This document shows positions 1 to 64,000 of a DNA stretch of 64,000 nt, one piece after another (the first letter of the stretch is position 1; each line of letters begins with the position of its first letter). The notes beneath the pieces were generated by a model. The model searched no databases, was not told the origin of the DNA, and saw only the letters and a program-made list of their open reading frames with translations. Location of the stretch: assembly GCF_000385565.1 (NCBI RefSeq), contig NC_021169.1, positions 806,001 through 870,000 on the forward strand, given 5' to 3'. Made by a program: the position numbers and the translations under genes. The DNA comes from Archaeoglobus sulfaticallidus PM70-1 (GTDB taxonomy: Archaea; Halobacteriota; Archaeoglobi; Archaeoglobales; Archaeoglobaceae).

Positions 1-527
1 CCGTCGTAGCATACCATCACAGGGAGCATAACCTGCTCGGCGATGCGATAGGCCATCGCTATCGTATCGTATATTTCCTGAATATCGCTGCAGTAAAACT
101 GAAGCCATCCTGTATCTCTCTGAGACAGGGAATCGCTCAGATCCGACCAGATGTTCCATCCCGGCCCGATAGCTCTGTTCGCGACAGCCATAACCACTGG
201 CGTTCTGGCGTTGACAGCGAAATGCAACATCTCATGCATATATGCCAAACCGTGGCTGGAAGTTGCTGTGAAGGTTCTCAAACCAGCGTAACTTGCTCCT
301 ACACATGCAGACATCGCAGAATGCTCTGACTCCACCGCAACGAACCTCGCTTTCATCTTTCCCTCGTCGATTAGCTTAGAAATCGTTTCGATAACAGATG
401 TTGCCGGTGTTATCGGGTAGCCTGCCACGAATCTGACCTTCGCGTTCATTGCTGCGTATGCCGAGGCTTCGTTCCCCGTGAGAATCTTTGTCTGGAGCTT
501 CTCTCTATGCTCAAGAACTTCGAACAT
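1..527 (-). CDS. porA: 2-oxoacid (pyruvate):ferredoxin oxidoreductase alpha subunit, partial
   Basis: The frame is open from an ATG at 527 down to the window edge, giving about 175 N-terminal residues; the C-terminal part lies outside. The translation has the N-terminal PorA pattern: a GNEAxAYAA stretch, AGYPITPAT, VAVESEHSAMSACVGAS and TATSSHGL. The alpha subunit, with beta, binds thiamine diphosphate and oxidises a 2-oxoacid to an acyl-CoA while reducing ferredoxin. It overlaps the end of the upstream gamma-delta gene by 17 bases, which suggests coupled translation. Pyruvate is the likeliest substrate; 2-oxoglutarate or branched-chain 2-oxoacids cannot be excluded from this fragment. Confidence 0.85.
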   Translation of the reverse strand, partial: MFEVLEHREKLQTKILTGNEASAYAAMNAKVRFVAGYPITPATSVIETISKLIDEGKMKARFVAVESEHSAMSACVGASYAGLRTFTATSSHGLAYMHEMLHFAVNARTPVVMAVANRAIGPGWNIWSDLSDSLSQRDTGWLQFYCSDIQEIYDTIAMAYRIAEQVMLPVMVCYD

Positions 528-1356
528 ATTCTTTCACCTCCGATTCCTTAACTCCGGATATCGCCCTTTTCGGACAGACAGACATGCAGATCATGCAGCC
601 CTTGCAGTACTCGTAGTCTATATCAACCATACCTAGGACAACCGAGATAACACCCTCAGGGCAGTAAAGGGAGCATGTCCCGCACTCATTGCACCTCTCT
701 CTATCAACAACAGGCCTGACAATTCTCCAGAGGCCGGTTTTTCCAGCCACTCCCACAGATGGTGTTGATACTGGAATCTCACACCGTCCAATCTCCCGGA
801 GATCGCTATCCACGCGATCGAACCGCAAATCCCTGCCAGAAACCCTTGATGCACTCATGTACGCCTCATCAAATGCTAAGAGAGCTTTCTCCCCAAATTT
901 CCTTTCAATAACATACCTCATCGAATCATAGATCACAACATGTGACAGAGCCCCGAGCATGGGTATGTTGTAAACGGGCATCCCAGCCACAACAAGATCG
1001 TACTTCTCTGCGATGCCATCTGCATCAACCATAACGATATTTCTGGCATCGAGGAAGTCTCTGGAGTTTACTACAACCACACCATCTTCCTTAAGCCCGG
1101 AAAAAACATGTGGAAAGTTTATGAGAACCGGATCGAAGATCACCACAACATCAGGCTCATATACCTGGCTTGTACGGTATATGGGCTCATCAGATATTCT
1201 TGCAAAGGATACAACCGGAGCTCCTCTTCTTTCTGCTCCAAAAAATGGCATTGATTGGGAATAGTATCCATCAAGATACGCTGCTTCGGCTATGAGCTTG
1301 CTCGCAGTAACAACCCCCTGCCCACCCCTGCCATGAATTCTTATCTCAAGATACAT
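511..1356 (-). CDS. Fused 2-oxoacid:ferredoxin oxidoreductase gamma-delta subunit
   Basis: Residues 1 to about 190 are a PorG-type gamma subunit (GRGGQGVVTASKLIAEAA near the N-terminus, FFGAERRGAPV at 39-47). Residues 215-270 are a two-cluster ferredoxin domain of the PorD type with CxxCxxCxxxCP motifs at 222-232 and 251-261. The family normally has separate gamma (about 180 residues) and delta (about 90 residues) genes; here one 281-residue frame carries both, joined by a short linker. It passes electrons from the alpha-beta active site to ferredoxin. The ATG at 1356 lies about 25 bases downstream of a TATA box, so the mRNA may be leaderless. porA follows with an overlap. Confidence 0.9.
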   Translation of the reverse strand: MYLEIRIHGRGGQGVVTASKLIAEAAYLDGYYSQSMPFFGAERRGAPVVSFARISDEPIYRTSQVYEPDVVVIFDPVLINFPHVFSGLKEDGVVVVNSRDFLDARNIVMVDADGIAEKYDLVVAGMPVYNIPMLGALSHVVIYDSMRYVIERKFGEKALLAFDEAYMSASRVSGRDLRFDRVDSDLREIGRCEIPVSTPSVGVAGKTGLWRIVRPVVDRERCNECGTCSLYCPEGVISVVLGMVDIDYEYCKGCMICMSVCPKRAISGVKESEVKEYVRSS

Positions 1357-1375
1357 AATGATAATTAGTTTTAAA

Positions 1376-1385
1376 ACTATATAGC
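1376..1385 (-). promoter_or_regulatory. TATA box for the por operon
   Basis: Read on the minus strand this is GCTATATAGT, centred about 24-25 bases upstream of the por gamma-delta ATG at 1356. That spacing would place transcription initiation at or next to the start codon (leaderless mRNA, common in archaea). No Shine-Dalgarno-like motif precedes the ATG, which fits. Confidence 0.5.
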
Positions 1386-1416
1386 ATAAGGCTCGAACAT
1401 GTTAGCATTCGCAACA

Positions 1417-2124
1417 TCAAAACTCTATCAAATGCGGCTCCCTCTCCTTGATCTCCCTTATGATCCTGCTCAAAATTTTCTGCTCGGCTATTCTGATGTG
1501 GTGCAGGCAGGTGGATTTTGCGATACCGAACCTATTTGCTATGCTGCTGAGATTTGTTTTCTTCGGATATTCGAAGTACCCATCCATGTATGCTCCAATC
1601 AGAACTTTCTTCTGCTTGGATGACAGGCTGCTCGAGATCTCATCGATAACATCCCTGAAGCCCTCATCAAGAGCCTTTACATTCTCTATTCCCAGTACCT
1701 CATACTCCAGTTCCTCGATTTCGTTCAGCTTTTCCAGCGTCATGCTCAGGTTCTTGTCATAAATCAGAATCGTCCAGTACTCATTTCCATTGTGAATGAC
1801 TATGTTGGACGGCATCATCTCCAAAGCGAAGATGTTCTCGTAAAATGTTGATGATGAGGAAAACCTTCCATGGATGTAAGCTTCCAGATTCGTCTTCCCT
1901 ATGAAAAGGATGTCTATTGCGAATTCATCGTAGTTCTTCGCGTTCTCGATGTAGTCCTTTAAAGCCTGATAGCTATCAGCAATAAGCCTGAAATTCGCTC
2001 TGATCTCATCTCCAATCTTAAACGCTTTATCAACTATCAGCGACACTTCGGGATGATCCTTAGTTGTTTCAATCGACCAGCAATTTGGATGCCACAACTT
2101 TATATCTACCCTTTTTAATTCCAT
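1417..2124 (-). CDS. Bacterio-opsin activator-type HTH regulator
   Basis: A 235-residue protein with a C-terminal HTH_10-type helix-turn-helix: after LSSKQKKVLIGAYMDGYFEYPKK the segment LSSIANRFGIAKSTCLHHIRIAEQKIL (roughly 190-218) matches the bacterio-opsin activator DNA-binding domain. The N-terminal 170 residues are a poorly conserved sensor-like region of the kind seen in these euryarchaeal regulators. The gene lies just upstream of the por genes, on the same strand but with a separate por promoter, so por is a candidate target by position only. The ligand is unknown. Confidence 0.75.
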   Translation of the reverse strand: MELKRVDIKLWHPNCWSIETTKDHPEVSLIVDKAFKIGDEIRANFRLIADSYQALKDYIENAKNYDEFAIDILFIGKTNLEAYIHGRFSSSSTFYENIFALEMMPSNIVIHNGNEYWTILIYDKNLSMTLEKLNEIEELEYEVLGIENVKALDEGFRDVIDEISSSLSSKQKKVLIGAYMDGYFEYPKKTNLSSIANRFGIAKSTCLHHIRIAEQKILSRIIREIKEREPHLIEF

Positions 2125-2193
2125 TGTTTTAAAGTATGTTGTGTTTCCTAATAATTTTTCCTGATATTTCTCCCGATATTATTGTGCCAGCGA

Positions 2194-3111
2194 CTATGCA
2201 ATATTCCAGATCTTCATGAACTCCTGCTTGCATTCGTCATAATCCATACTGCTGACCTTTTTGCTGATCTCCATCTCCTCAACGAGATGAGGAAAATCGT
2301 TTTTGGATTTTGGCAGCATCTCCTGAGGACTTACCTTGGATATGTAAACGAGGCTTCTTGCCGCAAGCAGCTTGAGTTCCTCCTCACCAGCATCCACATC
2401 GTTTATGAATATCTCCGTTAGCTGAGTTCCGGGATTTTTTAAATATTCTATGCCAAGCATTTTTGCTGCTATTCGCTTGAGATCAACTGTCTTAATATAG
2501 TCCTCTTTCAACTCTTTATTCAGCCTCTCCGGAATCCTCGTATGGATCGAGCCGGACTCTATCATGATCTTCATGTTCTCATCTTTCTCTCTCAGATGCT
2601 CAATAACCTCAAAGATTTTCGACAACCTCATCTCATCCCTGAACCTGAACCGCTCAGCATCTGCAACCGAGAAGTTTACCGTTGCATCTACAAGCTCGTC
2701 GAAATCCTTTGACATGAAAACCTCCTGATACTTTATAAAAGCTCCAAAAACCTTCTTTTCAATATTCCTTACGCTTTCAATCGTTTTATCTTTAACGAAC
2801 TCCTCAAATGTTCCATCCTCAATCGATTTCTGCATCTTCTGAACTATCTCGAGATAGGGCTCGATTTGAAGTATCCTCTTTCCCATCGAGTTCATGTGTT
2901 TTAGCAGATCGGAAAGAAAGTATGTATAGACGGGAAAGGATGTATCTAAGCTCTTTACATAACTCCTCAAATCCATCTCGCCGTTGAAGAACCTGAAGAG
3001 ATTATCGTTAGGAGGTTCCTCAAGCATTATGACCTCGCTTGCCATCGCGGAATCCCGGATCATGGGTATGTACTCAACCCTGTGAGATGTCAAAACCACT
3101 TCAATTTCCAT
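2194..3111 (-). CDS. Conserved-looking hypothetical protein
   Basis: A 305-residue, mostly helical, charged protein without signal peptide or membrane segments. The start (EVVLTSHRVEYIPMI...VIMLEEPPND) and the later MIESGSIHTRIPERL stretch loosely recall TraB/EreA/ChaN-like proteins, which place acidic and histidine residues after short strands, but the match is too weak to name a family. It follows the NrpR-like gene by about 20 bases on the same strand and is probably its co-transcribed neighbour. I do not recognise its function. Confidence 0.7.
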   Translation of the reverse strand: MEIEVVLTSHRVEYIPMIRDSAMASEVIMLEEPPNDNLFRFFNGEMDLRSYVKSLDTSFPVYTYFLSDLLKHMNSMGKRILQIEPYLEIVQKMQKSIEDGTFEEFVKDKTIESVRNIEKKVFGAFIKYQEVFMSKDFDELVDATVNFSVADAERFRFRDEMRLSKIFEVIEHLREKDENMKIMIESGSIHTRIPERLNKELKEDYIKTVDLKRIAAKMLGIEYLKNPGTQLTEIFINDVDAGEEELKLLAARSLVYISKVSPQEMLPKSKNDFPHLVEEMEISKKVSSMDYDECKQEFMKIWNIA

Positions 3112-3131
3112 AATAGTTCATGGCACTTATG

Positions 3132-4118
3132 CTAAATTAATTCATCGATCTCACCAAATTTCCTGAATTCTATCAGTGAGGAGTTGATCTCGAGAACGGG
3201 TTTGAATCCAAGCTCATATAGCGGTGCGAGCTGGTTTATACCGGCCTGAAACACGAGCATCGCCCTTTTCTGAGCTGGAATGCCGAAGAACCTGTCCATC
3301 GTTATTGTCAGAACCTTCCCCAGCCCTCTTGCCGAGGCAAGCTGGACCTCCTTTTCAACCTCCTCTATCGCATACGGGCTGAAGTTCCTTATCGCGATAA
3401 CAGCATAACCGCTACCCCTCACAACAACATCATAAACAGATGTATAACCACCTCTGATGAAAAGAAGTCCGGGGCTTATCGTTGTTCCGCTGTAGTTTAT
3501 AAGCTCTGTAACTCCTACTGGTAAACCATTCTCGTACTTTAGCAATCCGGCATATTCAACCGAGAGTATAACTCCAATGTTCAGCATGATTATGTCCATT
3601 ACCGTGCTTGAAATCGTTCCAATTCCGATCTTTCCCTCTTCAATCTCTGTCTTCCCTGCTATTTCACCCTCATCCAACAGCACAGCATATCTGGAGGTTG
3701 CAAGTCTTGAGTTCAGAACCTCGGACAGCACCTCAAGCGCCCTGTCGGCCTGATCCTTATCCAATATGGCAACACTCGTTGGAACAGTTCCTTCCATTGT
3801 GTAGATGTTGAAGGTTGAATGGAGCATGTTGTACTCAAGTGTCTCAGAAAACTCGCCCAGCCTGTCAAAGACCGTGCTCCTTGAGAGCATTTCCAGTCCC
3901 TTATCGGTTATCCTCCATGAGTTTCCCTTCTTCTCGACAAAACCTCTCTCAGCCATAGCCTCAAGCCTGTTTCTGACCGTTCTCTCACTAAAATTTAATC
4001 CTCTGTCCCTTATCTTGTGAACTATCTCACCAGCTCTAACATAATTCGATCCTTTGGAGCTTAAAGCTCTCAAAATCTCAACAAACAGGTGATCTATCTC
4101 AGAATCAAATTTCCTCAT
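3132..4118 (-). CDS. nrpR: NrpR-type transcriptional regulator (winged helix + single NrpR regulatory domain)
   Basis: Residues 1-80 form a winged-helix domain of the ribonuclease-R-type/NrpR kind (FSERTVRNRLEAMAERGFVEKKG). Residues about 90-320 are one NrpR regulatory domain (DUF128), recognisable from ILDKDQADRALEVL, GTISSTVMDIIMLN and LPVGVTELINYSGTTISPG. In methanogens NrpR represses nitrogen-assimilation genes and responds to 2-oxoglutarate; some proteins carry two regulatory domains, this one carries one. It lies 12 bases after the flavoprotein gene, in a carboxylate-metabolism gene train, not beside amtB-glnK at 59-60 kb. I saw no obvious GGAA-N6-TTCC operator in front of amtB. Confidence 0.85.
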   Translation of the reverse strand: MRKFDSEIDHLFVEILRALSSKGSNYVRAGEIVHKIRDRGLNFSERTVRNRLEAMAERGFVEKKGNSWRITDKGLEMLSRSTVFDRLGEFSETLEYNMLHSTFNIYTMEGTVPTSVAILDKDQADRALEVLSEVLNSRLATSRYAVLLDEGEIAGKTEIEEGKIGIGTISSTVMDIIMLNIGVILSVEYAGLLKYENGLPVGVTELINYSGTTISPGLLFIRGGYTSVYDVVVRGSGYAVIAIRNFSPYAIEEVEKEVQLASARGLGKVLTITMDRFFGIPAQKRAMLVFQAGINQLAPLYELGFKPVLEINSSLIEFRKFGEIDELI

Positions 4119-4130
4119 GTCAGCGACCCC

Positions 4131-5786
4131 TCAGTAACTCCTCTCCACCGGTTTCCATTTGGTTATTTTAACCGGAATGTACTCTATCCTGCCATGGCGA
4201 ACGAGGGTGTGCTTGAGCCAGTTACCGTCATCTCTCTTTGGATAGTCGGTTCTGAAATGTGCTCCTCTTGATTCCTTCCTGTTCAGCGCACTCAGCGCAA
4301 CCACCTCGGCTATTTCAAGCATGTAGCCAACCTCTATGGCGAATGTTAAATCTGTGTTAAATATCTTAGACCTGTCAGAGACTTCAATGTTTCTGTACCT
4401 GTCTTTCAGTTCCCTTATCTTCTTCAGAGCATTCATGATTCCCTGCTCATCTCTGAAAATCCAGAGATTTCTGTCCATCGTCTGGTTGAGTTCTCGCTTT
4501 ATAGTGTAGGCTGATTCGTCTCCATTACTGAACAGCGAGTAAATTCTCTTCTCTTCCTCATCCGTAGATATACTGCGAAATTCAGACCTTTCAGCGTACT
4601 CAGCAGCCTTCTCTCCTGCCACTTTCCCGAACACGAGGCATTCTGCCAGAGAATTTGATCCAAGCCTGTTCGCTCCATGTATGCTCAGGCAGGCACACTC
4701 ACCGCATGCGAAAAGCCCCGGTATGCTGGTTTCGCAGTAGTTCACATGGATCCCGCCCATCGTGTAGTGGACTGTTGGTCTCACTGGAATCGGCTCCTCA
4801 ACAGGATCCACTCCAGCGAATTTTATGGCTGTCTCTCTGACTAACGGTAATCGCTCCTCTATCCTGTCCTCCCCAAGATGCGTCAGATCAAGCAGGACAT
4901 ATGGACCATACTCACTCTCAAAACCTCTTCCCTGTTCGATCTCGCTCCAGATCGCCCTTGAGACTACATCTCTTGGTGCGAGTTCCATTCTCTCTGGAGC
5001 ATACCTCTCCATGAACCTCTCGCCCTTGCTGTTGAGGAGATAACCTCCCTCACCTCTACAGGCTTCGGAAACAAGGATCCCTGAGGGTATTAAGCCAGTG
5101 GGATGGATCTGGAAGAACTCCATGTCCTTCAGTGGGACTCCGGATCTGTAAGCAATCGCCATTCCATCTGCAGTTACTGTGTTGCTGTAGGATGAGAAGC
5201 TGTACAGCCTTCCCGCTCCACCGGTGGCGAGAACTGTGGCTTTAGCCCTTATGGCTTCAACCTCACCGCTTTTGAGGTTTATCGCATAAACTCCAGCACA
5301 TCTGTTGTCTTCAACTGCCAAACCCGTTACGAAGTACTCACTGTATTTCTGGATGTCGTACATGAGGGATTTCTCATATAAGGTATGCACAATGTGAAAT
5401 CCCGTTCTATCCGCTGCAAACACCGTCCTTTTGGCTGAATGCCCGCCGAGAATTCTCAGAGCTATTCTACCGCTGTCATCTCTGCTCCACGGACACCCCC
5501 AGTTGTCCAGTCGCAGTATTTCCTTTGGTATCTCTCGCACGAAGAATTCAACCACATCCTGATCGGCCAGAAAATCCGAGCCCTTTACTGTGTCCCATGC
5601 GTGAAGGTCGAAGCTATCTTCTTCGCTCATAACAGCCCCTATACCACCTTCAGCACATACGCTGTGGCACCTTATCGGATAGGTTTTCGCAACGATCCCT
5701 ACAGAGACTCCTTTCATGGCTGCGGCGATTGCACACCTGAGTCCAGCGATCCCGGAGCCAACAACCACAACATCGTGTTCTATCAT
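4131..5786 (-). CDS. Succinate dehydrogenase/fumarate reductase flavoprotein subunit
   Basis: A 551-residue FAD flavoprotein of the SdhA/FrdA/TfrA family. It shows the N-terminal dinucleotide motif VVVGSGIAGLRCAIAA, a histidine at about residue 41 in RCHSVCAEGGIGA matching the covalent-FAD histidine of the family, the substrate-site motif FFQIHPTG, RGEGG, and HGANRLGSNSLAE. The ATG at 5786 is preferred over the further TTG at 5816 because it begins the FAD motif and is preceded by an AGG-rich site. No iron-sulfur or membrane-anchor subunit gene lies beside it; the neighbours are an unknown gene upstream and nrpR downstream. It probably interconverts succinate and fumarate, or acts on a related dicarboxylate. 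Confidence 0.88.
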   Translation of the reverse strand: MIEHDVVVVGSGIAGLRCAIAAAMKGVSVGIVAKTYPIRCHSVCAEGGIGAVMSEEDSFDLHAWDTVKGSDFLADQDVVEFFVREIPKEILRLDNWGCPWSRDDSGRIALRILGGHSAKRTVFAADRTGFHIVHTLYEKSLMYDIQKYSEYFVTGLAVEDNRCAGVYAINLKSGEVEAIRAKATVLATGGAGRLYSFSSYSNTVTADGMAIAYRSGVPLKDMEFFQIHPTGLIPSGILVSEACRGEGGYLLNSKGERFMERYAPERMELAPRDVVSRAIWSEIEQGRGFESEYGPYVLLDLTHLGEDRIEERLPLVRETAIKFAGVDPVEEPIPVRPTVHYTMGGIHVNYCETSIPGLFACGECACLSIHGANRLGSNSLAECLVFGKVAGEKAAEYAERSEFRSISTDEEEKRIYSLFSNGDESAYTIKRELNQTMDRNLWIFRDEQGIMNALKKIRELKDRYRNIEVSDRSKIFNTDLTFAIEVGYMLEIAEVVALSALNRKESRGAHFRTDYPKRDDGNWLKHTLVRHGRIEYIPVKITKWKPVERSY

Positions 5787-5816
5787 GATCCTAACCCTAT
5801 ACAGTATCCAGCACAA

Positions 5817-6650
5817 TTACAGCAACTCAAAACCATACTTGGAGCAGGTATTCCACTCACACGGGCATGAAGGGATTGCGAAATCAGGCAGCTCAGCCCC
5901 CTTGACTCTCCCAGCAAACTCTTTTATCCTGTCGATTTCCGCCTCATCACCTTCGATGTAGAATGTTACAGAGCCTTCAGCCCCTTTCAGCCCACCTGAT
6001 GCTACCGGAATCGCTTCCACATCGAACAGCAACTCAAAGGCATCTACTTCAGTAAAAATCTCTCCATCTATTTTCCTGACGTAAACGGGCATTCCCATCG
6101 AGTACTTCAGCTTTTCAGGACTTGCCTTTAAAGCGAGATCAACCGATGGTATCATCTTTTCAATCCCGCATGGAAGGATTATGTGGAAATTCTTTGACCC
6201 CCTTGCTGAAACAAATCTTCCTGCAGTGCCAATGCCATCTGGAGAACCAATCAGAACTCCAGCACTTCTACCATCTATCGCGTTTGGAGCCTTTACATAC
6301 ACATCTCCCTCTCCCATCTCTTCTATCAGGTTGCCAACATCCATCTCAATCTCCTTACCATTCTTAAAAACCCAGAGAAACCTGAAAGATCTTGAACTCT
6401 CGGAATTCTTTATTTTCTGGAGCATCTCATTGCATATGCAGGTTCCCCGCTTGACCACAACCCCGCACACAAACGCATCCGGCTCTTTGCGGGCTATCTC
6501 TTTGTAAAGAAAGTAGGTCGTGCTGCTCGGATGTATAGCCAGGATTCCATCTTTTAAAGCTCTGGCAATCTTCTCATGCCTCATAAGAGCTAAGCTTATG
6601 AGCTTTTTCGACTCAGATGGTGTTAGGGTTAGTTGAATCGCCTTGCTCAT
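5817..6650 (-). CDS. Hypothetical protein with C-terminal cysteines
   Basis: A 277-residue soluble protein from the ATG at 6650, chosen over a longer frame start at 6704 because that one overlaps the upstream DUF1847 gene. It has a cysteine pair in GTCIC near residue 70 and a cluster at the extreme C-terminus (SCPCEWNTC). The first half holds TLTPSESKKLISLAL and a predicted alpha/beta pattern. It lies directly in front of the flavoprotein gene (30 bases), so it may be a partner or maturation factor for that enzyme, but I recognise no family. Confidence 0.7.
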   Translation of the reverse strand: MSKAIQLTLTPSESKKLISLALMRHEKIARALKDGILAIHPSSTTYFLYKEIARKEPDAFVCGVVVKRGTCICNEMLQKIKNSESSRSFRFLWVFKNGKEIEMDVGNLIEEMGEGDVYVKAPNAIDGRSAGVLIGSPDGIGTAGRFVSARGSKNFHIILPCGIEKMIPSVDLALKASPEKLKYSMGMPVYVRKIDGEIFTEVDAFELLFDVEAIPVASGGLKGAEGSVTFYIEGDEAEIDRIKEFAGRVKGAELPDFAIPSCPCEWNTCSKYGFELL

Positions 6651-6663
6651 GCTCACATCCTCC

Positions 6664-7266
6664 TCACACCCTCTTCCTGAAGTAGTGCCTGGCATATACC
6701 GCACCCAGAGGATTGTGAGCCAAAACCCTATCCTTCACGGCAAAGCATGTAACCGGAGCCTTCGAGTGCATTATGAAGAGTGTGTCATGTCCAACGCACA
6801 GGCCTAAAATGATGTTCAGATCGGTTTCGAGCCTGTTGAGGATCTCAGCCTGAGCTATCGGATTGCACATCGCCTCAAAATCCTTTTTGCTGATTTTATC
6901 CTCTCTTTTCAGTCCTATTACCTCTTTGTCAATAGCTCCGGTTTTGCAGACTACCGAGAAAACCTCAAAGCCATATTTCTCCAGAATGCTCACTGTTTCT
7001 CTCGCCTCTCTCCTCAGCCCTATGCAGAATGCCAGACCAAGCTTTCTGAAACCACACCTCTTCGCAAACTCCGCTATCTCTTTAATCCTGCACCAGTTGA
7101 GATAACCCTCTGCCTCAACCTTTCCAGCGTTAACTGCAATCTCTCTTTCAAAGCCATCGTATTGTGCCAGTGCTTCATCGTAAACATCCATCAGATCCAT
7201 GGGACAGTTTTCTGGCCTTTTACCACCAAAATAGCATGCATACGAATCACATTTCGCACAGTACAT
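6664..7266 (-). CDS. DUF1847 putative metal-binding protein
   Basis: A 200-residue protein starting MYCAKCDSYACYFG, followed by conserved cysteines at ENCPMD, LNWCRIKEIAEFAKRCG, LAFCIGLRREA, CKTGA, CNPIAQAE, LGLCVGHD and PVTCFAVKDR. This cysteine arrangement and length are those of the DUF1847 family, usually described as a putative zinc- or metal-binding protein. Its biochemical role is not known. It sits between the MmgE/PrpD gene (10 bases) and the unknown gene at 5817-6650 in one operon. Confidence 0.8.
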   Translation of the reverse strand: MYCAKCDSYACYFGGKRPENCPMDLMDVYDEALAQYDGFEREIAVNAGKVEAEGYLNWCRIKEIAEFAKRCGFRKLGLAFCIGLRREARETVSILEKYGFEVFSVVCKTGAIDKEVIGLKREDKISKKDFEAMCNPIAQAEILNRLETDLNIILGLCVGHDTLFIMHSKAPVTCFAVKDRVLAHNPLGAVYARHYFRKRV

Positions 7267-7275
7267 CGTATCACC

Positions 7276-8592
7276 TCAGAACAGAATCTCGAAAAGCTCT
7301 CCCATGTTCCTCTTTTCAAGCTTTTTCACGAATCCAATTATCTCCTCAGCCCTGCCATTCATCAATGTCCTCACCTTATTCTCAACCTCGCTGAAATCTG
7401 CCGGATCTTCAGGATCACCCCTTGGATAATCCTTTCTGTACTCTTCTCCATCGATTTCAAGAACAACCGCCCACTTCTCCGGATATTCCACATCGAGTTC
7501 CCCATCAGCTTGCACATCTATCTTCTTCATAACCTCTCTTACTCTGCTGTCCATAATGCTCTCCCTCGAGAGATCATCAACCGTGAACCTTTTCCTGACA
7601 AGGGCTGTTGCAAGGGCATACGGAAGGCTGAACTGGGCATCAACAGCATTCCTCGGATCTCTCTTCCTGCCGATCGGTTCTCCAACTATCCTGTATCCGG
7701 CTGTAACCATTCTGACAGCTATTCTGTCAACGCTTTCAGGATCGATTTCAAGGTTTAATGCTATATCCAGAGCAGGATGAATATATCTGCAGCATGGATA
7801 GAGCTTCACACCAGTATGCATGACCTCAAACCTCTCTCCCAGTCCATCAACCGCTTTTTCAGGATCTGCATTTTCGGAATATGAGTTGAGAAATCCATAT
7901 TTCCCTTCTATTGGCTTTTCAGCCCCGATAAATCCACTCTTTGCCAGCTCAATTGCCATCACGGCATTTCTGGATGCTAATCCGGCATGCAACCTCTTGT
8001 TCCACGCGCCGTTTTCGAGGAATTGCATTGATCCCGAGACCATGCTCAGAGCCACTCCAAATGCGCTTTTTATCCGATCAAAATCCAAATCAAAGATTCT
8101 GGATATCGCTGCCACCCCACCAAAAACCCCGCATGTCGCTGTTCCATGAAAGCCTCTGGCATAATGCTTCTCCGGATTTAAAGCCATCCCGAGCTTGCAT
8201 GCAATGTCATATCCACACACCATAGCCTCAATGAACTTCTTTCCATCAAGGTCATTGCTATATGACAGGATTGATGGGATTATAACAGCCCCAGGATGTA
8301 TTGAGGATTCTCTATGCGTATCATCGAAATCCAAGGAGTGAGACAGGGTGCCCATTATCAGGGCAGAATACTCCGGTACTGTCCTGAACCCGTACGGGAT
8401 CGCTATGGAATCCCCCTTTATCCTGTCAATGTCTATGCTCCTTATCAAAGCTCTGGACGATTCCTCTTTTTCAGCCCTGAATGGGATTCCTATTAAATCG
8501 AGAAAAAGCAGCTTGCACCTCTCCACCACATCCGAGTTCAGATGCTTCAGATCGATGATATGATTTATCAGCTGTTCAGTTATATTGGTCAT
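7276..8592 (-). CDS. MmgE/PrpD family protein
   Basis: A 438-residue MmgE/PrpD-family protein: GTLSHSLDFDDTHRESSIHPGAVIIPS (around 95-122), GFHGTATCGVFGG and HTGVKLYPCCRYIHPALD are typical. The family contains 2-methylcitrate dehydratase and cis-aconitate decarboxylase, as well as epimerases and many uncharacterised members, so the reaction cannot be named from sequence. The gene overlaps the citE-like gene by 4 bases (coupled translation). With CitE-like, SucC-like and SucD-like neighbours it probably dehydrates, decarboxylates or isomerises a di- or tricarboxylate. Confidence 0.88.
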   Translation of the reverse strand: MTNITEQLINHIIDLKHLNSDVVERCKLLFLDLIGIPFRAEKEESSRALIRSIDIDRIKGDSIAIPYGFRTVPEYSALIMGTLSHSLDFDDTHRESSIHPGAVIIPSILSYSNDLDGKKFIEAMVCGYDIACKLGMALNPEKHYARGFHGTATCGVFGGVAAISRIFDLDFDRIKSAFGVALSMVSGSMQFLENGAWNKRLHAGLASRNAVMAIELAKSGFIGAEKPIEGKYGFLNSYSENADPEKAVDGLGERFEVMHTGVKLYPCCRYIHPALDIALNLEIDPESVDRIAVRMVTAGYRIVGEPIGRKRDPRNAVDAQFSLPYALATALVRKRFTVDDLSRESIMDSRVREVMKKIDVQADGELDVEYPEKWAVVLEIDGEEYRKDYPRGDPEDPADFSEVENKVRTLMNGRAEEIIGFVKKLEKRNMGELFEILF

Positions 8593-9470
8593 TTCAACTC
8601 TTCACCTCTCCGCTCGATTTCCAGATAGGTTTCAACAACATCCCTGGCCTGTTTGTAGGATGCGAAATCGACCATTCTGCCCTCGAATGTTATCACACCC
8701 TCGCCTCTCTGCTTGGCAGCCTCGTAGCTCTCAACGATCTTTCTGGCTTCCTCAAATTCCTCTTTAGAAGGAGAGAACACCTCATTTATTATCTTTATAT
8801 GGTTCGGATGAATTGCGAGCTTTCCATCGAAGCCGAGCTGAAATGCGAGCTTTGATTCCTTAAGCAAACCCTCCATGTCTATTAGCATGCCGAAAAAGGG
8901 AGAGTCTATGGCTTTCAAACCAGCAGCTTTAGCAGCGTTCACGATCATCGATCTCGCGAACAGCAACTCTATCTGGGTATTTGAAAACTTAAAATAGCTC
9001 CTTCCAAGGGTTCTGTAATAATCCACGGCGCCAAAAGCTAGGGCAACAATACGATCACTTGAACTAGCTATCTCAAAGGAGTTCATAACTCCTCTCGCAG
9101 ACTCAATGAGCGGGATTATCCTTATCTCATTCAGATTTCTTTCATCCTCAAGTCTGCTTAACTTCCTTTCCAGATTTCTGATGTCCCTCTCTGACTCGCT
9201 TTTAGGCAGCATCACGCCATCGAGTCCTCTAAGGGCTATCTCGTTGAGATCATCATCGTAATCACTGTTTATTCTGACGAATTTTTTCCTGCCATTGAAC
9301 TTTAGCCTTTCAATGGCATCTCTGACGAAAATCCTCGCCGTCTCTTTGTCATTGACAGGAACAGCGTCCTCCAGATCGAATATGGCTATATCAAAATCTA
9401 TTTTTTCAGATTTGAGAATCGCTCTGTAGTTGTTTCCGGGTATGAAGAGAGCACTTCTGCACAGCATCAT
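8589..9470 (-). CDS. CitE-like acyl-CoA lyase (HpcH/HpaI aldolase family)
   Basis: A 293-residue TIM-barrel protein of the CitE/malyl-CoA lyase group: SALFIPGNN at the start, AIFDLEDAVP (Mg-binding region), FVRINS, LPKSES, IIPLIESARGV and a DSPFF loop. Where relatives usually read GAEDY or GTEDL this one reads GAVDY. Known members cleave citryl-, malyl-, citramalyl- or methylmalyl-CoA. No CitD or CitF lies nearby, so citrate lyase itself is unlikely; the adjacent SucCD-like CoA ligase suggests a free hydroxy-acid CoA thioester as substrate. It overlaps both neighbours by about 4 bases. Confidence 0.85.
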   Translation of the reverse strand: MMLCRSALFIPGNNYRAILKSEKIDFDIAIFDLEDAVPVNDKETARIFVRDAIERLKFNGRKKFVRINSDYDDDLNEIALRGLDGVMLPKSESERDIRNLERKLSRLEDERNLNEIRIIPLIESARGVMNSFEIASSSDRIVALAFGAVDYYRTLGRSYFKFSNTQIELLFARSMIVNAAKAAGLKAIDSPFFGMLIDMEGLLKESKLAFQLGFDGKLAIHPNHIKIINEVFSPSKEEFEEARKIVESYEAAKQRGEGVITFEGRMVDFASYKQARDVVETYLEIERRGEELK

Positions 9471-10348
9471 CCCAAAACCTCCTTCAGCCTAGATACAATC
9501 TCAATCGGACTGTCGACAACCATAACCCCAGCATTTTCGAGTGCTTCCCTTTTGCTCTCGTATGATCCTTTTTTTCCCTCGATTATCGCACTCGCATGCG
9601 AGAACCTTATTCCTGAAGGTAGCTTCGCCCCAGCAATGTAGGCTATCACGGGCTTATCCACCTTATCCATAACCTCAGCTGTCTCCTCTTCCGCTATTCC
9701 ACCAATTTCTCCGAAGATTACAATGGCCTCGCTCTCGTCATCCTCATTTGCCATCAGAACATATTCCGCAAGATTGGTTCCAAGCACGGGTTCCGTTCCC
9801 GTGTGCACGGCTGTGGAGACCCCATATCCATGCTTCGATACGAGCCAAGATACCGTTGCTGTCTGACCACCACTCCTGGAGATAACAGCAACCCTTCCAG
9901 CCTTGAAAGCCTCTTTTGCTGTTTCATCGCTCCCGCCAAGCCATCCAGCCACAGCCTTTCCCGGACTTATAATTCCAAGCGATCCCGGGCCTACGATGGT
10001 CGTGCCTCTAGCATGTGAAATTATCTCGAGCGTGTCATGAAGGGGGACCCTCTCCACAGGCATAACTACAGTTCCAACTCCAGCGTTTATCGCCTCTATT
10101 ACGGCATCTTTAACCTGTGGACCAGGAATGAAGGTCACAGATATGTCTATCTCACCAAATTCCCCAACAACCTCCTCAACCGAGTCATACACCGGAATTC
10201 CCCATACATTTTCACCCTTTTTTCCCGGAGTAACACCCGCAACCACCTTCGTGCCATACTCAAGCATGAACCTTGCCCTTGCACTCCCTTCCCTGCCGGT
10301 AATGCCCTGAATCAGAACAGTCTTGTTTTCATCAATCAGAAACGACAT
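9467..10348 (-). CDS. sucD: Succinyl-CoA ligase alpha-like subunit (divergent SucD)
   Basis: A 293-residue CoA-binding/ligase alpha subunit: VLIQGITGREGSARARFML at the N-terminus, GPGSLGIISP, and the phosphohistidine region SHASAIIEGKKGSYESK (family form GHAGAIISGGKG). The middle segment SRSGGQTATVSWLV and GTEPVLGT departs from the usual SRSGTLTYE and GGDPVIGT, so the acid bound may not be succinate; malate-CoA ligases (MtkB) are close relatives. It pairs with the SucC homologue at 10629-11846, but the two genes are separated by a small Fe-S protein gene. Confidence 0.88.
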   Translation of the reverse strand: MSFLIDENKTVLIQGITGREGSARARFMLEYGTKVVAGVTPGKKGENVWGIPVYDSVEEVVGEFGEIDISVTFIPGPQVKDAVIEAINAGVGTVVMPVERVPLHDTLEIISHARGTTIVGPGSLGIISPGKAVAGWLGGSDETAKEAFKAGRVAVISRSGGQTATVSWLVSKHGYGVSTAVHTGTEPVLGTNLAEYVLMANEDDESEAIVIFGEIGGIAEEETAEVMDKVDKPVIAYIAGAKLPSGIRFSHASAIIEGKKGSYESKREALENAGVMVVDSPIEIVSRLKEVLG

Positions 10349-10628
10349 AAAAATCCCCCTTTCTGTTCAGATACTCATCAAGCTCCTTAAATTCGACAAA
10401 GATTTTCACCGCGCTATGCGGACAATGAATCTCACACGACAGGCATTCATTATCCCTTCTGGCAACATCCTCATCGCTGAAGAAGGTTACCGGCTTTCCG
10501 TTTTTGATCCTGAGTATGTTCGTCCCGTAAAGGCTGCACGCTTTTGCACAGTCATAGGAGTCGCATGTCTCGCATTTCGAGTGATCGATAACAATCCTCA
10601 TTGTTCTTGTTTTAAGAGAATAGTACAT
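10332..10628 (-). CDS. Small ferredoxin-like Fe-S protein
   Basis: A 98-residue protein with CxxCxxxxCxxxC (KCETCDSYDCAKAC, about 19-31) and a second cluster CxxCxxxCP (ECLSCEIHCP). The second group has three cysteines, so either one [4Fe-4S] and one incomplete cluster, or an atypical ligand set, is expected. The ATG at 10628 directly follows the sucC stop and is preceded by GGGGTGG; the inner ATG at 10601 lacks a ribosome-binding site. It overlaps sucD by 17 bases. Insertion of a ferredoxin-like gene between sucC and sucD is unusual and suggests a redox step in this pathway. Confidence 0.75.
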   Translation of the reverse strand: MYYSLKTRTMRIVIDHSKCETCDSYDCAKACSLYGTNILRIKNGKPVTFFSDEDVARRDNECLSCEIHCPHSAVKIFVEFKELDEYLNRKGDFYVVSD

Positions 10629-11846
10629 CTAACCACCCCTGTACTCTTCAACAAGCTTTATAACCCTATCAGCTATGAAATCCGGATCGTAAATGTAATC
10701 CCTGCCGTATATCTCAAACCTGAACTTAGTTTTAGAAAGACCCTCTTTCAGGATCTCATGGCTCTCCTTCTCCTTGTTCCCGGCAAGGAGGATTACTATA
10801 GGGAATCCCTCACCAAGCTTATTTTCAAGCTCTCTGAACGCCTTTACCACAGCATGGGCGTGATGCCATTGTTCCTGAGAGGCAAAAACCGATCCAGCGA
10901 GAACATATCCTTCTATCCCCTCCTGAGCCATTATCACTTTAATGAGCTTGTATATTTTGCTCGCAGGTGGATTTCCACTGCTGTCTGCATAGTTCGCCAA
11001 AACAAGGCCTTTTCTAATCATTGCATCGGCAGAAAGCATGCTTGCTCCACCACCTATCCCGTGGAAGGCTATGTAACCTTTCTTCTTGTCCTTACAGTCA
11101 GTATTGAGCTGAACGAAGTACGCAGTCCCTCTGTAATCTCCCTCTTCAATTTCCCAGGCTACTCTCTCCAGATCGGTCGGATTTCTGTCCATATCTCTTG
11201 GGAGATCGATGTCGAATTCAGGATGCCTGAAGACTGAAGAATCATCAACCGTGATCTTACAGTCTCCAGCGATCATTTGAGGTGAGAACAGTGGGTTCAC
11301 CTCCACTATCCTCGCATCAGCCTTCACGAATACGCTGTAAAGCTTCTCGAGGAAGTCTGCTACCGCTTCTGGATCACCCACCTGTCCGTCTATGAGATCC
11401 ATGAACCTTGTCTTGTCAAAGCCCTTTTTGTAATCAACAACGAATCTGAAAACCTCATGCTCCTCAACATCTATCCCGCCGTAGGGACTGAACAGAATTT
11501 CCGGAGCTTTCACATTGTAAGCTGGATTGACAATTATGCTTGCATAGTACTCCTCACCGCTAACAGCCTGCTCTATCAAAACCTTTTTCGCTTTGAAACC
11601 TTTGAACTGCCTTTCAAACAGTTCTCTTCCATATTCCTCCACCTCTCTGATGTTGCTGGCGAATTTAACCGCTCCTGCTTTCATTCTACCAGATATCAAC
11701 AGCTGAGCTTTTAGAACAAATGGAGGATTCATTTTTTCGGCAAATTCCTTTAGCTGCTCAATATTTTCAGCTACAAAGAACTCTGGAACCTTTATTCCCT
11801 CTTTTTTCAGGAGCTCCTTGCCCTGATACTCATACAGCTTTACCAT
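10629..11846 (-). CDS. sucC: Succinyl-CoA ligase beta-like subunit (ATP-grasp, divergent SucC)
   Basis: A 405-residue ATP-grasp beta subunit: KLYEYQGKELLKKEGIKVPEF opening, VLKAQLLISGRMKAGAVKFA, IEQAVSGEEYYASI, VEVNPLF (Mg ligand) and GIGGGASMLSADA. Family members ligate succinate, malate or related acids to CoA with ATP or GTP. It is the first gene of the leftward train (sucC, Fe-S protein, sucD, citE-like, prpD-like, DUF1847, unknown, flavoprotein, nrpR). The region in front, 11847-11965, is AT-rich and divergent from the radical SAM gene, so the promoter is probably there. Confidence 0.88.
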   Translation of the reverse strand: MVKLYEYQGKELLKKEGIKVPEFFVAENIEQLKEFAEKMNPPFVLKAQLLISGRMKAGAVKFASNIREVEEYGRELFERQFKGFKAKKVLIEQAVSGEEYYASIIVNPAYNVKAPEILFSPYGGIDVEEHEVFRFVVDYKKGFDKTRFMDLIDGQVGDPEAVADFLEKLYSVFVKADARIVEVNPLFSPQMIAGDCKITVDDSSVFRHPEFDIDLPRDMDRNPTDLERVAWEIEEGDYRGTAYFVQLNTDCKDKKKGYIAFHGIGGGASMLSADAMIRKGLVLANYADSSGNPPASKIYKLIKVIMAQEGIEGYVLAGSVFASQEQWHHAHAVVKAFRELENKLGEGFPIVILLAGNKEKESHEILKEGLSKTKFRFEIYGRDYIYDPDFIADRVIKLVEEYRGG

Positions 11847-11965
11847 TAAAAATCGTTGGAATTCTAGTATTTAAATCTTTCTGTCTTCACTTCCAAAAAA
11901 TTTAAATATTAAATAACTTTCACACCACTCGAAAGGTTAGTAAAAGCTAAAGACGAACTACCTTC

Positions 11966-12982
11966 GTGAACATAGATAACTTAAGCAGACTCATACTGTC
12001 AAGCAGATTCGATGTCTGTCACAGCAGATGTACATTCGACTACAGCAGAATGATTTACAGATCAAGAGTAAACGGCAGGAGTATAAAGCTATTCAAGGTT
12101 CTGCTCTCGAACAGATGTAGATTCGACTGCAAGTATTGCAGAAATGCCTGGTATAAAGGAATATCAGCCAGTCCTGAAGAGATTGCAAAGGTGTTCAGGA
12201 TTATGAAGGAGAAAAATCTTGTTTCCGGAGCATTCATAAGCTCTGCCGTTGATTCTGACCCGGATAATGTTATGGAAAAGCTCCTTGAGACTGGCAGGCT
12301 TATCAGAAAATTTCACAGCGGGTATTTACACCTGAAGATCATACCCGGTAGCTCCCCAGAATACATAGAAGAGGCAATAGATCTCGCTAACAGGGTAAGC
12401 ATAAATCTGGAGACAACCTCCGACTCGAGAATGAACGAGATAAGCAGTGTTAAGAGACTCAAGGAGGATATTTTCAGGAAGCAGAGGAAAATACAGAGGG
12501 AGATAAAAAAGGCAAAGGAGGCCAGAAGATCTCAGACAACCCAGATCATTGCAGGAATTGGAGAGAGTGATCTGGAAATACTCAAGATAATGCACAAAGA
12601 GTACAGTGAGATTGGTGTCTCAAGAGTTTACATTTCAGGATTCACACCTCTTAAAGGAACACCTATGGAGAATTTTAGAAAAGAAAGGAGGAAGAGGGTT
12701 GTAAATCTATACAGGATGGATGCCCTGCTAAGGATGTATGGCTACTCTCCAAAGCTTATAGAGTCGGTCATGGAAGATGGCATGCTCCCGTCGATAGATC
12801 CAAAAATGGCGATTGCTGAAAAACTCGAAAACCTCGAATTGGAGCAGATTCCCGGATGCGGGAAGAGGATCTCACAACTCCTGAGACAGGGGAAGTCTCT
12901 GGCAGAGATAAAAAGAATGGGATATAGCATTAAGAGAATCTCAGCATATCTCCCAGCACAAACAAAACTTACAGAATTTTAA
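11966..12982 (+). CDS. Radical SAM protein of the putative DNA modification/repair group
   Basis: A 338-residue radical SAM protein with CRFDCKYC (CxxxCxxC, about residues 52-59) binding the [4Fe-4S]-SAM cluster. The neighbouring LLSNRCRFDCKYCRNA, ETTSDSRMNEISSVKR, TQIIAGIGESD and PLKGTPM resemble the radical SAM subfamily that in bacteria is linked to uracil-DNA-glycosylase-like genes. The C-terminus has a helix-hairpin-helix-like IPGCGKRISQLL, consistent with nucleic-acid binding. No UDG-like gene is adjacent. The start is a GTG at 11966. A function in nucleic-acid modification or repair is only an inference from the family. Confidence 0.75.
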   Translation: MNIDNLSRLILSSRFDVCHSRCTFDYSRMIYRSRVNGRSIKLFKVLLSNRCRFDCKYCRNAWYKGISASPEEIAKVFRIMKEKNLVSGAFISSAVDSDPDNVMEKLLETGRLIRKFHSGYLHLKIIPGSSPEYIEEAIDLANRVSINLETTSDSRMNEISSVKRLKEDIFRKQRKIQREIKKAKEARRSQTTQIIAGIGESDLEILKIMHKEYSEIGVSRVYISGFTPLKGTPMENFRKERRKRVVNLYRMDALLRMYGYSPKLIESVMEDGMLPSIDPKMAIAEKLENLELEQIPGCGKRISQLLRQGKSLAEIKRMGYSIKRISAYLPAQTKLTEF

Positions 12983-13447
12983 AGGGGGGTGGGGGAAGAA
13001 TAGTTATTATCACATTTAATAATTAAAGTATAAATACTTTTTGGTTTTTTCATGATGAGATCAAATTGGTGGATATCTGATCACTTTTACTGAACATCTG
13101 AATCATACAAACCGGCAATAGATTCTCCTTTTTCTATATCTTCTATCTTCGTCAGCGATCTCGTTTATCTCCAGTCTAAATCTTCTTCTCAAGTTTTGTA
13201 CAAACAACTGGCAAACGGAACATATTTGTGTTCATCAACTGAAATACATATATTTCATGTTAGGAACGCACAATAGATACCAGAATACATGGCTTATAAT
13301 CTCTGTTCTATACTCTAAAAAAGCTGAAATCTCAGAGATAGAGACACCAAATATTTTATTGAATTTGAGTTAGATTATGTTGTAAAATAGCAAATTATAA
13401 ATTGCTCTTTTGTTAAAAAACTACAAAGATGGATAGGGGTGTTTATT
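12983..13447 (+). other. AT-rich intergenic stretch at the edge of an accessory segment
   Basis: No credible coding frame. Base composition falls sharply relative to the housekeeping genes on the left. A TATA-like run (AGTATAAATACTTT near 13027-13040) precedes an ATGATGA ... CTGA ... CTGA arrangement at 13052-13101 that resembles parts of a C/D-box guide RNA, but the flanks do not form a terminal stem. Nothing else recognised. Confidence 0.4.
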
Positions 13448-14020
13448 ATGGTAGAAGTCCCTCCAGAACTTTCTGAAAATCTATATCCTAATGAAAAAGT
13501 CCTGTTCTCTGTCAAAAAGAAACTAAAAACCGAACTAAAACCAAAATACCTCATTGTTACAGACAGAAGAGTGATTTATTTAGACCAAAAAATCCTCGGG
13601 AGATATGAGCTTATAGATTTCCCATACGAAAAATTAGAGTTCGTGAAATTCAAAAAAGGTAAAATCGGTGCCGAGTTCATATTACAGAGCGAAGAAGGTA
13701 AAACAGTAAAATTAAGCTGGATGGATAAAAATGAAGCTAAAGACGCAATAGAAGCCATCCGAGATGCCCTAAATGCTACCGCAGTTGAACAGATCTCAAT
13801 CGCTAAAAAGAAGGGCCTATTAGGTGAAGAATGGTCTATTTCTAAACCAAAAGAAACTGTAGCAAGAACATTACCAATGACCCAGGTCATTGAAAAGACC
13901 ACCCCTCAAAAGGAAGACCCAATTGAAAAACTCAAGAAGCTCAAAGAGCTATATGAAGCTGGAGTAATATCTAAAGAGGAATTCGAAGAGAAAAAGAAGA
14001 AACTGCTCGATCAAATCTAA
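13448..14020 (+). CDS. PH-like + SHOCT domain protein
   Basis: A 190-residue protein. Residues 1-105 look like a bacterial/archaeal PH (YokE-like) domain: NEKVLFSVKKKLKTEL, YLIVTDRRVIYLDQ, IDFPYEKLEFVKFKKGKIG and AIEAIRDAL. The last 30 residues are a SHOCT motif (DPIEKLKKLKELYEAGVISKEEFEEKKKKLL). The ATG at 13448 follows GGGGTG by about 7 bases and is preferred to a GTG at 13439. SHOCT proteins are common on mobile elements and at cell-envelope loci; function unknown. Codon use is AT-rich, unlike pgk or asd nearby. Confidence 0.8.
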   Translation: MVEVPPELSENLYPNEKVLFSVKKKLKTELKPKYLIVTDRRVIYLDQKILGRYELIDFPYEKLEFVKFKKGKIGAEFILQSEEGKTVKLSWMDKNEAKDAIEAIRDALNATAVEQISIAKKKGLLGEEWSISKPKETVARTLPMTQVIEKTTPQKEDPIEKLKKLKELYEAGVISKEEFEEKKKKLLDQI

Positions 14021-14175
14021 ATTTACGATACCTCCAACCGGTTCTAAAGCTTATGAAAATTAATCCCTCTTGGTAGAAAAATCGTTAAACACATAGAAGA
14101 AATGGAAAAAGAGTTTGAGAGATGGCATTCTGGATTGCTGAAGGGGTAAGAAGTTTATTGAGGAGTTGATGAAAG

Positions 14176-15045
14176 ATGAGTAATTTAAGTCTCGACATTC
14201 AGAATTTAATGCTGCTTTCACCCCTTATCGCCATCATAATGAATTTCATATTTAAATTAATAAATGAAATAAAAGAGTTTTTCGAAAAAAGATCTAAACG
14301 ATACTTGTTTCTCAGGATTTTAAAAGAGTATGATGCTATAAAAAGATGTATTGATTCAGTCTCTCAAAAAACCTCAGATTATTTACGTCCTAAGAACATT
14401 CGTAGAATGTATAATACCATAATAATCATCTCCGCCATAATTTTTATTGTTTTACCATACCTAAAATACCAAAATCTTGATTCTTCTACCCTGATCCTAT
14501 TATTAAGTTTTATATCCCTAGGACCAATCTTTATTGGATTAATATTTCTTGTTGCGGTGCTGTCTATACTTCTAACAGCAATCTCCAAAGAAAAATCCAT
14601 CTACATCTATTGGACGCTACTCGCCATGGAAGGGGCTATAATAGGTTACCTCATTGCGTCATATCTTTCTTATGCGTATCTTTATATTTCTTTTAAAAAG
14701 ATAGGCATTGATGAGACACAATTAACCAAACTGTTTCTGCTTATCTTTGCGGCAATTTTCTTAGTGCTTTTTACCTCTAAAATAATATCATTTCCTTTTA
14801 TAAGTAGTATTAGAAAGAACACAGAAATCGAGGTTATTGAGGCCTTCAGGAATAGCATCCCATTTATTATTGCAGGCACTTCTAATCACACCATCAGAGG
14901 TAGGCTTTGGGACTTTTTTGATAAAGAGGTTATAAAAATTGAAAATATTGGTATTGTTTCAATTCCATGGAACGAAATCTCTTGGATCGAAGTGATCGAA
15001 AACGAAGAGCAAAACAACAAGGGACCTGTACAGGTTAAGGGTTAG
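14176..15045 (+). CDS. Hypothetical multi-pass membrane protein
   Basis: A 289-residue protein with an N-terminal hydrophobic stretch, a charged cytoplasmic-looking segment (EIKEFFEKRSKRYLFLRILK), then four or so membrane segments between about residues 78 and 220, and a soluble C-terminal tail ending in a charged DFFDKEVIKIENIGIVSIPWNEISWIEVIE. That tail resembles a small beta domain that recurs in membrane proteins with PH-like parts, but I cannot name it. GGAG lies upstream of the ATG. It follows the PH-SHOCT gene in the same AT-rich region. Confidence 0.65.
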   Translation: MSNLSLDIQNLMLLSPLIAIIMNFIFKLINEIKEFFEKRSKRYLFLRILKEYDAIKRCIDSVSQKTSDYLRPKNIRRMYNTIIIISAIIFIVLPYLKYQNLDSSTLILLLSFISLGPIFIGLIFLVAVLSILLTAISKEKSIYIYWTLLAMEGAIIGYLIASYLSYAYLYISFKKIGIDETQLTKLFLLIFAAIFLVLFTSKIISFPFISSIRKNTEIEVIEAFRNSIPFIIAGTSNHTIRGRLWDFFDKEVIKIENIGIVSIPWNEISWIEVIENEEQNNKGPVQVKG

Positions 15046-15132
15046 AGATTATCGCTTTGAATATTTTTGTAGAAGGTAAAACAGTTTATGTGGTAGAGGT
15101 TTTTTTAGAGAGAATACAGAGATTAAACAAAA

Positions 15133-15222
15133 TCAAAAACTCATCTTTTCCACATACTCTTTTATTGCTTCCCTCACTCTCTCCTCTGGAAACATATACA
15201 TCAAAACCGCCCAGAACCTAAT
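15133..15222 (-). pseudogene. Remnant copy of a short MYMFPE peptide ORF
   Basis: On the minus strand an open stretch without a start codon reads FWAVLMYMFPEERVREAIKEY. It is clearly homologous to the intact 27-codon ORF at 15684-15767, which reads FWEVLMYMFPEFKVKKAIKTY, and the DNA across the MYMFPE part is nearly identical. The copy lies just downstream of the DUF2283 gene. It is either a decayed duplicate or the 3' end of a larger lost gene. Confidence 0.5.
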
Positions 15223-15228
15223 CTAAAA

Positions 15229-15435
15229 TCAAACCTTGGCTTTCAAAACCTTGTTAACAAACTCCATCTGCCTCTCATCTAACTTCGGCAGCAAAACCTC
15301 TATGCCTACAATCTCTCCCTTTTCATCTACATCTATAACGACATTATCAGCCAAAGGCTCGGAAATTGCAATTTTTTCATCCTTAAATCTAATGTAAATT
15401 GCTTTAACTTCATCATCAAATTCTACTGAAGCCAT
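15229..15435 (-). CDS. DUF2283 protein, putative antitoxin-like partner
   Basis: A 68-residue protein with the DUF2283 pattern: EFDDEVKAIYIRFKD, ISEPLADNVVIDVDEKGEIVGIEVL. It overlaps the DUF4258 gene upstream by 20 bases, the arrangement seen repeatedly for DUF4258/DUF2283 pairs in archaea and bacteria, which are usually predicted to be type II toxin-antitoxin modules. Activity of this pair is not demonstrated by sequence alone. Confidence 0.8.
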   Translation of the reverse strand: MASVEFDDEVKAIYIRFKDEKIAISEPLADNVVIDVDEKGEIVGIEVLLPKLDERQMEFVNKVLKAKV

Positions 15436-15670
15436 ACCTTTTCAACCTCTCTTTATCTACTTTTAATTCAGTTACAACTACTATTTCATCCTTTTGTTCC
15501 TCAAAGATCACAACAAGAAATTTATCACCAAATTGCCTAAAAGCTGCTTTACGCCCAAATTTTACTTCTATTATCTCTTCTGCCTCTCTTATAGTCAATT
15601 CTATATCTTCTCTTCTTATTCCTCTGTCATTTGCTCTATGTAGTGCATGGTTTGACAGTCTGATATTCAA
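15416..15670 (-). CDS. DUF4258 protein, putative toxin
   Basis: An 84-residue basic protein of the DUF4258 family: LSNHALHRANDRGIRREDIELTIREAEEIIE and DKFLVVIFEEQKDEIVVVTEL are characteristic. The start is a TTG at 15670, preceded at 7 bases by GGAGG. It precedes and overlaps the DUF2283 gene. Members are predicted RelE/BrnT-like toxins. It lies in the degraded integrative segment left of tRNA-His, a usual place for such modules. Confidence 0.8.
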   Translation of the reverse strand: MNIRLSNHALHRANDRGIRREDIELTIREAEEIIEVKFGRKAAFRQFGDKFLVVIFEEQKDEIVVVTELKVDKERLKRYGFSRI

Positions 15671-15683
15671 TCAAAAACCTCCG

Positions 15684-15767
15684 TTAATACCTTTCTAAAT
15701 ATGTTTTTATAGCTTTCTTTACCTTAAACTCGGGAAACATATACATCAAAACCTCCCAGAACTCCAT
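15684..15767 (-). CDS. 27-residue peptide ORF (MYMFPE)
   Basis: ATG at 15767 to TAA at 15684 encodes 27 residues, MEFWEVLMYMFPEFKVKKAI followed by KTYLERY. It begins 2 bases after the stop of the 63-codon ORF and ends 14 bases before the TTG of the DUF4258 gene, so it fits a compact operon. A second, degraded copy lies at 15133-15222, and the conserved differences look protein-like (substitutions such as F/R, K/R, T/E). No family recognised. Confidence 0.4.
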   Translation of the reverse strand: MEFWEVLMYMFPEFKVKKAIKTYLERY

Positions 15768-15769
15768 GA

Positions 15770-15961
15770 TTAAATCCTCTCCAAATTCAAGCTGATATGC
15801 TCCAAATCAAGTTTATACTTTCTATTCACCTTACTGATGTTATTCTTTAATACTATTTCCCTTGCATCAATACTTTTAGCATGATCTCTCTTATTTCCAC
15901 TCCTTATTATTGTTCTAAACCTGTAATCTTTCAACTCCTGTTCAACCTCCATACCCACCAC
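15770..15961 (-). CDS. Short hypothetical ORF
   Basis: A 60-63-residue basic ORF (ATG at 15952, or GTG at 15961) reading EVEQELKDYRFRTIIRSGNK and later NNISKVNRKYKLDLEHISL. It lies between the integrase remnant and the 27-residue ORF on the same strand. I recognise no family; it might be the leftover end of a longer mobile-element gene or a small antitoxin. Confidence 0.35.
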   Translation of the reverse strand: MVGMEVEQELKDYRFRTIIRSGNKRDHAKSIDAREIVLKNNISKVNRKYKLDLEHISLNLERI

Positions 15962-15981
15962 AGGTAATCACACGGAGCAAA

Positions 15982-16654
15982 CTACCTTTTGATATAATTC
16001 TCAAAAATCCTTCTTAACTCTTTAACTTCCATCTCCAGACCAATAACATAGGCCATGAACTCCGGGTTCAAAGCTATCTCATTCATAACCTTTGACATCC
16101 TCATGCTCCACTCCTCACCTTCATTGCTGCATCACTTGTGAGAGGATAACCACGCACTAGACAAAAATTACCAAGACTTCCCACCAACTTGAAACATCTC
16201 GGGCATTTAACAGCCTTAAGCTTCCTGTCATGTTCTTCAGGTTCAGCAAGATGTCTTCTCGGGTTTTTACATGCCTCAAGCATTTTCTTAATACCATCTT
16301 CACTCAGCAGTTCATCTGGGAACTTCCTGGTTTTAACTTCCCCTATGGTGAACCAATCCGAGCCAATTAAAAAATTTCTTGAGAGTTTTCTTGTATCCCT
16401 TTTAGTCCAAAGAGATAATCCCTCTTTTCTAACTCTCTCATCTATCCAGTCGATAATCAGTTCAATATTCTCCCTTTCCACTCAGTAAAGGGTTTAGAAT
16501 TTAACTCCAAAATTATAACCAATTGTTGAATGAGCTTCGATGTTCTCCCAACTGAAAGGTCATTAGCCACACAATTCCTTTTAAACTTAAGAATTAGCTC
16601 TTTATTTTCCTCACATAAGTTACCTCTTGAGATATCGATCAATCGTTCTTTCAA
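15982..16654 (-). pseudogene. Decayed archaeal tyrosine recombinase (integrase)
   Basis: Three minus-strand frames line up as one archaeal XerC/D-type integrase. 16654-16457 carries the core-binding SAM-like start (ENKELILKFKRNCVANDLS); 16481-16101 continues with WIDERV, LWTKRDTRKLSRNF and FPDELLSEDGIKKMLEACKNPR, then jumps directly to the C-terminal zinc-ribbon-like tail (KAVKCPRCFKLVGSLGNFC); 16104-15982 gives the final helix in another frame. Between NPR and the tail the whole catalytic domain with R-H-R-Y is missing. So it has two frameshifts and a large internal deletion. It lies about 50 bases from the 3' end of tRNA-His, the normal place for an integrase gene. Confidence 0.75.
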
Positions 16655-16702
16655 AAATAATAGCCTATAATCGTTTTGACTGCTCTGAAATTGAATTTAA
16701 AG

Positions 16703-16775
16703 GGCCCGGACCGGGACTCGAACCCGGCTCCTGGGATCCACAGTCCCAGAGGATAGCCGCTACCCTACCCGGGCC
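16703..16775 (-). tRNA. tRNA-His (GTG)
   Basis: The minus strand folds into a full cloverleaf: acceptor GCCCGGG/TCCGGGC, D-arm, anticodon stem TGGGA/TCCCA with loop CTGTGGA (anticodon GTG), T-arm CCGGG-TTCGAGT-CCCGG. An extra G at 16775 (position -1) faces C73 at 16703, the identity pair of tRNA-His, so G-1 is encoded. No CCA is encoded and there is no intron. The integrase remnant follows its 3' end. Confidence 0.95.
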
Positions 16776-16881
16776 AGTCAGATAATATTACCCTACCACT
16801 TTCACGCCACTCGTAATAAATATTTTTTCGATGGGATTAATGCTTTTAATAACAACAATTAAGGCACAGCCACAAGTACTG

Positions 16882-18108
16882 CTAACCACCCAGCTCCTTA
16901 GACCACTTCTTCTCCCAGAACTCCCTGACGACCTCAAGACCAACCAGCTTCTCACCGCTCAGATATCTTATGCTCGCCCCTCCACCGGTTGAAACATGAC
17001 TCATCTTTTTGTCTAAGCCAACCATTCTCGCTGCGGTAGAGATATGTCCTCCACCAACCAGAGAGAACTCAGCCCTGGATACAGCCTTCAAAACCTCGAA
17101 TGTCCCCAGTGCGAACTTTTCATCTTCAAAAACACCTGCAGGACCATTTATTACAGCGATACTGTGTTTCGGAATCTCCTCAGACAGCATGGATATAGTC
17201 TCCACTCCGATGTCCATTATCCTTCCATCACCCCTGAATTCCTCAACACTGATGTCTTTTCTCTTGCCATCGATCTCGACACCAAAATCTTCTGGCAGGA
17301 TTATCTTATCCCTGTAGGCTTTGAGAGTTTTCAGCATCTCCTCATCATTTATTCCTTCCTTGTTCTCCTCAACAACCTTTTCATTCTCAGGACCAAGCTT
17401 TACTCCATCGAGCATTAAGAAGTAGTTAGCCACAACACCAGTCAGAACAACCTTACTTGCTATCCCCCTCTCGAGAACATTTTTCAGAACCTTAACCGAA
17501 TCCGATATCTTTGCACCACCCAGAATAAATATCTTATCTTTTTCGCTCCGTATTGCCTTTGACAGGGCCGCTACTTCCTTTTCAACAAGCCTCCCAACCA
17601 CAGAGGGTATGACTGGAGGAAAACCAACCAGCGAGGCCTGAGATCGATGTGATGCAGAGAAAGCATCGTTAACATAAAAATCAAAGAGAGGAGAGAGCCT
17701 TCTCACAATAAGGGACTTGGAATGCTCAATAGCATCTCTCTTGAGGGTTTCTTCAGCGTAAAATCTAACATTTTCCAGCAGGAGATAACCCGTATCCATC
17801 TCCTTTATCCTGTTAATCGCACAGCTCCCAAAAAGATCATCCACATAATCAACTTCCTTACCCAGAAGTCTCGAAAGAGTTTTTGCATGTGTCTCAAGGC
17901 TTGTAAAATCCTTTTTCCCTGCCCTGCTCTGATGTGCAAGTAGAACAACCCTGCAATCTTCCAGCTCTTTAAGCGTTGGAACATGACTCTCAAATCTTGT
18001 CGTATCGAGAATCGTTGAGTTCACAATCGGAGCGTTTATGTCAATCCTCATCAGAATTCTCTTGCCACTATAATCGATGTCATCAAGCGTGGGTAAACCT
18101 TCTATCAT
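16882..18108 (-). CDS. pgk: Phosphoglycerate kinase
   Basis: A 408-residue archaeal PGK: KRILMRIDINAPIVNSTI, LLAHQSRAGKKDF, YLLLENVRFYAEE, NDAFSASHRSQASLVGFP and the C-terminal nucleotide-binding GGGHISTAARMVG with STGGGASIRYLSG. It interconverts 1,3-bisphosphoglycerate and 3-phosphoglycerate with ADP/ATP; in an archaeon of this type the gluconeogenic direction is likely. Length is normal for archaeal enzymes. It is monocistronic, between tRNA-His and alba. Confidence 0.96.
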   Translation of the reverse strand: MIEGLPTLDDIDYSGKRILMRIDINAPIVNSTILDTTRFESHVPTLKELEDCRVVLLAHQSRAGKKDFTSLETHAKTLSRLLGKEVDYVDDLFGSCAINRIKEMDTGYLLLENVRFYAEETLKRDAIEHSKSLIVRRLSPLFDFYVNDAFSASHRSQASLVGFPPVIPSVVGRLVEKEVAALSKAIRSEKDKIFILGGAKISDSVKVLKNVLERGIASKVVLTGVVANYFLMLDGVKLGPENEKVVEENKEGINDEEMLKTLKAYRDKIILPEDFGVEIDGKRKDISVEEFRGDGRIMDIGVETISMLSEEIPKHSIAVINGPAGVFEDEKFALGTFEVLKAVSRAEFSLVGGGHISTAARMVGLDKKMSHVSTGGGASIRYLSGEKLVGLEVVREFWEKKWSKELGG

Positions 18109-18249
18109 CAGACTTACTTCAATGAGAAACTTAAAAAAATTTTGTTTTCCCCTTGCATTGAAATGAAAAACCTCAGGAATCCTAGCAGAAGTGGCAATAA
18201 ATAATAAAAACTAATATAAAAATTTCAAAATTAATTAATTTAACCAAAA

Positions 18250-18519
18250 TTACTTCTTAGCGAGAGTTATCTCAATAGCAGAGACATTAGCCTCTCCCTG
18301 CTCGCTCTCGACCTTTTCTGTGGAGATCTTTATGTCCTTGACATCCACATCTGGGAGGAATCTCTTTCTAACGATCTCTGCAACATCGACAGCCCTGCTT
18401 ATGGCCCTTCCTCTCGCCTTAACGGATACTTCCTCTACTCCGCTATTGAACTGGGTCAGTACTGCCAACACATAGTTCATAACCGGCTTATTTCCAACAA
18501 ACACTGCATTCTCAGCCAT
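18250..18519 (-). CDS. alba: Chromatin protein Alba
   Basis: An 89-residue Alba: [47 protein letters not shown] and a C-terminal IEITLAKK. The lysine in VGNKPVMNY corresponds to the DNA-contact residue regulated by acetylation in Alba proteins. It binds and compacts DNA, and also RNA, in the nucleoid. GAGGTGAG lies just before the ATG, consistent with strong expression. Confidence 0.95.
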
Positions 18520-18567
18520 CTTTTCTCACCTCTTGTTTTTTTGGTGTAATGTGAAGCATACCTAATG

Positions 18568-19596
18568 TTATATTAATTTTTCTTTAATCATTAATTCAGC
18601 ATTCAAGATACTGGCTCCTGCAGCACCTCTGACCGTGTTATGCCCGAGAACAAGATACTTAATCGCGCTGTCGTCTTTTCTTATTCGTCCAACCGTTATA
18701 CTCATGCCCCCGCCCTCATCTCTGTCGAGTCTTGGCTGTGGTCTATCCGGCTCATTTCTAACAATTATCAGCTTTTCTGGAGATGTTGGAAGATCCAGAG
18801 GCTTGAAGGATTCAAAAGCATCTACTACCTCTTCAACGCTCACATCTCTGTTGAACTCGGCCCATACAGATTCGAGATGTCCATCTATAACCGGGACTCT
18901 ATGGCATGATGCTGAAACTTTCAGATCTGCAAACCTTATCCTTTCGCCATCGAATTTTCCGAGTAGCTTTAGAGGCTCGGTTTCAACCTTCTCCTCCTCT
19001 CCCTTTATGAACGGTAATATGTTGTCCATTATCCCGAGCGACGGCACACCCGGGAAGCCAGCACCACTCAGTGCCTGCATCGTGGATACAATAACCTTCC
19101 TGAGACCGAGATCCATCAGGGGCTTCAAACTCAAAACAAGGACTATTGTTGTACAGTTTGGATTCGTAACTATGAACCCATCCCAGTTCCTGTTTCTCTT
19201 CTGAACCTCAACAAGACCCAGATGATCGGGATTGACTTCAGGAATTACAAGCGGGACATCTTCATCCATTCGGTATGCCGATGCGTTTGAGGCTATCACA
19301 AAACCAGCCTTCGCAAACTCAGGTTCAACCTTCTTGGCTATATCGCTCGGCAAAGCTGAGAAAACTATATCAGCATCGATAACTTTGGGATCCATCGGCT
19401 GCATCTCAAGATCCTTAACCTTCTCAGGAACATTGGCTGAAACAACCCAGTTCACCTCTTCGCCGTAAAACTTTCCAACCCTCTTCTCGGATGCTATTAA
19501 AGATGTTATTTCAAACCATTCATGATCGCTGAGCAGCTGAATGAACTTCTGCCCGACCATTCCAGTTGCACCGAGCACGGCGGCTTTTAGCTTCAT
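18568..19596 (-). CDS. asd: Aspartate-semialdehyde dehydrogenase
   Basis: A 342-residue archaeal-type Asd: [16 protein letters not shown] for NADP binding, [16 protein letters not shown] with the catalytic cysteine, [11 protein letters not shown], and [17 protein letters not shown] with the active-site histidine. It reduces aspartyl phosphate to aspartate semialdehyde for threonine, methionine and lysine synthesis. The gene stands alone between alba and the RaSEA gene. Confidence 0.95.
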
Positions 19597-19709
19597 GAGA
19601 TTCGCAATACAAAGAGGTTTTAAATATTTTTTTATCTTAAAGATTGTCTTCTTAAGCGGGCTGCTTAAACAGCTGGCTGGAAATCAACCACACAGCCAGA
19701 TACTACAGG

Positions 19710-20669
19710 CTACAGCTGCAAAGGCAGCCTTGCAATCCTCTCAATCAGCATGTAATCCTTCCATTCTTCAATGCAATCGCAGTAAAGATTCAGCACATCC
19801 CTGTTCTGTGTTAAAGAGAAATTTTTAATCGCTTTGACAACCTCCCCATCGCACTTGTAGCAGTTATGTGGCCCCCTAGCTTTCCCACCAGCTACCGGAT
19901 CACAGATAACTGGAGTGTCACCAGAATTTTTCAGAACATCCACAGCACTCCAGAGCCATGGAGGTCGAAAATATCCTTTATACCACAACCTCTCAACATA
20001 TGTCCCCTTCTGGATGTTGGTGGGGTTGATAGAGATTATATCCGCAAGTTTTTCACGATCCAGCAAGTTGATTGAATTCAACACATCATCTATAGCCTCT
20101 TTCTCAGACAGAAACGGCGGTTTTAGAAGTAGATAGGCCTTCACCGAAACACCGATGGATTTCAGGAAATCATGAGCCTCCGTATATTCCTCAAAACTGA
20201 AACCCTTGTTTATCAGCTCATTTCTAACAAAATCGTTTACACTCTCAAGCCCGATTCCCACTTCCATATATACCTCCGGATCAGCAGATCTGATGAACTC
20301 AGGCCTACTCTCCACAATGAGCTTTTCGATGCTGTATTCCTTGACCATCCCGTAGATTTTCTTTCTTATTTTCTGTGATGTCTCTCGTGGATCAAAAAAG
20401 CTTCCAGATGTGAATATCTTCAGAATTTTCGGGTTTCTTTTCTTTATCTCTTCTTCAACAAACTCAAGCTGTTTTTCAAGGTTTTTATCAGTAACATTTG
20501 CATCAGAATCTATGCTGTATCCGCACATCCTGCACGGATCTCTCTGTGCCCTATAACACCCCCTTGTCCTGAGTATAACCGTTATACAGTCCACTACCCT
20601 ATTCCTTTCCCAGAAGAGTTCCTTATCGGTCCATAAAGCTACAGGTTTGTTTAACATTACCAGCGCCAT
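19710..20669 (-). CDS. Archaeosine synthase radical SAM subunit RaSEA
   Basis: A 319-residue radical SAM protein with a wide cysteine motif (RGCYRAQRDPCRMCGY, CxxxxxxxCxxC), IFTSGSFFDPRETS, VESRPEFI, GIGLESVNDFVRNELINKGFSFEE and ISINPTNIQKGT. These match the TIGR01210/RaSEA family, which works with ArcS to turn a lysine adduct of preQ0 in tRNA (position 15) into archaeosine. The C-terminal CYKC...CDC cysteines are conserved in the family. It overlaps the upstream rhomboid gene by 13 bases. Confidence 0.88.
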   Translation of the reverse strand: MALVMLNKPVALWTDKELFWERNRVVDCITVILRTRGCYRAQRDPCRMCGYSIDSDANVTDKNLEKQLEFVEEEIKKRNPKILKIFTSGSFFDPRETSQKIRKKIYGMVKEYSIEKLIVESRPEFIRSADPEVYMEVGIGLESVNDFVRNELINKGFSFEEYTEAHDFLKSIGVSVKAYLLLKPPFLSEKEAIDDVLNSINLLDREKLADIISINPTNIQKGTYVERLWYKGYFRPPWLWSAVDVLKNSGDTPVICDPVAGGKARGPHNCYKCDGEVVKAIKNFSLTQNRDVLNLYCDCIEEWKDYMLIERIARLPLQL

Positions 20670-21517
20670 CTGTTTCTATATGCTTTAAACTTGTCGCCGT
20701 AATACAATCCAACCAGAAGTCCGGAAAGGTGGGCTATATGTGCCACTCCACTTATGCTGCTCAGTGGTAACATCAGCAGGTCATACAGGGCGAAGATCAC
20801 CAGGGCTACTCTTATACTCATAGGAATGAAGAAAAAGAACAGAACCCTTATTTCAGGTGCTATGATCGCCAGAGTACCCATAATACCATATATTGCCCCT
20901 GAAGATCCAAGAGCCCCAGCATAACTCCCAGACATTAAGGAGAATGCTAGATATCCGATATTTCCAGCTAACCCGGAGAGCAGAAAGATCTTGATGTAGT
21001 TTTTGCCTCCAACTCTCCTCTCCAGCTCAGTTCCAAAGAACAGCAGAACTATAGCGTTAACTAAGAAGTGGCCAAATTCAACATGGAAGAACATGCTGGT
21101 TATCAGCTGCCAAGGCATCTCGATGAACTTGTTTGGAAAGAGAGCAAGATACTGGAAAGAAGCCGGAAATAAGTTACCTATGAAGAACATTATCGTAATT
21201 ATTCCCAGAACTATGTTGTTATAGCCGTAAGCAGTTATTGCATTGAATTTGATTTTTGGTTTCTCAAAACCTCTGCCAACACCTCTACCAATCTTCTTCA
21301 CCGAAACCGAGTCCTTAATTGGGATCTTTACCTTTTTCTCCTTCTTAACCTTGACCGGAACATTCCAGTAAGCATCCCTGCCCTCACACTCATGCATCTC
21401 AGGTAGCCTATGCTCTGCACAGAATTTTCCCCCGCAGTATTTACATACGAAGGGCAAATACTCCTCTTTTCCGCAATAATCACATTTTGAGGTCACTTTT
21501 TTAAAGTTCGCTTCCAA
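20657..21517 (-). CDS. Rhomboid intramembrane protease with N-terminal AN1 zinc finger
   Basis: Residues 10-50 form an AN1-type zinc finger (CDYCGKEEYLPFVCKYCGGKFCAEHRLPEMHEC). After a basic linker, residues about 95-275 form a six-helix rhomboid domain with FFHVEFGHFLVNAI, catalytic serine in GALGSSGAIYGIMG and catalytic histidine in HIAHLSGLLVG. It cleaves within transmembrane helices; substrates unknown. The zinc finger probably guides cytoplasmic interactions. It is the first gene of a pair with RaSEA. Confidence 0.92.
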   Translation of the reverse strand: MEANFKKVTSKCDYCGKEEYLPFVCKYCGGKFCAEHRLPEMHECEGRDAYWNVPVKVKKEKKVKIPIKDSVSVKKIGRGVGRGFEKPKIKFNAITAYGYNNIVLGIITIMFFIGNLFPASFQYLALFPNKFIEMPWQLITSMFFHVEFGHFLVNAIVLLFFGTELERRVGGKNYIKIFLLSGLAGNIGYLAFSLMSGSYAGALGSSGAIYGIMGTLAIIAPEIRVLFFFFIPMSIRVALVIFALYDLLMLPLSSISGVAHIAHLSGLLVGLYYGDKFKAYRNRWRW

Positions 21518-21766
21518 TGTTATTAATTTTTTCTGTGTTTGGCTTGCTTATGTGAATATCGTTTTTAAATATCCTTTTTCCAGTTATAGCAGATCCCAAC
21601 CGATTCATAACTTATTTCCCTGAAAAGAAGCGAAAGCTGACCTACCTTTCTCAGAAGTAAGCCAGAGAAATTCAAAAGCAAATCAGCTCGCAGGAAGATA
21701 ACTATTAACCAAAGTGTTGTAAAAGGAGAAATCGGACATGTAGAAGAAACGGACATGTAGAAGTTA

Positions 21767-21863
21767 AGAGGCATCATTAGATGATTGTCCATCTAATAAC
21801 GGATAGTAACCCATCCTCAGTTAAAACTTCGGGATAAATCTCGAGATTTTAACCTTCGCCTTT
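21767..21863 (-). ncRNA. Structured RNA element, copy 1
   Basis: A 97-base element with a terminal stem (AGAGGC/GCCTTT on the plus strand) enclosing three helices: an 8-bp hairpin (ATTAGATG/CATCTAAT), a 6-bp hairpin that on the minus strand is GGATGG-GTTA-CTATCC, and an extended helix (GTTAAAA/TTTTAAC) capped by TCGAGA/TCCCGA. A paralogous copy at 26436-26552 shares the junction sequences GGCGAAGGTTAAA and TTTAACTGAG while the stems covary. Upstream on the minus strand is CCAAAGTGTTATATACTTTGA, also conserved in copy 2. The minus strand is therefore preferred. G-U wobble evidence on strand is mixed. Function unknown. Confidence 0.55.
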
Positions 21864-21876
21864 ATATAGCGGTCAA

Positions 21877-21890
21877 AGTATATAACACTT
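21877..21890 (-). promoter_or_regulatory. BRE/TATA promoter of RNA copy 1
   Basis: The minus strand reads AAAGTGTTATATAC, an AAAG BRE-like run followed by a TATA box, about 20 bases ahead of the first bases of the RNA element. The corresponding site in front of copy 2 is AAAAGAATTATATAG with the same flanks (CCAAA before, TTTGA after), so the promoter is shared between the copies. The spacing to the element is about 8 bases shorter here than in copy 2. Confidence 0.45.
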
Positions 21891-22620
21891 TGGTCAAAAC
21901 AGATCTATTGATAAAAATCACAAAGAGATTATGTTCAGGAAAGTCGAATTACTGGGAGTTGGCTCAAAATACGAATTCGAAACCCAGAATGGAGATAAAT
22001 TGCAATTGTATTTTTCCTACCAGGAAAAATTCAGCTCTACATTCCCGAAAAAGCCGTGAAAAGCCATGCATGGTGAACTTAACCGAAAATGCTTTTTGGC
22101 AGCCATTTTAACAGCTCTCATTGTAACGGCTATTGCTGGAAAATTTTTTGTCAGGAGCAATTATAGGAATTCGTTCATAGATCCTTTTCCTCAGGGATCG
22201 AAATTTGTGCTTCAACTGTTGCAAGTTATCCTGCTATTGCAATCTATGCTGAGCTTAGCGAAAGGGGAAGATTATGGCAATCTTCGGAGCTGTAAACTCC
22301 AAACTGGTTTGGGCAATCTGGCCAGAATACTGACAGCATCAACTCCGAAATATTGCCCAATTATCTTTTTGCAACACCTCTTCCACACCGTCTCCGTTTT
22401 TAGAGTATTGATACTAATTCCTCCAAGATTGTAGAGATTAATTTACTTAGGTCGTGAATTTCAATCTACTTTACAAATAGTGAAGTGTGTCACGGCAAAA
22501 ATCTTGTTGAAGTTACGCTTTGAGGATTTTTTGAATGTTATTATAAATTAAATTAGATAATAGATAGTTACATTTTTATACTTTGTATTATATGTATAAA
22601 TCACAAGAAGGTGGAATATT

Positions 22621-23781
22621 ATGGATGTTGAGGAATTAAAGAAACTTATTAGAGACGATTATGACGTTATTAGCGCAAGTGAAACGATTTCGAAGGTAAT
22701 TTCAATGTTGGGTGAGTCCAAACATGAAAGAGCCCTGTTGGTTGAAGAAGATGGCGAAATCATTGGGGTTGTAAGAGAAAAGGACCTAGTCAGGGGTAGC
22801 CTAATGACGAACCCTGATGAAACGAAAATCAAGAAGTTCGCTGCGAAAACTGGAATCGTTCGCCTTGATGAGCTAACACCAGATAAAGTGGCAAGAAGGT
22901 TTATAGAGGATTCCACACCCTTTGTTCCTATAAAGCTCAACGGAGGATTTGGAGTTATCCACATCAATGATTTTCTACAAAAAATAAAACAAGAATTTGA
23001 AAATGTTGAGATTGGGGATGTTATGAATCCAGAAGTTATAACTGTGAAAACGTACGATGGTATATCCAAGGCTCTGGCTACTATGAGAAATCATGGCATT
23101 AGCAGAGTTGTTGTAGTTGATGACGAAAATAAAGTTGTTGGAATCATTACTGGGAAGGATATAGTAGATAGGGTTGTGTCTCTGGGGAAAGACGATAGGC
23201 TTGGATATCTGAGCATGAAAGAAAAAGAAAAAACGCTTTCAATAGTGGTTGAGAGTATAATGAGTCGTCCGGTTATAACAGTTGAGAGAAATGATACGAT
23301 TGCCAAAGCTATTGGCCTGATGATTGAGAATGACATATCAAGCCTCGTGGTTACAAGGGGTAGTATTCCTGAGGGGGTAGTGGTAAAGAAAGATCTTCTA
23401 GAATATTACTTAAAGACGACCATTCCAAAAGAGTATGAAGTGCAGATCATCACGAAAGGTGTAGTTTTGGATGATTCTGAAATAGAAAAACTCTTAGACG
23501 AATTAAACAAGTTTTTGAGGAAGTTCAAGAGTTCTCTTGGGAAGGCCCATCTATTTGTTTATATAAAGAAACTCAGACTGTACTACAGAGAGATACCTCT
23601 CATTCACGTGATGATGAGGTTAAGAAGCGATCATGGAGTTTTTTTTGTTACTGGTGAAAGTTGGGGTGTGGAGTTTGCAGTCCATGCAACCTTGAATAAG
23701 CTCGAAAGACAGGTAATAAAGGATAAAGAGCTTTTACTCGATAAGAGAATGGTGCAAAGGCTTTACGAGGAAGTTCTTTGA
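22621..23781 (+). CDS. CBS-domain protein with C-terminal HPF-like region
   Basis: A 386-residue soluble protein. CBS motifs start near residues 10, 60-120 (degenerate), 140 (VEIGDVMNPEVITVKTYDGISKALATM) and 210 (VVESIMSRPVITVERNDTIAKAIGLM). The last 130 residues (EVQIITKGVVLDDSEIEKLLDEL, LFVYIKKL, MMRLRSDHGVFFVTGESWGVEFAVHATLNKLERQV) follow the strand-helix pattern of ribosome hibernation factors (S30AE/HPF type). CBS-containing ribosome hibernation factors have been reported in archaea, so a stress role on the ribosome is plausible but inferred. GAAGGTGG precedes the ATG. Confidence 0.75.
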   Translation: MDVEELKKLIRDDYDVISASETISKVISMLGESKHERALLVEEDGEIIGVVREKDLVRGSLMTNPDETKIKKFAAKTGIVRLDELTPDKVARRFIEDSTPFVPIKLNGGFGVIHINDFLQKIKQEFENVEIGDVMNPEVITVKTYDGISKALATMRNHGISRVVVVDDENKVVGIITGKDIVDRVVSLGKDDRLGYLSMKEKEKTLSIVVESIMSRPVITVERNDTIAKAIGLMIENDISSLVVTRGSIPEGVVVKKDLLEYYLKTTIPKEYEVQIITKGVVLDDSEIEKLLDELNKFLRKFKSSLGKAHLFVYIKKLRLYYREIPLIHVMMRLRSDHGVFFVTGESWGVEFAVHATLNKLERQVIKDKELLLDKRMVQRLYEEVL

Positions 23782-23967
23782 TAACAAGGCATCAATTTTC
23801 TAATATTTTTTTATCTACAGCCCTTAAAATGCGATTTGCAAATAATTGCTTGGAATAGTGGCTACTCAGCTGCGTAGAGTGAAATCTCAGGATACTCTTC
23901 AACTCCCATAGCCATCTTGGAGAGGGAAATTATCATATTAATGTCATGCCATTAAAAGATGAGTTTG

Positions 23968-24030
23968 TTGTTAAAAAAAGCTGAGGTAGGACTTGAGCTC
24001 ACTTGGGTAAACTGACGCCTTATCATCTAG
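23968..24030 (-). pseudogene. tRNA-like remnant
   Basis: On the minus strand the segment contains CTCAAGTCCTACCTCAGC, resembling a T-loop and acceptor 3' half, and upstream ATCTAGATGATAAGGCGTC, resembling a D-arm to anticodon-stem segment. The T-stem has one mismatch and the anticodon stem has a bulge, so a functional tRNA is not expected. It lies between the CBS gene and acs. Low certainty. Confidence 0.2.
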
Positions 24031-24043
24031 ATAATTTGTTTAT

Positions 24044-25972
24044 TTATTTTGCCCCCTTAACATCCTTAATCTTCTCAACAACCGTAATATCTTCAAGGGT
24101 TGTGATATCTCCTATTTCCTCGCCCTTCTCGATAGCAAGTAGAATCCTACGCACTATCTTTCCACTTCTCGTTTTTGGTAGCTGTTCGACGAAGTATATC
24201 TCTTCAGGCACAGCTATTGCACCTATCTCGTTTCTAACATGCGTTTTAAGGTCTTTTTCAAGTTCGACGCTCGGCTCGTAGCCCGTCTTAAGGACAACAA
24301 AGGCTACTGGCACTTGACCTTTGATCTCGTGGGGCTTACCGATTACAGCTGCTTCGCTTACAGCTTCATGAGATATGAGCGCACCTTCGATTTCAGCACT
24401 CCCAAGCCTGTGACCGCTGACCTTCAGAACCTCATCGATCCTTCCTATTATCCAGTAGTATCCGTCTCCATCCTTCCTTGCTCCATCCCCAGTATAGTAA
24501 ATGAGTTCGCCTGAGTCATTTGACCGCCAGTACTGTTTGGCAAATCTTTCTGGTTCACCCCACAGATTTCTGAACATTGCTGGCCACGGATTCGTTATCA
24601 CGAGCTCTCCGCTATCTGCTGGATTTCCTTTCTCATCGCGTATATCCACTAAAATTCCTGGGAAGGGCAGAGTTACAGAACCGGGCTTGAGCTTGGTAAC
24701 TCCAGGCAAAGGGGCTATTACGACCATGCCTGTTTCTGTCTGCCACCATGTGTCAATGACGGGGCAGTGTTCATTTCCTACATTCTTGTAGTACCACTTC
24801 CAAGCCTCCGGATCTATCGTTTCACCGACTGTTCCAAGCAGACGCAACGAGGATAGATCGTGTTTCTCCAGCCACTCCTCGCCGAGCTTCATGAAGTAGC
24901 GTATTGCAGTGGGGGCGGTATAGAAAACGGTCACACCATACTGCTCAATAATGCTCCACCACCTGTCCGGCTGAGGATAGTCAGGGGCACCTTCGTAAAT
25001 TAAAATGGTCGCACCGTTGCTAAGAGGTCCATAGACAACATAACTGTGGCCAGTAATCCAGCCTATGTCAGCAGTGCACCAGAATATGTCTCTATCCTTC
25101 AAATCGAAAACCCACTTCGTCGTGATGTGGGTGCCAACGTTGTAACCTCCATGAACGTGAAGAACGCCCTTGGGTTTGCCTGTTGTTCCCGACGTATATA
25201 GGATGAACAACGGATGTTCGCTGTCAAGAGCTTTGCACTCACATTTGTCGGGAACCTTTTGCAAATCATGCCACCAGATATCTCTTCCATCGACCATGCT
25301 CACATCATTGCCGATCCTCTCAAGCACAACAACGCTCTCAACGTTGCAATCCTCCAGAGCTTTGTCAACGATGCGCTTAGTCTCAATAACCTTGCCCCTT
25401 CTGTAGTAACCATCCATTGTAACGACTACTTTAGCATTAGCATCGTTTATCCTGTCTCTCAGGGCTGTCGAGGAGAAACCTCCAAAAACCACATTATGAA
25501 TCGCACCAATTCTGGCGCATGCAAGCATCGCAATCAGCAACTCTGGCACCATCCCCATGTAGATTGTGACTACATCTTGCTCCTTAACTCCAAGCGTTCT
25601 GAGGGCGTTGGCAAACCTGCAAACTCTCCGGTAGAGCTCGTGGTAAGTTATCCTTTCTTTCTCATTTTCAGGTTCTCCCTGCCATATTATTGCTGTTTTG
25701 TCTCCTTTTGACTCTATATGCCTGTCCAGGCAGTTGTGGGTTATGTTGATCTTCCCACCAACATACCATCTATAAAATGGAGCATTGCTGTCATCAAGCA
25801 CGTCCTCATATGGCTCAAACCACTCAATATCGCTCTTTGCTACTTCATCCCAAAGTGTAAGGTAATCCTGAGCCATCTCGTAAATCCTTTCATTGTTAAC
25901 CCATGCATGCCTTCTGGTTTCTTCTGATGGCTCATATATCTCGCCTTGGGAAAATTCTTTTGAATTGTTCAT
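24044..25972 (-). CDS. acs: Acetyl-CoA synthetase, AMP-forming
   Basis: A 642-residue ANL-superfamily enzyme with full Acs features: the N-terminal WFEPYEDVLDDSNAPFYRWYVGGKIN, FILYTSGTTGKPKGVLHVHGGY (P-loop), DTWWQTETGM, YYTGDGARKDGDGYYWIIGRIDEVLKVSGHRL (hinge) and PKTRSGKIVRRIL, whose lysine is the acetylation site of the family. It activates acetate (or propionate) with ATP to acetyl-CoA, AMP and PPi. GGTGA precedes the ATG. It is not in an operon. Confidence 0.95.
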   Translation of the reverse strand: MNNSKEFSQGEIYEPSEETRRHAWVNNERIYEMAQDYLTLWDEVAKSDIEWFEPYEDVLDDSNAPFYRWYVGGKINITHNCLDRHIESKGDKTAIIWQGEPENEKERITYHELYRRVCRFANALRTLGVKEQDVVTIYMGMVPELLIAMLACARIGAIHNVVFGGFSSTALRDRINDANAKVVVTMDGYYRRGKVIETKRIVDKALEDCNVESVVVLERIGNDVSMVDGRDIWWHDLQKVPDKCECKALDSEHPLFILYTSGTTGKPKGVLHVHGGYNVGTHITTKWVFDLKDRDIFWCTADIGWITGHSYVVYGPLSNGATILIYEGAPDYPQPDRWWSIIEQYGVTVFYTAPTAIRYFMKLGEEWLEKHDLSSLRLLGTVGETIDPEAWKWYYKNVGNEHCPVIDTWWQTETGMVVIAPLPGVTKLKPGSVTLPFPGILVDIRDEKGNPADSGELVITNPWPAMFRNLWGEPERFAKQYWRSNDSGELIYYTGDGARKDGDGYYWIIGRIDEVLKVSGHRLGSAEIEGALISHEAVSEAAVIGKPHEIKGQVPVAFVVLKTGYEPSVELEKDLKTHVRNEIGAIAVPEEIYFVEQLPKTRSGKIVRRILLAIEKGEEIGDITTLEDITVVEKIKDVKGAK

Positions 25973-26435
25973 TTTTTCACCTAATTTATTCTAAACATTC
26001 ATTCCTAATAAGTTTACCTGAGTTAATAATATTCTAATAATATAAAACTCAAAAGTATTCATGAGATTATGAACCTTACGATTTTGAAGCACACAGATAT
26101 TTTGCGGGAGTCTTGAGTAGTATAATCTGATCAGAGTGCTGGCTACAAGGAATAATACCCATACTAAAATCACGCTACTTTTTCTGCCAAAACTTGAGAC
26201 AATTCAGTACTATGAAATAATTCAGCAGTTTAAAATTTCGAAAGTGTGTCTAAAGAAAATGCTCTCTTGACGGGTTGAGTTCTCTCCAAATCGTGTTCGT
26301 CAACCCCATTAAGCTTAAAAACAACTATTTTGAAAACTTAGTTAAAAAACAAGAAGACTTCTGATTAAGATTCAGCAATCTTAAGTTCTTAGAATACTAT
26401 TTAACTATTACAAACTATAAGAGATAGATTTAATA

Positions 26436-26552
26436 GGAGGCATTGTTGGCGGACGTTACCACCAACAACGAGTAGTTACCTACTCTCAGTTAAATTCCTA
26501 GGACGCAGAAAACCCGTAGGTTTTCGATCTTAGAGGTTTAACCTTCGCCTCC
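26436..26552 (-). ncRNA. Structured RNA element, copy 2
   Basis: A 117-base paralogue of the element at 21767-21863. The terminal stem is GGAGGC/GCCTCC. Inside are a long hairpin (TTGTTGGTGG/CCGCCAACAA on the minus strand, one T-G wobble), a hairpin GAGTAG-GTAA-CTACTC closed by a GNRA-type tetraloop, and a GTTAAA/TTTAAC helix extended by GAAAACC/GGTTTTC. The junction sequences GGCGAAGGTTAAA and TTTAACTGAG are identical with copy 1, whereas stems differ by compensating changes. A TATA box on the minus strand is centred about 27 bases before the first G. No open frame runs through it, and no gene follows within 460 bases, so it looks like a free-standing RNA. Confidence 0.6.
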
Positions 26553-26572
26553 AGTACTTATTAGTCTCTCAA

Positions 26573-26590
26573 ACTATATAATTCTTTTGG
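26573..26590 (-). promoter_or_regulatory. BRE/TATA promoter of RNA copy 2
   Basis: Minus strand CCAAAAGAATTATATAGT: an AAAAG BRE-like stretch and a TATA box centred 26-27 bases from the first base of the terminal stem at 26552, the standard archaeal distance. The same motif with the same flanks precedes copy 1. Confidence 0.55.
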
Positions 26591-26732
26591 CAACTATATG
26601 GTACGGCTTGTAAAACACCATAAAAAGCCAAACAATGTTTTAGAGAGGATAAAAACAAAATTTTTAACCAAGATCTTCTAGATTTTGTAAATAAAATATA
26701 TTGGAATTAATATATATTGGAATCTTAAAAGA

Positions 26733-26840
26733 AAGTCGATGCTTAGAGCTCAGCTCGGAAAAGCGTGCGACTGAAGACTGCATGGTTGTCAAGTCAAGCT
26801 CCAGGCACTTTTCTTCTTGTTCAAATCCGTTTGTGACGCT
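26733..26840 (+). pseudogene. tRNA-Phe-like remnant
   Basis: AGCTCAGCTCGGAAAAGC looks like a D-arm, GCGACTGAAGACTGC like an anticodon arm with anticodon GAA, GGTTGTC like a variable loop and TTCAAATCC like a T-loop. But the D-stem has a mismatch, two extra bases precede it, the T-stem does not pair, and about 27 bases are inserted between the variable loop and the T-loop. It is probably a degraded or interrupted tRNA-Phe copy. A noncanonical intron cannot be fully excluded. Confidence 0.35.
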
Positions 26841-26997
26841 CTTTTTAGATGTATTGTTGGTTTAAGATTTTTCGATGTCTACTATTGACTCACGCAGCCA
26901 AGCTGCCACTGGATACCCTACAACATGAACCCCATAAGTACTCAAAAACTCTCGGCATGCTTGCTACTCCAGCGTCAAGCTCCTCAACCACCAGTCT

Positions 26998-27690
26998 TCA
27001 GTACTTTCCCGTCCACTCTCCATTTTCGTCATAGTTCAATGACTTTGCATAACCACACGCATTCCAGATGGAGTCAAAACATGGTCGCAGTACTTTTTCT
27101 GGTTCAATATCGTAGCTTTCAACTACAACCTCCGGAACTAACAGAGTGTCTCTATCGACGTATGACTCATATTCTGGCAAGAATAAAGGTTTGTCATGAG
27201 CCATATAGTACCCACTAACCCCAAGTAGAGAAACAAAGACAAATATTGGTGGTTTAACATTTAATGCATTAAGAACGGAGAGATAATCTCGAAGTGCCTT
27301 AATCAATTCTCCTTCTAAAGCTTCACCAGGTATGACTTGCTCTTCCCCATGTTGTCTGAGCATCAACCCGTCAACAGCTTCAACAACTCCATTCCTGAAA
27401 AATTGAACATATGAATGGAATCTTCCTTCTCTGTCTGTGCAGTAAGTCAAGAAGCCATCGAAATTAAATCTCTGTTTCCCTCCAGGACAATTCATTGGAC
27501 TCTTTTTGTGGGAGAGGTCTTCTAACTCACTTATATCAAAAATTTGACTGGAGTTAATTGAATCTATCGGTATCAGATGAAGAACAACTTTGGCACCCTC
27601 CAAAAGAGGGACGGGGGTTTCATTCACAGATATTTTTGAGATCCTGTCTTCTCTAAATTTTCTGATATTATCTATTTCTTTGTAAATCAT
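26998..27690 (-). CDS. AlbA_2/Schlafen-like protein lacking its N-terminal domain
   Basis: A 230-residue protein matching the C-terminal half of AlbA_2 (Schlafen AAA_4-like) helix-turn-helix proteins: RKFREDRISKISVNETPVPL, GAKVVLHLIP, RFNFDGFLTY, SYVQFFRNGVVEAVDG and LNVKPPIFVFVSLLGVSGYYM. The usual N-terminal AlbA_2 DNA-binding/nuclease-like domain is absent and no matching frame lies upstream. So it is a truncated gene or a free-standing form of the C-terminal domain. It sits in a gene-poor, accessory-looking region. Confidence 0.65.
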   Translation of the reverse strand: MIYKEIDNIRKFREDRISKISVNETPVPLLEGAKVVLHLIPIDSINSSQIFDISELEDLSHKKSPMNCPGGKQRFNFDGFLTYCTDREGRFHSYVQFFRNGVVEAVDGLMLRQHGEEQVIPGEALEGELIKALRDYLSVLNALNVKPPIFVFVSLLGVSGYYMAHDKPLFLPEYESYVDRDTLLVPEVVVESYDIEPEKVLRPCFDSIWNACGYAKSLNYDENGEWTGKY

Positions 27691-27975
27691 AGTATGTCTT
27701 ATTATTTTTCCTATATGACTTTTTCGTAGTAGCGTTTTTTCATATCTTCAGATTATATCGACGCATCGCAGGATTAACATTATTTATCCTTTTTCACAAG
27801 CTAAACTCTAATTGCAAGTTGTCTTTTCTAAAAGTCTTCGAAATATAGTTAGCAGCCACTGGGAGAGGTGTGAAAGGACAAACTCGACGGGGACAGACAT
27901 ATACTTAAGTATATATTATTCTAATTAAAAATGTATAATCGTAAAAAATAAATATGATGAAGATCAACTATAAAG

Positions 27976-30603
27976 ATGGTCAAAAAATTCGAAATTACAA
28001 CAACAGGTAGGAAAATTGTTCTGGCTATATTCGTTGCACTTTTGGTTTTTCCAAGTATCGTCCTATATTTTTACACGGAGTTTCTCTGGTTTGAGTCTCT
28101 CAATCTCAGTTCTGTCTTTATGGCTATGCTATACTACAAAGTTATCCTGTTTGTGATCTTCTTTGCCTTTGCTTTTGCCATGCTTAGCCTCAACCATTTT
28201 GCTCTTCGAAGAGTAAGCCATGAGCTTGATGAACCTCTTAAACTGCCATTCTGGGTGAATATATTATTGGCTCTAATAGTAGCCCTGCTCTTTTCCCGCG
28301 TGTGGCTGCAGTACGTTTACTTCACGAACTCGGTTGACTTCAACCTCAAAGATCCGATTTTTGGGCTCGATGTCTCTTTCTATGTTTTCAAACTCCCATT
28401 CATTCAGACTATACTTTTCTTTTTCCTCACAGTGCTCATACTTGCCATTTTAATTTCGGCAGCGTACTATGCTTTCATATTCAGAGATGTTAAAAGTTTT
28501 GATGAACTCAGGGATAATTTTCCTCAAGCAGGATATGCTCATGCCTCTCTGATTCTGGCTGGTATCTTCATCTTTACAGCAGCATACTTCTACTTTGCGA
28601 GGTTTGATCTGCTTACTTCTCCACATGGGGCTGTAATGGGTGCCGGTTATACGGACGTACAAGTAAGACTTCCTGCGATGGGGTTAGTTGCATTATTATC
28701 GCTTCTTCTCGCCGCGGTAAGTATTTATCTCGGCCATAAACGAAACATCGATGCGATGCCTATACTCCTCATCGTTCTGGCAGCCGTGATGCTACTTTCA
28801 ATTGTCGTAGCGCCCGCTGTGGTTCAGAAGCTTAAAGTTGAGCCCAATGAAATTGTTGTTGAAGAGGAGTACATACGGTATGGTATAGACTTTACAAGAT
28901 TCGCTTATGGCTTAGATGTTAAGAAAATGTATTACTCTGCCGAAAACAACCTCAGCGTCGATACAATTGAGAGAAATCGTGGCACCATAGATAACATCAG
29001 AATCTGGGATCATCGCCCCCTGCTCAGCGTTTACAGACAGATGCAGCAGATAAGAACTTATTATTCCATAAATGATGTTGATGTAGATCGTTACTACATT
29101 GATGGCAGGTACACACAGCTTATGATCACTGCAAGGGAACTTTCAACCGATTTACTGTCACCAAGAGCACAAACATGGCTTAACAAGCATCTGATATATA
29201 CCCATGGTTATGGTGTTGTTGCCTCGCCGGTAAATTCCGTAACCAAAGTGGGGTTGCCTGATCTGATAATTGAGGACATACCTCCAAAGGGAAAAATAGC
29301 TATCGAACGCCCTGAGATATACTATGGTGAGATAACAACGAATTATGTGATCGTTAAAACCAAACAGAAGGAATTTGACTATCCGCTGGGTGAGGGTAAC
29401 GTTCTAACAACTTACAATGGTTCTGGTGGAGTTAAGCTCGATTCGTACTTTAAAAAGCTTATATACGCGATAAAATTTGCCGACATCAAGTTTCTGCTGA
29501 GCGATTACATCACAACGGAAAGCAGACTAATGTTTCACAGAGATATAATAGACAGAGTATCCACACTAGCACCCTTCCTCGTATACGATAGAGACCCCTA
29601 TATAACTGTAATAGACGGAAAGCAATACTGGATAATTGATTCGTATACAACCCTCGACAAATTCCCATACTCTGCAAGATACCCGACATTCAACTACGTT
29701 CGAAATCCGGTTAAGGTTTTTGTAGACACCTACAACGGAATCCCCAAATTCTACGTTATCCAGGAAGAACCAGTCATCAAGGTTTTGATGAAAGCGTTTC
29801 CGGATCTTTTCACTTCAGCAGATAAAATGAGTGAAGAAGAGAGAGCCCATATAAGGTATCCAATTGATCTGTTTGAAGTTCAGGCACATATTTACGCAAC
29901 TTTCCACATGGACGATGCTAAAACATTCTACAACCGTGAGGATGTTTGGGAAATTCCGGAGGAGATTTTAGAGGAGGATAGAATACAAATGGAACCCTAC
30001 TATGTCATACTAACTCTACCTGGAAACGATAAGCCGGAGTTCTTGCTAATGCTTCCGTTCACTCCGAAGGGAAGAGATAACATCATTGCTTGGTTGGCTG
30101 CAAGATGTGATGAGAGTTACGGCGAGTTGAGGCTGTATGAATTTCCGAAAGGTCAACTGATTTATGGCCCTATGCAGATTGAGGCGAGAATTGATCAAAA
30201 TGCCGATATCTCAAAGTTATTCACCCTCTGGGGGCAGGTTGGGTCGAAGGTCATCAGGGGTAATATGCTCGTTATCCCCATAGAAAACTCAATACTGTAC
30301 ATTGAACCCATCTATCTGAGGGCTGTAAATGCTCAGATTCCAGAGCTCAGAGGTGTTATAGTTGTTTACAGTGACGTACTGGCTATGAGACCAACGCTTG
30401 ATGAAGCATTGATAGCAGTGTTTGGTGAGGAGGCTCCTGAAATCGTTGAAGAGGAGAGTGTTCAGGATCTTGTGAAGCAATTGGTTGAGCTTTACAGCAG
30501 GGCGAGAGAGGAGGCAGGAGCTGGTAACTGGACTGGGTTTGGTGAATACATTGAAAGGCTTGGGGACACTATTAGCAGGCTAAACCAGACTGCGGGGCGT
30601 TAA
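27976..30603 (+). CDS. UPF0182 family membrane protein
   Basis: An 875-residue protein with seven or so N-terminal transmembrane helices (residues 14-280; WFESLNLSSVFMAMLYYKV, LKDPIFGLDVSFYVFKLPFIQ) and a large extracytoplasmic part with DNIRIWDHRPLLSVYRQMQQIRTYY, YTHGYGVVASPVNSV, PEIYYGEITTNYVIV and ERVEPYILPF-like motifs of UPF0182. Length fits the family (about 900). The biochemical role is unknown. The acidic C-terminal tail (EEAPEIVEEESVQDL) is typical too. The lipoprotein gene follows after 350 bases on the same strand. Confidence 0.9.
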   Translation: MVKKFEITTTGRKIVLAIFVALLVFPSIVLYFYTEFLWFESLNLSSVFMAMLYYKVILFVIFFAFAFAMLSLNHFALRRVSHELDEPLKLPFWVNILLALIVALLFSRVWLQYVYFTNSVDFNLKDPIFGLDVSFYVFKLPFIQTILFFFLTVLILAILISAAYYAFIFRDVKSFDELRDNFPQAGYAHASLILAGIFIFTAAYFYFARFDLLTSPHGAVMGAGYTDVQVRLPAMGLVALLSLLLAAVSIYLGHKRNIDAMPILLIVLAAVMLLSIVVAPAVVQKLKVEPNEIVVEEEYIRYGIDFTRFAYGLDVKKMYYSAENNLSVDTIERNRGTIDNIRIWDHRPLLSVYRQMQQIRTYYSINDVDVDRYYIDGRYTQLMITARELSTDLLSPRAQTWLNKHLIYTHGYGVVASPVNSVTKVGLPDLIIEDIPPKGKIAIERPEIYYGEITTNYVIVKTKQKEFDYPLGEGNVLTTYNGSGGVKLDSYFKKLIYAIKFADIKFLLSDYITTESRLMFHRDIIDRVSTLAPFLVYDRDPYITVIDGKQYWIIDSYTTLDKFPYSARYPTFNYVRNPVKVFVDTYNGIPKFYVIQEEPVIKVLMKAFPDLFTSADKMSEEERAHIRYPIDLFEVQAHIYATFHMDDAKTFYNREDVWEIPEEILEEDRIQMEPYYVILTLPGNDKPEFLLMLPFTPKGRDNIIAWLAARCDESYGELRLYEFPKGQLIYGPMQIEARIDQNADISKLFTLWGQVGSKVIRGNMLVIPIENSILYIEPIYLRAVNAQIPELRGVIVVYSDVLAMRPTLDEALIAVFGEEAPEIVEEESVQDLVKQLVELYSRAREEAGAGNWTGFGEYIERLGDTISRLNQTAGR

Positions 30604-30955
30604 CATAAAATTGGTGTGACAATACCAAGTCTAACTGGAATTACATTTTGAGATTTAATCTTTTCCCTTTTTGCACTCTGCTCGATTGGGGCAGATAGCA
30701 ACAAAGGTCATGAAAAAGCGATGGTGTATCTTTTATTCTTCAAAACCCATCAATTCCCGAGTGAAATCGAATATTTTGAGACTCCTCCTTATTTTCCAAT
30801 ACTCGCGATCCAAATTCGTCTATGACAACTTCTTTTATCCGCAAAAAGTTGTCCGAAATTATGACGAAATGAATATAATCGGAAAAAGTCCAATAAAAAT
30901 GAATATGAAAAATAATATCATAATTGTTGAAGGTTGAGTGTTGGGGGATGAAAAG
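30604..30955 (+). other. Intergenic stretch before the lipoprotein gene
   Basis: About 350 AT-rich bases without a convincing gene. An 88-codon frame (30671-30937) has no recognisable domain or ribosome-binding site and is probably spurious. GGGGGATG at 30943-30950 is the ribosome-binding region of the next gene. Confidence 0.4.
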
Positions 30956-33900
30956 ATGCATTTAACTTGGAAGGTTGCAACGGTTGTAATCCTTACCGTA
31001 CTGATCGTCTCCGTTTCCGGGTGTATTATGAGAAATAATTTGGAAAAGCACATAAAAACTGGAGAAAAATCTTCATCTGAGGCTCCTTTTATATTGGCAG
31101 CAAGTTCAGAAGATGGCATTCATTTTTCTGAATCAGAAAAAGTCATTCAAGGATCCGTTCCAGAAGTTTTGAAAGTTAATGGGAAATTTCTTATGTATTA
31201 TGTGATTCCTGGAGAGGATGAAATAAGGATCGCTGAGTCTGAAGACGGTATCCATTTCCACAATTCTCAAGTGGTTATCGAAAAAGGGGATGAGTATGAC
31301 AAATTCGGTGCAGTTGACCCAGCAGTCATTCAGATATCTGAAAATCTTTTCAGGATGTACTATGTTGGTTGGGAAGAAGACATTCCTGGAGGATGGGGAA
31401 GAAACAGTTTACTAACTGCTATTTCAACTGATGGTATTCATTGGAAGAAAGAACGGAAGATACTGTCAAAAGAAAAACTCTCAGATGTTGCAGTTATCAG
31501 AATAGAAAATGGGTTTAGGATATATTACTCAGATAAGGATAATCTCTACGCATTTGATAGTGCAGATGGTGTGAACATTACTAAAGATTGGGGCAGAATA
31601 ATGGAAAGAGTTTCTGTACCTTTTGTTTTAAAAACTGACAATGAGTACAGGCTTTACTATACCAAGGTCCCAGATAGCCCGGAAGAAGGTATAGATGTAT
31701 ACCTTTCCACCTCCAAGGATGGTATCAACTTTACTGGAGAAAAACTAATTTTAGAGAATGCCGATGCTCCTTGTGTAATAAAAGTCAACGAAAAGTTTGT
31801 GATATACTATCACATACCTCCGCCACCGCCACCAGAAGCTTCAGGTGAAGAGAAGAGTGTGCTCAGGAGCATGCCTCAGGGTACAGCCACGCTATCAGAC
31901 AGGTTCGGTTTCGTTTGTTTTGATCCTTTAGCCATAAGCGATTTGAACCTCGGCTGGCTTAGACCACATCCTGGTCCTTTTATATGGGATAAAATTGAAC
32001 CAGAGAGAGGAAAATATGATTTCAGCGAAGCGGATGAAGTGGTTAGAGAGGCTCAGGCAATGGGCTTGAACATTCTTGCAACAATCTGGCCTTATGCAAA
32101 GTGGGATCAGGAGAAGTGGGGTAACATAGACAGATTTGTTGAAAAGCGAGACTTTCCCGAACTTCCTTTCAGCAGGTATAAGCCATACAACATGCAAGCG
32201 TATAAAGAATTTGTTAAAGCTCTAGTTGAGAGGTATGATGGTGATGGATTTAATGACATGCCAGGCTTAACAAAGCCTATAAAGTACTGGGAGGTCATTA
32301 ACGAACCATCAACAGGCATTATCTGTAAATTTGAAGGAAAAAATGCAGGATTTTTTAAAGGAGACGCGGAAGATTACTTTGAAGTTTTGAAGGTTACTTA
32401 TGAAGCCATTAAAGAGGCTGACAAGGATGCAAAGGTTCTGAACGGTGGAATGGTTCCCCTGCCACCGGAAAAAGGCGAGGTTTCAGATGGATTCTACGGC
32501 TTCTGGAACAAAGTGTTTGAGATGGGAGGAAGTAAGTATATTGACATAGTAAACTTTCACTCCTTCTCTCCGTATGAGGATGCAATAAGGCTAAAGGAAA
32601 GATTTGGAAAGTATGTTGCTGGCAAACCTCTATGGGTTACAGAGTTTTCTGCTACTGATGAGTATAGATACGTAGAGGCATCAAAATCCTTTGGTGAAGG
32701 TGTAGAGAGGATTTTTTACACTGCATACAGAGCATTTCCTGAAGCTCCAGAGGATCTTATCACTGGAAGCTTGATAGATTTTGAAGGGAATCCAAAACGA
32801 TCCTACTATGCAGTCAAAACCATGAATATAATTATCGGTAATTTTGATGAAGTGGAGAAGTTGAGCGATGCCCTTTACAAATTTAAGGTTAACGACATGA
32901 TAGTTTACGTTGTGTGGAGCAGTGATCAAGAAATACTCGAAGGATTTGAAGGAAAGCTCTTGGTTGTCGATATCACCGCTCATGCAAATTTGATTGAAGC
33001 TGAGAAACTTAAACTTGGAAGTCTGCCGGTATATATTGTCTCTGGAGATGAGAAAAAGCTGAAAGAGCTGCTCTCATTGCTAGAGGATGTTGAGCGATTA
33101 CCTCCACAAGATATGGGTGACGATATCAAAAAGAATCCAGTGGAGATACCTGAAGCTTTTGCATTCAGATTTGGAGGTTGGGGGCACAAGCATGATGAAT
33201 ATGCTTATACTCCTGGATATCGCTGGATGAAACCGCATCCAGGACCTTTTAACAGATATTTCATAGAGAAAGAGAAAGGTGTTTATGATTTTTCAGCATG
33301 TGATGAGGGAGTAAAGAGAGCTCAGCAAACTGGGGCTGAAATCGTTGCTACAATCTGGCCTTACACAGAATGGGATGAAGAAGCTTACAAAGGAAGAGAG
33401 GGATACGGTGAAGCTACTGGAGGAGGACCTTTTGCCTATGTTTTACCTTCATCCAGATTCAAACCATACGATATACAAGCATATAAAGCGTTCGTCAGAG
33501 CTTTAGTGGAAAGATATGATGGGGACGGTATAGACGACATGCCAGGATTAAAATACCCAATAAAATACTGGGAGATTCTAAACGAGCCTGAGGCCCAGCA
33601 CGACAACAAATACTTCTTTAAGGGAAGTGGGAAGGAATACTTTGAACTTGTAAAAGCAACTTATGAAGCTGTGAAGGAGGCAGATTCAACAGCAAAGGTA
33701 GTTTTGGGTGGTGCAGCAACTTTGGATAAAGAATCAATAGAATGGTGGGAAGAATTTTACTCTTTGGGAGGAGGAAATTACTTTGATATTGCTGGGATAC
33801 ATTCCTACGCGGATGAAAAAGATGATTTCAACGTGGATGATTTGAAAAAATTGCTTGAAAAATATGGGATTAACAAGCCAATATGGGTTACAGAAGTTGG

Positions 33901-34297
33901 ACCTACAGGTGAGATGAGCAGAGAAGATGGCATCATGTTTGCAAAAGCAGCGATACGAGCTTTTGCGAATGGAGCAGAGGTTCTGTTCTTCGATTATAAG
34001 CCAGTTGCCCATGTTATGGCGTATATTATTGGAGATTTTAATAGAGTTGAAAAGTCAAGTGAAGGAGTGTATGTATTTGAAACAAAAGAAGACAAAGTTT
34101 ACGTTGTTTGGAAACCTGGAAAATTCCCGATTGAAGGGAGTGAAATTTACGTGGCTGATATCTACGGAAATGTCAGAGTAGAAGATGCTTCAGGAATAGA
34201 AGTAGGAGACACACCGATCTATCTGTTCAAGAGTGAGAAGATTTTGCAAAGATTAAAGATGTTCATGAAAGCGCAGGGAGAAGAAAAGAATTACTGA
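30956..34297 (+). CDS. Large lipoprotein: beta-propeller plus two GH39-like TIM barrels
   Basis: A 1,113-residue secreted protein. A signal helix ends in a lipobox (VSVSGC, about residue 21). Residues about 45-285 contain repeated SEDGIHF/STDGIHW/SKDGINF blades of a GH43/GH32-type five-bladed propeller. After a proline run (PPPPPPEA) come two homologous barrels, about 300-690 and 720-1,110. Each has HPGPF, a NEP acid/base motif (YWEVINEPS; YWEILNEPE) and a nucleophile glutamate (LWVTEFS; IWVTEVG), as in GH39/GH5-type clan A hydrolases. Both barrels keep both glutamates. ATG 30956 is chosen for its GGGGGATG site. The substrate is unknown, possibly a surface polysaccharide or N-glycan. Confidence 0.78.
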   Translation: MHLTWKVATVVILTVLIVSVSGCIMRNNLEKHIKTGEKSSSEAPFILAASSEDGIHFSESEKVIQGSVPEVLKVNGKFLMYYVIPGEDEIRIAESEDGIHFHNSQVVIEKGDEYDKFGAVDPAVIQISENLFRMYYVGWEEDIPGGWGRNSLLTAISTDGIHWKKERKILSKEKLSDVAVIRIENGFRIYYSDKDNLYAFDSADGVNITKDWGRIMERVSVPFVLKTDNEYRLYYTKVPDSPEEGIDVYLSTSKDGINFTGEKLILENADAPCVIKVNEKFVIYYHIPPPPPPEASGEEKSVLRSMPQGTATLSDRFGFVCFDPLAISDLNLGWLRPHPGPFIWDKIEPERGKYDFSEADEVVREAQAMGLNILATIWPYAKWDQEKWGNIDRFVEKRDFPELPFSRYKPYNMQAYKEFVKALVERYDGDGFNDMPGLTKPIKYWEVINEPSTGIICKFEGKNAGFFKGDAEDYFEVLKVTYEAIKEADKDAKVLNGGMVPLPPEKGEVSDGFYGFWNKVFEMGGSKYIDIVNFHSFSPYEDAIRLKERFGKYVAGKPLWVTEFSATDEYRYVEASKSFGEGVERIFYTAYRAFPEAPEDLITGSLIDFEGNPKRSYYAVKTMNIIIGNFDEVEKLSDALYKFKVNDMIVYVVWSSDQEILEGFEGKLLVVDITAHANLIEAEKLKLGSLPVYIVSGDEKKLKELLSLLEDVERLPPQDMGDDIKKNPVEIPEAFAFRFGGWGHKHDEYAYTPGYRWMKPHPGPFNRYFIEKEKGVYDFSACDEGVKRAQQTGAEIVATIWPYTEWDEEAYKGREGYGEATGGGPFAYVLPSSRFKPYDIQAYKAFVRALVERYDGDGIDDMPGLKYPIKYWEILNEPEAQHDNKYFFKGSGKEYFELVKATYEAVKEADSTAKVVLGGAATLDKESIEWWEEFYSLGGGNYFDIAGIHSYADEKDDFNVDDLKKLLEKYGINKPIWVTEVGPTGEMSREDGIMFAKAAIRAFANGAEVLFFDYKPVAHVMAYIIGDFNRVEKSSEGVYVFETKEDKVYVVWKPGKFPIEGSEIYVADIYGNVRVEDASGIEVGDTPIYLFKSEKILQRLKMFMKAQGEEKNY

Positions 34298-34525
34298 TAA
34301 TATGTACTAAAATGAGTAAAAATACAAAGAAGACAAAGGAAAAGGACGCCATATGGTAAATGTTCCAAAACAAAGCCGCGGTTTTGGTTCATTGTAGGCA
34401 TGAAATAAATATAACCGGAAATGCGAGCAGTAGCAGGTAATATTGTTGCAAATCTTTTTTATGATTAATTACAACCCTATTACCAGCTTTCAACTTCCAA
34501 GCCTTAAACGCGACCAAAGTCAATT

Positions 34526-37141
34526 TCAGGTAAGAAATTTTTTATAAAAATTTATTCTTATATATTTTTCTAGCTCAGCAAGGAGAAATACTAAAGAGGA
34601 TACAGTTACAATTTCAAGCCACATGCTTGCATCAAGCGGTGCGGTATGCAGGATTACGTTGAAGTGAGGCGAATATGTCGCTACCAACTGCAAAACGATC
34701 ATTGCAAGAATTCCCAAATAGATGGCCCTATTCTTAAACTTCAGAGTTTTTATAAAGCTCAAATCGATGCTTCTTGAACTAAGCAGGTAGAATATTTCAA
34801 AAAACACTATCGTATTCATTGCTATTGTTCTGGCTATCAGTTCGTTTTCGTCATATCTAAAGTATAGAAAGTATGCGCATACAACCAAAACTATAGCTAC
34901 CCAAATTATCCTAAATAAAATCGCTGGATTCAACAACTCTCCAGTTATCGGCTTGAGCTTAAGCAGATTTGGCTCTCTAGGCTCAAAAACTAAAGTTGTT
35001 CCTAAAAGCACAGCTGTAACCGTATTAATCCAGAGTATTTGCACCGGCAAAATCGGAAGTGTGATGCCCAAAAGAAAAGCTGTAAGAACTACAAGTCCCT
35101 CTCCAACATTAGTTGGTAGCAACCATGCAAGAATCTTTTGAATCTTTCTAAAAACATTTCTACCTTCATCAATGGCTTCTACAATTGTTGCAAAATTATC
35201 ATCAAGCAAAATTATTTCAGCGGATTCTTTAGCCACCTCCGTGCCAGAGCCCATTGCAACGCCAATGTCAGCCCTCTTTAACGCAGGAGCATCGTTTACA
35301 CCATCTCCAGTAACTGCAACTATTTCACCCATTTCCTGTAATAATTTGACTATTCTTAGCTTCATTTTTGGCAAGATTCTTGCAAATACGTTTGTCTTCT
35401 TTAATACTTTTTTAAGCTCTTCATCGTTCATTTTTTCGATTTTGTCACCCGTTATAACACTGCCATTAATGTCAAGCTCTTTTGCAATAAATAATGCAGT
35501 ACTTGGATGATCCCCAGTTATCATGATGACTCTTACACCAGCTTCTTTACACTTCTTGATCGCTTCATAACATTCCTCTCTTGGAGGATCGATCATGCAT
35601 TGAAGACCGAGGAAGATTAGATCGTCAAGATTATCTTCAATACTACCAAATTCTTCTAAGTCAACAAACTTGTATGCAAATGCCAGAACCCTTAAACCCC
35701 GAAGGGCAAACTCTGATGCTATCTTGTGAATGCGGTGTTCATCAAGCTCTACTACTTTTCCTTCCGCTAAAGCCCACCTGCACATTGAAAGAACTCTTTC
35801 TATTGAACCTTTTACATAGATTTCCACGAATTCTCCTTCTTTTACTGCAGTTGCCATATAGCGTAATGCGGGATCAAATGGAATTTCGTCAATAATTTTA
35901 AACTGTTTTTTAATTCCTGCCAGCGATGCAACTTCAAGAAGGGCTACTTCAGTTGGATCTCCGCTCGTTATAGGCTCTCCATCTTTTAAAAAATAAATTG
36001 CTGTGTTACATATGTAGCCAGCCTTTATTGTGAGATATATATCAAGATGTTCTGCAAGTTCTTCTCTGCTGAGAATAGAATCTTTACTCTCGATATCATA
36101 CTCCCTCCCTCCAGCAAATATTCTTATTACCTTCATTTTGTTCTGTGTAAGTGTTCCAGTTTTGTCTGTGCATATCGTCGTAACACTTCCTAGAGATTCA
36201 ACAGCTGGTAGCTTTCTAACTATAGCGTTTCTTTTTGCCATATCTCTAACACCAATTGCAAGGCTCATTGTCACAAGAGCGGGCAAGCTTTCAGGAATTG
36301 CCGCAACAGCTAAGCTAACGGAGGCTAAGAACATGAATGTGGGGTCGTAACCTCTTAACACACCAATTATAAAATTTAAGATCGAAACCACAACGATTAT
36401 AAAGAAAATAAATTTGCTAATATGCTTTATTCTACGTAGCAAAGGTGTTTCAACACCTTTTTCTATTTTAACGGTCTTTGCAATCTTGCCTAGCTCGGTA
36501 TTCTCGCCTGTAGCGACAACAACAGCTTTTCCGTAGCCTTCAAGAACAAGCGTCCCAGCAAAGACCATGTTGTTTCTCTCAACAGCAGTCTTCTCCTGAA
36601 TAGTTTCAGAAAATTTTTCAACTGGTGTGGATTCGCCCGTTAGTAAAGATTCATCGACGGTTAGATTTTTAACTTCAAAAAGCCTTGCATCTGCTGGAAC
36701 CTTCATTCCGGCTTCTAGTACTATTACATCTCCGGGAACGAGCTCTTTTGCGGGAATTTCTTTTTCAACCCTTCTTATTACCCTTGCTTTAACCTTTATT
36801 ATCCTCTTTAAAGATTCAATTGTTTTTTTTGCTTTTCTTTCCTGGATATAGCCAATTACTGCATTTATCAGCACGACTAGGAATATTATGGTTGTATCTA
36901 CATATCGAAGAAGAAATGTCGTTATTAAACCAGATACCATTAAAATGTAAATTAGAGGATCGTTAAAGTGAGATAGAAACCTTAAAATCTCGCTAATTTT
37001 CTTCTCTTCTTTAATTTCATTATATCCATATAATATAAGCCTTTTTGCGGCCTCTTCATCTGTTATACCTTGAGGTGAGCTTTTAGCGAGCTTAAAAACT
37101 TCTGAAATTGGAGTCCTATACCATTCGATTTCTTTATCCAT
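34526..37141 (-). CDS. P2-type cation-transporting ATPase
   Basis: An 871-residue P-type ATPase with an N-terminal cation ATPase domain (GITDEEAAKRLILYGYNEI), LLTGES actuator motif, phosphorylation site CTDKTGTLTQNKM, TGDGVNDAPALKRADIGVAMG hinge and about ten membrane helices. The M4 motif reads AIPESLPALVT, close to the PEGLPA of calcium pumps (one G to S change). That groups it with SERCA/PMR1-like calcium or monovalent-cation pumps; Ca2+ is the likeliest ion. It stands alone. Confidence 0.9.
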   Translation of the reverse strand: MDKEIEWYRTPISEVFKLAKSSPQGITDEEAAKRLILYGYNEIKEEKKISEILRFLSHFNDPLIYILMVSGLITTFLLRYVDTTIIFLVVLINAVIGYIQERKAKKTIESLKRIIKVKARVIRRVEKEIPAKELVPGDVIVLEAGMKVPADARLFEVKNLTVDESLLTGESTPVEKFSETIQEKTAVERNNMVFAGTLVLEGYGKAVVVATGENTELGKIAKTVKIEKGVETPLLRRIKHISKFIFFIIVVVSILNFIIGVLRGYDPTFMFLASVSLAVAAIPESLPALVTMSLAIGVRDMAKRNAIVRKLPAVESLGSVTTICTDKTGTLTQNKMKVIRIFAGGREYDIESKDSILSREELAEHLDIYLTIKAGYICNTAIYFLKDGEPITSGDPTEVALLEVASLAGIKKQFKIIDEIPFDPALRYMATAVKEGEFVEIYVKGSIERVLSMCRWALAEGKVVELDEHRIHKIASEFALRGLRVLAFAYKFVDLEEFGSIEDNLDDLIFLGLQCMIDPPREECYEAIKKCKEAGVRVIMITGDHPSTALFIAKELDINGSVITGDKIEKMNDEELKKVLKKTNVFARILPKMKLRIVKLLQEMGEIVAVTGDGVNDAPALKRADIGVAMGSGTEVAKESAEIILLDDNFATIVEAIDEGRNVFRKIQKILAWLLPTNVGEGLVVLTAFLLGITLPILPVQILWINTVTAVLLGTTLVFEPREPNLLKLKPITGELLNPAILFRIIWVAIVLVVCAYFLYFRYDENELIARTIAMNTIVFFEIFYLLSSRSIDLSFIKTLKFKNRAIYLGILAMIVLQLVATYSPHFNVILHTAPLDASMWLEIVTVSSLVFLLAELEKYIRINFYKKFLT

Positions 37142-37492
37142 CTATTATGTTGTCTATTAATCCAATAATAATTTTACCCCCAAAAAATAAATCCTTAATC
37201 GATGTGTACCTTTCTCTTTATCAACCCCCAAAAAACTGCAGCAAGTTCTCTGGAATCATCAACCTTATGGAGAATTCGTATCACCAACTCTCATCCTGAA
37301 AACTTCTTTCAGCCACCCTTTTGTTGAGATATTACATCTCTTCCAACTTGATTCTCTCGATTCAGGCTCTATAAGTAGAATCGAAACTGATGATTTTGCC
37401 TTACGCCATAAGCGTGGAACGCAGATATAGGAATCCACATTACCTGTATAGGGTTTTTAAAAGAGGTGGGGATTTGAACAAGAGGTAAGAAG
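37142..37492 (-). other. Intergenic stretch between ATPase gene and tRNA-Tyr
   Basis: About 350 bases with only short frames and no structure that I can support. It contains the upstream region of the P-type ATPase gene (minus strand) and the 3' flank of tRNA-Tyr. Confidence 0.4.
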
Positions 37493-37588
37493 TCCCGCCT
37501 CCCGGATTTGAACCGGGGACCGCCCGATACCTGCTCACCAGCAGGGGCAAACTACAGTCGGGCGCTCTGGCCACTGAGCTAAGGCGGG
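37493..37588 (-). tRNA. tRNA-Tyr (GTA) with a 23-nt intron
   Basis: The minus strand folds as a tRNA: acceptor CCCGCCT/AGGCGGG with C1:G72 (the archaeal Tyr identity pair) and A73, D-stem GCTC/GAGC, anticodon stem CCCGA/TCGGG, T-arm CCCGG-TTCAAAT-CCGGG. The anticodon loop CTGTAG is interrupted after position 37 by a 23-nt intron at 37529-37551, which contains a CCTGC/GCAGG hairpin; A38 follows. Removing the intron leaves a 73-base tRNA with no CCA encoded. Confidence 0.93.
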
Positions 37589-37756
37589 GGAAATTCAGGA
37601 ATCTCGCTATTCACATCATGAAGACGATATAAAAAGTTTGTGGGATGTAATGCTGTTCACCTATAGAGATCCCAAAAGCCCCACAAAAACCCGAGAACAG
37701 TAATTAGCAACCAATAAATCAAGTTAAATCAAGAATAAACACAAAAAATTTAAAAA

Positions 37757-37993
37757 TTAGTGAGCTTCTTTCCTCTTAGCTTCCATCTCCTCAGCCTTCT
37801 CTACTGTCGTGACATATGCAGTAGAGCCTGAGCTCCAGTATGTTGCCTTTCCTTCATTGATAAGCTCTTTGCAGATTTTATCCACTTCCCTCTTTTTCAT
37901 TTTCAGGATTTTAGCAAGATCCCTTGTGGACCATGGCTTCTGAGCGAGCTTTTCCAAAACTTTCTGCTTGACTTCTTCATCAAATTCAGACAT
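37757..37993 (-). CDS. dsrD: Dissimilatory sulfite reductase-associated protein DsrD
   Basis: A 78-residue winged-helix protein: EEVKQKVLEKLAQKPWSTRDLAKILKMKKREVDKICKELINEG followed by the wing YWSSGSTAYVT. This is DsrD, reported to act as an activator of DsrAB in sulfate reducers. The ATG at 37993 with GGGTGA 5 bases upstream is preferred over an in-frame TTG at 38005; 78 residues is the usual length. It lies about 60 bases after dsrB, in the same operon. Confidence 0.93.
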   Translation of the reverse strand: MSEFDEEVKQKVLEKLAQKPWSTRDLAKILKMKKREVDKICKELINEGKATYWSSGSTAYVTTVEKAEEMEAKRKEAH

Positions 37994-38054
37994 GTTTTCA
38001 CCCAAAACAAAATAAAATAAAGGGGTATTTAAATTTCACCAATTTTCTCCGAGT

Positions 38055-39152
38055 TTACCATCTGAACTGGGTTGTTGTTCTGAATGTGTGCCTTGGCTGT
38101 CTGAAGTCGTCAATCAGCTGCACTTTGAATTCGATGCCCGTCTTCTCAAAGAACTTCTCCCAGCCGATTCTATCGATCCACTCTGCGATTCTCTCGTGTG
38201 GCTTGGCCTCAGCAGCCCATGCCTCGAGGATTGCCTTTACAGTATCAACAACCTCTGGCCACCTTGGTGGATTGTTTGGCAGGTATGGCACAACAACTTT
38301 CGAGAGTCTTGCTGGAGATCTCGCATCTGACAGCTTACCGCCAGCAAGTATAGCCACACCACCGTTCTCTGGGTCAAAGAGTGGCATACCTGGGCACATT
38401 GTGTAACAGTTACCACAGTACATACATTTCTCCTTGTCAACCTTGATCGTCTTGTTCTTCATGTCCGGCCTGAGGGCACCGGTTGGGCATCCAGCAACTG
38501 TTGATGGAAGCTCACAGGTCCTTCTGACAACATCGTCATCAACCATTGGCGGAGTTCTGTGGATACCTACGAGAGAGATGTCTGATGCGTGGACAGCTCC
38601 ACACATGTTCAGGCAGCATGCGAGAGAAATCCTGCAAAGTCCCGGCAGATCCATGTTCTTGAAGTGGTCAAACAGAGCATCCATCAATGCCTTAACTGGC
38701 CCAGATGCATCGATAGCTGGAGTGTGGCAGTGTATCCAGCCCTGGGTGTGGACGATGTTTGAGAGGGCATATTTTGCCTTTGTGGCATCCCAGGTTCCAC
38801 CAACCGGGAACCCGAGCTTCTCAACCTCCTCAATGAGGGGGTCAATCTTGCTCTCATCGGTGAGCAAGAACTCGATGTTGTTTCTGCTCGTGAATCTCAG
38901 ATAACCATCACAGTACTTGTCAGCGATGTCACACAGCTCTCTTATTGTATAGATGCTCAACAATCTCGGAGAACCAACTCTAACCGTGTAAATCTTGTCC
39001 CCACTCTCTGCAACATGCACGAGTACTCCCGGCTTGAGTACCTCATGATAAGCCCACTTGCCATAGTTATTCTTAATCACAGGTGGCAAGAACTTCTCAT
39101 AGTGTGGGGGACCGATATCACTAATATATTCTTCAACAGGTTCGCTTGCCAT
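38055..39152 (-). CDS. dsrB: Dissimilatory sulfite reductase beta subunit
   Basis: A 365-residue Dsr[47 protein letters not shown] (siroheme/[4Fe-4S] region, cysteines about 173-184) and an inserted ferredoxin domain at about 222-253 ([21 protein letters not shown]). With DsrA it forms the alpha2-beta2 enzyme reducing sulfite in the cytoplasm, passing sulfur to DsrC. It starts 12 bases after dsrA and precedes dsrD. Confidence 0.97.
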
Positions 39153-39164
39153 TTAACACACCTC

Positions 39165-40394
39165 CTACTCAGATTCAGCCCTTCTCCAAATCTCCCATGG
39201 GTTCGTCCTCTCCTTGAGGTCCTCTTCTCTCCAGAAGTAGAACGGATTTGCTCTTGGCTCCTTGATCATCCTTGGATCTGGCTCAACACCGATTGCCTCC
39301 AGGAACCTCATCATACCAACTCTCTCGATAAGCTCTGCAAGTCTCTCTCTGAACTTACCGTTCTCATCCCAGAAGTCCCAGACAGCCTCTGCAAGCTCCT
39401 TGATCTCATCGAATGGCTTCTCAGCCTTTATGAATGGAACTACCACCCATCCCATTACTGGGCCTTCGAGGATAGGTGCCTTACCACCCATGAGGATTAC
39501 CGCACCTCTCTCGTCTCCTGGCTTCAAAGCCTTTGGCAGCACATTGATGCAGTGCATACATCTTACACAGTTAGAGTTGTCGATCTTGAGCTCTTTCTTC
39601 TCCTCATCATACTCTATGCACTTGGTTGGGCAGTTGTCAACAACCTGTGTTTTGATGTCAACGCCAGCCTCAGCGTACTTCTTGACCTCTTCCTGGTTTA
39701 TTTTGATCTCATCCTTCCAAGTTCCTACTATAGCAAAGTCAGATCTTGCCTTTGCGGCAACACAGTCATTCGGGCATCCAGCAATCTTGAACTTGAACTT
39801 GTATGGCCACATTGGTCTGTGGAGTTCATCCTGATAGGTTATTGTGAGGTCATAGCAGAGCTCGAGAGTATCGATCAAGGCGAACTCACATCTTGCCGGG
39901 CCTACACAGGCACTCGGGGTTCTAAGGGCAGAACCTGAACCTCCAAGGTCCCAGCCATTCTTTGCAAGCTCGTTGAAACATGGCTGGAGGTTCTGTGTTG
40001 TTGTACCAAGCAGGATTATGTCTCCGGTTGAACCGTGCATGTTCGTCAGACCGCTTCCATATTTCTCCCAGATGTCACAAATCGTCCTCAAAGCATCTGA
40101 GGTGTAGAACCACCCTGCTGGCTGGTTAACTCTCATCGTATGGAATTCAGCGACTCCAGGACACTCTTTTGCAAGGAATGAATATCTACCAATAACTCCA
40201 CCACCATATCCTTTCACAGAAACAATACCACCGTGCTTCCAGTATGTAATTTTGTCCTCATAGCTCCTTTCAAGCTGCTTGAGGAGATCTTTCATCTCTG
40301 GTTTCTTCTCTGCTGTCTTTTCAATCTCTTTGACAAAACTGGGCCATGGACCCTTTTTCAATTCACTCAGCAATGGGAATTCTTCATCGCTCAA
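39165..40394 (-). CDS. dsrA: Dissimilatory sulfite reductase alpha subunit
   Basis: A 409-residue Dsr[44 protein letters not shown], siroheme-[4Fe-4S] cysteines in CVGPARC (163-169) and CPNDC (207-211), and a ferredoxin insertion with C255, C276, C279 and C282. It starts with TTG, preceded at 5 bases by GGGGGTGA. It is the first gene of dsrABD; a strong TATA/BRE promoter is 40 bases upstream. The finding that the operon faces cobA across a shared intergenic region fits the siroheme requirement. Confidence 0.97.
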
Positions 40395-40433
40395 ATCAGT
40401 TCACCCCCCGTTTCGGAGTTAGCTTCTTTTTAA

Positions 40434-40452
40434 GAATATATAAGTCTTTCGA
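40434..40452 (-). promoter_or_regulatory. dsrA promoter (BRE + TATA)
   Basis: On the minus strand CGAAAGACTTATATATTC: a BRE-like CGAAAG followed by TTATATAT, about 45 bases ahead of the dsrA TTG. Transcription would begin about 25 bases downstream, leaving a short leader with GGGGGTGA. It is one of the clearest promoters in the window. Confidence 0.6.
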
Positions 40453-40570
40453 ACGGCAATAGTGGTTGTTATTGATGAACCAACTAAAATTTTTAATTGT
40501 TTAAAAATTGCTGGGATTAGCTTTTAAATTACCAAAAACTTTATTTGATTAATTAAAAGGCTGAATACAA

Positions 40571-41308
40571 ATGGAGAAAAAAGGTTTTGTTTACCTCGTT
40601 GGAGCAGGTCCGGGAGACCCTGAACTTTTAACGATCAAAGCTTTAAACATAATCAAATCTGCAGATGTTATTCTTTATGATAAACTTGTTGGGGATGATA
40701 TTGTAAAATTCCTGAAAGCTATGGGCAAGGAAATCGTTTATGCTGGCAAGAGCAGTCATGAAAAAGGGGGGGCCAGACAGGAGGAAATTAACAACCTGAT
40801 GAAGCATTATGCCAAAATGGGCAAAATCGTTGTAAGGCTTAAAGGAGGAGATCCGTTCGTTTTTGGCAGAGGTTGCATTGAAGCTGAATTTCTTAAAAAA
40901 GAGGGTATAGACTTCGAGATCATCCCCGGAGTTTCATCGATAAATGCCGTTCCGACAAATGCGGGAATACCACTCACACATCCTGAAATCTCCTCATCCG
41001 TGCTCGTTGTTACAGGAAGAGATAATGTTCTCAGGTGGAAAAACGCCTTAGATCACAGCACGATTGTAATACTCATGGGAAAGGACAGAATCGAGCAGAT
41101 CTGCAAAAAGCTCATTGAATTGGGAAAGAATCCAGAAACTCCAGTGGCGGTTATAGAGAATGGGACGCTTGAAAGCCAGAAGACCATATTCGGCTCTCTC
41201 TCCACAATATCTGGAAAGATCGCAAAAGCCGATGTTAAAGGACCAGCTCTGATCGTTGTTGGAGATGTTGTGAGGTTCGCGAAAAATTTGATGGATAGAA
41301 AAGTTTAA
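40571..41308 (+). CDS. cobA: Uroporphyrinogen-III C-methyltransferase
   Basis: A 245-residue SUMT of the tetrapyrrole methylase family: [74 protein letters not shown] and VVTGRD. It adds two methyl groups from SAM to uroporphyrinogen III to give precorrin-2, shared by siroheme and cobalamin synthesis. It is divergent from dsrA, whose product needs siroheme. It lacks fused CysG dehydrogenase and HemD domains. Confidence 0.94.
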
Positions 41309-41333
41309 TATTCCCGTTATAAAGTGCTGGTTC

Positions 41334-43217
41334 ATGAAACTTCTCCTGATCCATGCAGATTTTATGGAATATGAACTTAAAAAGGAGACTCCAGTAGCAG
41401 AAAAAATAGATGAAGATGAAAAGAGAAGAAAGCTTGAGGAAGTACTGGTATCTTTTACATCAGTAGAAAAAGGAGATAATGAAGAGGTTGTTAAAAAGGC
41501 CGTTGGTAACATCATCGATGTTGCAAATAAGGTTAAGGCTGAAAGAATCCTCGTGTATCCTTATGCCCATCTATCCTCAAACCTTGCTGATGCCAAAACT
41601 GGTGTAGAGATACTCAAAAAAATGGAGGAGGTCATAAGAGATTCAGGCTTTGAAGTTTACAGGGCTCCATTTGGGTGGTATAAGGCATTCAACATCTCAT
41701 GTAAAGGTCACCCCCTCAGCGAGCTTTCGAGGGAAGTCAGGGCGAGTGAGATCAGTGAGACTGAGGAGAAGGAATACACAGAAGCTTTAAAGGCTGAGGA
41801 AAAGGCTAAAAGCTACTGGTACATACTCACACTGGATAAAGAACTGGTTGAAGTTGAAAAATTCGATTTTACCGGGCATGAGAAGCTTAAGAAATTCGTG
41901 AACTACGAGATCGCAAAGAAGAGGGCAGTCGATAGGGTCCCTCCACATGTAGAATACATGCAGAGGTTGCAGATCGCGGATTACGAGCCGGCAAGTGATT
42001 CAGGTCACATGAGATACTATCCAAAGGGCAGGCTGATAAAGAGCCTGATCGAGAGCTATGTTACTGATAAATGCATCGATTATGGAGCCATGGAGGTTGA
42101 AACACCAATAATGTACGATCGTGCACACCCCACACTCAGGAAATACCTTGAGAGATTCCCTGCAAGGCAGTACATAATTCAAGGAGATAAAAGGGAGTTC
42201 TTCCTGAGGTTTGCAGCATGCTTCGGACAATTTCTGATCAAGCATGATGCTGTGATAACCTACAAGAACCTCCCGCTGAAGATGTACGAGCTTACAAGAT
42301 ACTCATTCAGAAAAGAGCAGAGGGGGGAGCTTGTTGGCCTGAGGAGGTTGAGGGCTTTTACGATGCCAGATATGCACACGATAACGAGAGATATGGAGTC
42401 TGCGAAGCAGGAGTTCCTGAACCAGTACAAGCTGTCGATAGAGGTTCTGAGGGGTATTGGTCTGGAGCCTGATGATTACGAGACCGCTGTCAGGGTTACG
42501 AAGGATTTCTATGAGGAGAACAAGGAGTTCATCCACAGCTTGGTTGATATAATCAAGAAACCGATTCTGATAGAGATGTGGGACAGAAGGTTCTTCTATT
42601 TCGTCCTCAAATTCGAATTTAACTTTGTCGATTGCCTTGATAAGGCTTCAGCTTTAAGCACAGTCCAGATAGATGTGGAGAATGCTAAGAGGTATGGTAT
42701 CACATTCGTTGATGAAGATGGTGAGAAAAAGCATCCCCTGATACTTCACTGCTCCTTAAGTGGGGCTGTTGAGAGGTGTATGTACGCGATCCTCGAGAAA
42801 GCCCACATGGACAAGGAGAGCGGAAAGCTTCCAATGCTACCGGTATGGCTTTCACCAACCCAGCTAAGAATAATCCCTGTGTCAGAGAGGTTCCTCGATG
42901 AGGCCAAAAAGATAGCTCTCGAGATCAAGGAAATGGGTGTCAGGGTTGATGTCGATGACAGGGATGAAACCCTCGGCAAGAAGATAAGAGATGCAGGGAG
43001 AGATTGGGTACCATATGTAGCTGTGATTGGGGAAAAGGAGATCAGGGATGGCAAATTGACAGTCACCATCAGGGCTGAATCTTCAATGAAGGAGCAGAAG
43101 AGGGTTTCAATGAGTAAGGAAGAACTAGTGCAGAGAATAAAAGCTGAATGTGAGGGTAGGCCCTTCAAGCAACTCCCGTTACCAATGATGCTCTCACAAA
43201 GACCGTCGTTTAGGTGA
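41334..43217 (+). CDS. thrS: Threonyl-tRNA synthetase, archaeal type
   Basis: A 627-residue ThrRS. Residues 1-140 are the archaeal D-aminoacyl-tRNA deacylase-like editing domain ([49 protein letters not shown]). The catalytic class II core follows ([77 protein letters not shown]) and a C-terminal anticodon-binding domain. It charges tRNA-Thr and edits Ser. It begins 25 bases after cobA and ends overlapping the next small gene. Confidence 0.97.
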
Positions 43218-43222
43218 TGGGT

Positions 43223-43582
43223 ATGGCTAAAAAGAAAAGAAAGTTTGATGCAAGGAAAAAGGAGGGAAAGGATGTAAAGGATAGGGATGTAAAAGATAGC
43301 AAGCCAGAAGCTGAGCTTGTGCTCACGCCAAAGCATGAGCTGGCCAAGACATTCATTCCATTGTTTTTCGGGTTGATAGCTGGAATAATATCATACCTGA
43401 TCACTGGCGATGTTAGATCAAGAGATCCGATATCAATCGTTGTCCTAGTTATATTCATATATATCAACAAGTTCATCATGCCAAAATTCGATATAACCCT
43501 ACAATCCAAGGATTGGGTGGGATTCGCTTTCCTCACCTTCGCAACATGGTATATTTCCTGGACACTGCTTCTGAACATTTAA
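43223..43582 (+). CDS. Small membrane protein (possibly EMC6-like)
   Basis: A 119-residue protein with a very basic N-terminus (AKKKRKFDARKKEGKD), then three hydrophobic helices at about 50-70, 78-95 and 100-117. Length and topology recall archaeal EMC6-like proteins, a tentative match. ATG 43223 is preceded by AGGTGA at 5 bases; other starts at 43214 (GTG) and 43217 overlap the thrS stop. It sits between thrS and the ABCE1 gene (10 bases apart), a translation-linked operon. Confidence 0.6.
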   Translation: MAKKKRKFDARKKEGKDVKDRDVKDSKPEAELVLTPKHELAKTFIPLFFGLIAGIISYLITGDVRSRDPISIVVLVIFIYINKFIMPKFDITLQSKDWVGFAFLTFATWYISWTLLLNI

Positions 43583-43592
43583 GCGTGAGAGC

Positions 43593-45359
43593 ATGGAGAA
43601 GTTCAGGATCGCTGTTGTGGATAGAGATAGATGCAAACCACAGAAGTGCAGCAGGGAGTGTGAGAAGTACTGTCCAGTAGTGAGATCAGGGGCTGAAGCT
43701 GTTGTTATTGAGGATAAGGCAGTAATTTCAGAAGAGCTCTGCGTTGGTTGCGGTATCTGCGTTAAGAAGTGTCCTTTCAAAGCAATCAGCATCGTTGGAC
43801 TTCCCCATGAGCTTGAAGGAAAGGAAGTCCATAGATACGGAAAGAATGGATTCGTGCTTTATAACCTGCCGATCCCGAGAAAGGGGCATGTCGTTGGACT
43901 TCTGGGACCCAACGGAACCGGAAAGACTACAGCAGTTAAAATCCTCTCAGGACAGATAAAACCGAATCTCGGCAAGGATGAGGCTGACTGGGAGGAGATA
44001 TTTGAAAGGTTTGCGGGGACCGAGCTTCTGGACTACCTGAAAAGCCTCGTGGATGGAATAAGGACAAGCGTTAAACCACAATACATCGAGGCTATACCGA
44101 GAGTCTATAAAGGCAAGGCAAAAGATTTGCTATCGAAAGCAGATGAGATCGGAAAGATAGATGAGATGGTTGAGAAACTATCATTGAAGAACTCGATTGA
44201 AAGAGATGTCAGGCATCTGAGTGGTGGAGAGTTACAGAGGCTCGCCATCGCGGCCTGCTTGCTGAGAGATGCGGATTTCTATTTCCTAGATGAGGTAACC
44301 TCATACCTCGACATCTACCAGAGAATCTCGGTTGCGAAGGTTATAAGAGAAAAGGCAGAAGAGAAACCAGTTCTGATCGTTGAGCACGATCTCGCCATCC
44401 TTGACATGCTCGCAGATTATGTGCATCTCAGCTACGGCACTCCAGCAGTTTATGGTGTGATAACAAACGCGAAAGGTGTAAGGGTTGGCATCAACCAGTA
44501 TCTGAGGGGTTACCTGCCTGATGAGAATATAAGGATCAGAGACAAGCCAATCGAGTTCGAGGTGTTCCAGCCGAGAGAGGGAGAGCTTGAGAGAACAGTC
44601 CTCGAATACCCGCCCTTCAGGAAAACCCTCAATGGTTTCACTCTTGAGGCTGCTGGAGGAGAGATAAAGCAATCAGAAGTCCTTGGCATAGTTGGGCCAA
44701 ATGCCACGGGTAAGTCAACCTTCGTAAAGATACTTGCAGGAGTTCTAGAGGATGATGAAGGTAAGATAGAAAGAGATGAGGAGTTGAAAACATCATACAA
44801 ACCACAGTACATCAAAACCGAATCAGATATGACTGTTGCGAGCTTTCTAACAAAAATCAACCCTATGGTAAACACATCATATTACAAAACCGAGTTTCTC
44901 AAACCTTTAAGGATTGAAGAACTCATGGACAGAAACCTGAAAGACCTGAGTGGTGGAGAGTTGCAGAGGGTTGCGATAGTTGCATGCCTGCTGAGGGATG
45001 CTGATCTGTACTTGCTCGATGAGCCTTCAGCCCATCTGGATGTTGAGCAGAGGACTGAGACTGCGAGGATAATAAGAAGGTTCGCCTTAAACACAAAGAA
45101 GAGCATTTTCGTTGTGGATCACGACATATACCTCATAGACATGATCTCTGACAGGTTAATCGTTTTTGAGGGGGAGCCGGGGAAGAAGGGTATATCCAGC
45201 AGCCCGCTCAGCATGAGAGATGGCATGAACAGGTTCCTTTCGAACCTTGAAATAACCTTCAGAAGGGATGAAGAGACTAAAAGGCCAAGAGTAAACAAGA
45301 TCGACTCAAGGCTCGATAGGGAGCAAAAGAGTAAGGGCGAATTCTACTACTACTTCTGA
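43593..45359 (+). CDS. Ribosome recycling ATPase ABCE1
   Basis: A 588-residue ABCE1/Rli1: an N-terminal double-cluster ferredoxin domain (CKPQKCSRECEKYCP, CVGCGICVKKCPF), then two ABC domains, each with a Walker A (GLLGPNGTGKTT at about 107; GIVGPNATGKST) and an LSGGELQR signature, and conserved hinge regions. It splits post-termination 70S ribosomes in archaea. The second Walker A has A for the usual G (NATGKS), as in many ABCE1 proteins. It is the last gene of the thrS group. Confidence 0.97.
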   Translation: MEKFRIAVVDRDRCKPQKCSRECEKYCPVVRSGAEAVVIEDKAVISEELCVGCGICVKKCPFKAISIVGLPHELEGKEVHRYGKNGFVLYNLPIPRKGHVVGLLGPNGTGKTTAVKILSGQIKPNLGKDEADWEEIFERFAGTELLDYLKSLVDGIRTSVKPQYIEAIPRVYKGKAKDLLSKADEIGKIDEMVEKLSLKNSIERDVRHLSGGELQRLAIAACLLRDADFYFLDEVTSYLDIYQRISVAKVIREKAEEKPVLIVEHDLAILDMLADYVHLSYGTPAVYGVITNAKGVRVGINQYLRGYLPDENIRIRDKPIEFEVFQPREGELERTVLEYPPFRKTLNGFTLEAAGGEIKQSEVLGIVGPNATGKSTFVKILAGVLEDDEGKIERDEELKTSYKPQYIKTESDMTVASFLTKINPMVNTSYYKTEFLKPLRIEELMDRNLKDLSGGELQRVAIVACLLRDADLYLLDEPSAHLDVEQRTETARIIRRFALNTKKSIFVVDHDIYLIDMISDRLIVFEGEPGKKGISSSPLSMRDGMNRFLSNLEITFRRDEETKRPRVNKIDSRLDREQKSKGEFYYYF

Positions 45360-45388
45360 CTTTATTTTTACCCGTTTGTTTCCGATTC

Positions 45389-46354
45389 TTATTTTTTCAC
45401 TTCGTTGTCGCCATGCAATAGCTTTGCGATGACTTCCACAGCATCGGCAAGCCTGTACGATGGGCGGGAGATTATGTCCGCATCAACAACATAAACCCTC
45501 CCGTTCTCAACCGCATTTATATTCCTGAGCCTGCTATCGCTCATTATCCACTCATAGACTATGTTCTTCTCGTTTCCACCCATTCCGCTTCCGCTGCTTA
45601 CAATGATGACATCCGGATTTGCTCTGAGCAGATCTTCAATGCTGACAATCCTCCATCCATCAAAATCGAAAACATTTTCTCCTCCTGCAAGCTCAATAAC
45701 CTCGCTTATGAATGTATTCTTCCCGCTAACCCAAACAGGATCATGCCAGAGAATGTGCGCAACCCTCACCTTCTTCTTACCTGCAATCTCTTTCCTCACC
45801 CTCTCGATCTTAGAATACATCTCTTTGACAACCTCTTTAGCCTGATCGTATTTTCCTGTAGCCTTCCCGATCAGGATAATATCCTTCATTACATCCTCTA
45901 TCGTTTTAGGATCGAATGCTATCACATCTATTCCAAAATTTCTCAGGGCTTCAATCGTATCCAGACCGTTGCCGTATGTTGCCACAACAAGATCCGGCTT
46001 TAGCGCAAGCACCCTCTCGACATTCACAGTCGAGTAACCACCAACACTCACAAGAACACCGCTCTTCTTTTTTTCCAAGACCTCTGGAGGGTAATTGCAG
46101 TAGTCCGTAACACCAACAACCCTGTCTTCAGCACCTATCGCGAACAGTATTTCGGTGTTGCTGGGAGCGAGCGAGACGATCCTCCGTGGGTTGTCTAGAG
46201 GAATTTTATAGCCAGTATCGTCAACCGGTGTGGCGTTGAAAATCTCGCTAAGATTGAGTTGCAGAGTGGGTTGATCTTTCTCAACCTGAACCGGCTGGGT
46301 GCAGAGAGTAAAAAATAGAGATAGAAACAGAACTGCGAATAATACTCTTCTCAT
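45389..46354 (-). CDS. btuF: BtuF-like corrinoid/iron-chelate-binding lipoprotein
   Basis: A 321-residue substrate-binding protein: signal helix with FTLC lipobox at residues 15-18, RIVSLAPSNTEILFAIGAEDRVVGVTDYCNYP, KPDLVVATYG, VSGKNTFISEVIELAGGENVF and ANPDVIIVSS. This is the BtuF/FepB class III fold. It overlaps by 4 bases the upstream DUF4430/prenyltransferase-repeat gene, which argues for cobalamin-type ligands. The matching permease and ATPase are probably btuC and btuD at 61.1-63.3 kb. An iron chelate remains possible. Confidence 0.85.
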   Translation of the reverse strand: MRRVLFAVLFLSLFFTLCTQPVQVEKDQPTLQLNLSEIFNATPVDDTGYKIPLDNPRRIVSLAPSNTEILFAIGAEDRVVGVTDYCNYPPEVLEKKKSGVLVSVGGYSTVNVERVLALKPDLVVATYGNGLDTIEALRNFGIDVIAFDPKTIEDVMKDIILIGKATGKYDQAKEVVKEMYSKIERVRKEIAGKKKVRVAHILWHDPVWVSGKNTFISEVIELAGGENVFDFDGWRIVSIEDLLRANPDVIIVSSGSGMGGNEKNIVYEWIMSDSRLRNINAVENGRVYVVDADIISRPSYRLADAVEVIAKLLHGDNEVKK

Positions 46355-48807
46355 CTCCTGCTCACCGCTACAGCTACCACCATCGCCAGAATTATTAAGA
46401 TTATGCCGAATCCGGGTGTTTTCTTTTCGGGCGTTGCGGTTAATGCTGAAGTCGGAGTTGCAGTTGCTTCAGGCTTAGCCTCAGGCTGAACTTCCTTGCT
46501 TCCCACAGTTTCCTCTTCAACCTCCCCTTTAGCTTCTTTAACTGCTTCCTTTGTCTCAGTCTCCATTACCTTGATGGGATGCGGTTTCCCCAGCAAGGCC
46601 ATTATCGCACTGACAGTCATATAACCGGGATTTGATGTTTGGTAGGATGTGTACCTGAAGTATCCATCATCTGTCTGCAGGCTCAGCAGATGCTCAACCA
46701 CGCTGATGTTGTTCTTCTTCCATTCAGCTGGATTTAATCCTGCAGCGGTTAAAGCCTGAATCGCCCAGGCATCGCTGGCTGAATTGCTTGCAGAGGTTCC
46801 GAAGTACCTCATACCACCGTCATCGTTCTGTCCCTGCTTCAAATAGTCCAGTGCCTTCTTTATAACATCCGAATCCCTTGGCTCCCCGGCAGCTATTAGA
46901 GCCTGTATGGCTGAAGATGTGTCATCAAAGTCACTTTGCTCACCCACAGCCCATGCAAAACCACCATCCTGGTTCTGCTGGGCTTTCAACCACTCCACAG
47001 ACCTGTTAACATCCTCCCCCACAGATGTTAAAGCGAGTATCCCCCATATAGTCGTGTAAACGAAATCTCCTATCTGTCCATCATCCTTCATTTTGGACTT
47101 TAACTCTGCAACGAGGTCTATGCCATCGAAGTTCCTCGGGTTTTCATCCGCAGCAACCAGAGCCAGAATCGTTCTCGCATAGTCTGCCGTACCCATCTTT
47201 GGCATTTCACCCCTCAGATGATCCCTTATGTAATCTACGGGACTCTTTCCATTCTTTGTCCAGTTGTGTGGATCCTCTCCTGCCGAAACTATGGCCATTA
47301 TTGCCCATGAGGTCTTACCTATGCTACTCTCCTCTCCGGGATTCGAGAATCCTCCATCTTCATTCTGTATGCTTTTCAGCCATTTGAGAGCTATCTGGAT
47401 TCTCTCATCGCTTGCGTTAAGAGGAAAACCCTTCCATTCAACCACTATCGCAAATATACTGAGCGATCTGGCTTCCGTCCTGTAATACAGATATTTTCCA
47501 TCCTCCCTGATAAACTCTGTTGGCAATGCTACCCATGTCCCGTTGTATTTCATCACCACAACCCTCTTCCCATCGGCTACCTCTTTTGGAACCTTGAAAT
47601 CTATCTCCACAGCTACTGAACTATTCACCTCAATTTTGAAGCTCCTGTAAACACTCCCGTATAAAATCCCCTTGGGTGTGTGGCTTTCCTCAACTCTGAC
47701 TTCAACACACTTTGGCTCGTTTGATGATAGAGTTAGATTCGTTATTGACAGCTTTTCTGCAAGCTCTTCCGGAATCTCTACTGCAACTTTCTTCTGAGCC
47801 TGCAGCTGAACAGCTTTGGTGAGATTTTCATTACGGACTTGCTCGCTAACAACCAGCGTTTTAACAGATAAGCTGCTCACACCTTTATCATCTTCAACTG
47901 TGAGCCTGACTTCATACCTTCCAGCTTTTTCGAAGGAATGGGTTACAACTTTCCCGCTTGCAGTATGTCCATCTCCAAAGTCCCAGAGATACGAGATTAT
48001 ATCTCCATCTTCATCATAAGAGAGAGATGCGTTGAATGTGATTCTCTCCCCAGCAACCGGATTCTCCGGCGTGTAATCGAACTTAGCTATGGGAGGTTTA
48101 TTCCCTGTGATCCATTTGATGCTCGCATGAACTTCATAGTTGCTACCAATGCTTATTTCAATCTTGTAGAGAGAGGTTTCTGGAGTTTCGCTCATGCTGC
48201 GGGAGAAGTACCATACTATTCTGTCTCCCGGAGAGATTTCATAATCCGTTGCCACTATTCCCGGAAGGGGCTCATCCGGATAGTTTACCCAGTACATCCA
48301 TCCGGAGGTTTCACCCAGATCTTTGGAGCATAGCCCATTGATGCAGTCAACAAAAATACCCCACTCCTTTAACTCTGGTTTGTAGCTTATGCCAAGCGTT
48401 TCGGTTGCCTTCTTCAATGCTCCATATGCAGTCCTCCACTTGATGGTTTTTCCAAGCTCTGTGAATGTCCCATCTGGGAGATAATTGGCGGGCAACCCAC
48501 CTCCAGAGCTTTCAGTCTTGCAGACAACTATTTTGACAAATTTCGTTACACTCTCATCTGCAATCGCTGTAACATTCAGCACCCCAGTTATTCTCGGTAT
48601 GAAGTATGCCTGATCATCCGTTTTGGCAAATACTGGTGTGCCATTGTTCATTCTGAAGATAATCAGTGCCTGCTGATCCACGCTTGCAGTGACCTTGCTG
48701 TTAACACATCCCCCATTAACATCCAGTGTCAGGGCTGATGACGGAGCTATCAACGGAACCGCCAGCAGAACAATAAGAATAAGAAAAATTCTGAATAGTT
48801 TGAGCAT
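46351..48807 (-). CDS. Surface protein: DUF4430, PKD, PGF-pre-PGF, prenyltransferase-like repeats, PGF-CTERM
   Basis: An 818-residue exported protein with signal peptide (1-26). A DUF4430 domain spans about 95-215 (AYGALKKATETLGISY, SGWMYWVNYPDEPLPG, GDRIVWYFSRS), a PKD domain about 230-320 (LSYDEDGDIISYLWDFGDG), a PGF-pre-PGF-like region 325-460, and an alpha/alpha barrel of squalene cyclase/prenyltransferase-like repeats 465-735 (WLKSIQNEDGGFSNPGEES, WLKAQQNQDGGFAW, YLKQGQNDDGGMRYFG, LQTDDGYFRY). A proline/threonine linker leads to a C-terminal PGF-CTERM helix (TPGFGIILIILAMVV, then R). DUF4430 plus alpha/alpha barrel is the fold pair of intrinsic factor and transcobalamin, so it may capture corrinoids at the surface. 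Confidence 0.82.
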   Translation of the reverse strand: MLKLFRIFLILIVLLAVPLIAPSSALTLDVNGGCVNSKVTASVDQQALIIFRMNNGTPVFAKTDDQAYFIPRITGVLNVTAIADESVTKFVKIVVCKTESSGGGLPANYLPDGTFTELGKTIKWRTAYGALKKATETLGISYKPELKEWGIFVDCINGLCSKDLGETSGWMYWVNYPDEPLPGIVATDYEISPGDRIVWYFSRSMSETPETSLYKIEISIGSNYEVHASIKWITGNKPPIAKFDYTPENPVAGERITFNASLSYDEDGDIISYLWDFGDGHTASGKVVTHSFEKAGRYEVRLTVEDDKGVSSLSVKTLVVSEQVRNENLTKAVQLQAQKKVAVEIPEELAEKLSITNLTLSSNEPKCVEVRVEESHTPKGILYGSVYRSFKIEVNSSVAVEIDFKVPKEVADGKRVVVMKYNGTWVALPTEFIREDGKYLYYRTEARSLSIFAIVVEWKGFPLNASDERIQIALKWLKSIQNEDGGFSNPGEESSIGKTSWAIMAIVSAGEDPHNWTKNGKSPVDYIRDHLRGEMPKMGTADYARTILALVAADENPRNFDGIDLVAELKSKMKDDGQIGDFVYTTIWGILALTSVGEDVNRSVEWLKAQQNQDGGFAWAVGEQSDFDDTSSAIQALIAAGEPRDSDVIKKALDYLKQGQNDDGGMRYFGTSASNSASDAWAIQALTAAGLNPAEWKKNNISVVEHLLSLQTDDGYFRYTSYQTSNPGYMTVSAIMALLGKPHPIKVMETETKEAVKEAKGEVEEETVGSKEVQPEAKPEATATPTSALTATPEKKTPGFGIILIILAMVVAVAVSRR

Positions 48808-50642
48808 CAGCTCACCTCGCTTACAGCGTAGTCGCTTATGGCGAGAAGGTTGTTCGGATACTCGTTCAGCCTGTATATTCCAGCATACAGCTTATAGCTC
48901 CCGCTCTGAACCTGCTGTGGAACATGAATTAGCACAGGAACCTTTACTTCCTGATTTGCTGTCGCATAATAGGTTGCTATCCCTGCCAAAGCTTCTCCAC
49001 CATCATTCGTGCCACTAACAACAGCCACAAACCACCCGCTGTCGAGTGATGTCACATTCAGCCATGTGAGGATGCTTCCACCTTTAGTGCCGCTGGAGAC
49101 AGTAAAGGAGCTTATACCCGCACTCTTAACCTCAACATTTATCTTTAGCGTGATGGTCGCATTGGAGAGTGTGCTCGTCCATGGGCCGTATGTGAAGTAA
49201 ACAATATCTCCATCGTTCAGATCGTAGAGGTTTACACCGACACTGGGCTGAGTATCATTAACCCAGTACATCCAGAACAGCGTGTTCGTGTTGCTGATTC
49301 CAAGTATGGACGGCACGAACAGCGAACCCCATGTTGCGTACCAGCTATCATCGAGCGTGTAGTTGAATGATATCTCAGCACCATCTGTTTTACCACCTGT
49401 GCTTGCGAAGTGCAGTGCTGAAAGGGCTGAGGTTTTGTTAACCTGATATGTTTTGTTGCCAATATTCAGGCTGAGCTTTCCGGGATACAACGTTACATTG
49501 ACCTCTATAAGGCCTGAGGAGTTAAAGCAGTAGAGATACCCGCTATCCGCACCGATATATAGCCTGTTATTGGCTATGTACGGAGAGGACATTATGTTGT
49601 AGTAGTTCCCTGCCGGGGGTGTCAGCCTGTAGTACCAAAGCATGTTCCCACTAAAAGCATCCACAGCGTAAATCGTTCCCTGAGGGTTATTAGTTGCGAA
49701 GTAAACTATACCTCCAGCAACAGCTGGAGAGGAATCTATCTTGCCGTTTGCTGTGAAATTCCATAACTCAGCCCCATTCGTTGCGTTAAAGCAGTAGAGC
49801 TTTCCTTCATAGGATCCAATGTAGATGTTACCATAAGCTATGGCTGCGGTGGACATCGTCCCATTGAATGACACGCTCCAGGCCAAGCTGCCATCCATGT
49901 TCAACGCATACAGCCTGCTTTTAGTCGCGAAGAATACCTTGTTGTATCCTATGGCGGGTGTGTTGGTTATCTGGCTATCAACTGAGAAATTCCATATCTC
50001 CACACCATTCTCGTTCAAACAGTAAAGCCTGTTGACCGAGTCGTTTCCGGCAAAGAATATCCTTCCATTGTATGCAGAGGGAGATGTGTAGTGTGAGACC
50101 TCATTGCCTGTTGTGAATTTCCACAATATCCCACTATCGTTTATAGCCCATAGCGTGCCGTTTGAGAATGTCACCACATAAATCGTGTTATTGTAAGCGA
50201 GCGGTGATGAGGCTATTCCCCACCACGAAGGAGAAGTTTCAAGCTGATAGCTTTTTTCTATAACCCCGCTGGTTGCGTTAACAAAGTATAGATATCCTGA
50301 CAGGCTTCCAACCACCACACTGTTGCCGATAACTGCCACGCTTGACGCTCCAGTTATCTGACTGTTCCTCCATTCAATGCTTCCAGTAGTTGCATTTAGA
50401 CTATACAGCCCACCATTCCAATCCCCCCACCCATACCAGTTCGTGACGAAGATGTGTCCATTCCAGTAAACGGGTGAGGCTCCAACAAGCCCAGTAAGTT
50501 CGGTTTTCCAAGCAAGAGCAGGCAATATTCTTTCAGATGTGAAGTTTCCGGCTCTCTGCTCATCTCCATGGAAGTTTGCCTGAGCCTGCGTAAGCGGAAT
50601 CGTGCAAAGAATTACAAGCATTACAACCAAAAGCCTCTTCAT
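48807..50642 (-). CDS. Secreted PQQ-type beta-propeller protein with DUF4430
   Basis: A 611-residue exported protein (signal peptide ending near VTQAQA, about 20). Residues 35-385 are PQQ-like beta-propeller blades (SVYWNGHIFVTNWYGWG, YLYFVNATSGVIEKSY, KLYCFNATNGAELWNF, TIYAVDAFSGNMLWYY). A DUF4430 domain follows at about 385-500 (FWMYWVNDTQPSVGVNLYDLNDGDIVYFTYG), then a C-terminal beta region. It is the first gene of a three-gene operon; its stop and the next ATG share a base. A corrinoid-binding or presenting role is inferred. It has no obvious C-terminal membrane anchor. Confidence 0.8.
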   Translation of the reverse strand: MKRLLVVMLVILCTIPLTQAQANFHGDEQRAGNFTSERILPALAWKTELTGLVGASPVYWNGHIFVTNWYGWGDWNGGLYSLNATTGSIEWRNSQITGASSVAVIGNSVVVGSLSGYLYFVNATSGVIEKSYQLETSPSWWGIASSPLAYNNTIYVVTFSNGTLWAINDSGILWKFTTGNEVSHYTSPSAYNGRIFFAGNDSVNRLYCLNENGVEIWNFSVDSQITNTPAIGYNKVFFATKSRLYALNMDGSLAWSVSFNGTMSTAAIAYGNIYIGSYEGKLYCFNATNGAELWNFTANGKIDSSPAVAGGIVYFATNNPQGTIYAVDAFSGNMLWYYRLTPPAGNYYNIMSSPYIANNRLYIGADSGYLYCFNSSGLIEVNVTLYPGKLSLNIGNKTYQVNKTSALSALHFASTGGKTDGAEISFNYTLDDSWYATWGSLFVPSILGISNTNTLFWMYWVNDTQPSVGVNLYDLNDGDIVYFTYGPWTSTLSNATITLKINVEVKSAGISSFTVSSGTKGGSILTWLNVTSLDSGWFVAVVSGTNDGGEALAGIATYYATANQEVKVPVLIHVPQQVQSGSYKLYAGIYRLNEYPNNLLAISDYAVSEVS

Positions 50643-50821
50643 ATGAGGCAGTATGCAAAACCACTTTTAAGCTTTTCCATTTTACTGGACATCAAGTAAA
50701 ATAAATTTTAGCAACTTGATTATAATCTCAGATTTCTGGCACAAAATTAACAAACACCTATGTAAAATTTGCGATAATTTGTTACATTTACATCTTCAAT
50801 TTACAGCTTCAGGAGCAACAA

Positions 50822-51706
50822 TTAATCAAACAGATGACAGCGAACCTTTCTATCCCCCAGTCGGACCATTTCAGGATGATCCGAGCATATTTCCATTCTT
50901 TTCGGACATAGGCTGTAAAATTTGCACCCGCTACGCTCTGACCGCTGAGTTAGTTCAAACGACTCCTCTACAGACCTCACAAGCATCTCGGTGTAAGGAT
51001 GAAGCGGCCTATCCAGAACATCAACACCCTCCTCAACTATCTGCCCGGCAAACATCACAGCTACTCTATCCGCAACTATTCTGGCAAGCTCCAAGTCGTG
51101 GGTTATGAAAAGATAGGCCATGCCAAGTTTTTTGTGTAGAGAGACGAGCAGGTTTACTATCGACGCCTGAACAGACATGTCGAGCATTGAGGTTGGCTCA
51201 TCACATACAATGAACTCCGGTTCCACAGCAATCGCCCTCGCTATCACAACCCTCTGCAACTCCCCACCGCTGAGTTCATGCGGATAGCGATATAGGTGTT
51301 CTTCGCGAAGCCCAACCATCTCTATGAGGTTATGAATAATATCCCTGCTGCAATCAAGCCCGTGAATCCTCAACGGCTCTGCTATGCTGTCGTAAATTCT
51401 CCATCTGGGATCTAAAGCATCTTCCGGATGCTGAGGGATTAGTTGCATTCTTCTTCTCACTCTTCGGAGGTCTCCTGCCTTCATTCTGACAAGATCTAAA
51501 CCATCAAAATAAATCTCCCCCCTCGTTGGCCTTACCAGCATCAAAAGCATCCTGCCAAGCGTTGACTTTCCACTTCCGCTCTCTCCAACCAGAGCCAGTA
51601 CTTCACCCCTGTTGATCTCGATGTCAACACCATCAACAGCGACAATCCTGTGCTTTGAGAAGAATCCCGACTCGAACACCTTGTAAAGCCCAACACCCTT
51701 AAGCAT
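50822..51706 (-). CDS. Peptide/nickel-type ABC transporter ATPase (DppF/OppF-like)
   Basis: A 294-residue ABC ATPase: Walker A GESGSGKST, signature LSGGELQR, Walker B FIVCDEPTSMLD, and the OppF-type C-terminal region with a cysteine motif (FYSLCPKRMEICSDHPE). It is the last gene of the leftward operon and overlaps the dppD-like gene by 8 bases. It would energise uptake of peptides, nickel-chelates or similar. Confidence 0.9.
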   Translation of the reverse strand: MLKGVGLYKVFESGFFSKHRIVAVDGVDIEINRGEVLALVGESGSGKSTLGRMLLMLVRPTRGEIYFDGLDLVRMKAGDLRRVRRRMQLIPQHPEDALDPRWRIYDSIAEPLRIHGLDCSRDIIHNLIEMVGLREEHLYRYPHELSGGELQRVVIARAIAVEPEFIVCDEPTSMLDMSVQASIVNLLVSLHKKLGMAYLFITHDLELARIVADRVAVMFAGQIVEEGVDVLDRPLHPYTEMLVRSVEESFELTQRSERSGCKFYSLCPKRMEICSDHPEMVRLGDRKVRCHLFD

Positions 51707-52625
51707 AGAGCCAGCACCTCACCTCACCATCGAAAGGTGGCTCCTTCAGGCATTTATCCGTAGCATGATCACATCTGGGATGGAACCTGCATCCTTCCGG
51801 AGGGTTAACCATGCTCGGAGAGTAGCCCTTTATCGGATTCAGACCCCTTGATGGTAGGGAGTTCAACAGGGCTTTTGAGTACGGGTGAAGGGGTTCCTCA
51901 AAAAAGGTTCTGGCATCACAAACCTCCACAATCTGCCCGCAGTACATGACTGCCACCCTGTCGGCAAGTCTTTCAGCGAAGGGTAGATCATGAGTTATAA
52001 TCAGCAAAGATGGTTTGCTGTTCTTCTTGATCTTCCTGAAAAGTTCTGCAACCCGAACCTTCTTTGTCACATCCACACCCTTGGTTGGCTCATCTGCAAT
52101 GATCAGTCTTGGCTGTGTTGATGTTCCCATTGCAACCAGTGCTCGTTGCCTCATCCCTCCGCTGTACTGATGCGGATACTGGTTGACCCTTTTCTCGGCA
52201 GGATTGATGTCGAAGTACCTCAGCAAACCAACTACCCTCTGAATTGCAGTTTTTCTGTCAATGCCCATATGCACTTCCATTGGCTCAGCAATCTGAATCC
52301 CAACCCTGAGAACTGGATTAAGGGAAGTTGCAGGGTTCTGTGGAACCCAAGCTATTTCCCTCCCTCTGATCTCCCTCAACCCCTCCTCTGGCAACTCAAG
52401 CAGGTTCAATCCATTAAAGAGTATTTTACCACCAACCCTAACATTTTCAGGCAGCAATCTTAAAATCGTCATTCCCAAAACGGATTTTCCGCTCCCACTT
52501 TCTCCGATCAACGCTAAGGCTTCGCCTTCACTGACATGAAAGCTTACACCATCAACGGCTTTTACTGTCATATTTTCCAGAACAAAATGAACATGCAGAT
52601 CTTTTACAACCAGCACCTCATCCAT
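51699..52625 (-). CDS. Peptide/nickel-type ABC transporter ATPase (DppD/OppD-like)
   Basis: A 308-residue ABC ATPase with Walker A GESGSGKSV, signature YSGGMRQR, Walker B LIIADEPTKGVD and an OppD-type C-terminal oligopeptide domain (PPEGCRFHPRCDHATDKC). ATG 52625 is preferred over GTG at 52634, since GGGTGG lies 5 bases upstream. It follows the Gate-domain gene and precedes the dppF-like gene. Confidence 0.9.
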   Translation of the reverse strand: MDEVLVVKDLHVHFVLENMTVKAVDGVSFHVSEGEALALIGESGSGKSVLGMTILRLLPENVRVGGKILFNGLNLLELPEEGLREIRGREIAWVPQNPATSLNPVLRVGIQIAEPMEVHMGIDRKTAIQRVVGLLRYFDINPAEKRVNQYPHQYSGGMRQRALVAMGTSTQPRLIIADEPTKGVDVTKKVRVAELFRKIKKNSKPSLLIITHDLPFAERLADRVAVMYCGQIVEVCDARTFFEEPLHPYSKALLNSLPSRGLNPIKGYSPSMVNPPEGCRFHPRCDHATDKCLKEPPFDGEVRCWLYA

Positions 52626-52748
52626 TTCCTCCACCCATTCTCAATATAACACGCAGAAGTACAGTAACATTGGTGAAATAAAATATTTTCTAATTTTAAC
52701 ACCAATTATAAAATTACACTAGATTAGTAATACCAAAATAGTTTAATC

Positions 52749-53603
52749 TCAAAATAAAAACCAAACAGCTATGATGATTCCAAAAGTTGCACAAATCCTT
52801 ATAACTCCTCCAACTAATACTATTTTTGTACCCAAATCAACCCCAAATAATCCAACATAGTAAGGTAGCCTATGGGCGAAGATATATCTCAAACTCCCAA
52901 TTGGGCTTGCGACTAGCAATACAATTAAAGCCTGCTTAAATGTTATGGTATCCATTATCTCCGAAAGAGCGGCATAGGCAGCAAGTGGATTTGCTATGCG
53001 AAGAGGAATTATAGCTAAAGCCTCTGGTGGTAGCGGAAGGGGTAAATCAAAATTTATCAAGCCTACATCCAGCAATACAAAGGCTACAATTGTGATTGGA
53101 AGTGCTATTGCCACATACCTTTTCAATGTCCGCTTCGACCTTTTAAAACCGTTGTAAATAGCCTCTCTAATATTTCTTGAAGGAATGCTAATTTCTACTT
53201 CATCGTTGTCTTTAAGCAGCAATCTTCCAGCAAGAAGGGCAATTCCAGCTACTATGGCTCCATTCAGTATGAATAAACATATATATGTAATGCCAAGAGG
53301 TCCAAGCAATGGGATGATAGCTGGTGCTATATAGGCTATACTTTCATAAACCGTCTGAGGAAACCATGTTGCTATGCTTGTTATGTATGCCTCAGTTCTG
53401 CTAATTTTTCTATTTCTATAAATTTCCGCAATCATTGATATTGCCGCCTGAGGTGATCCAAAAGCTGTAGCTATGGCAATACAACTTCCTGAACTCAACT
53501 TAGAAAGCTTAATAAATGGCTTAAGAACCGGTAAAACCCTGTAAAAAATGCCAAGTTCTATTGCAATGTTTGCCATTACAATTCCTGCAACAACGTAAGG
53601 CAA
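52749..53603 (-). CDS. Gate-domain (nucleoside recognition) membrane protein
   Basis: A 284-residue membrane protein with 7-8 helices and two nucleoside-recognition/Gate repeats (GSCIAIATAFGSPQAAISMIAE, IATWFPQTVYESIAYIAP; then LLVASPIGSLRYIF). The start is uncertain: TTG 53603, while the frame stays open 27 bases further upstream to a stop, with no ATG. The N-terminus begins directly in the first helix, so the protein may be slightly truncated. It lies between dppC and dppD, an unusual insertion for this operon type. Substrate unknown; metal ion or nucleoside efflux are possibilities. Confidence 0.72.
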   Translation of the reverse strand: MPYVVAGIVMANIAIELGIFYRVLPVLKPFIKLSKLSSGSCIAIATAFGSPQAAISMIAEIYRNRKISRTEAYITSIATWFPQTVYESIAYIAPAIIPLLGPLGITYICLFILNGAIVAGIALLAGRLLLKDNDEVEISIPSRNIREAIYNGFKRSKRTLKRYVAIALPITIVAFVLLDVGLINFDLPLPLPPEALAIIPLRIANPLAAYAALSEIMDTITFKQALIVLLVASPIGSLRYIFAHRLPYYVGLFGVDLGTKIVLVGGVIRICATFGIIIAVWFLF

Positions 53604-53627
53604 AACAGAAAACCAGATTAAACGGCT

Positions 53628-54497
53628 TTAATAATGCTTTGAAGCATACTCTCTCACCCGTGGATCGAGTAAATCTCTTAAACCATCGCCAAGTAAGTTA
53701 AATGCAAGAACTGTGATCATTATTGCTAAGCCCGGAAAAATTGTTAGCCACGGAGCAGTAGTCATAAAATTCTTCCCCTCGTTAAGCATAGTCCCCCATT
53801 CGGGTGTTGGTGGCTGAGCTCCTAAGCCCAAGAAGCTCAAGCCTGTTATAGACAGTACTATGTGACCCATGTCAAGCGTTGCAAGAACGATAATTGGGGC
53901 TATTGCATTTGGTATCACATGCTTAACAAGTATATACACATCACTCGCCCCCAGCACTTTTGCTTGCGTGACGAATTCCATCTCTTTAATTGAAAGAACA
54001 CAACTCCTTACGATTCTTGCATAACTAGCCCAGCTTGTGAGAGCTATGGCAATCACCAGATTTTTTAATGATGGACCAAGAATTCCAACCAGTGTTATTG
54101 CTAGAATCAATCCTGGAAATGATAAGAGTACATCTACGAATCTCATTATTACCTCATCAACTTTTCCACCAAAATATGCTGCAATGGAACCAAACATTAT
54201 ACCCAAAAACATAATTATTGCTATTGCAAACACAGAGACGAAGAGAGAGATGCGAGTCCCATAGATAATTCTACTCAGAACATCTCTACCGAGCTGATCT
54301 GTGCCAAGCAGGTGATTTAAGTTAGGTTTTTGAAGTTTTTCCTTCATATTGACTTCGTAAGGATCATAAGGAGATATAACATCTGCAAATACTGCAACGA
54401 GAAACAGACATAAAATTATCAAAAGTGCGATGAAGTTGACTGTTGATATTGATGTCCTAGTTTTAGCTATAACACTTGCAATTTCGTTAGGCCTCAT
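53628..54497 (-). CDS. Peptide/nickel-type ABC permease (DppC/NikC-like)
   Basis: About 290 residues with an N-terminal DppC/OppC domain (MRPNEIASVIAKTRTSIS), YDPYEVNMKEKLQKPNLNHLLGTDQLGRDVLSRIIYG and an EAA-type motif (MEFVTQAKVLGASDVYILVKHVIP). ATG 54497 is chosen with an AGGT site; alternatives at 54506 and 54524 overlap dppB further. It forms the membrane channel with the DppB-like protein. Confidence 0.9.
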   Translation of the reverse strand: MRPNEIASVIAKTRTSISTVNFIALLIILCLFLVAVFADVISPYDPYEVNMKEKLQKPNLNHLLGTDQLGRDVLSRIIYGTRISLFVSVFAIAIIMFLGIMFGSIAAYFGGKVDEVIMRFVDVLLSFPGLILAITLVGILGPSLKNLVIAIALTSWASYARIVRSCVLSIKEMEFVTQAKVLGASDVYILVKHVIPNAIAPIIVLATLDMGHIVLSITGLSFLGLGAQPPTPEWGTMLNEGKNFMTTAPWLTIFPGLAIMITVLAFNLLGDGLRDLLDPRVREYASKHY

Positions 54498-55425
54498 GTG
54501 TCTCATACCTGATACGAGGATCAAGGAAGAGGTAGATTACATCGACAGTTAAATTCGTCAGGATAAAAAATAACGCTACTAGGAGTACGAACCCCTGAAT
54601 AACAGGATAATCCCTTGCATAAATCGAAGACACAAAGTAACTGCCCACACCCGGCCATGCGAATATAGTTTCAACTATTACTGCTCCAGTCGCTGCGTGT
54701 CCTGAATAAATACCTATTGCTGTAATAACGGGAATAAATGCATTTTTTAGGGCATGTCTCGTAATTATAAGCTTCTCTGGCAAACCTTTAGCCTTTGCCA
54801 CGATTATATACTGTTGGTGTAAAACTTCAAGCAGACTGACTCTCATCAGCCTCGTTAATGTTCCGGCAAATGACATGCCAAGAGTTAAAGCAGGAAGAAC
54901 TATGTTCTTGGCTCCATAACCAAAAGCTGGAAGTATGCGTAATTTAACAGAAAATATTAGAATAAGAAGCAACCCCAGCCAGAAGTTTGGCATCGAAATA
55001 CCAAATAATGACAGTATTCTGCAGATGTGATCTATAGCTGTGTTGTGTTTTAAAGCTGAAAGAATCCCCAAAGGTATTGAAACCGCTACAGCAATCAGAA
55101 TTGATGCAGCAATAAGCTGTAAACTTGCTGGAAAACGCGTTAGGTATCCCTTCAGCACCGGTTCACCCGTTCTTAGCGATACACCCAAATCGCCATGCAA
55201 AATTTTTGAAAGCCATATAAAGTACTGGATATAAAGAGGCTTATCTAAATCATGCTCTTTTTTAAAAGCCTCTATTTGTTCTTTAGTCGGTTCTCCTTGT
55301 AATTGTCTTTCAAGAATCATCTCAGCCGGATCTCCCGGAGCTAAATAGATTATTAAAAACGAAAGCAGTGATGCCACAATCATCACCAATGGCATCAAGG
55401 TTAGGCGTTTTACTATGAATCTCAT
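54487..55425 (-). CDS. Peptide/nickel-type ABC permease (DppB/NikB-like)
   Basis: A 312-residue permease with six helices: N-terminal LTLMPLVMIVASLLSFLIIYLAPGDPAE, ISMPNFWLGLLLIL and an EAA-loop (VAKAKGLPEKLIITRHALKNAFIPVITAIG). It follows dppA by about 35 bases and overlaps dppC by 11 bases. Confidence 0.92.
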   Translation of the reverse strand: MRFIVKRLTLMPLVMIVASLLSFLIIYLAPGDPAEMILERQLQGEPTKEQIEAFKKEHDLDKPLYIQYFIWLSKILHGDLGVSLRTGEPVLKGYLTRFPASLQLIAASILIAVAVSIPLGILSALKHNTAIDHICRILSLFGISMPNFWLGLLLILIFSVKLRILPAFGYGAKNIVLPALTLGMSFAGTLTRLMRVSLLEVLHQQYIIVAKAKGLPEKLIITRHALKNAFIPVITAIGIYSGHAATGAVIVETIFAWPGVGSYFVSSIYARDYPVIQGFVLLVALFFILTNLTVDVIYLFLDPRIRYETHEA

Positions 55426-55461
55426 AGAAATCTAAAAATTTAAAAATTAAAATTACTGAGA

Positions 55462-57045
55462 TTACTCTATCCACACAGAGCTGAAATCTGGCTCTCCAAC
55501 AAATTTGATGCCCTTCACATTCTTCTTTGCTACTATAAATATCGAGTCGTAGTACAGTGGCACAACTGCATCCTTGTCATAAACGAGATTGTAGAATTCT
55601 ATCCAACCTTCTTTTCTGTCGTTTTCATCGAACGGTAGCACAGCTTTTCTAACAGCATTTGCTATTTCATTATCCTCGAATGCACCATATTTAAACTCTG
55701 GAGCATCAGGGTTGAACCTCCCATCAGTTCTCTGATAGATCCTTCTTTCTGGTCCGCCAACATAATAAAATCTCAAGTCATATTCGCCCTTCTTCTGCTT
55801 CTCCTTATATGGACCGCTCTCAAGTACTTCAATTTCAATGTTTATTCCGACTTTCTTTAACTGTGCTTGAATCAGTTCTGCAAGTTTGACCTTATCCGGA
55901 TTCTCTCCTCTGAGTATAAGTTTGGCATTTATACTTTCGTATCCAGCCTCCTTTAGCAATTCTTTCGCCTTTTCTGGGTTGTATTCATACTTAATATCCA
56001 CCTCTTTTACATATGGGGCTTTATCACAGTACAATGCTCCCTCTGCCCCTCTAACCCAGCCATCGAAGAGTTGTGATATCTCATCTCTGTTTATTGCGTA
56101 GTTCACAGCTTTTCTTACAAGTTCGTTGTCCCATGGGCTATTTTCATAGTTGAAAGCCAGTATCGTTGTCATCGGTATCTCATTTTTGTAAATCACAAAT
56201 CCTTCATCCTGCAAAGATTTCAGAACATTTCTTGGCGTATAATAGCTGCCACCATGGTAGTGATCGACGATTGCATCTATTTCACCACTCCTCAAAGCAA
56301 GAACCCTTGTCTCAGCATCTGGAATTATTTTCACTACAAGTTTTTCGAGCTTTGGTTTCTCTCCGTGGTAGTATTCATTCGGGACAAAGACGGCATACTG
56401 GTTTTTAACATACTCTCCAACTTTCCATGGTCCAGTTCCAATCGGATTGACAATTTTACCAGTTACATTTCCTTTAGGTTCAACGGAGTTCGGGCTTATT
56501 ATTCCCAGATGGAATTCCGCAAACGCAACCAGATCTATGTATCCATTCTGTCCTTCTTTGTAGTGTATTGCAACAGTATATGGATCGATTATTTCTACAT
56601 TTTCTATTCTGTCAACTTCAGTCCAGTGGTAGTATTTTAAAGCCTTTAATCTGTCTATTGTAAATTTCACAGCATCAGCATTGAATTCACTTCCATCACT
56701 GAACTTGATGCCCTTCTTTAGATAAAAGATAATCGTTTTACCATTATCTTTTATCTCCCATGATTCGGCTAATTGTGGTATCAGCTTACCGTCTCTGTAA
56801 TCAACAAGTCTCTCCAGAAGAAGCATTTCCGGCAAAAAATCCATTGTTTTTGGAGTTTCAATATTTAAGTCGTTTCCAAATCCGCAATAGCCTATTGTAA
56901 GGACCTGTTCTGGCTTGGTAGTGGGTTCAGTAGGTGTAGGTACCACTGTAGGTGTTTTCTCTGGTGTTTTAGCTGAAGTTTCTGGTTTGCCTGCACATCC
57001 CAGCAAAAGTAATACTACAAGAATGCATACTACAAACTTTTTCAT
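55462..57045 (-). CDS. Peptide/nickel-binding ABC lipoprotein (DppA/NikA-like)
   Basis: A 527-residue SBP_bac_5 protein: signal and lipobox VLLLLGC (about residue 16), a threonine/proline linker, SWEIKDNGKTIIFYLKKGIKFSDGSEFNADAVKFTIDRL, VNPIGTGPWKVGEYV, MTTILAFNYENSPWDNELVRKAVNYAINRDEI and EKAKELLKEAGY. ATG 57045 is preceded by GAGGTGA and preferred over an earlier start at 57063. The presence of a DUF4198-like gene upstream hints at nickel or cobalt, but peptide binding is equally compatible. Confidence 0.92.
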   Translation of the reverse strand: MKKFVVCILVVLLLLGCAGKPETSAKTPEKTPTVVPTPTEPTTKPEQVLTIGYCGFGNDLNIETPKTMDFLPEMLLLERLVDYRDGKLIPQLAESWEIKDNGKTIIFYLKKGIKFSDGSEFNADAVKFTIDRLKALKYYHWTEVDRIENVEIIDPYTVAIHYKEGQNGYIDLVAFAEFHLGIISPNSVEPKGNVTGKIVNPIGTGPWKVGEYVKNQYAVFVPNEYYHGEKPKLEKLVVKIIPDAETRVLALRSGEIDAIVDHYHGGSYYTPRNVLKSLQDEGFVIYKNEIPMTTILAFNYENSPWDNELVRKAVNYAINRDEISQLFDGWVRGAEGALYCDKAPYVKEVDIKYEYNPEKAKELLKEAGYESINAKLILRGENPDKVKLAELIQAQLKKVGINIEIEVLESGPYKEKQKKGEYDLRFYYVGGPERRIYQRTDGRFNPDAPEFKYGAFEDNEIANAVRKAVLPFDENDRKEGWIEFYNLVYDKDAVVPLYYDSIFIVAKKNVKGIKFVGEPDFSSVWIE

Positions 57046-57049
57046 CCAA

Positions 57050-57734
57050 TCACCTCGCAACAACAGTAAGCGTAGCAGTCAGATTCCTCTTATCATAAAC
57101 GCCCATTGATATTTCATCAACATACCTAGCAACTATGACATTTACACCCTCCTTTAGAGTTATCTCACAAAATCCATCTACTGCTACTTCGTCAATACCA
57201 TCTTTTGTACCAACTTTTACAACACCGTTTACACTTTTTCCTCTGAAAATTAGCTGGATTCTCATTTTATCTCCTGATTTGAACGGTTTCAGTACTTCGG
57301 GCATTATTTCAAACTCGAATCCAGCTGCGAATGGCTTTATTTCGTCCATTTCATCGTTAAAAGTGTAAGCTTTGATATATCCCCAACCATCTTGTTTCTC
57401 TAATGTTATATCCCGAAGCTAGTCTCCTATCTCCAAAAATCCATTTGTTATCGTCAGTAATTGAGTATATGCCTCTGTCGAGTTCTACACCAACCATATA
57501 CGGCTTTTCAGCCTCAAACTCAAGAAACAACCCACCTTTCTGCGATGATTCATTATCTCTCCCTACGACCACTGGTTTCTCTCCATCCGAATCTATTACA
57601 AAAGCTCTTTTAATGCTTAGAGGGTCAAGCATTCCTTCTGTTTCTGGGTAATGTCCCCATTTTAGGTGTGCCCTGTTTTCTTCACACTCTATCCAAGGTT
57701 CGTGGTTGACAAGTTTGAGTACTTCCTCCCTCAT
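57050..57734 (-). pseudogene. DUF4198-like (metal-uptake associated) gene broken by a frameshift
   Basis: Two adjacent minus-strand frames are halves of one gene. 57734-57357 gives AHLKWGHYPETEGMLDPLSI, VVVGRDNESSQKG, MVGVELDRGIYSITDDNKWIFGDRR; the other frame continues from about 57410 as ITLEKQDGWGYIKAYTFND into MDEIKPFAAGFEFEIMPEVL (57349-57050) and ends with NLTATLTVVAR. Dropping one base in the GGG at 57411-57413 joins them. The order, with a hydrophilic N-half and an immunoglobulin-like C-half, is that of DUF4198 proteins, often linked to nickel or cobalt uptake. It lies 5 bases from dppA. It could be an assembly error. Confidence 0.65.
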
Positions 57735-57908
57735 ATTACTACACCACCGATTAAACTGTCGACATAAGTAATAAAAAAATTTTGATTTTTAGCAATATTT
57801 AAGAAAAGAAATTAAATGAGTATGAAATATATTAAGAGGATGACAATTAATGAAAAAAGAAGAGTGGTTTAGTTGATAGTGTAAAAATAACATTAAAATA
57901 AAGCAAAC

Positions 57909-58535
57909 TTATTTTTCACAAACAATCATTAAATTTATCCTTTCGCAATTCAATTTTCTAATTTTGAGTGTTAAATTGCATTTATCCGCTATCTTTTTAA
58001 ATTTCCTCAAATCAATCCCATTTCCAAACGGTAATTTTCTGGCAATTTCTTCACTGTAGTGGTGATTTGCAGTTTTCTCTTCTTTATTTTCACTTTCAAT
58101 TAATATCAGCTTACCACCCTGCCTTAAAACCCTCACCCACTCTTTAATTGCCTTTTCCGGATTTGGAAGTGTCCATAAAACATGCCTTTCTATAACTGCA
58201 TCAAATGTATTGTCTTCAAAAGCTAGGTTCTCTGCATCGTCTATTTTGAACAAAATGTTATGACCCTTTTCTTCTGCTTTTTCTCTTGCTTTGCTCAACA
58301 TCCCTTCTGATAAATCTATCCCTACAACCTCATGCCCCAACTCAGCCAGAATTAGAGATACAAAACCAGTTCCACAACCAACATCCAGAACTTTCTTTCT
58401 ATTTTCAAGCATTTCTTTTAATGCTTCTTTAACAACTTTCTTATCCTTTTCTGATTTTATACCGTGTGCTGGAATGTTCTCATAGTTCTCAGAATGTTCA
58501 TCCCATCGAGATTTAATATAACCCTTAATGTCCAT
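57909..58535 (-). CDS. Class I SAM-dependent methyltransferase
   Basis: A 208-residue methyltransferase: KVLDVGCGTGFVSLILAELGHEVVGIDLSEGMLSKARE (motif I and following), FEDNTFDAVIERHVLWTLPNPEKAIKEWVRVLRQGGKLILIE. ATG 58535 is preferred over 58562 because GGTGGTG precedes it. Substrate unknown. It is upstream of the DUF4198-like gene and the peptide/nickel ABC operon, on the same strand, with a 175-base gap, so it may modify a compound handled by that system. Confidence 0.85.
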   Translation of the reverse strand: MDIKGYIKSRWDEHSENYENIPAHGIKSEKDKKVVKEALKEMLENRKKVLDVGCGTGFVSLILAELGHEVVGIDLSEGMLSKAREKAEEKGHNILFKIDDAENLAFEDNTFDAVIERHVLWTLPNPEKAIKEWVRVLRQGGKLILIESENKEEKTANHHYSEEIARKLPFGNGIDLRKFKKIADKCNLTLKIRKLNCERINLMIVCEK

Positions 58536-58714
58536 AACACCACCTACTTTTTCCTCAAACACACCGTATTAGCACGAATATTAATAGCATAAAAATCTTT
58601 CTAATTTTAACACCAATTATGAAATCAGATGAAATATAGTAATATCAAAAGTGCGACACAGAAAACACAAAAAATATATAGAATAAAAAAGAATAATAAA
58701 AAATAAATTAAGGC

Positions 58715-60437
<1,723 letters not shown>

Positions 60438-60587
60438 TCCATCACCGAACTCTCGGATTCTGCAAGTTTATTAAAAAATTTTTAATATTCTCACTTAATT
60501 GCTAATAATTTTTCACAAATACTGCGATTACATTCACAAATTATTAGATATAGATTGTAAATAATAAAAATTTTAAAATAGCCCAAC

Positions 60588-61154
60588 TCACCACTTGCTC
60601 AGACTATCCTTAACAGCTCCGCATACAGCCTCCCACAGCCTTGCCCCCAGATCACTTGCAGGGCCTGCATATCTGTAGTACCTCCCTCTCTCCGTTGTCA
60701 GGACAATTACAGCATCCGTATTTGTTCCCGTAAAGTTGTGTCCCATCTCGAGAAGGGCTTTGCTTTTTGCTTCCGTTACAGTTATTATCGCATTCAACAT
60801 TGCAGATCTGCTCACTCTGCAATCCAGAATTGCTATGATGTTAATCGTTCCAATCAGTTCATTCGGATTTCTGACTCCTGCGGTAACGAAAACGGTAACC
60901 TCACCACAACTCTGCACACTGAGCTTGTCCATCGGCACTGAAGTCAACAGACCGAAGTAGGACTTTACTCCAAGCCCTCTGGCTACATCCCTCAGATATT
61001 TTACAGGGTCCACATAATCGAAGTCGTCGCCTACAGTATGGTTAAAAGCGTATCTAACTTTCTTCCAGCCTCCAAGCAAGCCTGTACTTACACCAAAAAA
61101 TTTTCCTTCCACTATAACAACATCATCATCAACCCAGTAATTTTCGTAAGGCAT
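60588..61154 (-). CDS. cbiZ: Adenosylcobinamide amidohydrolase
   Basis: A 188-residue CbiZ: VVIVEGKFFGVSTGLLGGWKKVRYAFNHTV, GLLTSVPMDKLSV, VFVTAGVRNP, INIIAILD, ITVTEAKSKALLEMG, GTNTDAVIVLTTERG and YAGPASDLGARLWEAV. It cleaves the aminopropanol side chain of (adenosyl)cobinamide to cobyric acid, allowing salvage of incomplete corrinoids. It is the last gene of btuC-btuD-cbiZ and overlaps btuD by 26 bases. Confidence 0.93.
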   Translation of the reverse strand: MPYENYWVDDDVVIVEGKFFGVSTGLLGGWKKVRYAFNHTVGDDFDYVDPVKYLRDVARGLGVKSYFGLLTSVPMDKLSVQSCGEVTVFVTAGVRNPNELIGTINIIAILDCRVSRSAMLNAIITVTEAKSKALLEMGHNFTGTNTDAVIVLTTERGRYYRYAGPASDLGARLWEAVCGAVKDSLSKW

Positions 61155-62349
61155 CGAGAACTTCCTCCTCGCTGTTCACAACCACAGCTTTTTCCAGAAT
61201 ACGAGAGTAAATTTCTTCAGCCTTAGAATCAGTAAAATTCCTGCTTTTGAAGGGAGTTCTGTTAACAACTATCAGCTTACCCAGTTTCGCAGCATACTCG
61301 GACGCCAGCAAGTTCTTAAAGTTCCCCCAACCAAAGCTAAGATTTGAGAGAACAACTGCATCGACATTCTCAATCATTTTCAGATTCTGTTCATGAGATT
61401 CCTCGCTGATTGGGGTAAATGGGGCTTCATCGATGGACTCTCCACCGATCTCAGTTATTAGTTCCCAGTCAGAATCCAGTGCATTGATTACTCCGGCAGA
61501 AATTCTGTAGCCAGCTTCACTCAAAATGTGAAGCAAATCCTTCCCGCTTCCTCCCCCGCAGATTACATGCACCCTTCTGTTACCAAATCTTACCTTCTTT
61601 CTTGGCACAACATAAACGCTCTTACCATGCCGCTTCACACTGACATCTGCCCCGAAAACCTCTCTGATTGTATTCTCGGTTATAACCTCCTCAGCCGTTC
61701 CCGCATAAATGATCTTCCCCTTCTTAACCATGAGAATTCTACTTGCAAATGAGGCCGCAAGATTGATGTCATGGATAGCCAGCAGCGCGGAACAACCCTC
61801 TTTAACTTTTTCCCTGACGATCTCCATGATCTCAATCTGGGCCGAGATATCCAGATGTGCTGTCGGCTCATCGAGGAGCATGATCTGAGGTTGCTGTGCA
61901 AAAACTCTGGCGAGCATAACCTTCTGTTTCTCCCCACCACTGAGCTCTAAGAAACTCCTCTGAGCAAAATCCTCCATTCCAACCTCTTTCAGAGCGTTTA
62001 AGGCAATGTTTATGTCCACACTGCTTGCCCTCTTTATCCCACTTAGATAGGGAGTTCTGCCGAGTAGAACTATATCAAGAACACTCAAACCCGTTTCGGG
62101 AGTTTCCTGAGGAAGGAAGCCCATCCTTTTCGATGCCGAATCTATCGTTTTTATCTTCCTTCCATCGAGCAGAACAACACCCCTCACTGGCCTGAGGATG
62201 CCGAAGATCGTTCTGAGCAGTGTTGACTTTCCGCTCCCATTCGGTCCGAGGAGGGCCACAAAATCGTGATCACTAACCTCGAATGTCATATCCCTGAGGA
62301 CTTCGCTGCTTCCAAGCCTTACACTCACACCCTTAACCTTCAGCCTCAT
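61129..62349 (-). CDS. btuD: Corrinoid ABC transporter ATPase with C-terminal extension
   Basis: A 406-residue BtuD/FecE-type ATPase with Walker A LLGPNGSGKST, LSGGEKQKV, MLLDEPTAHLD and a switch histidine in LLAIHDINLA. Beyond residue 245 lies an extra region of about 160 residues (RRVHVICGGGSGKDLLHILSEAGYRISAGVINALDSDWELI..., KLIVVNRTPF). It looks like a Rossmann-type alpha/beta domain that is known in some archaeal corrinoid transporter ATPases. ATG 62349 directly follows the btuC stop and has GGAGGAAGG upstream; the longer start at 62394 overlaps btuC. Confidence 0.92.
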   Translation of the reverse strand: MRLKVKGVSVRLGSSEVLRDMTFEVSDHDFVALLGPNGSGKSTLLRTIFGILRPVRGVVLLDGRKIKTIDSASKRMGFLPQETPETGLSVLDIVLLGRTPYLSGIKRASSVDINIALNALKEVGMEDFAQRSFLELSGGEKQKVMLARVFAQQPQIMLLDEPTAHLDISAQIEIMEIVREKVKEGCSALLAIHDINLAASFASRILMVKKGKIIYAGTAEEVITENTIREVFGADVSVKRHGKSVYVVPRKKVRFGNRRVHVICGGGSGKDLLHILSEAGYRISAGVINALDSDWELITEIGGESIDEAPFTPISEESHEQNLKMIENVDAVVLSNLSFGWGNFKNLLASEYAAKLGKLIVVNRTPFKSRNFTDSKAEEIYSRILEKAVVVNSEEEVLDALRKLLG

Positions 62350-62350
62350 C

Positions 62351-63307
62351 TCAGACCTTCCTCCACAGTATGTAAACGAAGAAGGGTCCTCCAAGCATTG
62401 CTGTTATCGCCCCAACAGGCAGCTCCCCGGTTGTCGCAGTTTTGGCAACCAGATCAATAAGGGGCATAAATAGCATGGCAAAGAGGATTGTTAGAGGCAG
62501 GAGCTTCTGATGCTCCTCTCCAACAAGCATTCTCATCGTATGCGGGATAATAATCCCGACAAAACCGATAACCCCGCTGACAGCCACAGCAGATGAAGTT
62601 AATACAGCTATCACAGCAATCAGATACTTCCTGAATCTATTAACATCTACTCCAACAGCCATCGCATGCTCATCACCCAGCAGCAGGGCGTTGAGGTTCC
62701 AAGAGTTAATAAGCAGATATGCTATTCCTGCTATGGTTATGGGCAAAGCGAAGTAAACCTCGCTCCACTGCGGGTTTGAGAAGCTACCCATTATCCAGAA
62801 AACAACCTTGTGCATGCTCTGAGCGAAAAAATAGATTATCAGTGAAGTCAGCCCGGAAAAGAACGATGCTATTGCTATCCCTGCGAGGAGTATTGCATAG
62901 GTCTGATCTCTGAATCTGCTGGTTGTGCCGATCTCGTAAACAAGATACGAGGTTAAAAGGGCCGATACGAAAGCCAGAATAAGCTTGTTCTGGATAGTTC
63001 CAAAACCAAGAACAGTTGCTATTGCTGCTCCAACACTCGCGCCACTCGCCACTCCGAGAATGTATGGCTCAGCAAGAGGATTGCGAAACAGTGCCTGCAT
63101 TGCACATCCAGAAGCCGATAGCGATGCCCCAACAAGGACTGCGGTTAAAAACCTTGGTAGTCTCGTATCTATAACTATGCTCCGCTCTATCTTATCAGCA
63201 TTTCCGGTGAGAACCTTCAGCAACAAATCGTTTTGATAACCCAAGCTGAGATAAGAAACGAACACGACTGCATTCAGCATCAGCAGTGCGATAACCATTC
63301 TTTTCAC
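62351..63307 (-). CDS. btuC: Corrinoid ABC transporter permease
   Basis: A 318-residue FecCD/BtuC permease with about ten helices: RLPRFLTAVLVGASLSASGCAMQALFRNPLAEPYILGVASGASVGAAI, NSWNLNALLLGDEHAMAVGVDV and GVIGFVGIIIPHTMRMLVGEEHQKLLPLTILFAMLFMPLIDLVAK. It pairs with BtuD. The separately located BtuF-like lipoprotein at 45.4-46.4 kb is the likely partner. Vitamin B12 type ligand is supported by cbiZ in the operon. Confidence 0.92.
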   Translation of the reverse strand: MKRMVIALLMLNAVVFVSYLSLGYQNDLLLKVLTGNADKIERSIVIDTRLPRFLTAVLVGASLSASGCAMQALFRNPLAEPYILGVASGASVGAAIATVLGFGTIQNKLILAFVSALLTSYLVYEIGTTSRFRDQTYAILLAGIAIASFFSGLTSLIIYFFAQSMHKVVFWIMGSFSNPQWSEVYFALPITIAGIAYLLINSWNLNALLLGDEHAMAVGVDVNRFRKYLIAVIAVLTSSAVAVSGVIGFVGIIIPHTMRMLVGEEHQKLLPLTILFAMLFMPLIDLVAKTATTGELPVGAITAMLGGPFFVYILWRKV

Positions 63308-63455
63308 GGAGTCAAGCAGATTTGAATATTAGATAAAGTTTACCTTTCATTTTGTTCATCTATAGAACTTTTTCTCGATTATTATTGATTATTACCGATT
63401 ATTACTTTAACCTCAATTAACAAAAATAGTTAAGTATCAATTTGGCGAAGTATGT

Positions 63456-64000
63456 ATGATGGTTAAAACTCTCAGCGAGCTGAAAGGCTACAACATCGTA
63501 GGAAAGCATTCCGCAGTCAAAACATGCCTCTGGTTGAAGAAGTCATTAAAAGACGAGGGAGTATGCTATAAGGAGAAGTTCTATGGTATAAAAAGCCATA
63601 GATGCCTGCAGATATCCCCAGCGCTCAGGTGCAATCTGAGCTGCATACACTGCTGGAGACCGCTGAGCCTGATGCCTGAGATAGATGGCTGGGATGATCC
63701 TCAGTTCATTGTCGAGGAGAGCATTAAGGCTCAGCAAAGACTGCTCAGCGGATTCTGGGGTACTAAGGGTGTGAACACAAAAAAGCTCGAAGAGGCTTAC
63801 AAGCCAAATCAGGTTGCGATAAGCCTGATCGGGGAGCCAACCCTCTATCCATTCATAGCTGAACTGGTTGATGAGTTCAACAGCAGAGAGATGACAACCT
63901 TTGTTGTAACAAACGGCACCAACCCGAATGCTGTAGATAGATTGGAGCCGTACCAGCTTTACATCAGCCTGACAGCATACAGCGAATCATCCCATAAAAC
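63456..64000 (+). CDS. tRNA-Phe 4-demethylwyosine synthase (TYW1/Taw1), partial
   Basis: The first 181 residues of a radical SAM protein are in the window and the rest runs off the edge. Motifs: the N-terminal HSAVKTCLWLKKSLKDEGVCYKEKFYGIKSHRCLQISPALRCNLSCIHCWRP with the CxxxCxxC triad, followed by SLIGEPTLYPFI, TTFVVTNGTNP and YQLYISLTAY. These are the signatures of archaeal TYW1/Taw1, which makes 4-demethylwyosine at position 37 of tRNA-Phe. It is divergent from btuC. Starts at 63456 or 63459 are both ATG. Confidence 0.9.
   Translation, partial: MMVKTLSELKGYNIVGKHSAVKTCLWLKKSLKDEGVCYKEKFYGIKSHRCLQISPALRCNLSCIHCWRPLSLMPEIDGWDDPQFIVEESIKAQQRLLSGFWGTKGVNTKKLEEAYKPNQVAISLIGEPTLYPFIAELVDEFNSREMTTFVVTNGTNPNAVDRLEPYQLYISLTAYSESSHK

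Follow-up and report, generated by a model that had tools for sequence, protein, structure and literature searches.

The window, a 64,000-nucleotide stretch (bases 806001-870000) of the closed 2,076,931-bp genome of Archaeoglobus sulfaticallidus PM70-1 (PMC3703591), carries on its minus strand two similar structured elements, one of ~97-101 nt at 21764..21864 (the 21.8-kb copy) and one of ~117-121 nt at 26433..26553 (the 26.4-kb copy). An initial annotation had reported the same architecture at both places, and the coordinates and sequences are as it described, including the conserved junction strings GGCGAAGGTTAAA and TTTAACTGAG present in both copies and the stem in which GGATGG/CTATCC of one copy is replaced, by compensation, with GAGTAG/CTACTC in the other. 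It had also called the surrounding DNA gene-poor, but genes for a CBS-domain protein and an acetyl-CoA synthetase sit between the copies. The intact RNA gene at 26.4 kb is adjoined by a 230-aa open reading frame (26998-27690, minus strand) with no Pfam or PADLOC match, and a gene at 30938-34297 (plus strand) encodes a 1119-aa predicted secreted protein that matches several glycoside hydrolase families and shows, by eye, two related catalytic-like halves.

The 26.4-kb copy, the best in the window (covariance-model score 94 bits, E 3e-20), is intact. All of its parts lie on the minus strand: a closing stem P1, formed by GGAGGC (26547..26552) and GCCTCC (26436..26441) and supported by the fold and by covariation of alignment columns 2-7 with 145-150; the joint J1/2 (GAA, 26544..26546), of which A9 and A10 are invariant in 21/21 sequences; P2, a long hairpin with a UACG tetraloop (26488..26543), likewise supported by fold and covariation; the joint J2/3 (26486..26487), which reads GA in 20/21 sequences; P3, the hairpin GAGTAG-GTAA-CTACTC with a GNRA loop (26470..26485), in which five of six pairs have changed on both sides; and P4 (GTTGTTGGTGG..CCGCCAACAAT, 26442..26469), which stacks on P1 without a linker and has changed on both sides in seven of ten pairs. 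The 21.8-kb copy (77.6 bits, E 3e-16) has the same hairpins (P2 21819-21854, P3 21801-21816, P4 21773-21800) and a shortened P1. The initial description of a 6-bp stem closing a junction of three helices needs two corrections: three hairpins and the closing stem make this a four-way junction, and the stem of the 21.8-kb copy does not have six intact pairs, one of them being an A-C mismatch. On the minus strand the 26.4-kb copy has a minimum free energy of -54.3 kcal/mol (z -7.1) and the 21.8-kb copy a z of -4.5, and for each 0/200 dinucleotide shuffles folded as well. The 21.8-kb copy, whose tip branch exceeds every other in the tree, looks partly decayed, with its short stem and a TATA box that is too close; it may be decaying, or its start site may be different.

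Comparative searches confirmed from sequence that the two loci are copies of one previously unlisted small RNA gene family. Plain DNA similarity recovered only two close homologues (in genomes G026 and G001), and an exact search with the junction string returned two copies in genome G013 along with one chance, coding-like match in G004, so that a covariance model was needed. A first model, built from six sequences, found 22 significant copies over the order, which by the refined model come from 14 of the 57 Archaeoglobales genomes examined, the homologues being spread across Archaeoglobaceae and several copies per genome being common in the RNA-bearing members of the order. The supposition that this was an uncharacterised archaeal noncoding RNA with at least two copies is supported, the actual count in A. 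sulfaticallidus PM70-1 being four copies, one of them broken. Weak model matches at L031, L038, L064, L065 and L094 were judged to be chance; the fold of L038 is not alike, and L064 and L065 are located between coding-like sequence. When 394 genomes of the phylum were searched, matches came from these 14 Archaeoglobales genomes alone. Scanning 84,980 species for the pattern gave further exact matches, of which the model confirmed only those from Archaeoglobales, and searches of viral, phage and plasmid collections yielded no match. The hosts presumably include A. profundus (G026), A. veneficus (G009) and Geoglobus acetivorans (G006). The genome of A. fulgidus (G035) has no family match, and since most Archaeoglobales, A. 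fulgidus included, lack the RNA, the group can do without it.

The fold consists of P1, the joint GAA, a long P2, the joint GA, P3 and P4, with no linkers between P3 and P4 or between P4 and P1. In an alignment of 21 sequences, fitted to the model and therefore leaning towards structure, 95.9% of pair cells are standard and both sides vary in 21 of 32 pairs; sliding the partners by 1-3 columns reduces pairing to 29-53%. Because such an alignment favours structure, double changes were counted on the tree: 25 branches carry a double-compensatory change, spread over 18 pairs, compared with a mean of 1.8 and a maximum of 7 in 40 trials in which the 3' columns were permuted among pairs, and with 0-5 when the partners were slid. 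Covariation, for which the initial annotation had proposed a test, is thus strong against both tree-aware and slide controls. The evidence for the transcribed strand, which had appeared split in the two window copies, is resolved by the homologues: G-U cells outnumber A-C cells by 90 to 10 in the 21 sequences, which identifies the window's minus strand as the RNA strand. The columns that at least 90% of sequences retain belong to P1, to the joints (A9, A10, G97, A98) and to the feet of P2, P3 and P4, so that the junction and the adjoining helix ends are conserved while the hairpin stems and loops drift. The retention of shape while the letters change marks it as a real RNA.

The 26.4-kb copy is preceded by a BRE-like sequence (CCAAAAGAA) and a TATA box, TTATATA (26575..26590, minus strand), 28 nt before the RNA, and the 21.8-kb copy by the same TATA box (21879..21885, minus strand) at 21 nt, which is nearer by 5-9 nt than other copies have it. 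The two had been described as having shared promoters, and CCAAA, TTATATA and TTTGA do lie upstream of both on the minus strand, but the TATA spacing differs (28 versus 21 nt). Of 20 copies counted, 18 have TTATATA or a close variant starting 26-30 nt ahead of the 5' stem. The set leaves out L041, whose upstream sequence contains no recognisable promoter, and L052, which has too little upstream sequence; the two exceptions, both at 21 nt, are the window's 21.8-kb copy and the broken L040. Given the usual archaeal TATA spacing, we infer that transcription starts at P1 or within ~3 nt of it. By blast, homology between paralogues at different genome places typically extends from about -50 to -107 through the end of P1 and then stops; the gene unit comprises ~72 bp upstream and the RNA. 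The region of the 26.4-kb copy matches by blastn at 78% over 366 bp in G062 and at 73% over 354 bp in G001, and its upstream stretch (26582..26797, minus strand) is conserved to about -244 among the copies linked to a gene for a UPF0182 membrane protein. A covarying structure and its own promoter at a constant distance, the marks of a stand-alone structured sRNA gene, are thus both present. Comparison of sequences thereby establishes how the RNA folds, which strand encodes it, how its promoter is spaced, what the gene unit comprises and how the family is spread through Archaeoglobaceae.

The family comprises three classes. Class A includes the window's 26.4-kb copy, those of G026, G062 and G001, a Geoglobus pair and, loosely, the 21.8-kb copy; its P2 is long, and UACG and GNRA caps are found in the 26.4-kb copy, G026, G062 and G001. 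Class B consists of ten copies and the broken L040, with hosts in the window's genus and in genus g9. Upstream of class B copies lies a palindrome, TTGACAAC-N13-GTTGTC, which in the window's genome is confined to the two class B RNA genes (element TTGACAACAATGTAAAATTAAGTTGTC at G000:C1:324886-324912 and 1051500-1051526) and is the likely site of a regulator. Class-specific conserved DNA lies just upstream in two of three subgroups, and paralogues with different upstream elements suggest sibling RNAs made under different conditions. Class B also has conserved loops, ACGG in P2 and CCGU in P4 (AACCGUA being the P4 loop of nearly every class B copy), with 3-6 complementary bases between the two loops in all copies; this complementarity shows no covariation and is absent from classes A and C, and a P2-P4 loop-loop contact within the class B RNA is offered as a suggestion only.

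Class C, from genus g5, consists of the copies in G009 and G020 and two in G029, in which the RNA continues directly, without a linker, into CYGGGTTCGAATCCCGGGGYACC, the intact T-arm and 3' end of a tRNA lacking a 5' partner (L043:9905-9936, minus strand; L042:6676-6700, plus strand; L041:3254-3278, minus strand; L044:5036-5061, minus strand). No 5' acceptor strand was found in class C, nor, in the class C genomes, any intact tRNA sharing the 3' end of the T-arm with up to two mismatches; the T-arm as an att site left by integration into a tRNA gene is unsupported, there being no matching intact tRNA in those genomes. Integration into an old tRNA that has since decayed is conceivable. The homology of L041 to its relatives runs only from the start site to the end of the T-arm, so the T-arm is probably part of the transcript; lacking a TATA box, L041 (L041:3277-3374, in G029) looks like a copy of the transcript, although compensatory changes maintain its P2. 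L040 (G000:C1:324941-325034) is a recent duplicate of the copy at C1:1051560-1051663 (89% over 283 bp) and is probably a pseudogene, a deletion having taken out the J1/2 joint and the 5' foot of P2. The two copies of G013 (L048:598-774 and L049:2457-2633) are 96.6% identical over 177 bp, and their homology reaches 72 bp upstream and 4 bp downstream before it breaks off abruptly. One of them occupies the UPF0182 locus, where class A copies stand in other species, which suggests gene conversion or transposition.

The neighbours vary, most being chromosomal genes of metabolism and transport and many lying on the other strand; no consistent association with mobile-element genes was found. They include genes for acetyl-CoA synthetase, the UPF0182 membrane protein, a CBS protein, a cation ATPase (by eye), UbiD, a response regulator, Fic, DUF1297, a GTPase, tRNA-Glu and others. 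Copies in five genomes share a similar neighbourhood at UPF0182, but UPF0182 was rejected as a functional partner, since it is encoded in 29 of 57 genomes, twice the number with the RNA and many of them RNA-free, and is missing from three RNA-bearing genomes; the adjacency is, on this distribution, one of shared locus descent rather than function. Full-model scoring of the UPF0182 loci of RNA-negative genomes revealed no hidden degenerate copy.

At the Rfam 15 gathering cut-off, the window and seven relative loci yielded only ordinary tRNAs, the RNA itself scoring far below it, and permissive E-values added chance matches only; the family that the initial annotation could not place in Rfam is indeed without a match there. 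The window also contains, at 37493-37588 (minus strand), a 96-base tRNA match (58 bits) that was missed by ARAGORN and is probably an intron-bearing tRNA gene. Neither class of guide RNA that the initial annotation had named as a possible refuting match fits. Size range, archaeal host and a CUGA word in most copies recall box C/D and H/ACA RNAs, but the C box RUGAUGA is present in 0/21 sequences, the CUGA word sits at the P2/P3 joint and is UUGA in some copies, ACA is missing from the 3' tails after P1 in 21/21, and the family has neither a shared open internal-loop pocket nor a free guide stretch. A likeness to tRNA lies in the cloverleaf-like four-way junction, in P4 directly on the closing stem and in the real T-arm of class C (CCGGG UUCGAAU CCCGG), but the RNA is called by neither ARAGORN nor RF00005, its T-arm is confined to one genus and no 5' acceptor strand was found. 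A resemblance to Y RNA and YrlA (small size, a structured fold, the word CGAAGG and a tRNA-like tail in one genus) is opposed by a different overall fold and by the lack of any Rfam Y RNA match; TROVE (Ro) protein was found in 0/57 genomes of the order, with the positive control genome recovered. Decoys of the 6S RNA and CsrB type would act alike if the protein-binding role proposed below is right, but the Rfam scans revealed no sequence or model similarity to them. Archaeal intergenic trans-encoded sRNAs such as sRNA162 of Methanosarcina mazei (PMC3510493) are likewise small and stand-alone with their own archaeal promoter, but the present family is far more structured, is multi-copy and has a four-way junction kept by covariation.

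It is on balance probable that the family is a stand-alone, promoter-bearing RNA gene whose structured product acts in trans, bound to protein, and a role of this kind is the most likely one. Each copy would be transcribed from its own TATA/BRE promoter into a product of ~100-130 nt with its 5' end at P1, which would fold into the four-way junction P1-P4, with GAA and GA as its two short, unpaired joints, and work with a protein, either as a scaffold or as a decoy like 6S or CsrB. That this is an RNA gene and not a DNA element such as a cruciform or a recombination or replication site, which inverted repeats foldable on either strand might suggest, is indicated by the fixed TATA box spacing and by the excess of G-U over A-C cells, unexpected for a DNA fold; the DNA element is barely conceivable. 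A cis-acting leader of the next gene (riboswitch, ribosomal leader or attenuator) is very improbable: both window copies do have a same-strand gene downstream, at 247 and 460 nt, but the downstream genes vary by synteny group and frequently face the other way (L042, L044, L046, L047, L050), gene distances range from 94 to 500 nt and the conserved unit stops at the end of the RNA. The fixed place before functionally related genes that marks a riboswitch or leader is not seen, and the differing neighbours instead point to a stand-alone gene.

Within the stand-alone readings, a protein-bound RNA is favoured over an antisense one because conservation lies in the junction and adjoining helix ends, not in exposed strands; no exposed single strand common to all copies would fit as a guide or antisense seed. 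An antisense-type sRNA, whose hairpin loops would pair with mRNAs as in sRNA162, shares the intergenic gene with its own promoter and would account for loops conserved within a class, such as AACCGUA in class B, and the class-specific loops ACGG and CCGU could be contact sites for other RNAs. Yet classes A, B and C have wholly different loops around a constant junction, most class A loops are capped by stable UACG or GNRA tetraloops, and the mutually complementary class B loops suggest an internal contact, so that this reading is unlikely, if with an appreciable chance. Quite unlikely is a small mobile or selfish RNA gene, copied together with its promoter (SINE- or MITE-like, or by gene conversion) and serving its own spread. 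The sharply bounded homology of the near-identical G013 pair, the internally deleted duplicate L040 in the window's genome, the limitation of L041's similarity with its relatives to the span between putative start site and T-arm end, and the patchy spread among genomes all favour it; against it, no transposase, integrase or virus consistently accompanies the copies (a single rve integrase lies beside L055), the UPF0182-linked copies, in similar neighbourhoods in five genomes, suggest descent in place, and selection keeps the fold in diverged copies. A more speculative form of the protein-bound reading, which we put forward tentatively and think rather doubtful, is a new type of lineage-specific archaeal RNP in which the junction binds a protein or ligand not known to use RNA, the paralogues are under separate regulators, and the T-arm tail gained in the genus of A. 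veneficus ties the RNA to tRNA-processing or ribosomal factors.

Experimental surveys of archaeal sRNAs cover few species, the Archaeoglobus surveyed being A. fulgidus, whose RNomics is reviewed in PMC3432209; since this species has no match to the family, early RNomics on it could not have found the RNA. What emerges from the comparison of genomes is a well-supported multi-copy family with its core fold, strand, promoter and host range defined. Its hosts include a cultivated type strain, A. sulfaticallidus, and presumably two more, A. profundus and A. veneficus, and the family would be an addition to Rfam 15.

Follow-up and report, generated by a model that had tools for sequence, protein, structure and literature searches.

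How archaea take up vitamins at the cell surface has hardly been studied. Burroughs et al. (2007, PMC1796856) defined the SLBB superfamily and, within it, a transcobalamin-like clade that spans Gram-positive bacteria, planctomycetes, and euryarchaea, and they tied the bacterial proteins to CbiO/CbiQ transport. In the accessible text of that paper the archaeal ligand was left open, and because archaea often make B12, it was suggested that archaea might scavenge a distinct metabolite. We found no later papers on archaeal transcobalamin-like proteins in a literature search that covered few subscription journals. The operon described here gives specific evidence on the question raised in 2007: are corrinoids handled by transcobalamin-like proteins even in archaea, many of which make their own? 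It lies in a window of 64,000 nucleotides (the whole stretch of DNA that was analysed) from Archaeoglobus sulfaticallidus PM70-1. A trio of genes in this heat-loving archaeon probably encodes surface proteins that catch B12-type molecules for the cell's only importer of this kind. The three genes and their main domains are as follows.

48807..50642, minus strand: P1, 611 aa; secreted propeller, DUF4430 (transcobalamin-type beta domain), and C-terminal beta domain
49185..49337, minus strand: DUF4430 domain of P1, aa 436-486 matched; Pfam 3.2e-9
46351..48807, minus strand: P2, 818 aa; DUF4430 - PKD - PGF-pre-PGF - alpha6/alpha6 barrel - PGF-CTERM
48202..48432, minus strand: DUF4430 domain of P2, aa 126-202; conserved Cys155-x4-Cys160; Pfam 1.8e-9
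46573..47427, minus strand: alpha/alpha barrel of P2, aa 461-745; SDxDDT at 625-630, His706
45389..46354, minus strand: BtuF-like substrate-binding lipoprotein (P3), 321 aa; lipobox ...LFFTLC; Peripla_BP_2

By their ORF coordinates, P1 and P2 overlap by 1 base and P2 and btuF by 4 bases on the same strand, as in a translated operon. In Pfam, P1 has PQQ-type propeller matches and a DUF4430 domain (37.6 bits, curated cut-off 23.8). P2 has a DUF4430 domain (38.3 bits against the same cut-off of 23.8), a PKD domain (1.1e-24), and matches to the toroid families SQHop_cyclase_C (5e-17) and Prenyltrans (1.8e-13), and NCBIfam adds PGF-pre-PGF (43.8 bits, cut-off 28). Both proteins carry export signals in their sequences, and P2 is closed by a PGF-CTERM anchor, in which TPGF is followed by a hydrophobic stretch and then RR. 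The genome also has a gene for the archaeosortase that is cognate to PGF-CTERM proteins (7e-70). P3 matched Peripla_BP_2 at 5e-42 and the BtuF profile at 4.4e-37. The AlphaFold2 models reached a pLDDT of 93.7 and a pTM of 0.88 for P1, and 88.5 and 0.67 for P2. The coordinates and the Pfam and NCBIfam assignments all agree with the preliminary description of this DNA, which had proposed three overlapping genes of this domain make-up. P1 and P2 are exactly the two DUF4430 genes of the single-contig genome (2,076,931 bases). Since there are no other DUF4430 genes in the genome and the trio recurs across the class, the association is far beyond chance.

A btuC-btuD-cbiZ operon had also been placed in the same window, and it was found at 60588-63307 on the same strand as the trio. 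Its genes, and the block that lies between it and P1, are as follows.

62351..63307, minus strand: BtuC-like permease, the genome's only strong FecCD protein
61129..62394, minus strand: BtuD-like ATPase; corrinoid ABC transporter ATPase profile 7.6e-80, below the equivalog cut-off
60588..61154, minus strand: CbiZ, adenosylcobinamide amidohydrolase (corrinoid salvage); PF01955 143 bits, cut-off 27
50822..60437, minus strand: block of unrelated genes, outside the system, lying here between cbiZ and P1

In corrinoid salvage, CbiZ turns adenosylcobinamide into adenosylcobyric acid (see the summary in PMC3541065). Its gene overlaps btuD and is present in a single copy in the genome. P3 is the genome's only PF01497 protein, and BtuC alone is a strong FecCD protein, the second FecCD match in the genome being at 3e-11. 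Therefore, BtuF almost certainly works with the BtuCD beside CbiZ. From 44000 to 64000 of the window we found no cobalamin riboswitch and no other Rfam family. AT-rich TCAAAT...TTTA-like elements are present upstream of P1 (50642) in several genera, and similar ones lie ahead of btuC (63307); they are a possible operator.

The ~10 kb block contains an opp/nik-type transporter, a methyltransferase, and an ammonium transporter. Among the opp/nik-type transporter genes sits one for a Gate-domain membrane protein (52749-53603), and the methyltransferase (57909-58562) matched CpaM, a corrinoid-protein-associated methyltransferase, at 2.9e-22, which is below the cut-off. In genome G009 of the same genus the operon is unsplit (L040), and the OppA of the block was not found at 1e-100. 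Genome G011, also of the same genus, has no DUF4430, yet its OppA is 96% identical to that of the block.

DUF4430 was found in 37 of the 59 genomes of the class Archaeoglobi, in which the relatives with names belong to Archaeoglobus and Geoglobus, and 38 loci were fetched for gene-by-gene comparison. As counted with a simple ORF caller and pairwise scores in genomes many of which are draft, P1 immediately precedes P2 in 33 of 34 loci, and btuF is immediately 3' of P2 in 27 of the 31 loci with enough sequence (29 of 31 within ~1.1 kb). The genes btuC-btuD-cbiZ-P1 are contiguous on one strand in 13 genomes from five genera (G001-G009, G022, G023, G031, G032), and P2-btuF follow next, except in G023 and G032, where the fetched sequence ends. 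Six further genomes from two other genera have btuC directly after btuF. The genome of the window has the same operon, split by the ~10 kb block. Across the class, genomes with DUF4430 tend to have CbiZ as well (32/5/11/11; Fisher p = 0.005, a test that ignores phylogeny and completeness). The btuF of G001 (L032:6876-7810) is broken into two overlapping ORFs, by a frameshift or a sequencing error. The genes beside btuC in L055, which by their length had been candidates for cobamide assembly, were rejected, since they are a carbamoyltransferase, NAD synthase, and APS kinase, and the genes preceding P1 in L068 are DNA primase and GINS.

A profile made from 24 DUF4430 domains of archaeal P1 and P2 homologues was searched against the PDB (177,635 sequences). 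Its seven best matches were transcobalamin-1 (4e-4), transcobalamin-2 (9e-4 to 0.013), and intrinsic factor (0.018), and the first match from any other family came at 0.28, with the rest worse. With a profile of P2 domains only, transcobalamin-1 again ranked first (0.0015, over a shorter stretch) and a collagen chain was second (0.013), and the single P2 sequence did not match transcobalamin-family structures in the PDB search. With the 24-domain profile, haptocorrin SWGPYITCIQGLC aligned to the archaeal WG-x-[FY]-V-x-C-I-x-x-x-C. Both cysteines of Cys155-x4-Cys160 in P2 are kept in 26 of 27 P2 homologues, and they are present in human haptocorrin too. These PDB matches make the beta domain of P1 and P2 transcobalamin-like at the profile level, as had been predicted from the window. 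The sequences show in each of the two proteins a beta-grasp domain with homology to the beta domain that animal B12 carriers have, and this reading is well supported. Transcobalamin was absent among the best 50 Foldseek matches of the full-length P2 model, which were dominated by PKD, cyclase, and macroglobulin matches.

In a scan of 84,980 species genomes, relatives were found in Archaeoglobi, Methanosarcinales/Methanophagales, Methanomicrobiales, and Clostridia. Fifteen Methanomicrobiales records (Methanoculleus, Methanocalculus, Methanogenium, Methanofollis) encode the barrel and BtuF in a single polypeptide, and the fusion in L095 was confirmed by Pfam. Beside these fusions lie genes for P1-like proteins, which contain as many as four DUF4430 domains, and btuC and btuD are also near them in many of the longer contigs. 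The fusion is strong independent evidence that the barrel and BtuF would act together. Relatives of P1, P2, and BtuF with broken frames were also present in L110, a contig binned in a Candidatus Nitrosotalea MAG, which is probably misbinned methanogen or Methanophagales DNA.

In Clostridia, one or more DUF4430 genes are followed by those for CbiQ, an ECF ATPase, and a barrel with SLH domains, sometimes with cbiZ leading. Of 14 such loci, which were picked for length and scanned without a matched background set, 13 have a cobalamin riboswitch upstream on the same strand. In 10 loci the riboswitch lies 90-215 bases from the first DUF4430 gene; the gap is 903 bases in L113, where it holds the leading cbiZ, and 1.8-2.3 kb in L125 and L139. 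In the fourteenth locus, L116, the sequence starts inside the first gene. Four loci (L112, L118, L131, L142) have a tandem pair of cobalamin riboswitches before the operon.

Four independent lines argue for a role in corrinoid uptake: the DUF4430 homology, the link with cbiZ and btuCD, the fusion of barrel and BtuF, and the riboswitches on bacterial relatives. We consider it very likely that P1, P2, and BtuF form the extracellular arm of a BtuCDF corrinoid importer, alongside CbiZ salvage, with a predicted capture and hand-over. The preliminary description had proposed such an uptake route, and the synteny, the fusion, the bacterial riboswitches, and the PDB profile matches support it well; the fused proteins independently support its further proposal that the ligand is handed to BtuF.

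The ligand of this BtuCDF-family importer might instead be a different tetrapyrrole or metal chelate, such as heme, a siderophore, or an F430-like compound. FecCD/PF01497 importers carry many chelates, and the best PDB sequence match of BtuF (4m7o, 2e-30) is named an iron-binding protein; heme-binding proteins match as well, and solved vitamin-B12-binding proteins match at 7e-30. For BtuC, BtuD, and BtuF, B12 profiles are among the best matches with scores below the NCBI equivalog cut-offs, which counts against the corrinoid reading. So do the negative riboswitch scan of 44000-64000, the lack of a specific match between the P2 barrel and the transcobalamin alpha domain, and the presence of cbiD and cbiB in the genome, with which the host may make corrinoids itself, and CbiZ is missing from 5 of the 37 DUF4430-bearing Archaeoglobi. 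However, this corrinoid-salvage enzyme is in the same gene string in five genera, the bacterial relatives are preceded by cobalamin riboswitches, and the solved relatives of DUF4430 that were found are B12 carriers only. Another chelate is thus unlikely to be the ligand. If corrinoids are taken up, the presence of cbiD and cbiB implies that this would add to the cell's own synthesis or, as CbiZ suggests, salvage cobinamide.

The barrel of P2 raises a different alternative. In the AlphaFold2 model, 12 helices (residues 468-738) form an alpha6/alpha6 barrel, and its nearest relatives by both sequence and structure are class II terpene cyclases and prenyltransferases. The nearest structures in Foldseek include the single-domain cyclases 8pak and 6sbb (TM 0.59-0.60, scaled to the target length). 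Membership of PF01122, the transcobalamin alpha domain, was rejected: the barrel matched it in Pfam at E = 0.031 (13.7 bits, cut-off 25), and none of 55 barrel relatives matched it at 0.01. An hhalign comparison of the barrel with the transcobalamin alpha domain, which covered only ~118 residues of that domain (PDB sequences, 2bb5), gave a probability of 22.7% over 36 columns, and 20 shuffled controls gave at most 1.3%. Since the matches are cyclase-like and PF01122 was not reached, the P2 barrel cannot be called a transcobalamin alpha domain.

Among 99 exported barrels of archaeal and bacterial origin, 98-99 retain the motif SDxDDT (46918-46935, P2 aa 625-630), and His706 is present in 92 of 99 barrel relatives. 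SDxDDT aligns with DxDD, at the catalytic position of drimenyl diphosphate synthase and squalene-hopene cyclase; it is a class II terpene cyclase motif, yet it is conserved in a putative corrinoid carrier. The motif and the nearest structures would fit an enzyme in place of a carrier, either an exported descendant of single-domain class II terpene cyclases or one that modifies corrinoids. But export, the BtuF fusion, and cobalamin-regulated operons fit poorly with prenyl-diphosphate chemistry, and the signal sequence and surface anchor of P2 argue against prenyl cyclase activity, so that we regard an enzyme as quite improbable. Even less credible is a structural S-layer or adhesive role for P1 and P2, with btuF as an accidental neighbour: archaeal surface proteins often have PKD and PQQ-propeller repeats, and the clostridial relatives have SLH domains, but the trio is conserved across Archaeoglobi, the barrel is fused to BtuF, and the bacterial relatives are under riboswitch control.

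As the extracellular arm of a corrinoid importer, P1 and P2 would capture cobamides or cobinamide at or beneath the S-layer. By analogy with transcobalamin, the DUF4430 domain and the barrel might close on the corrin: DUF4430 would be the lid, and the barrel, with SDxDDT and His706, would grip the other corrin face, either inside P2 itself or across the P1-P2 pair. From P1/P2 the ligand would pass to the membrane-anchored BtuF, as we infer mainly from the fusion and the operon, and then to BtuCD. CbiZ would convert incoming cobinamide to cobyric acid, which would enter the late synthesis steps. A fuller scheme, which we offer tentatively and with somewhat less than even confidence, is a corrinoid relay in which the lid and barrel of a transcobalamin-like trap are split over two surface proteins, and in which methanogens fused the barrel to BtuF as one capture-and-delivery molecule. 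The barrel would have been recruited from the terpene-cyclase toroid family and not from the transcobalamin alpha domain, and thus the trap would have come together on at least two occasions. The proteins named here, including the single-chain barrel-BtuF fusions, are testable candidates for the passage of a ligand from a surface trap to an ABC importer.

Several known systems resemble this one in part. BtuG of Bacteroides, a seven-bladed lipoprotein said to be restricted to Bacteroidetes (PMC6143338), is also a beta-propeller accessory protein that captures B12 at the surface, but the P1 propeller resembles BamB/PQQ propellers. A BtuG-like propeller in P1 was rejected, since BtuG was absent among the best 50 structural matches, where BamB/PQQ propellers were best. 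The clostridial DUF4430-CbiQ-ECF operons share the DUF4430 proteins, the same barrel family, and a nearby cbiZ (L112, L113, L125). They differ in having an ECF transporter and not BtuCDF and a barrel anchored by SLH domains, and no propeller was seen in them.

The proteins of Burroughs et al. (PMC1796856) are likewise exported and multidomain, combine a transcobalamin-type beta-grasp domain with toroid, immunoglobulin-like, or propeller domains, and occur as paralogous pairs beside transporter genes. An Archaeoglobus protein with immunoglobulin-like domains (gi 11498993) was already named there, as were a Clostridium fusion with a propeller and toroids that flank the beta domain on either side. 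The idea of corrinoid capture itself is partly published, but the accessible text of that paper mentions neither a CbiZ-BtuCDF operon nor a fusion of barrel and BtuF. Both this fusion and the logic of the archaeal operon are new. So far as sequence comparison can tell, the present evidence clearly moves the question of the archaeal ligand towards corrinoids.

Finally, the operon is relevant to the origin of the animal B12 carriers. DUF4430 with an alpha/alpha barrel had been described as the domain pair of transcobalamin and intrinsic factor, and this holds for the architecture and the general fold of 12 helices, but not for the barrel family, the domain order, or the PKD and PGF-pre-PGF between the two. 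In the animal proteins the barrel is N-terminal and the beta domain C-terminal, whereas in P2 the order is reversed and PKD and PGF-pre-PGF separate the beta domain from the toroid. Furthermore, the P2 toroid does not belong to PF01122, and P2 is membrane-anchored. Like transcobalamin, haptocorrin, and intrinsic factor, P2 combines a homologous beta domain and an alpha/alpha toroid in one protein, and a CIxGxC stretch is common to haptocorrin and P2.
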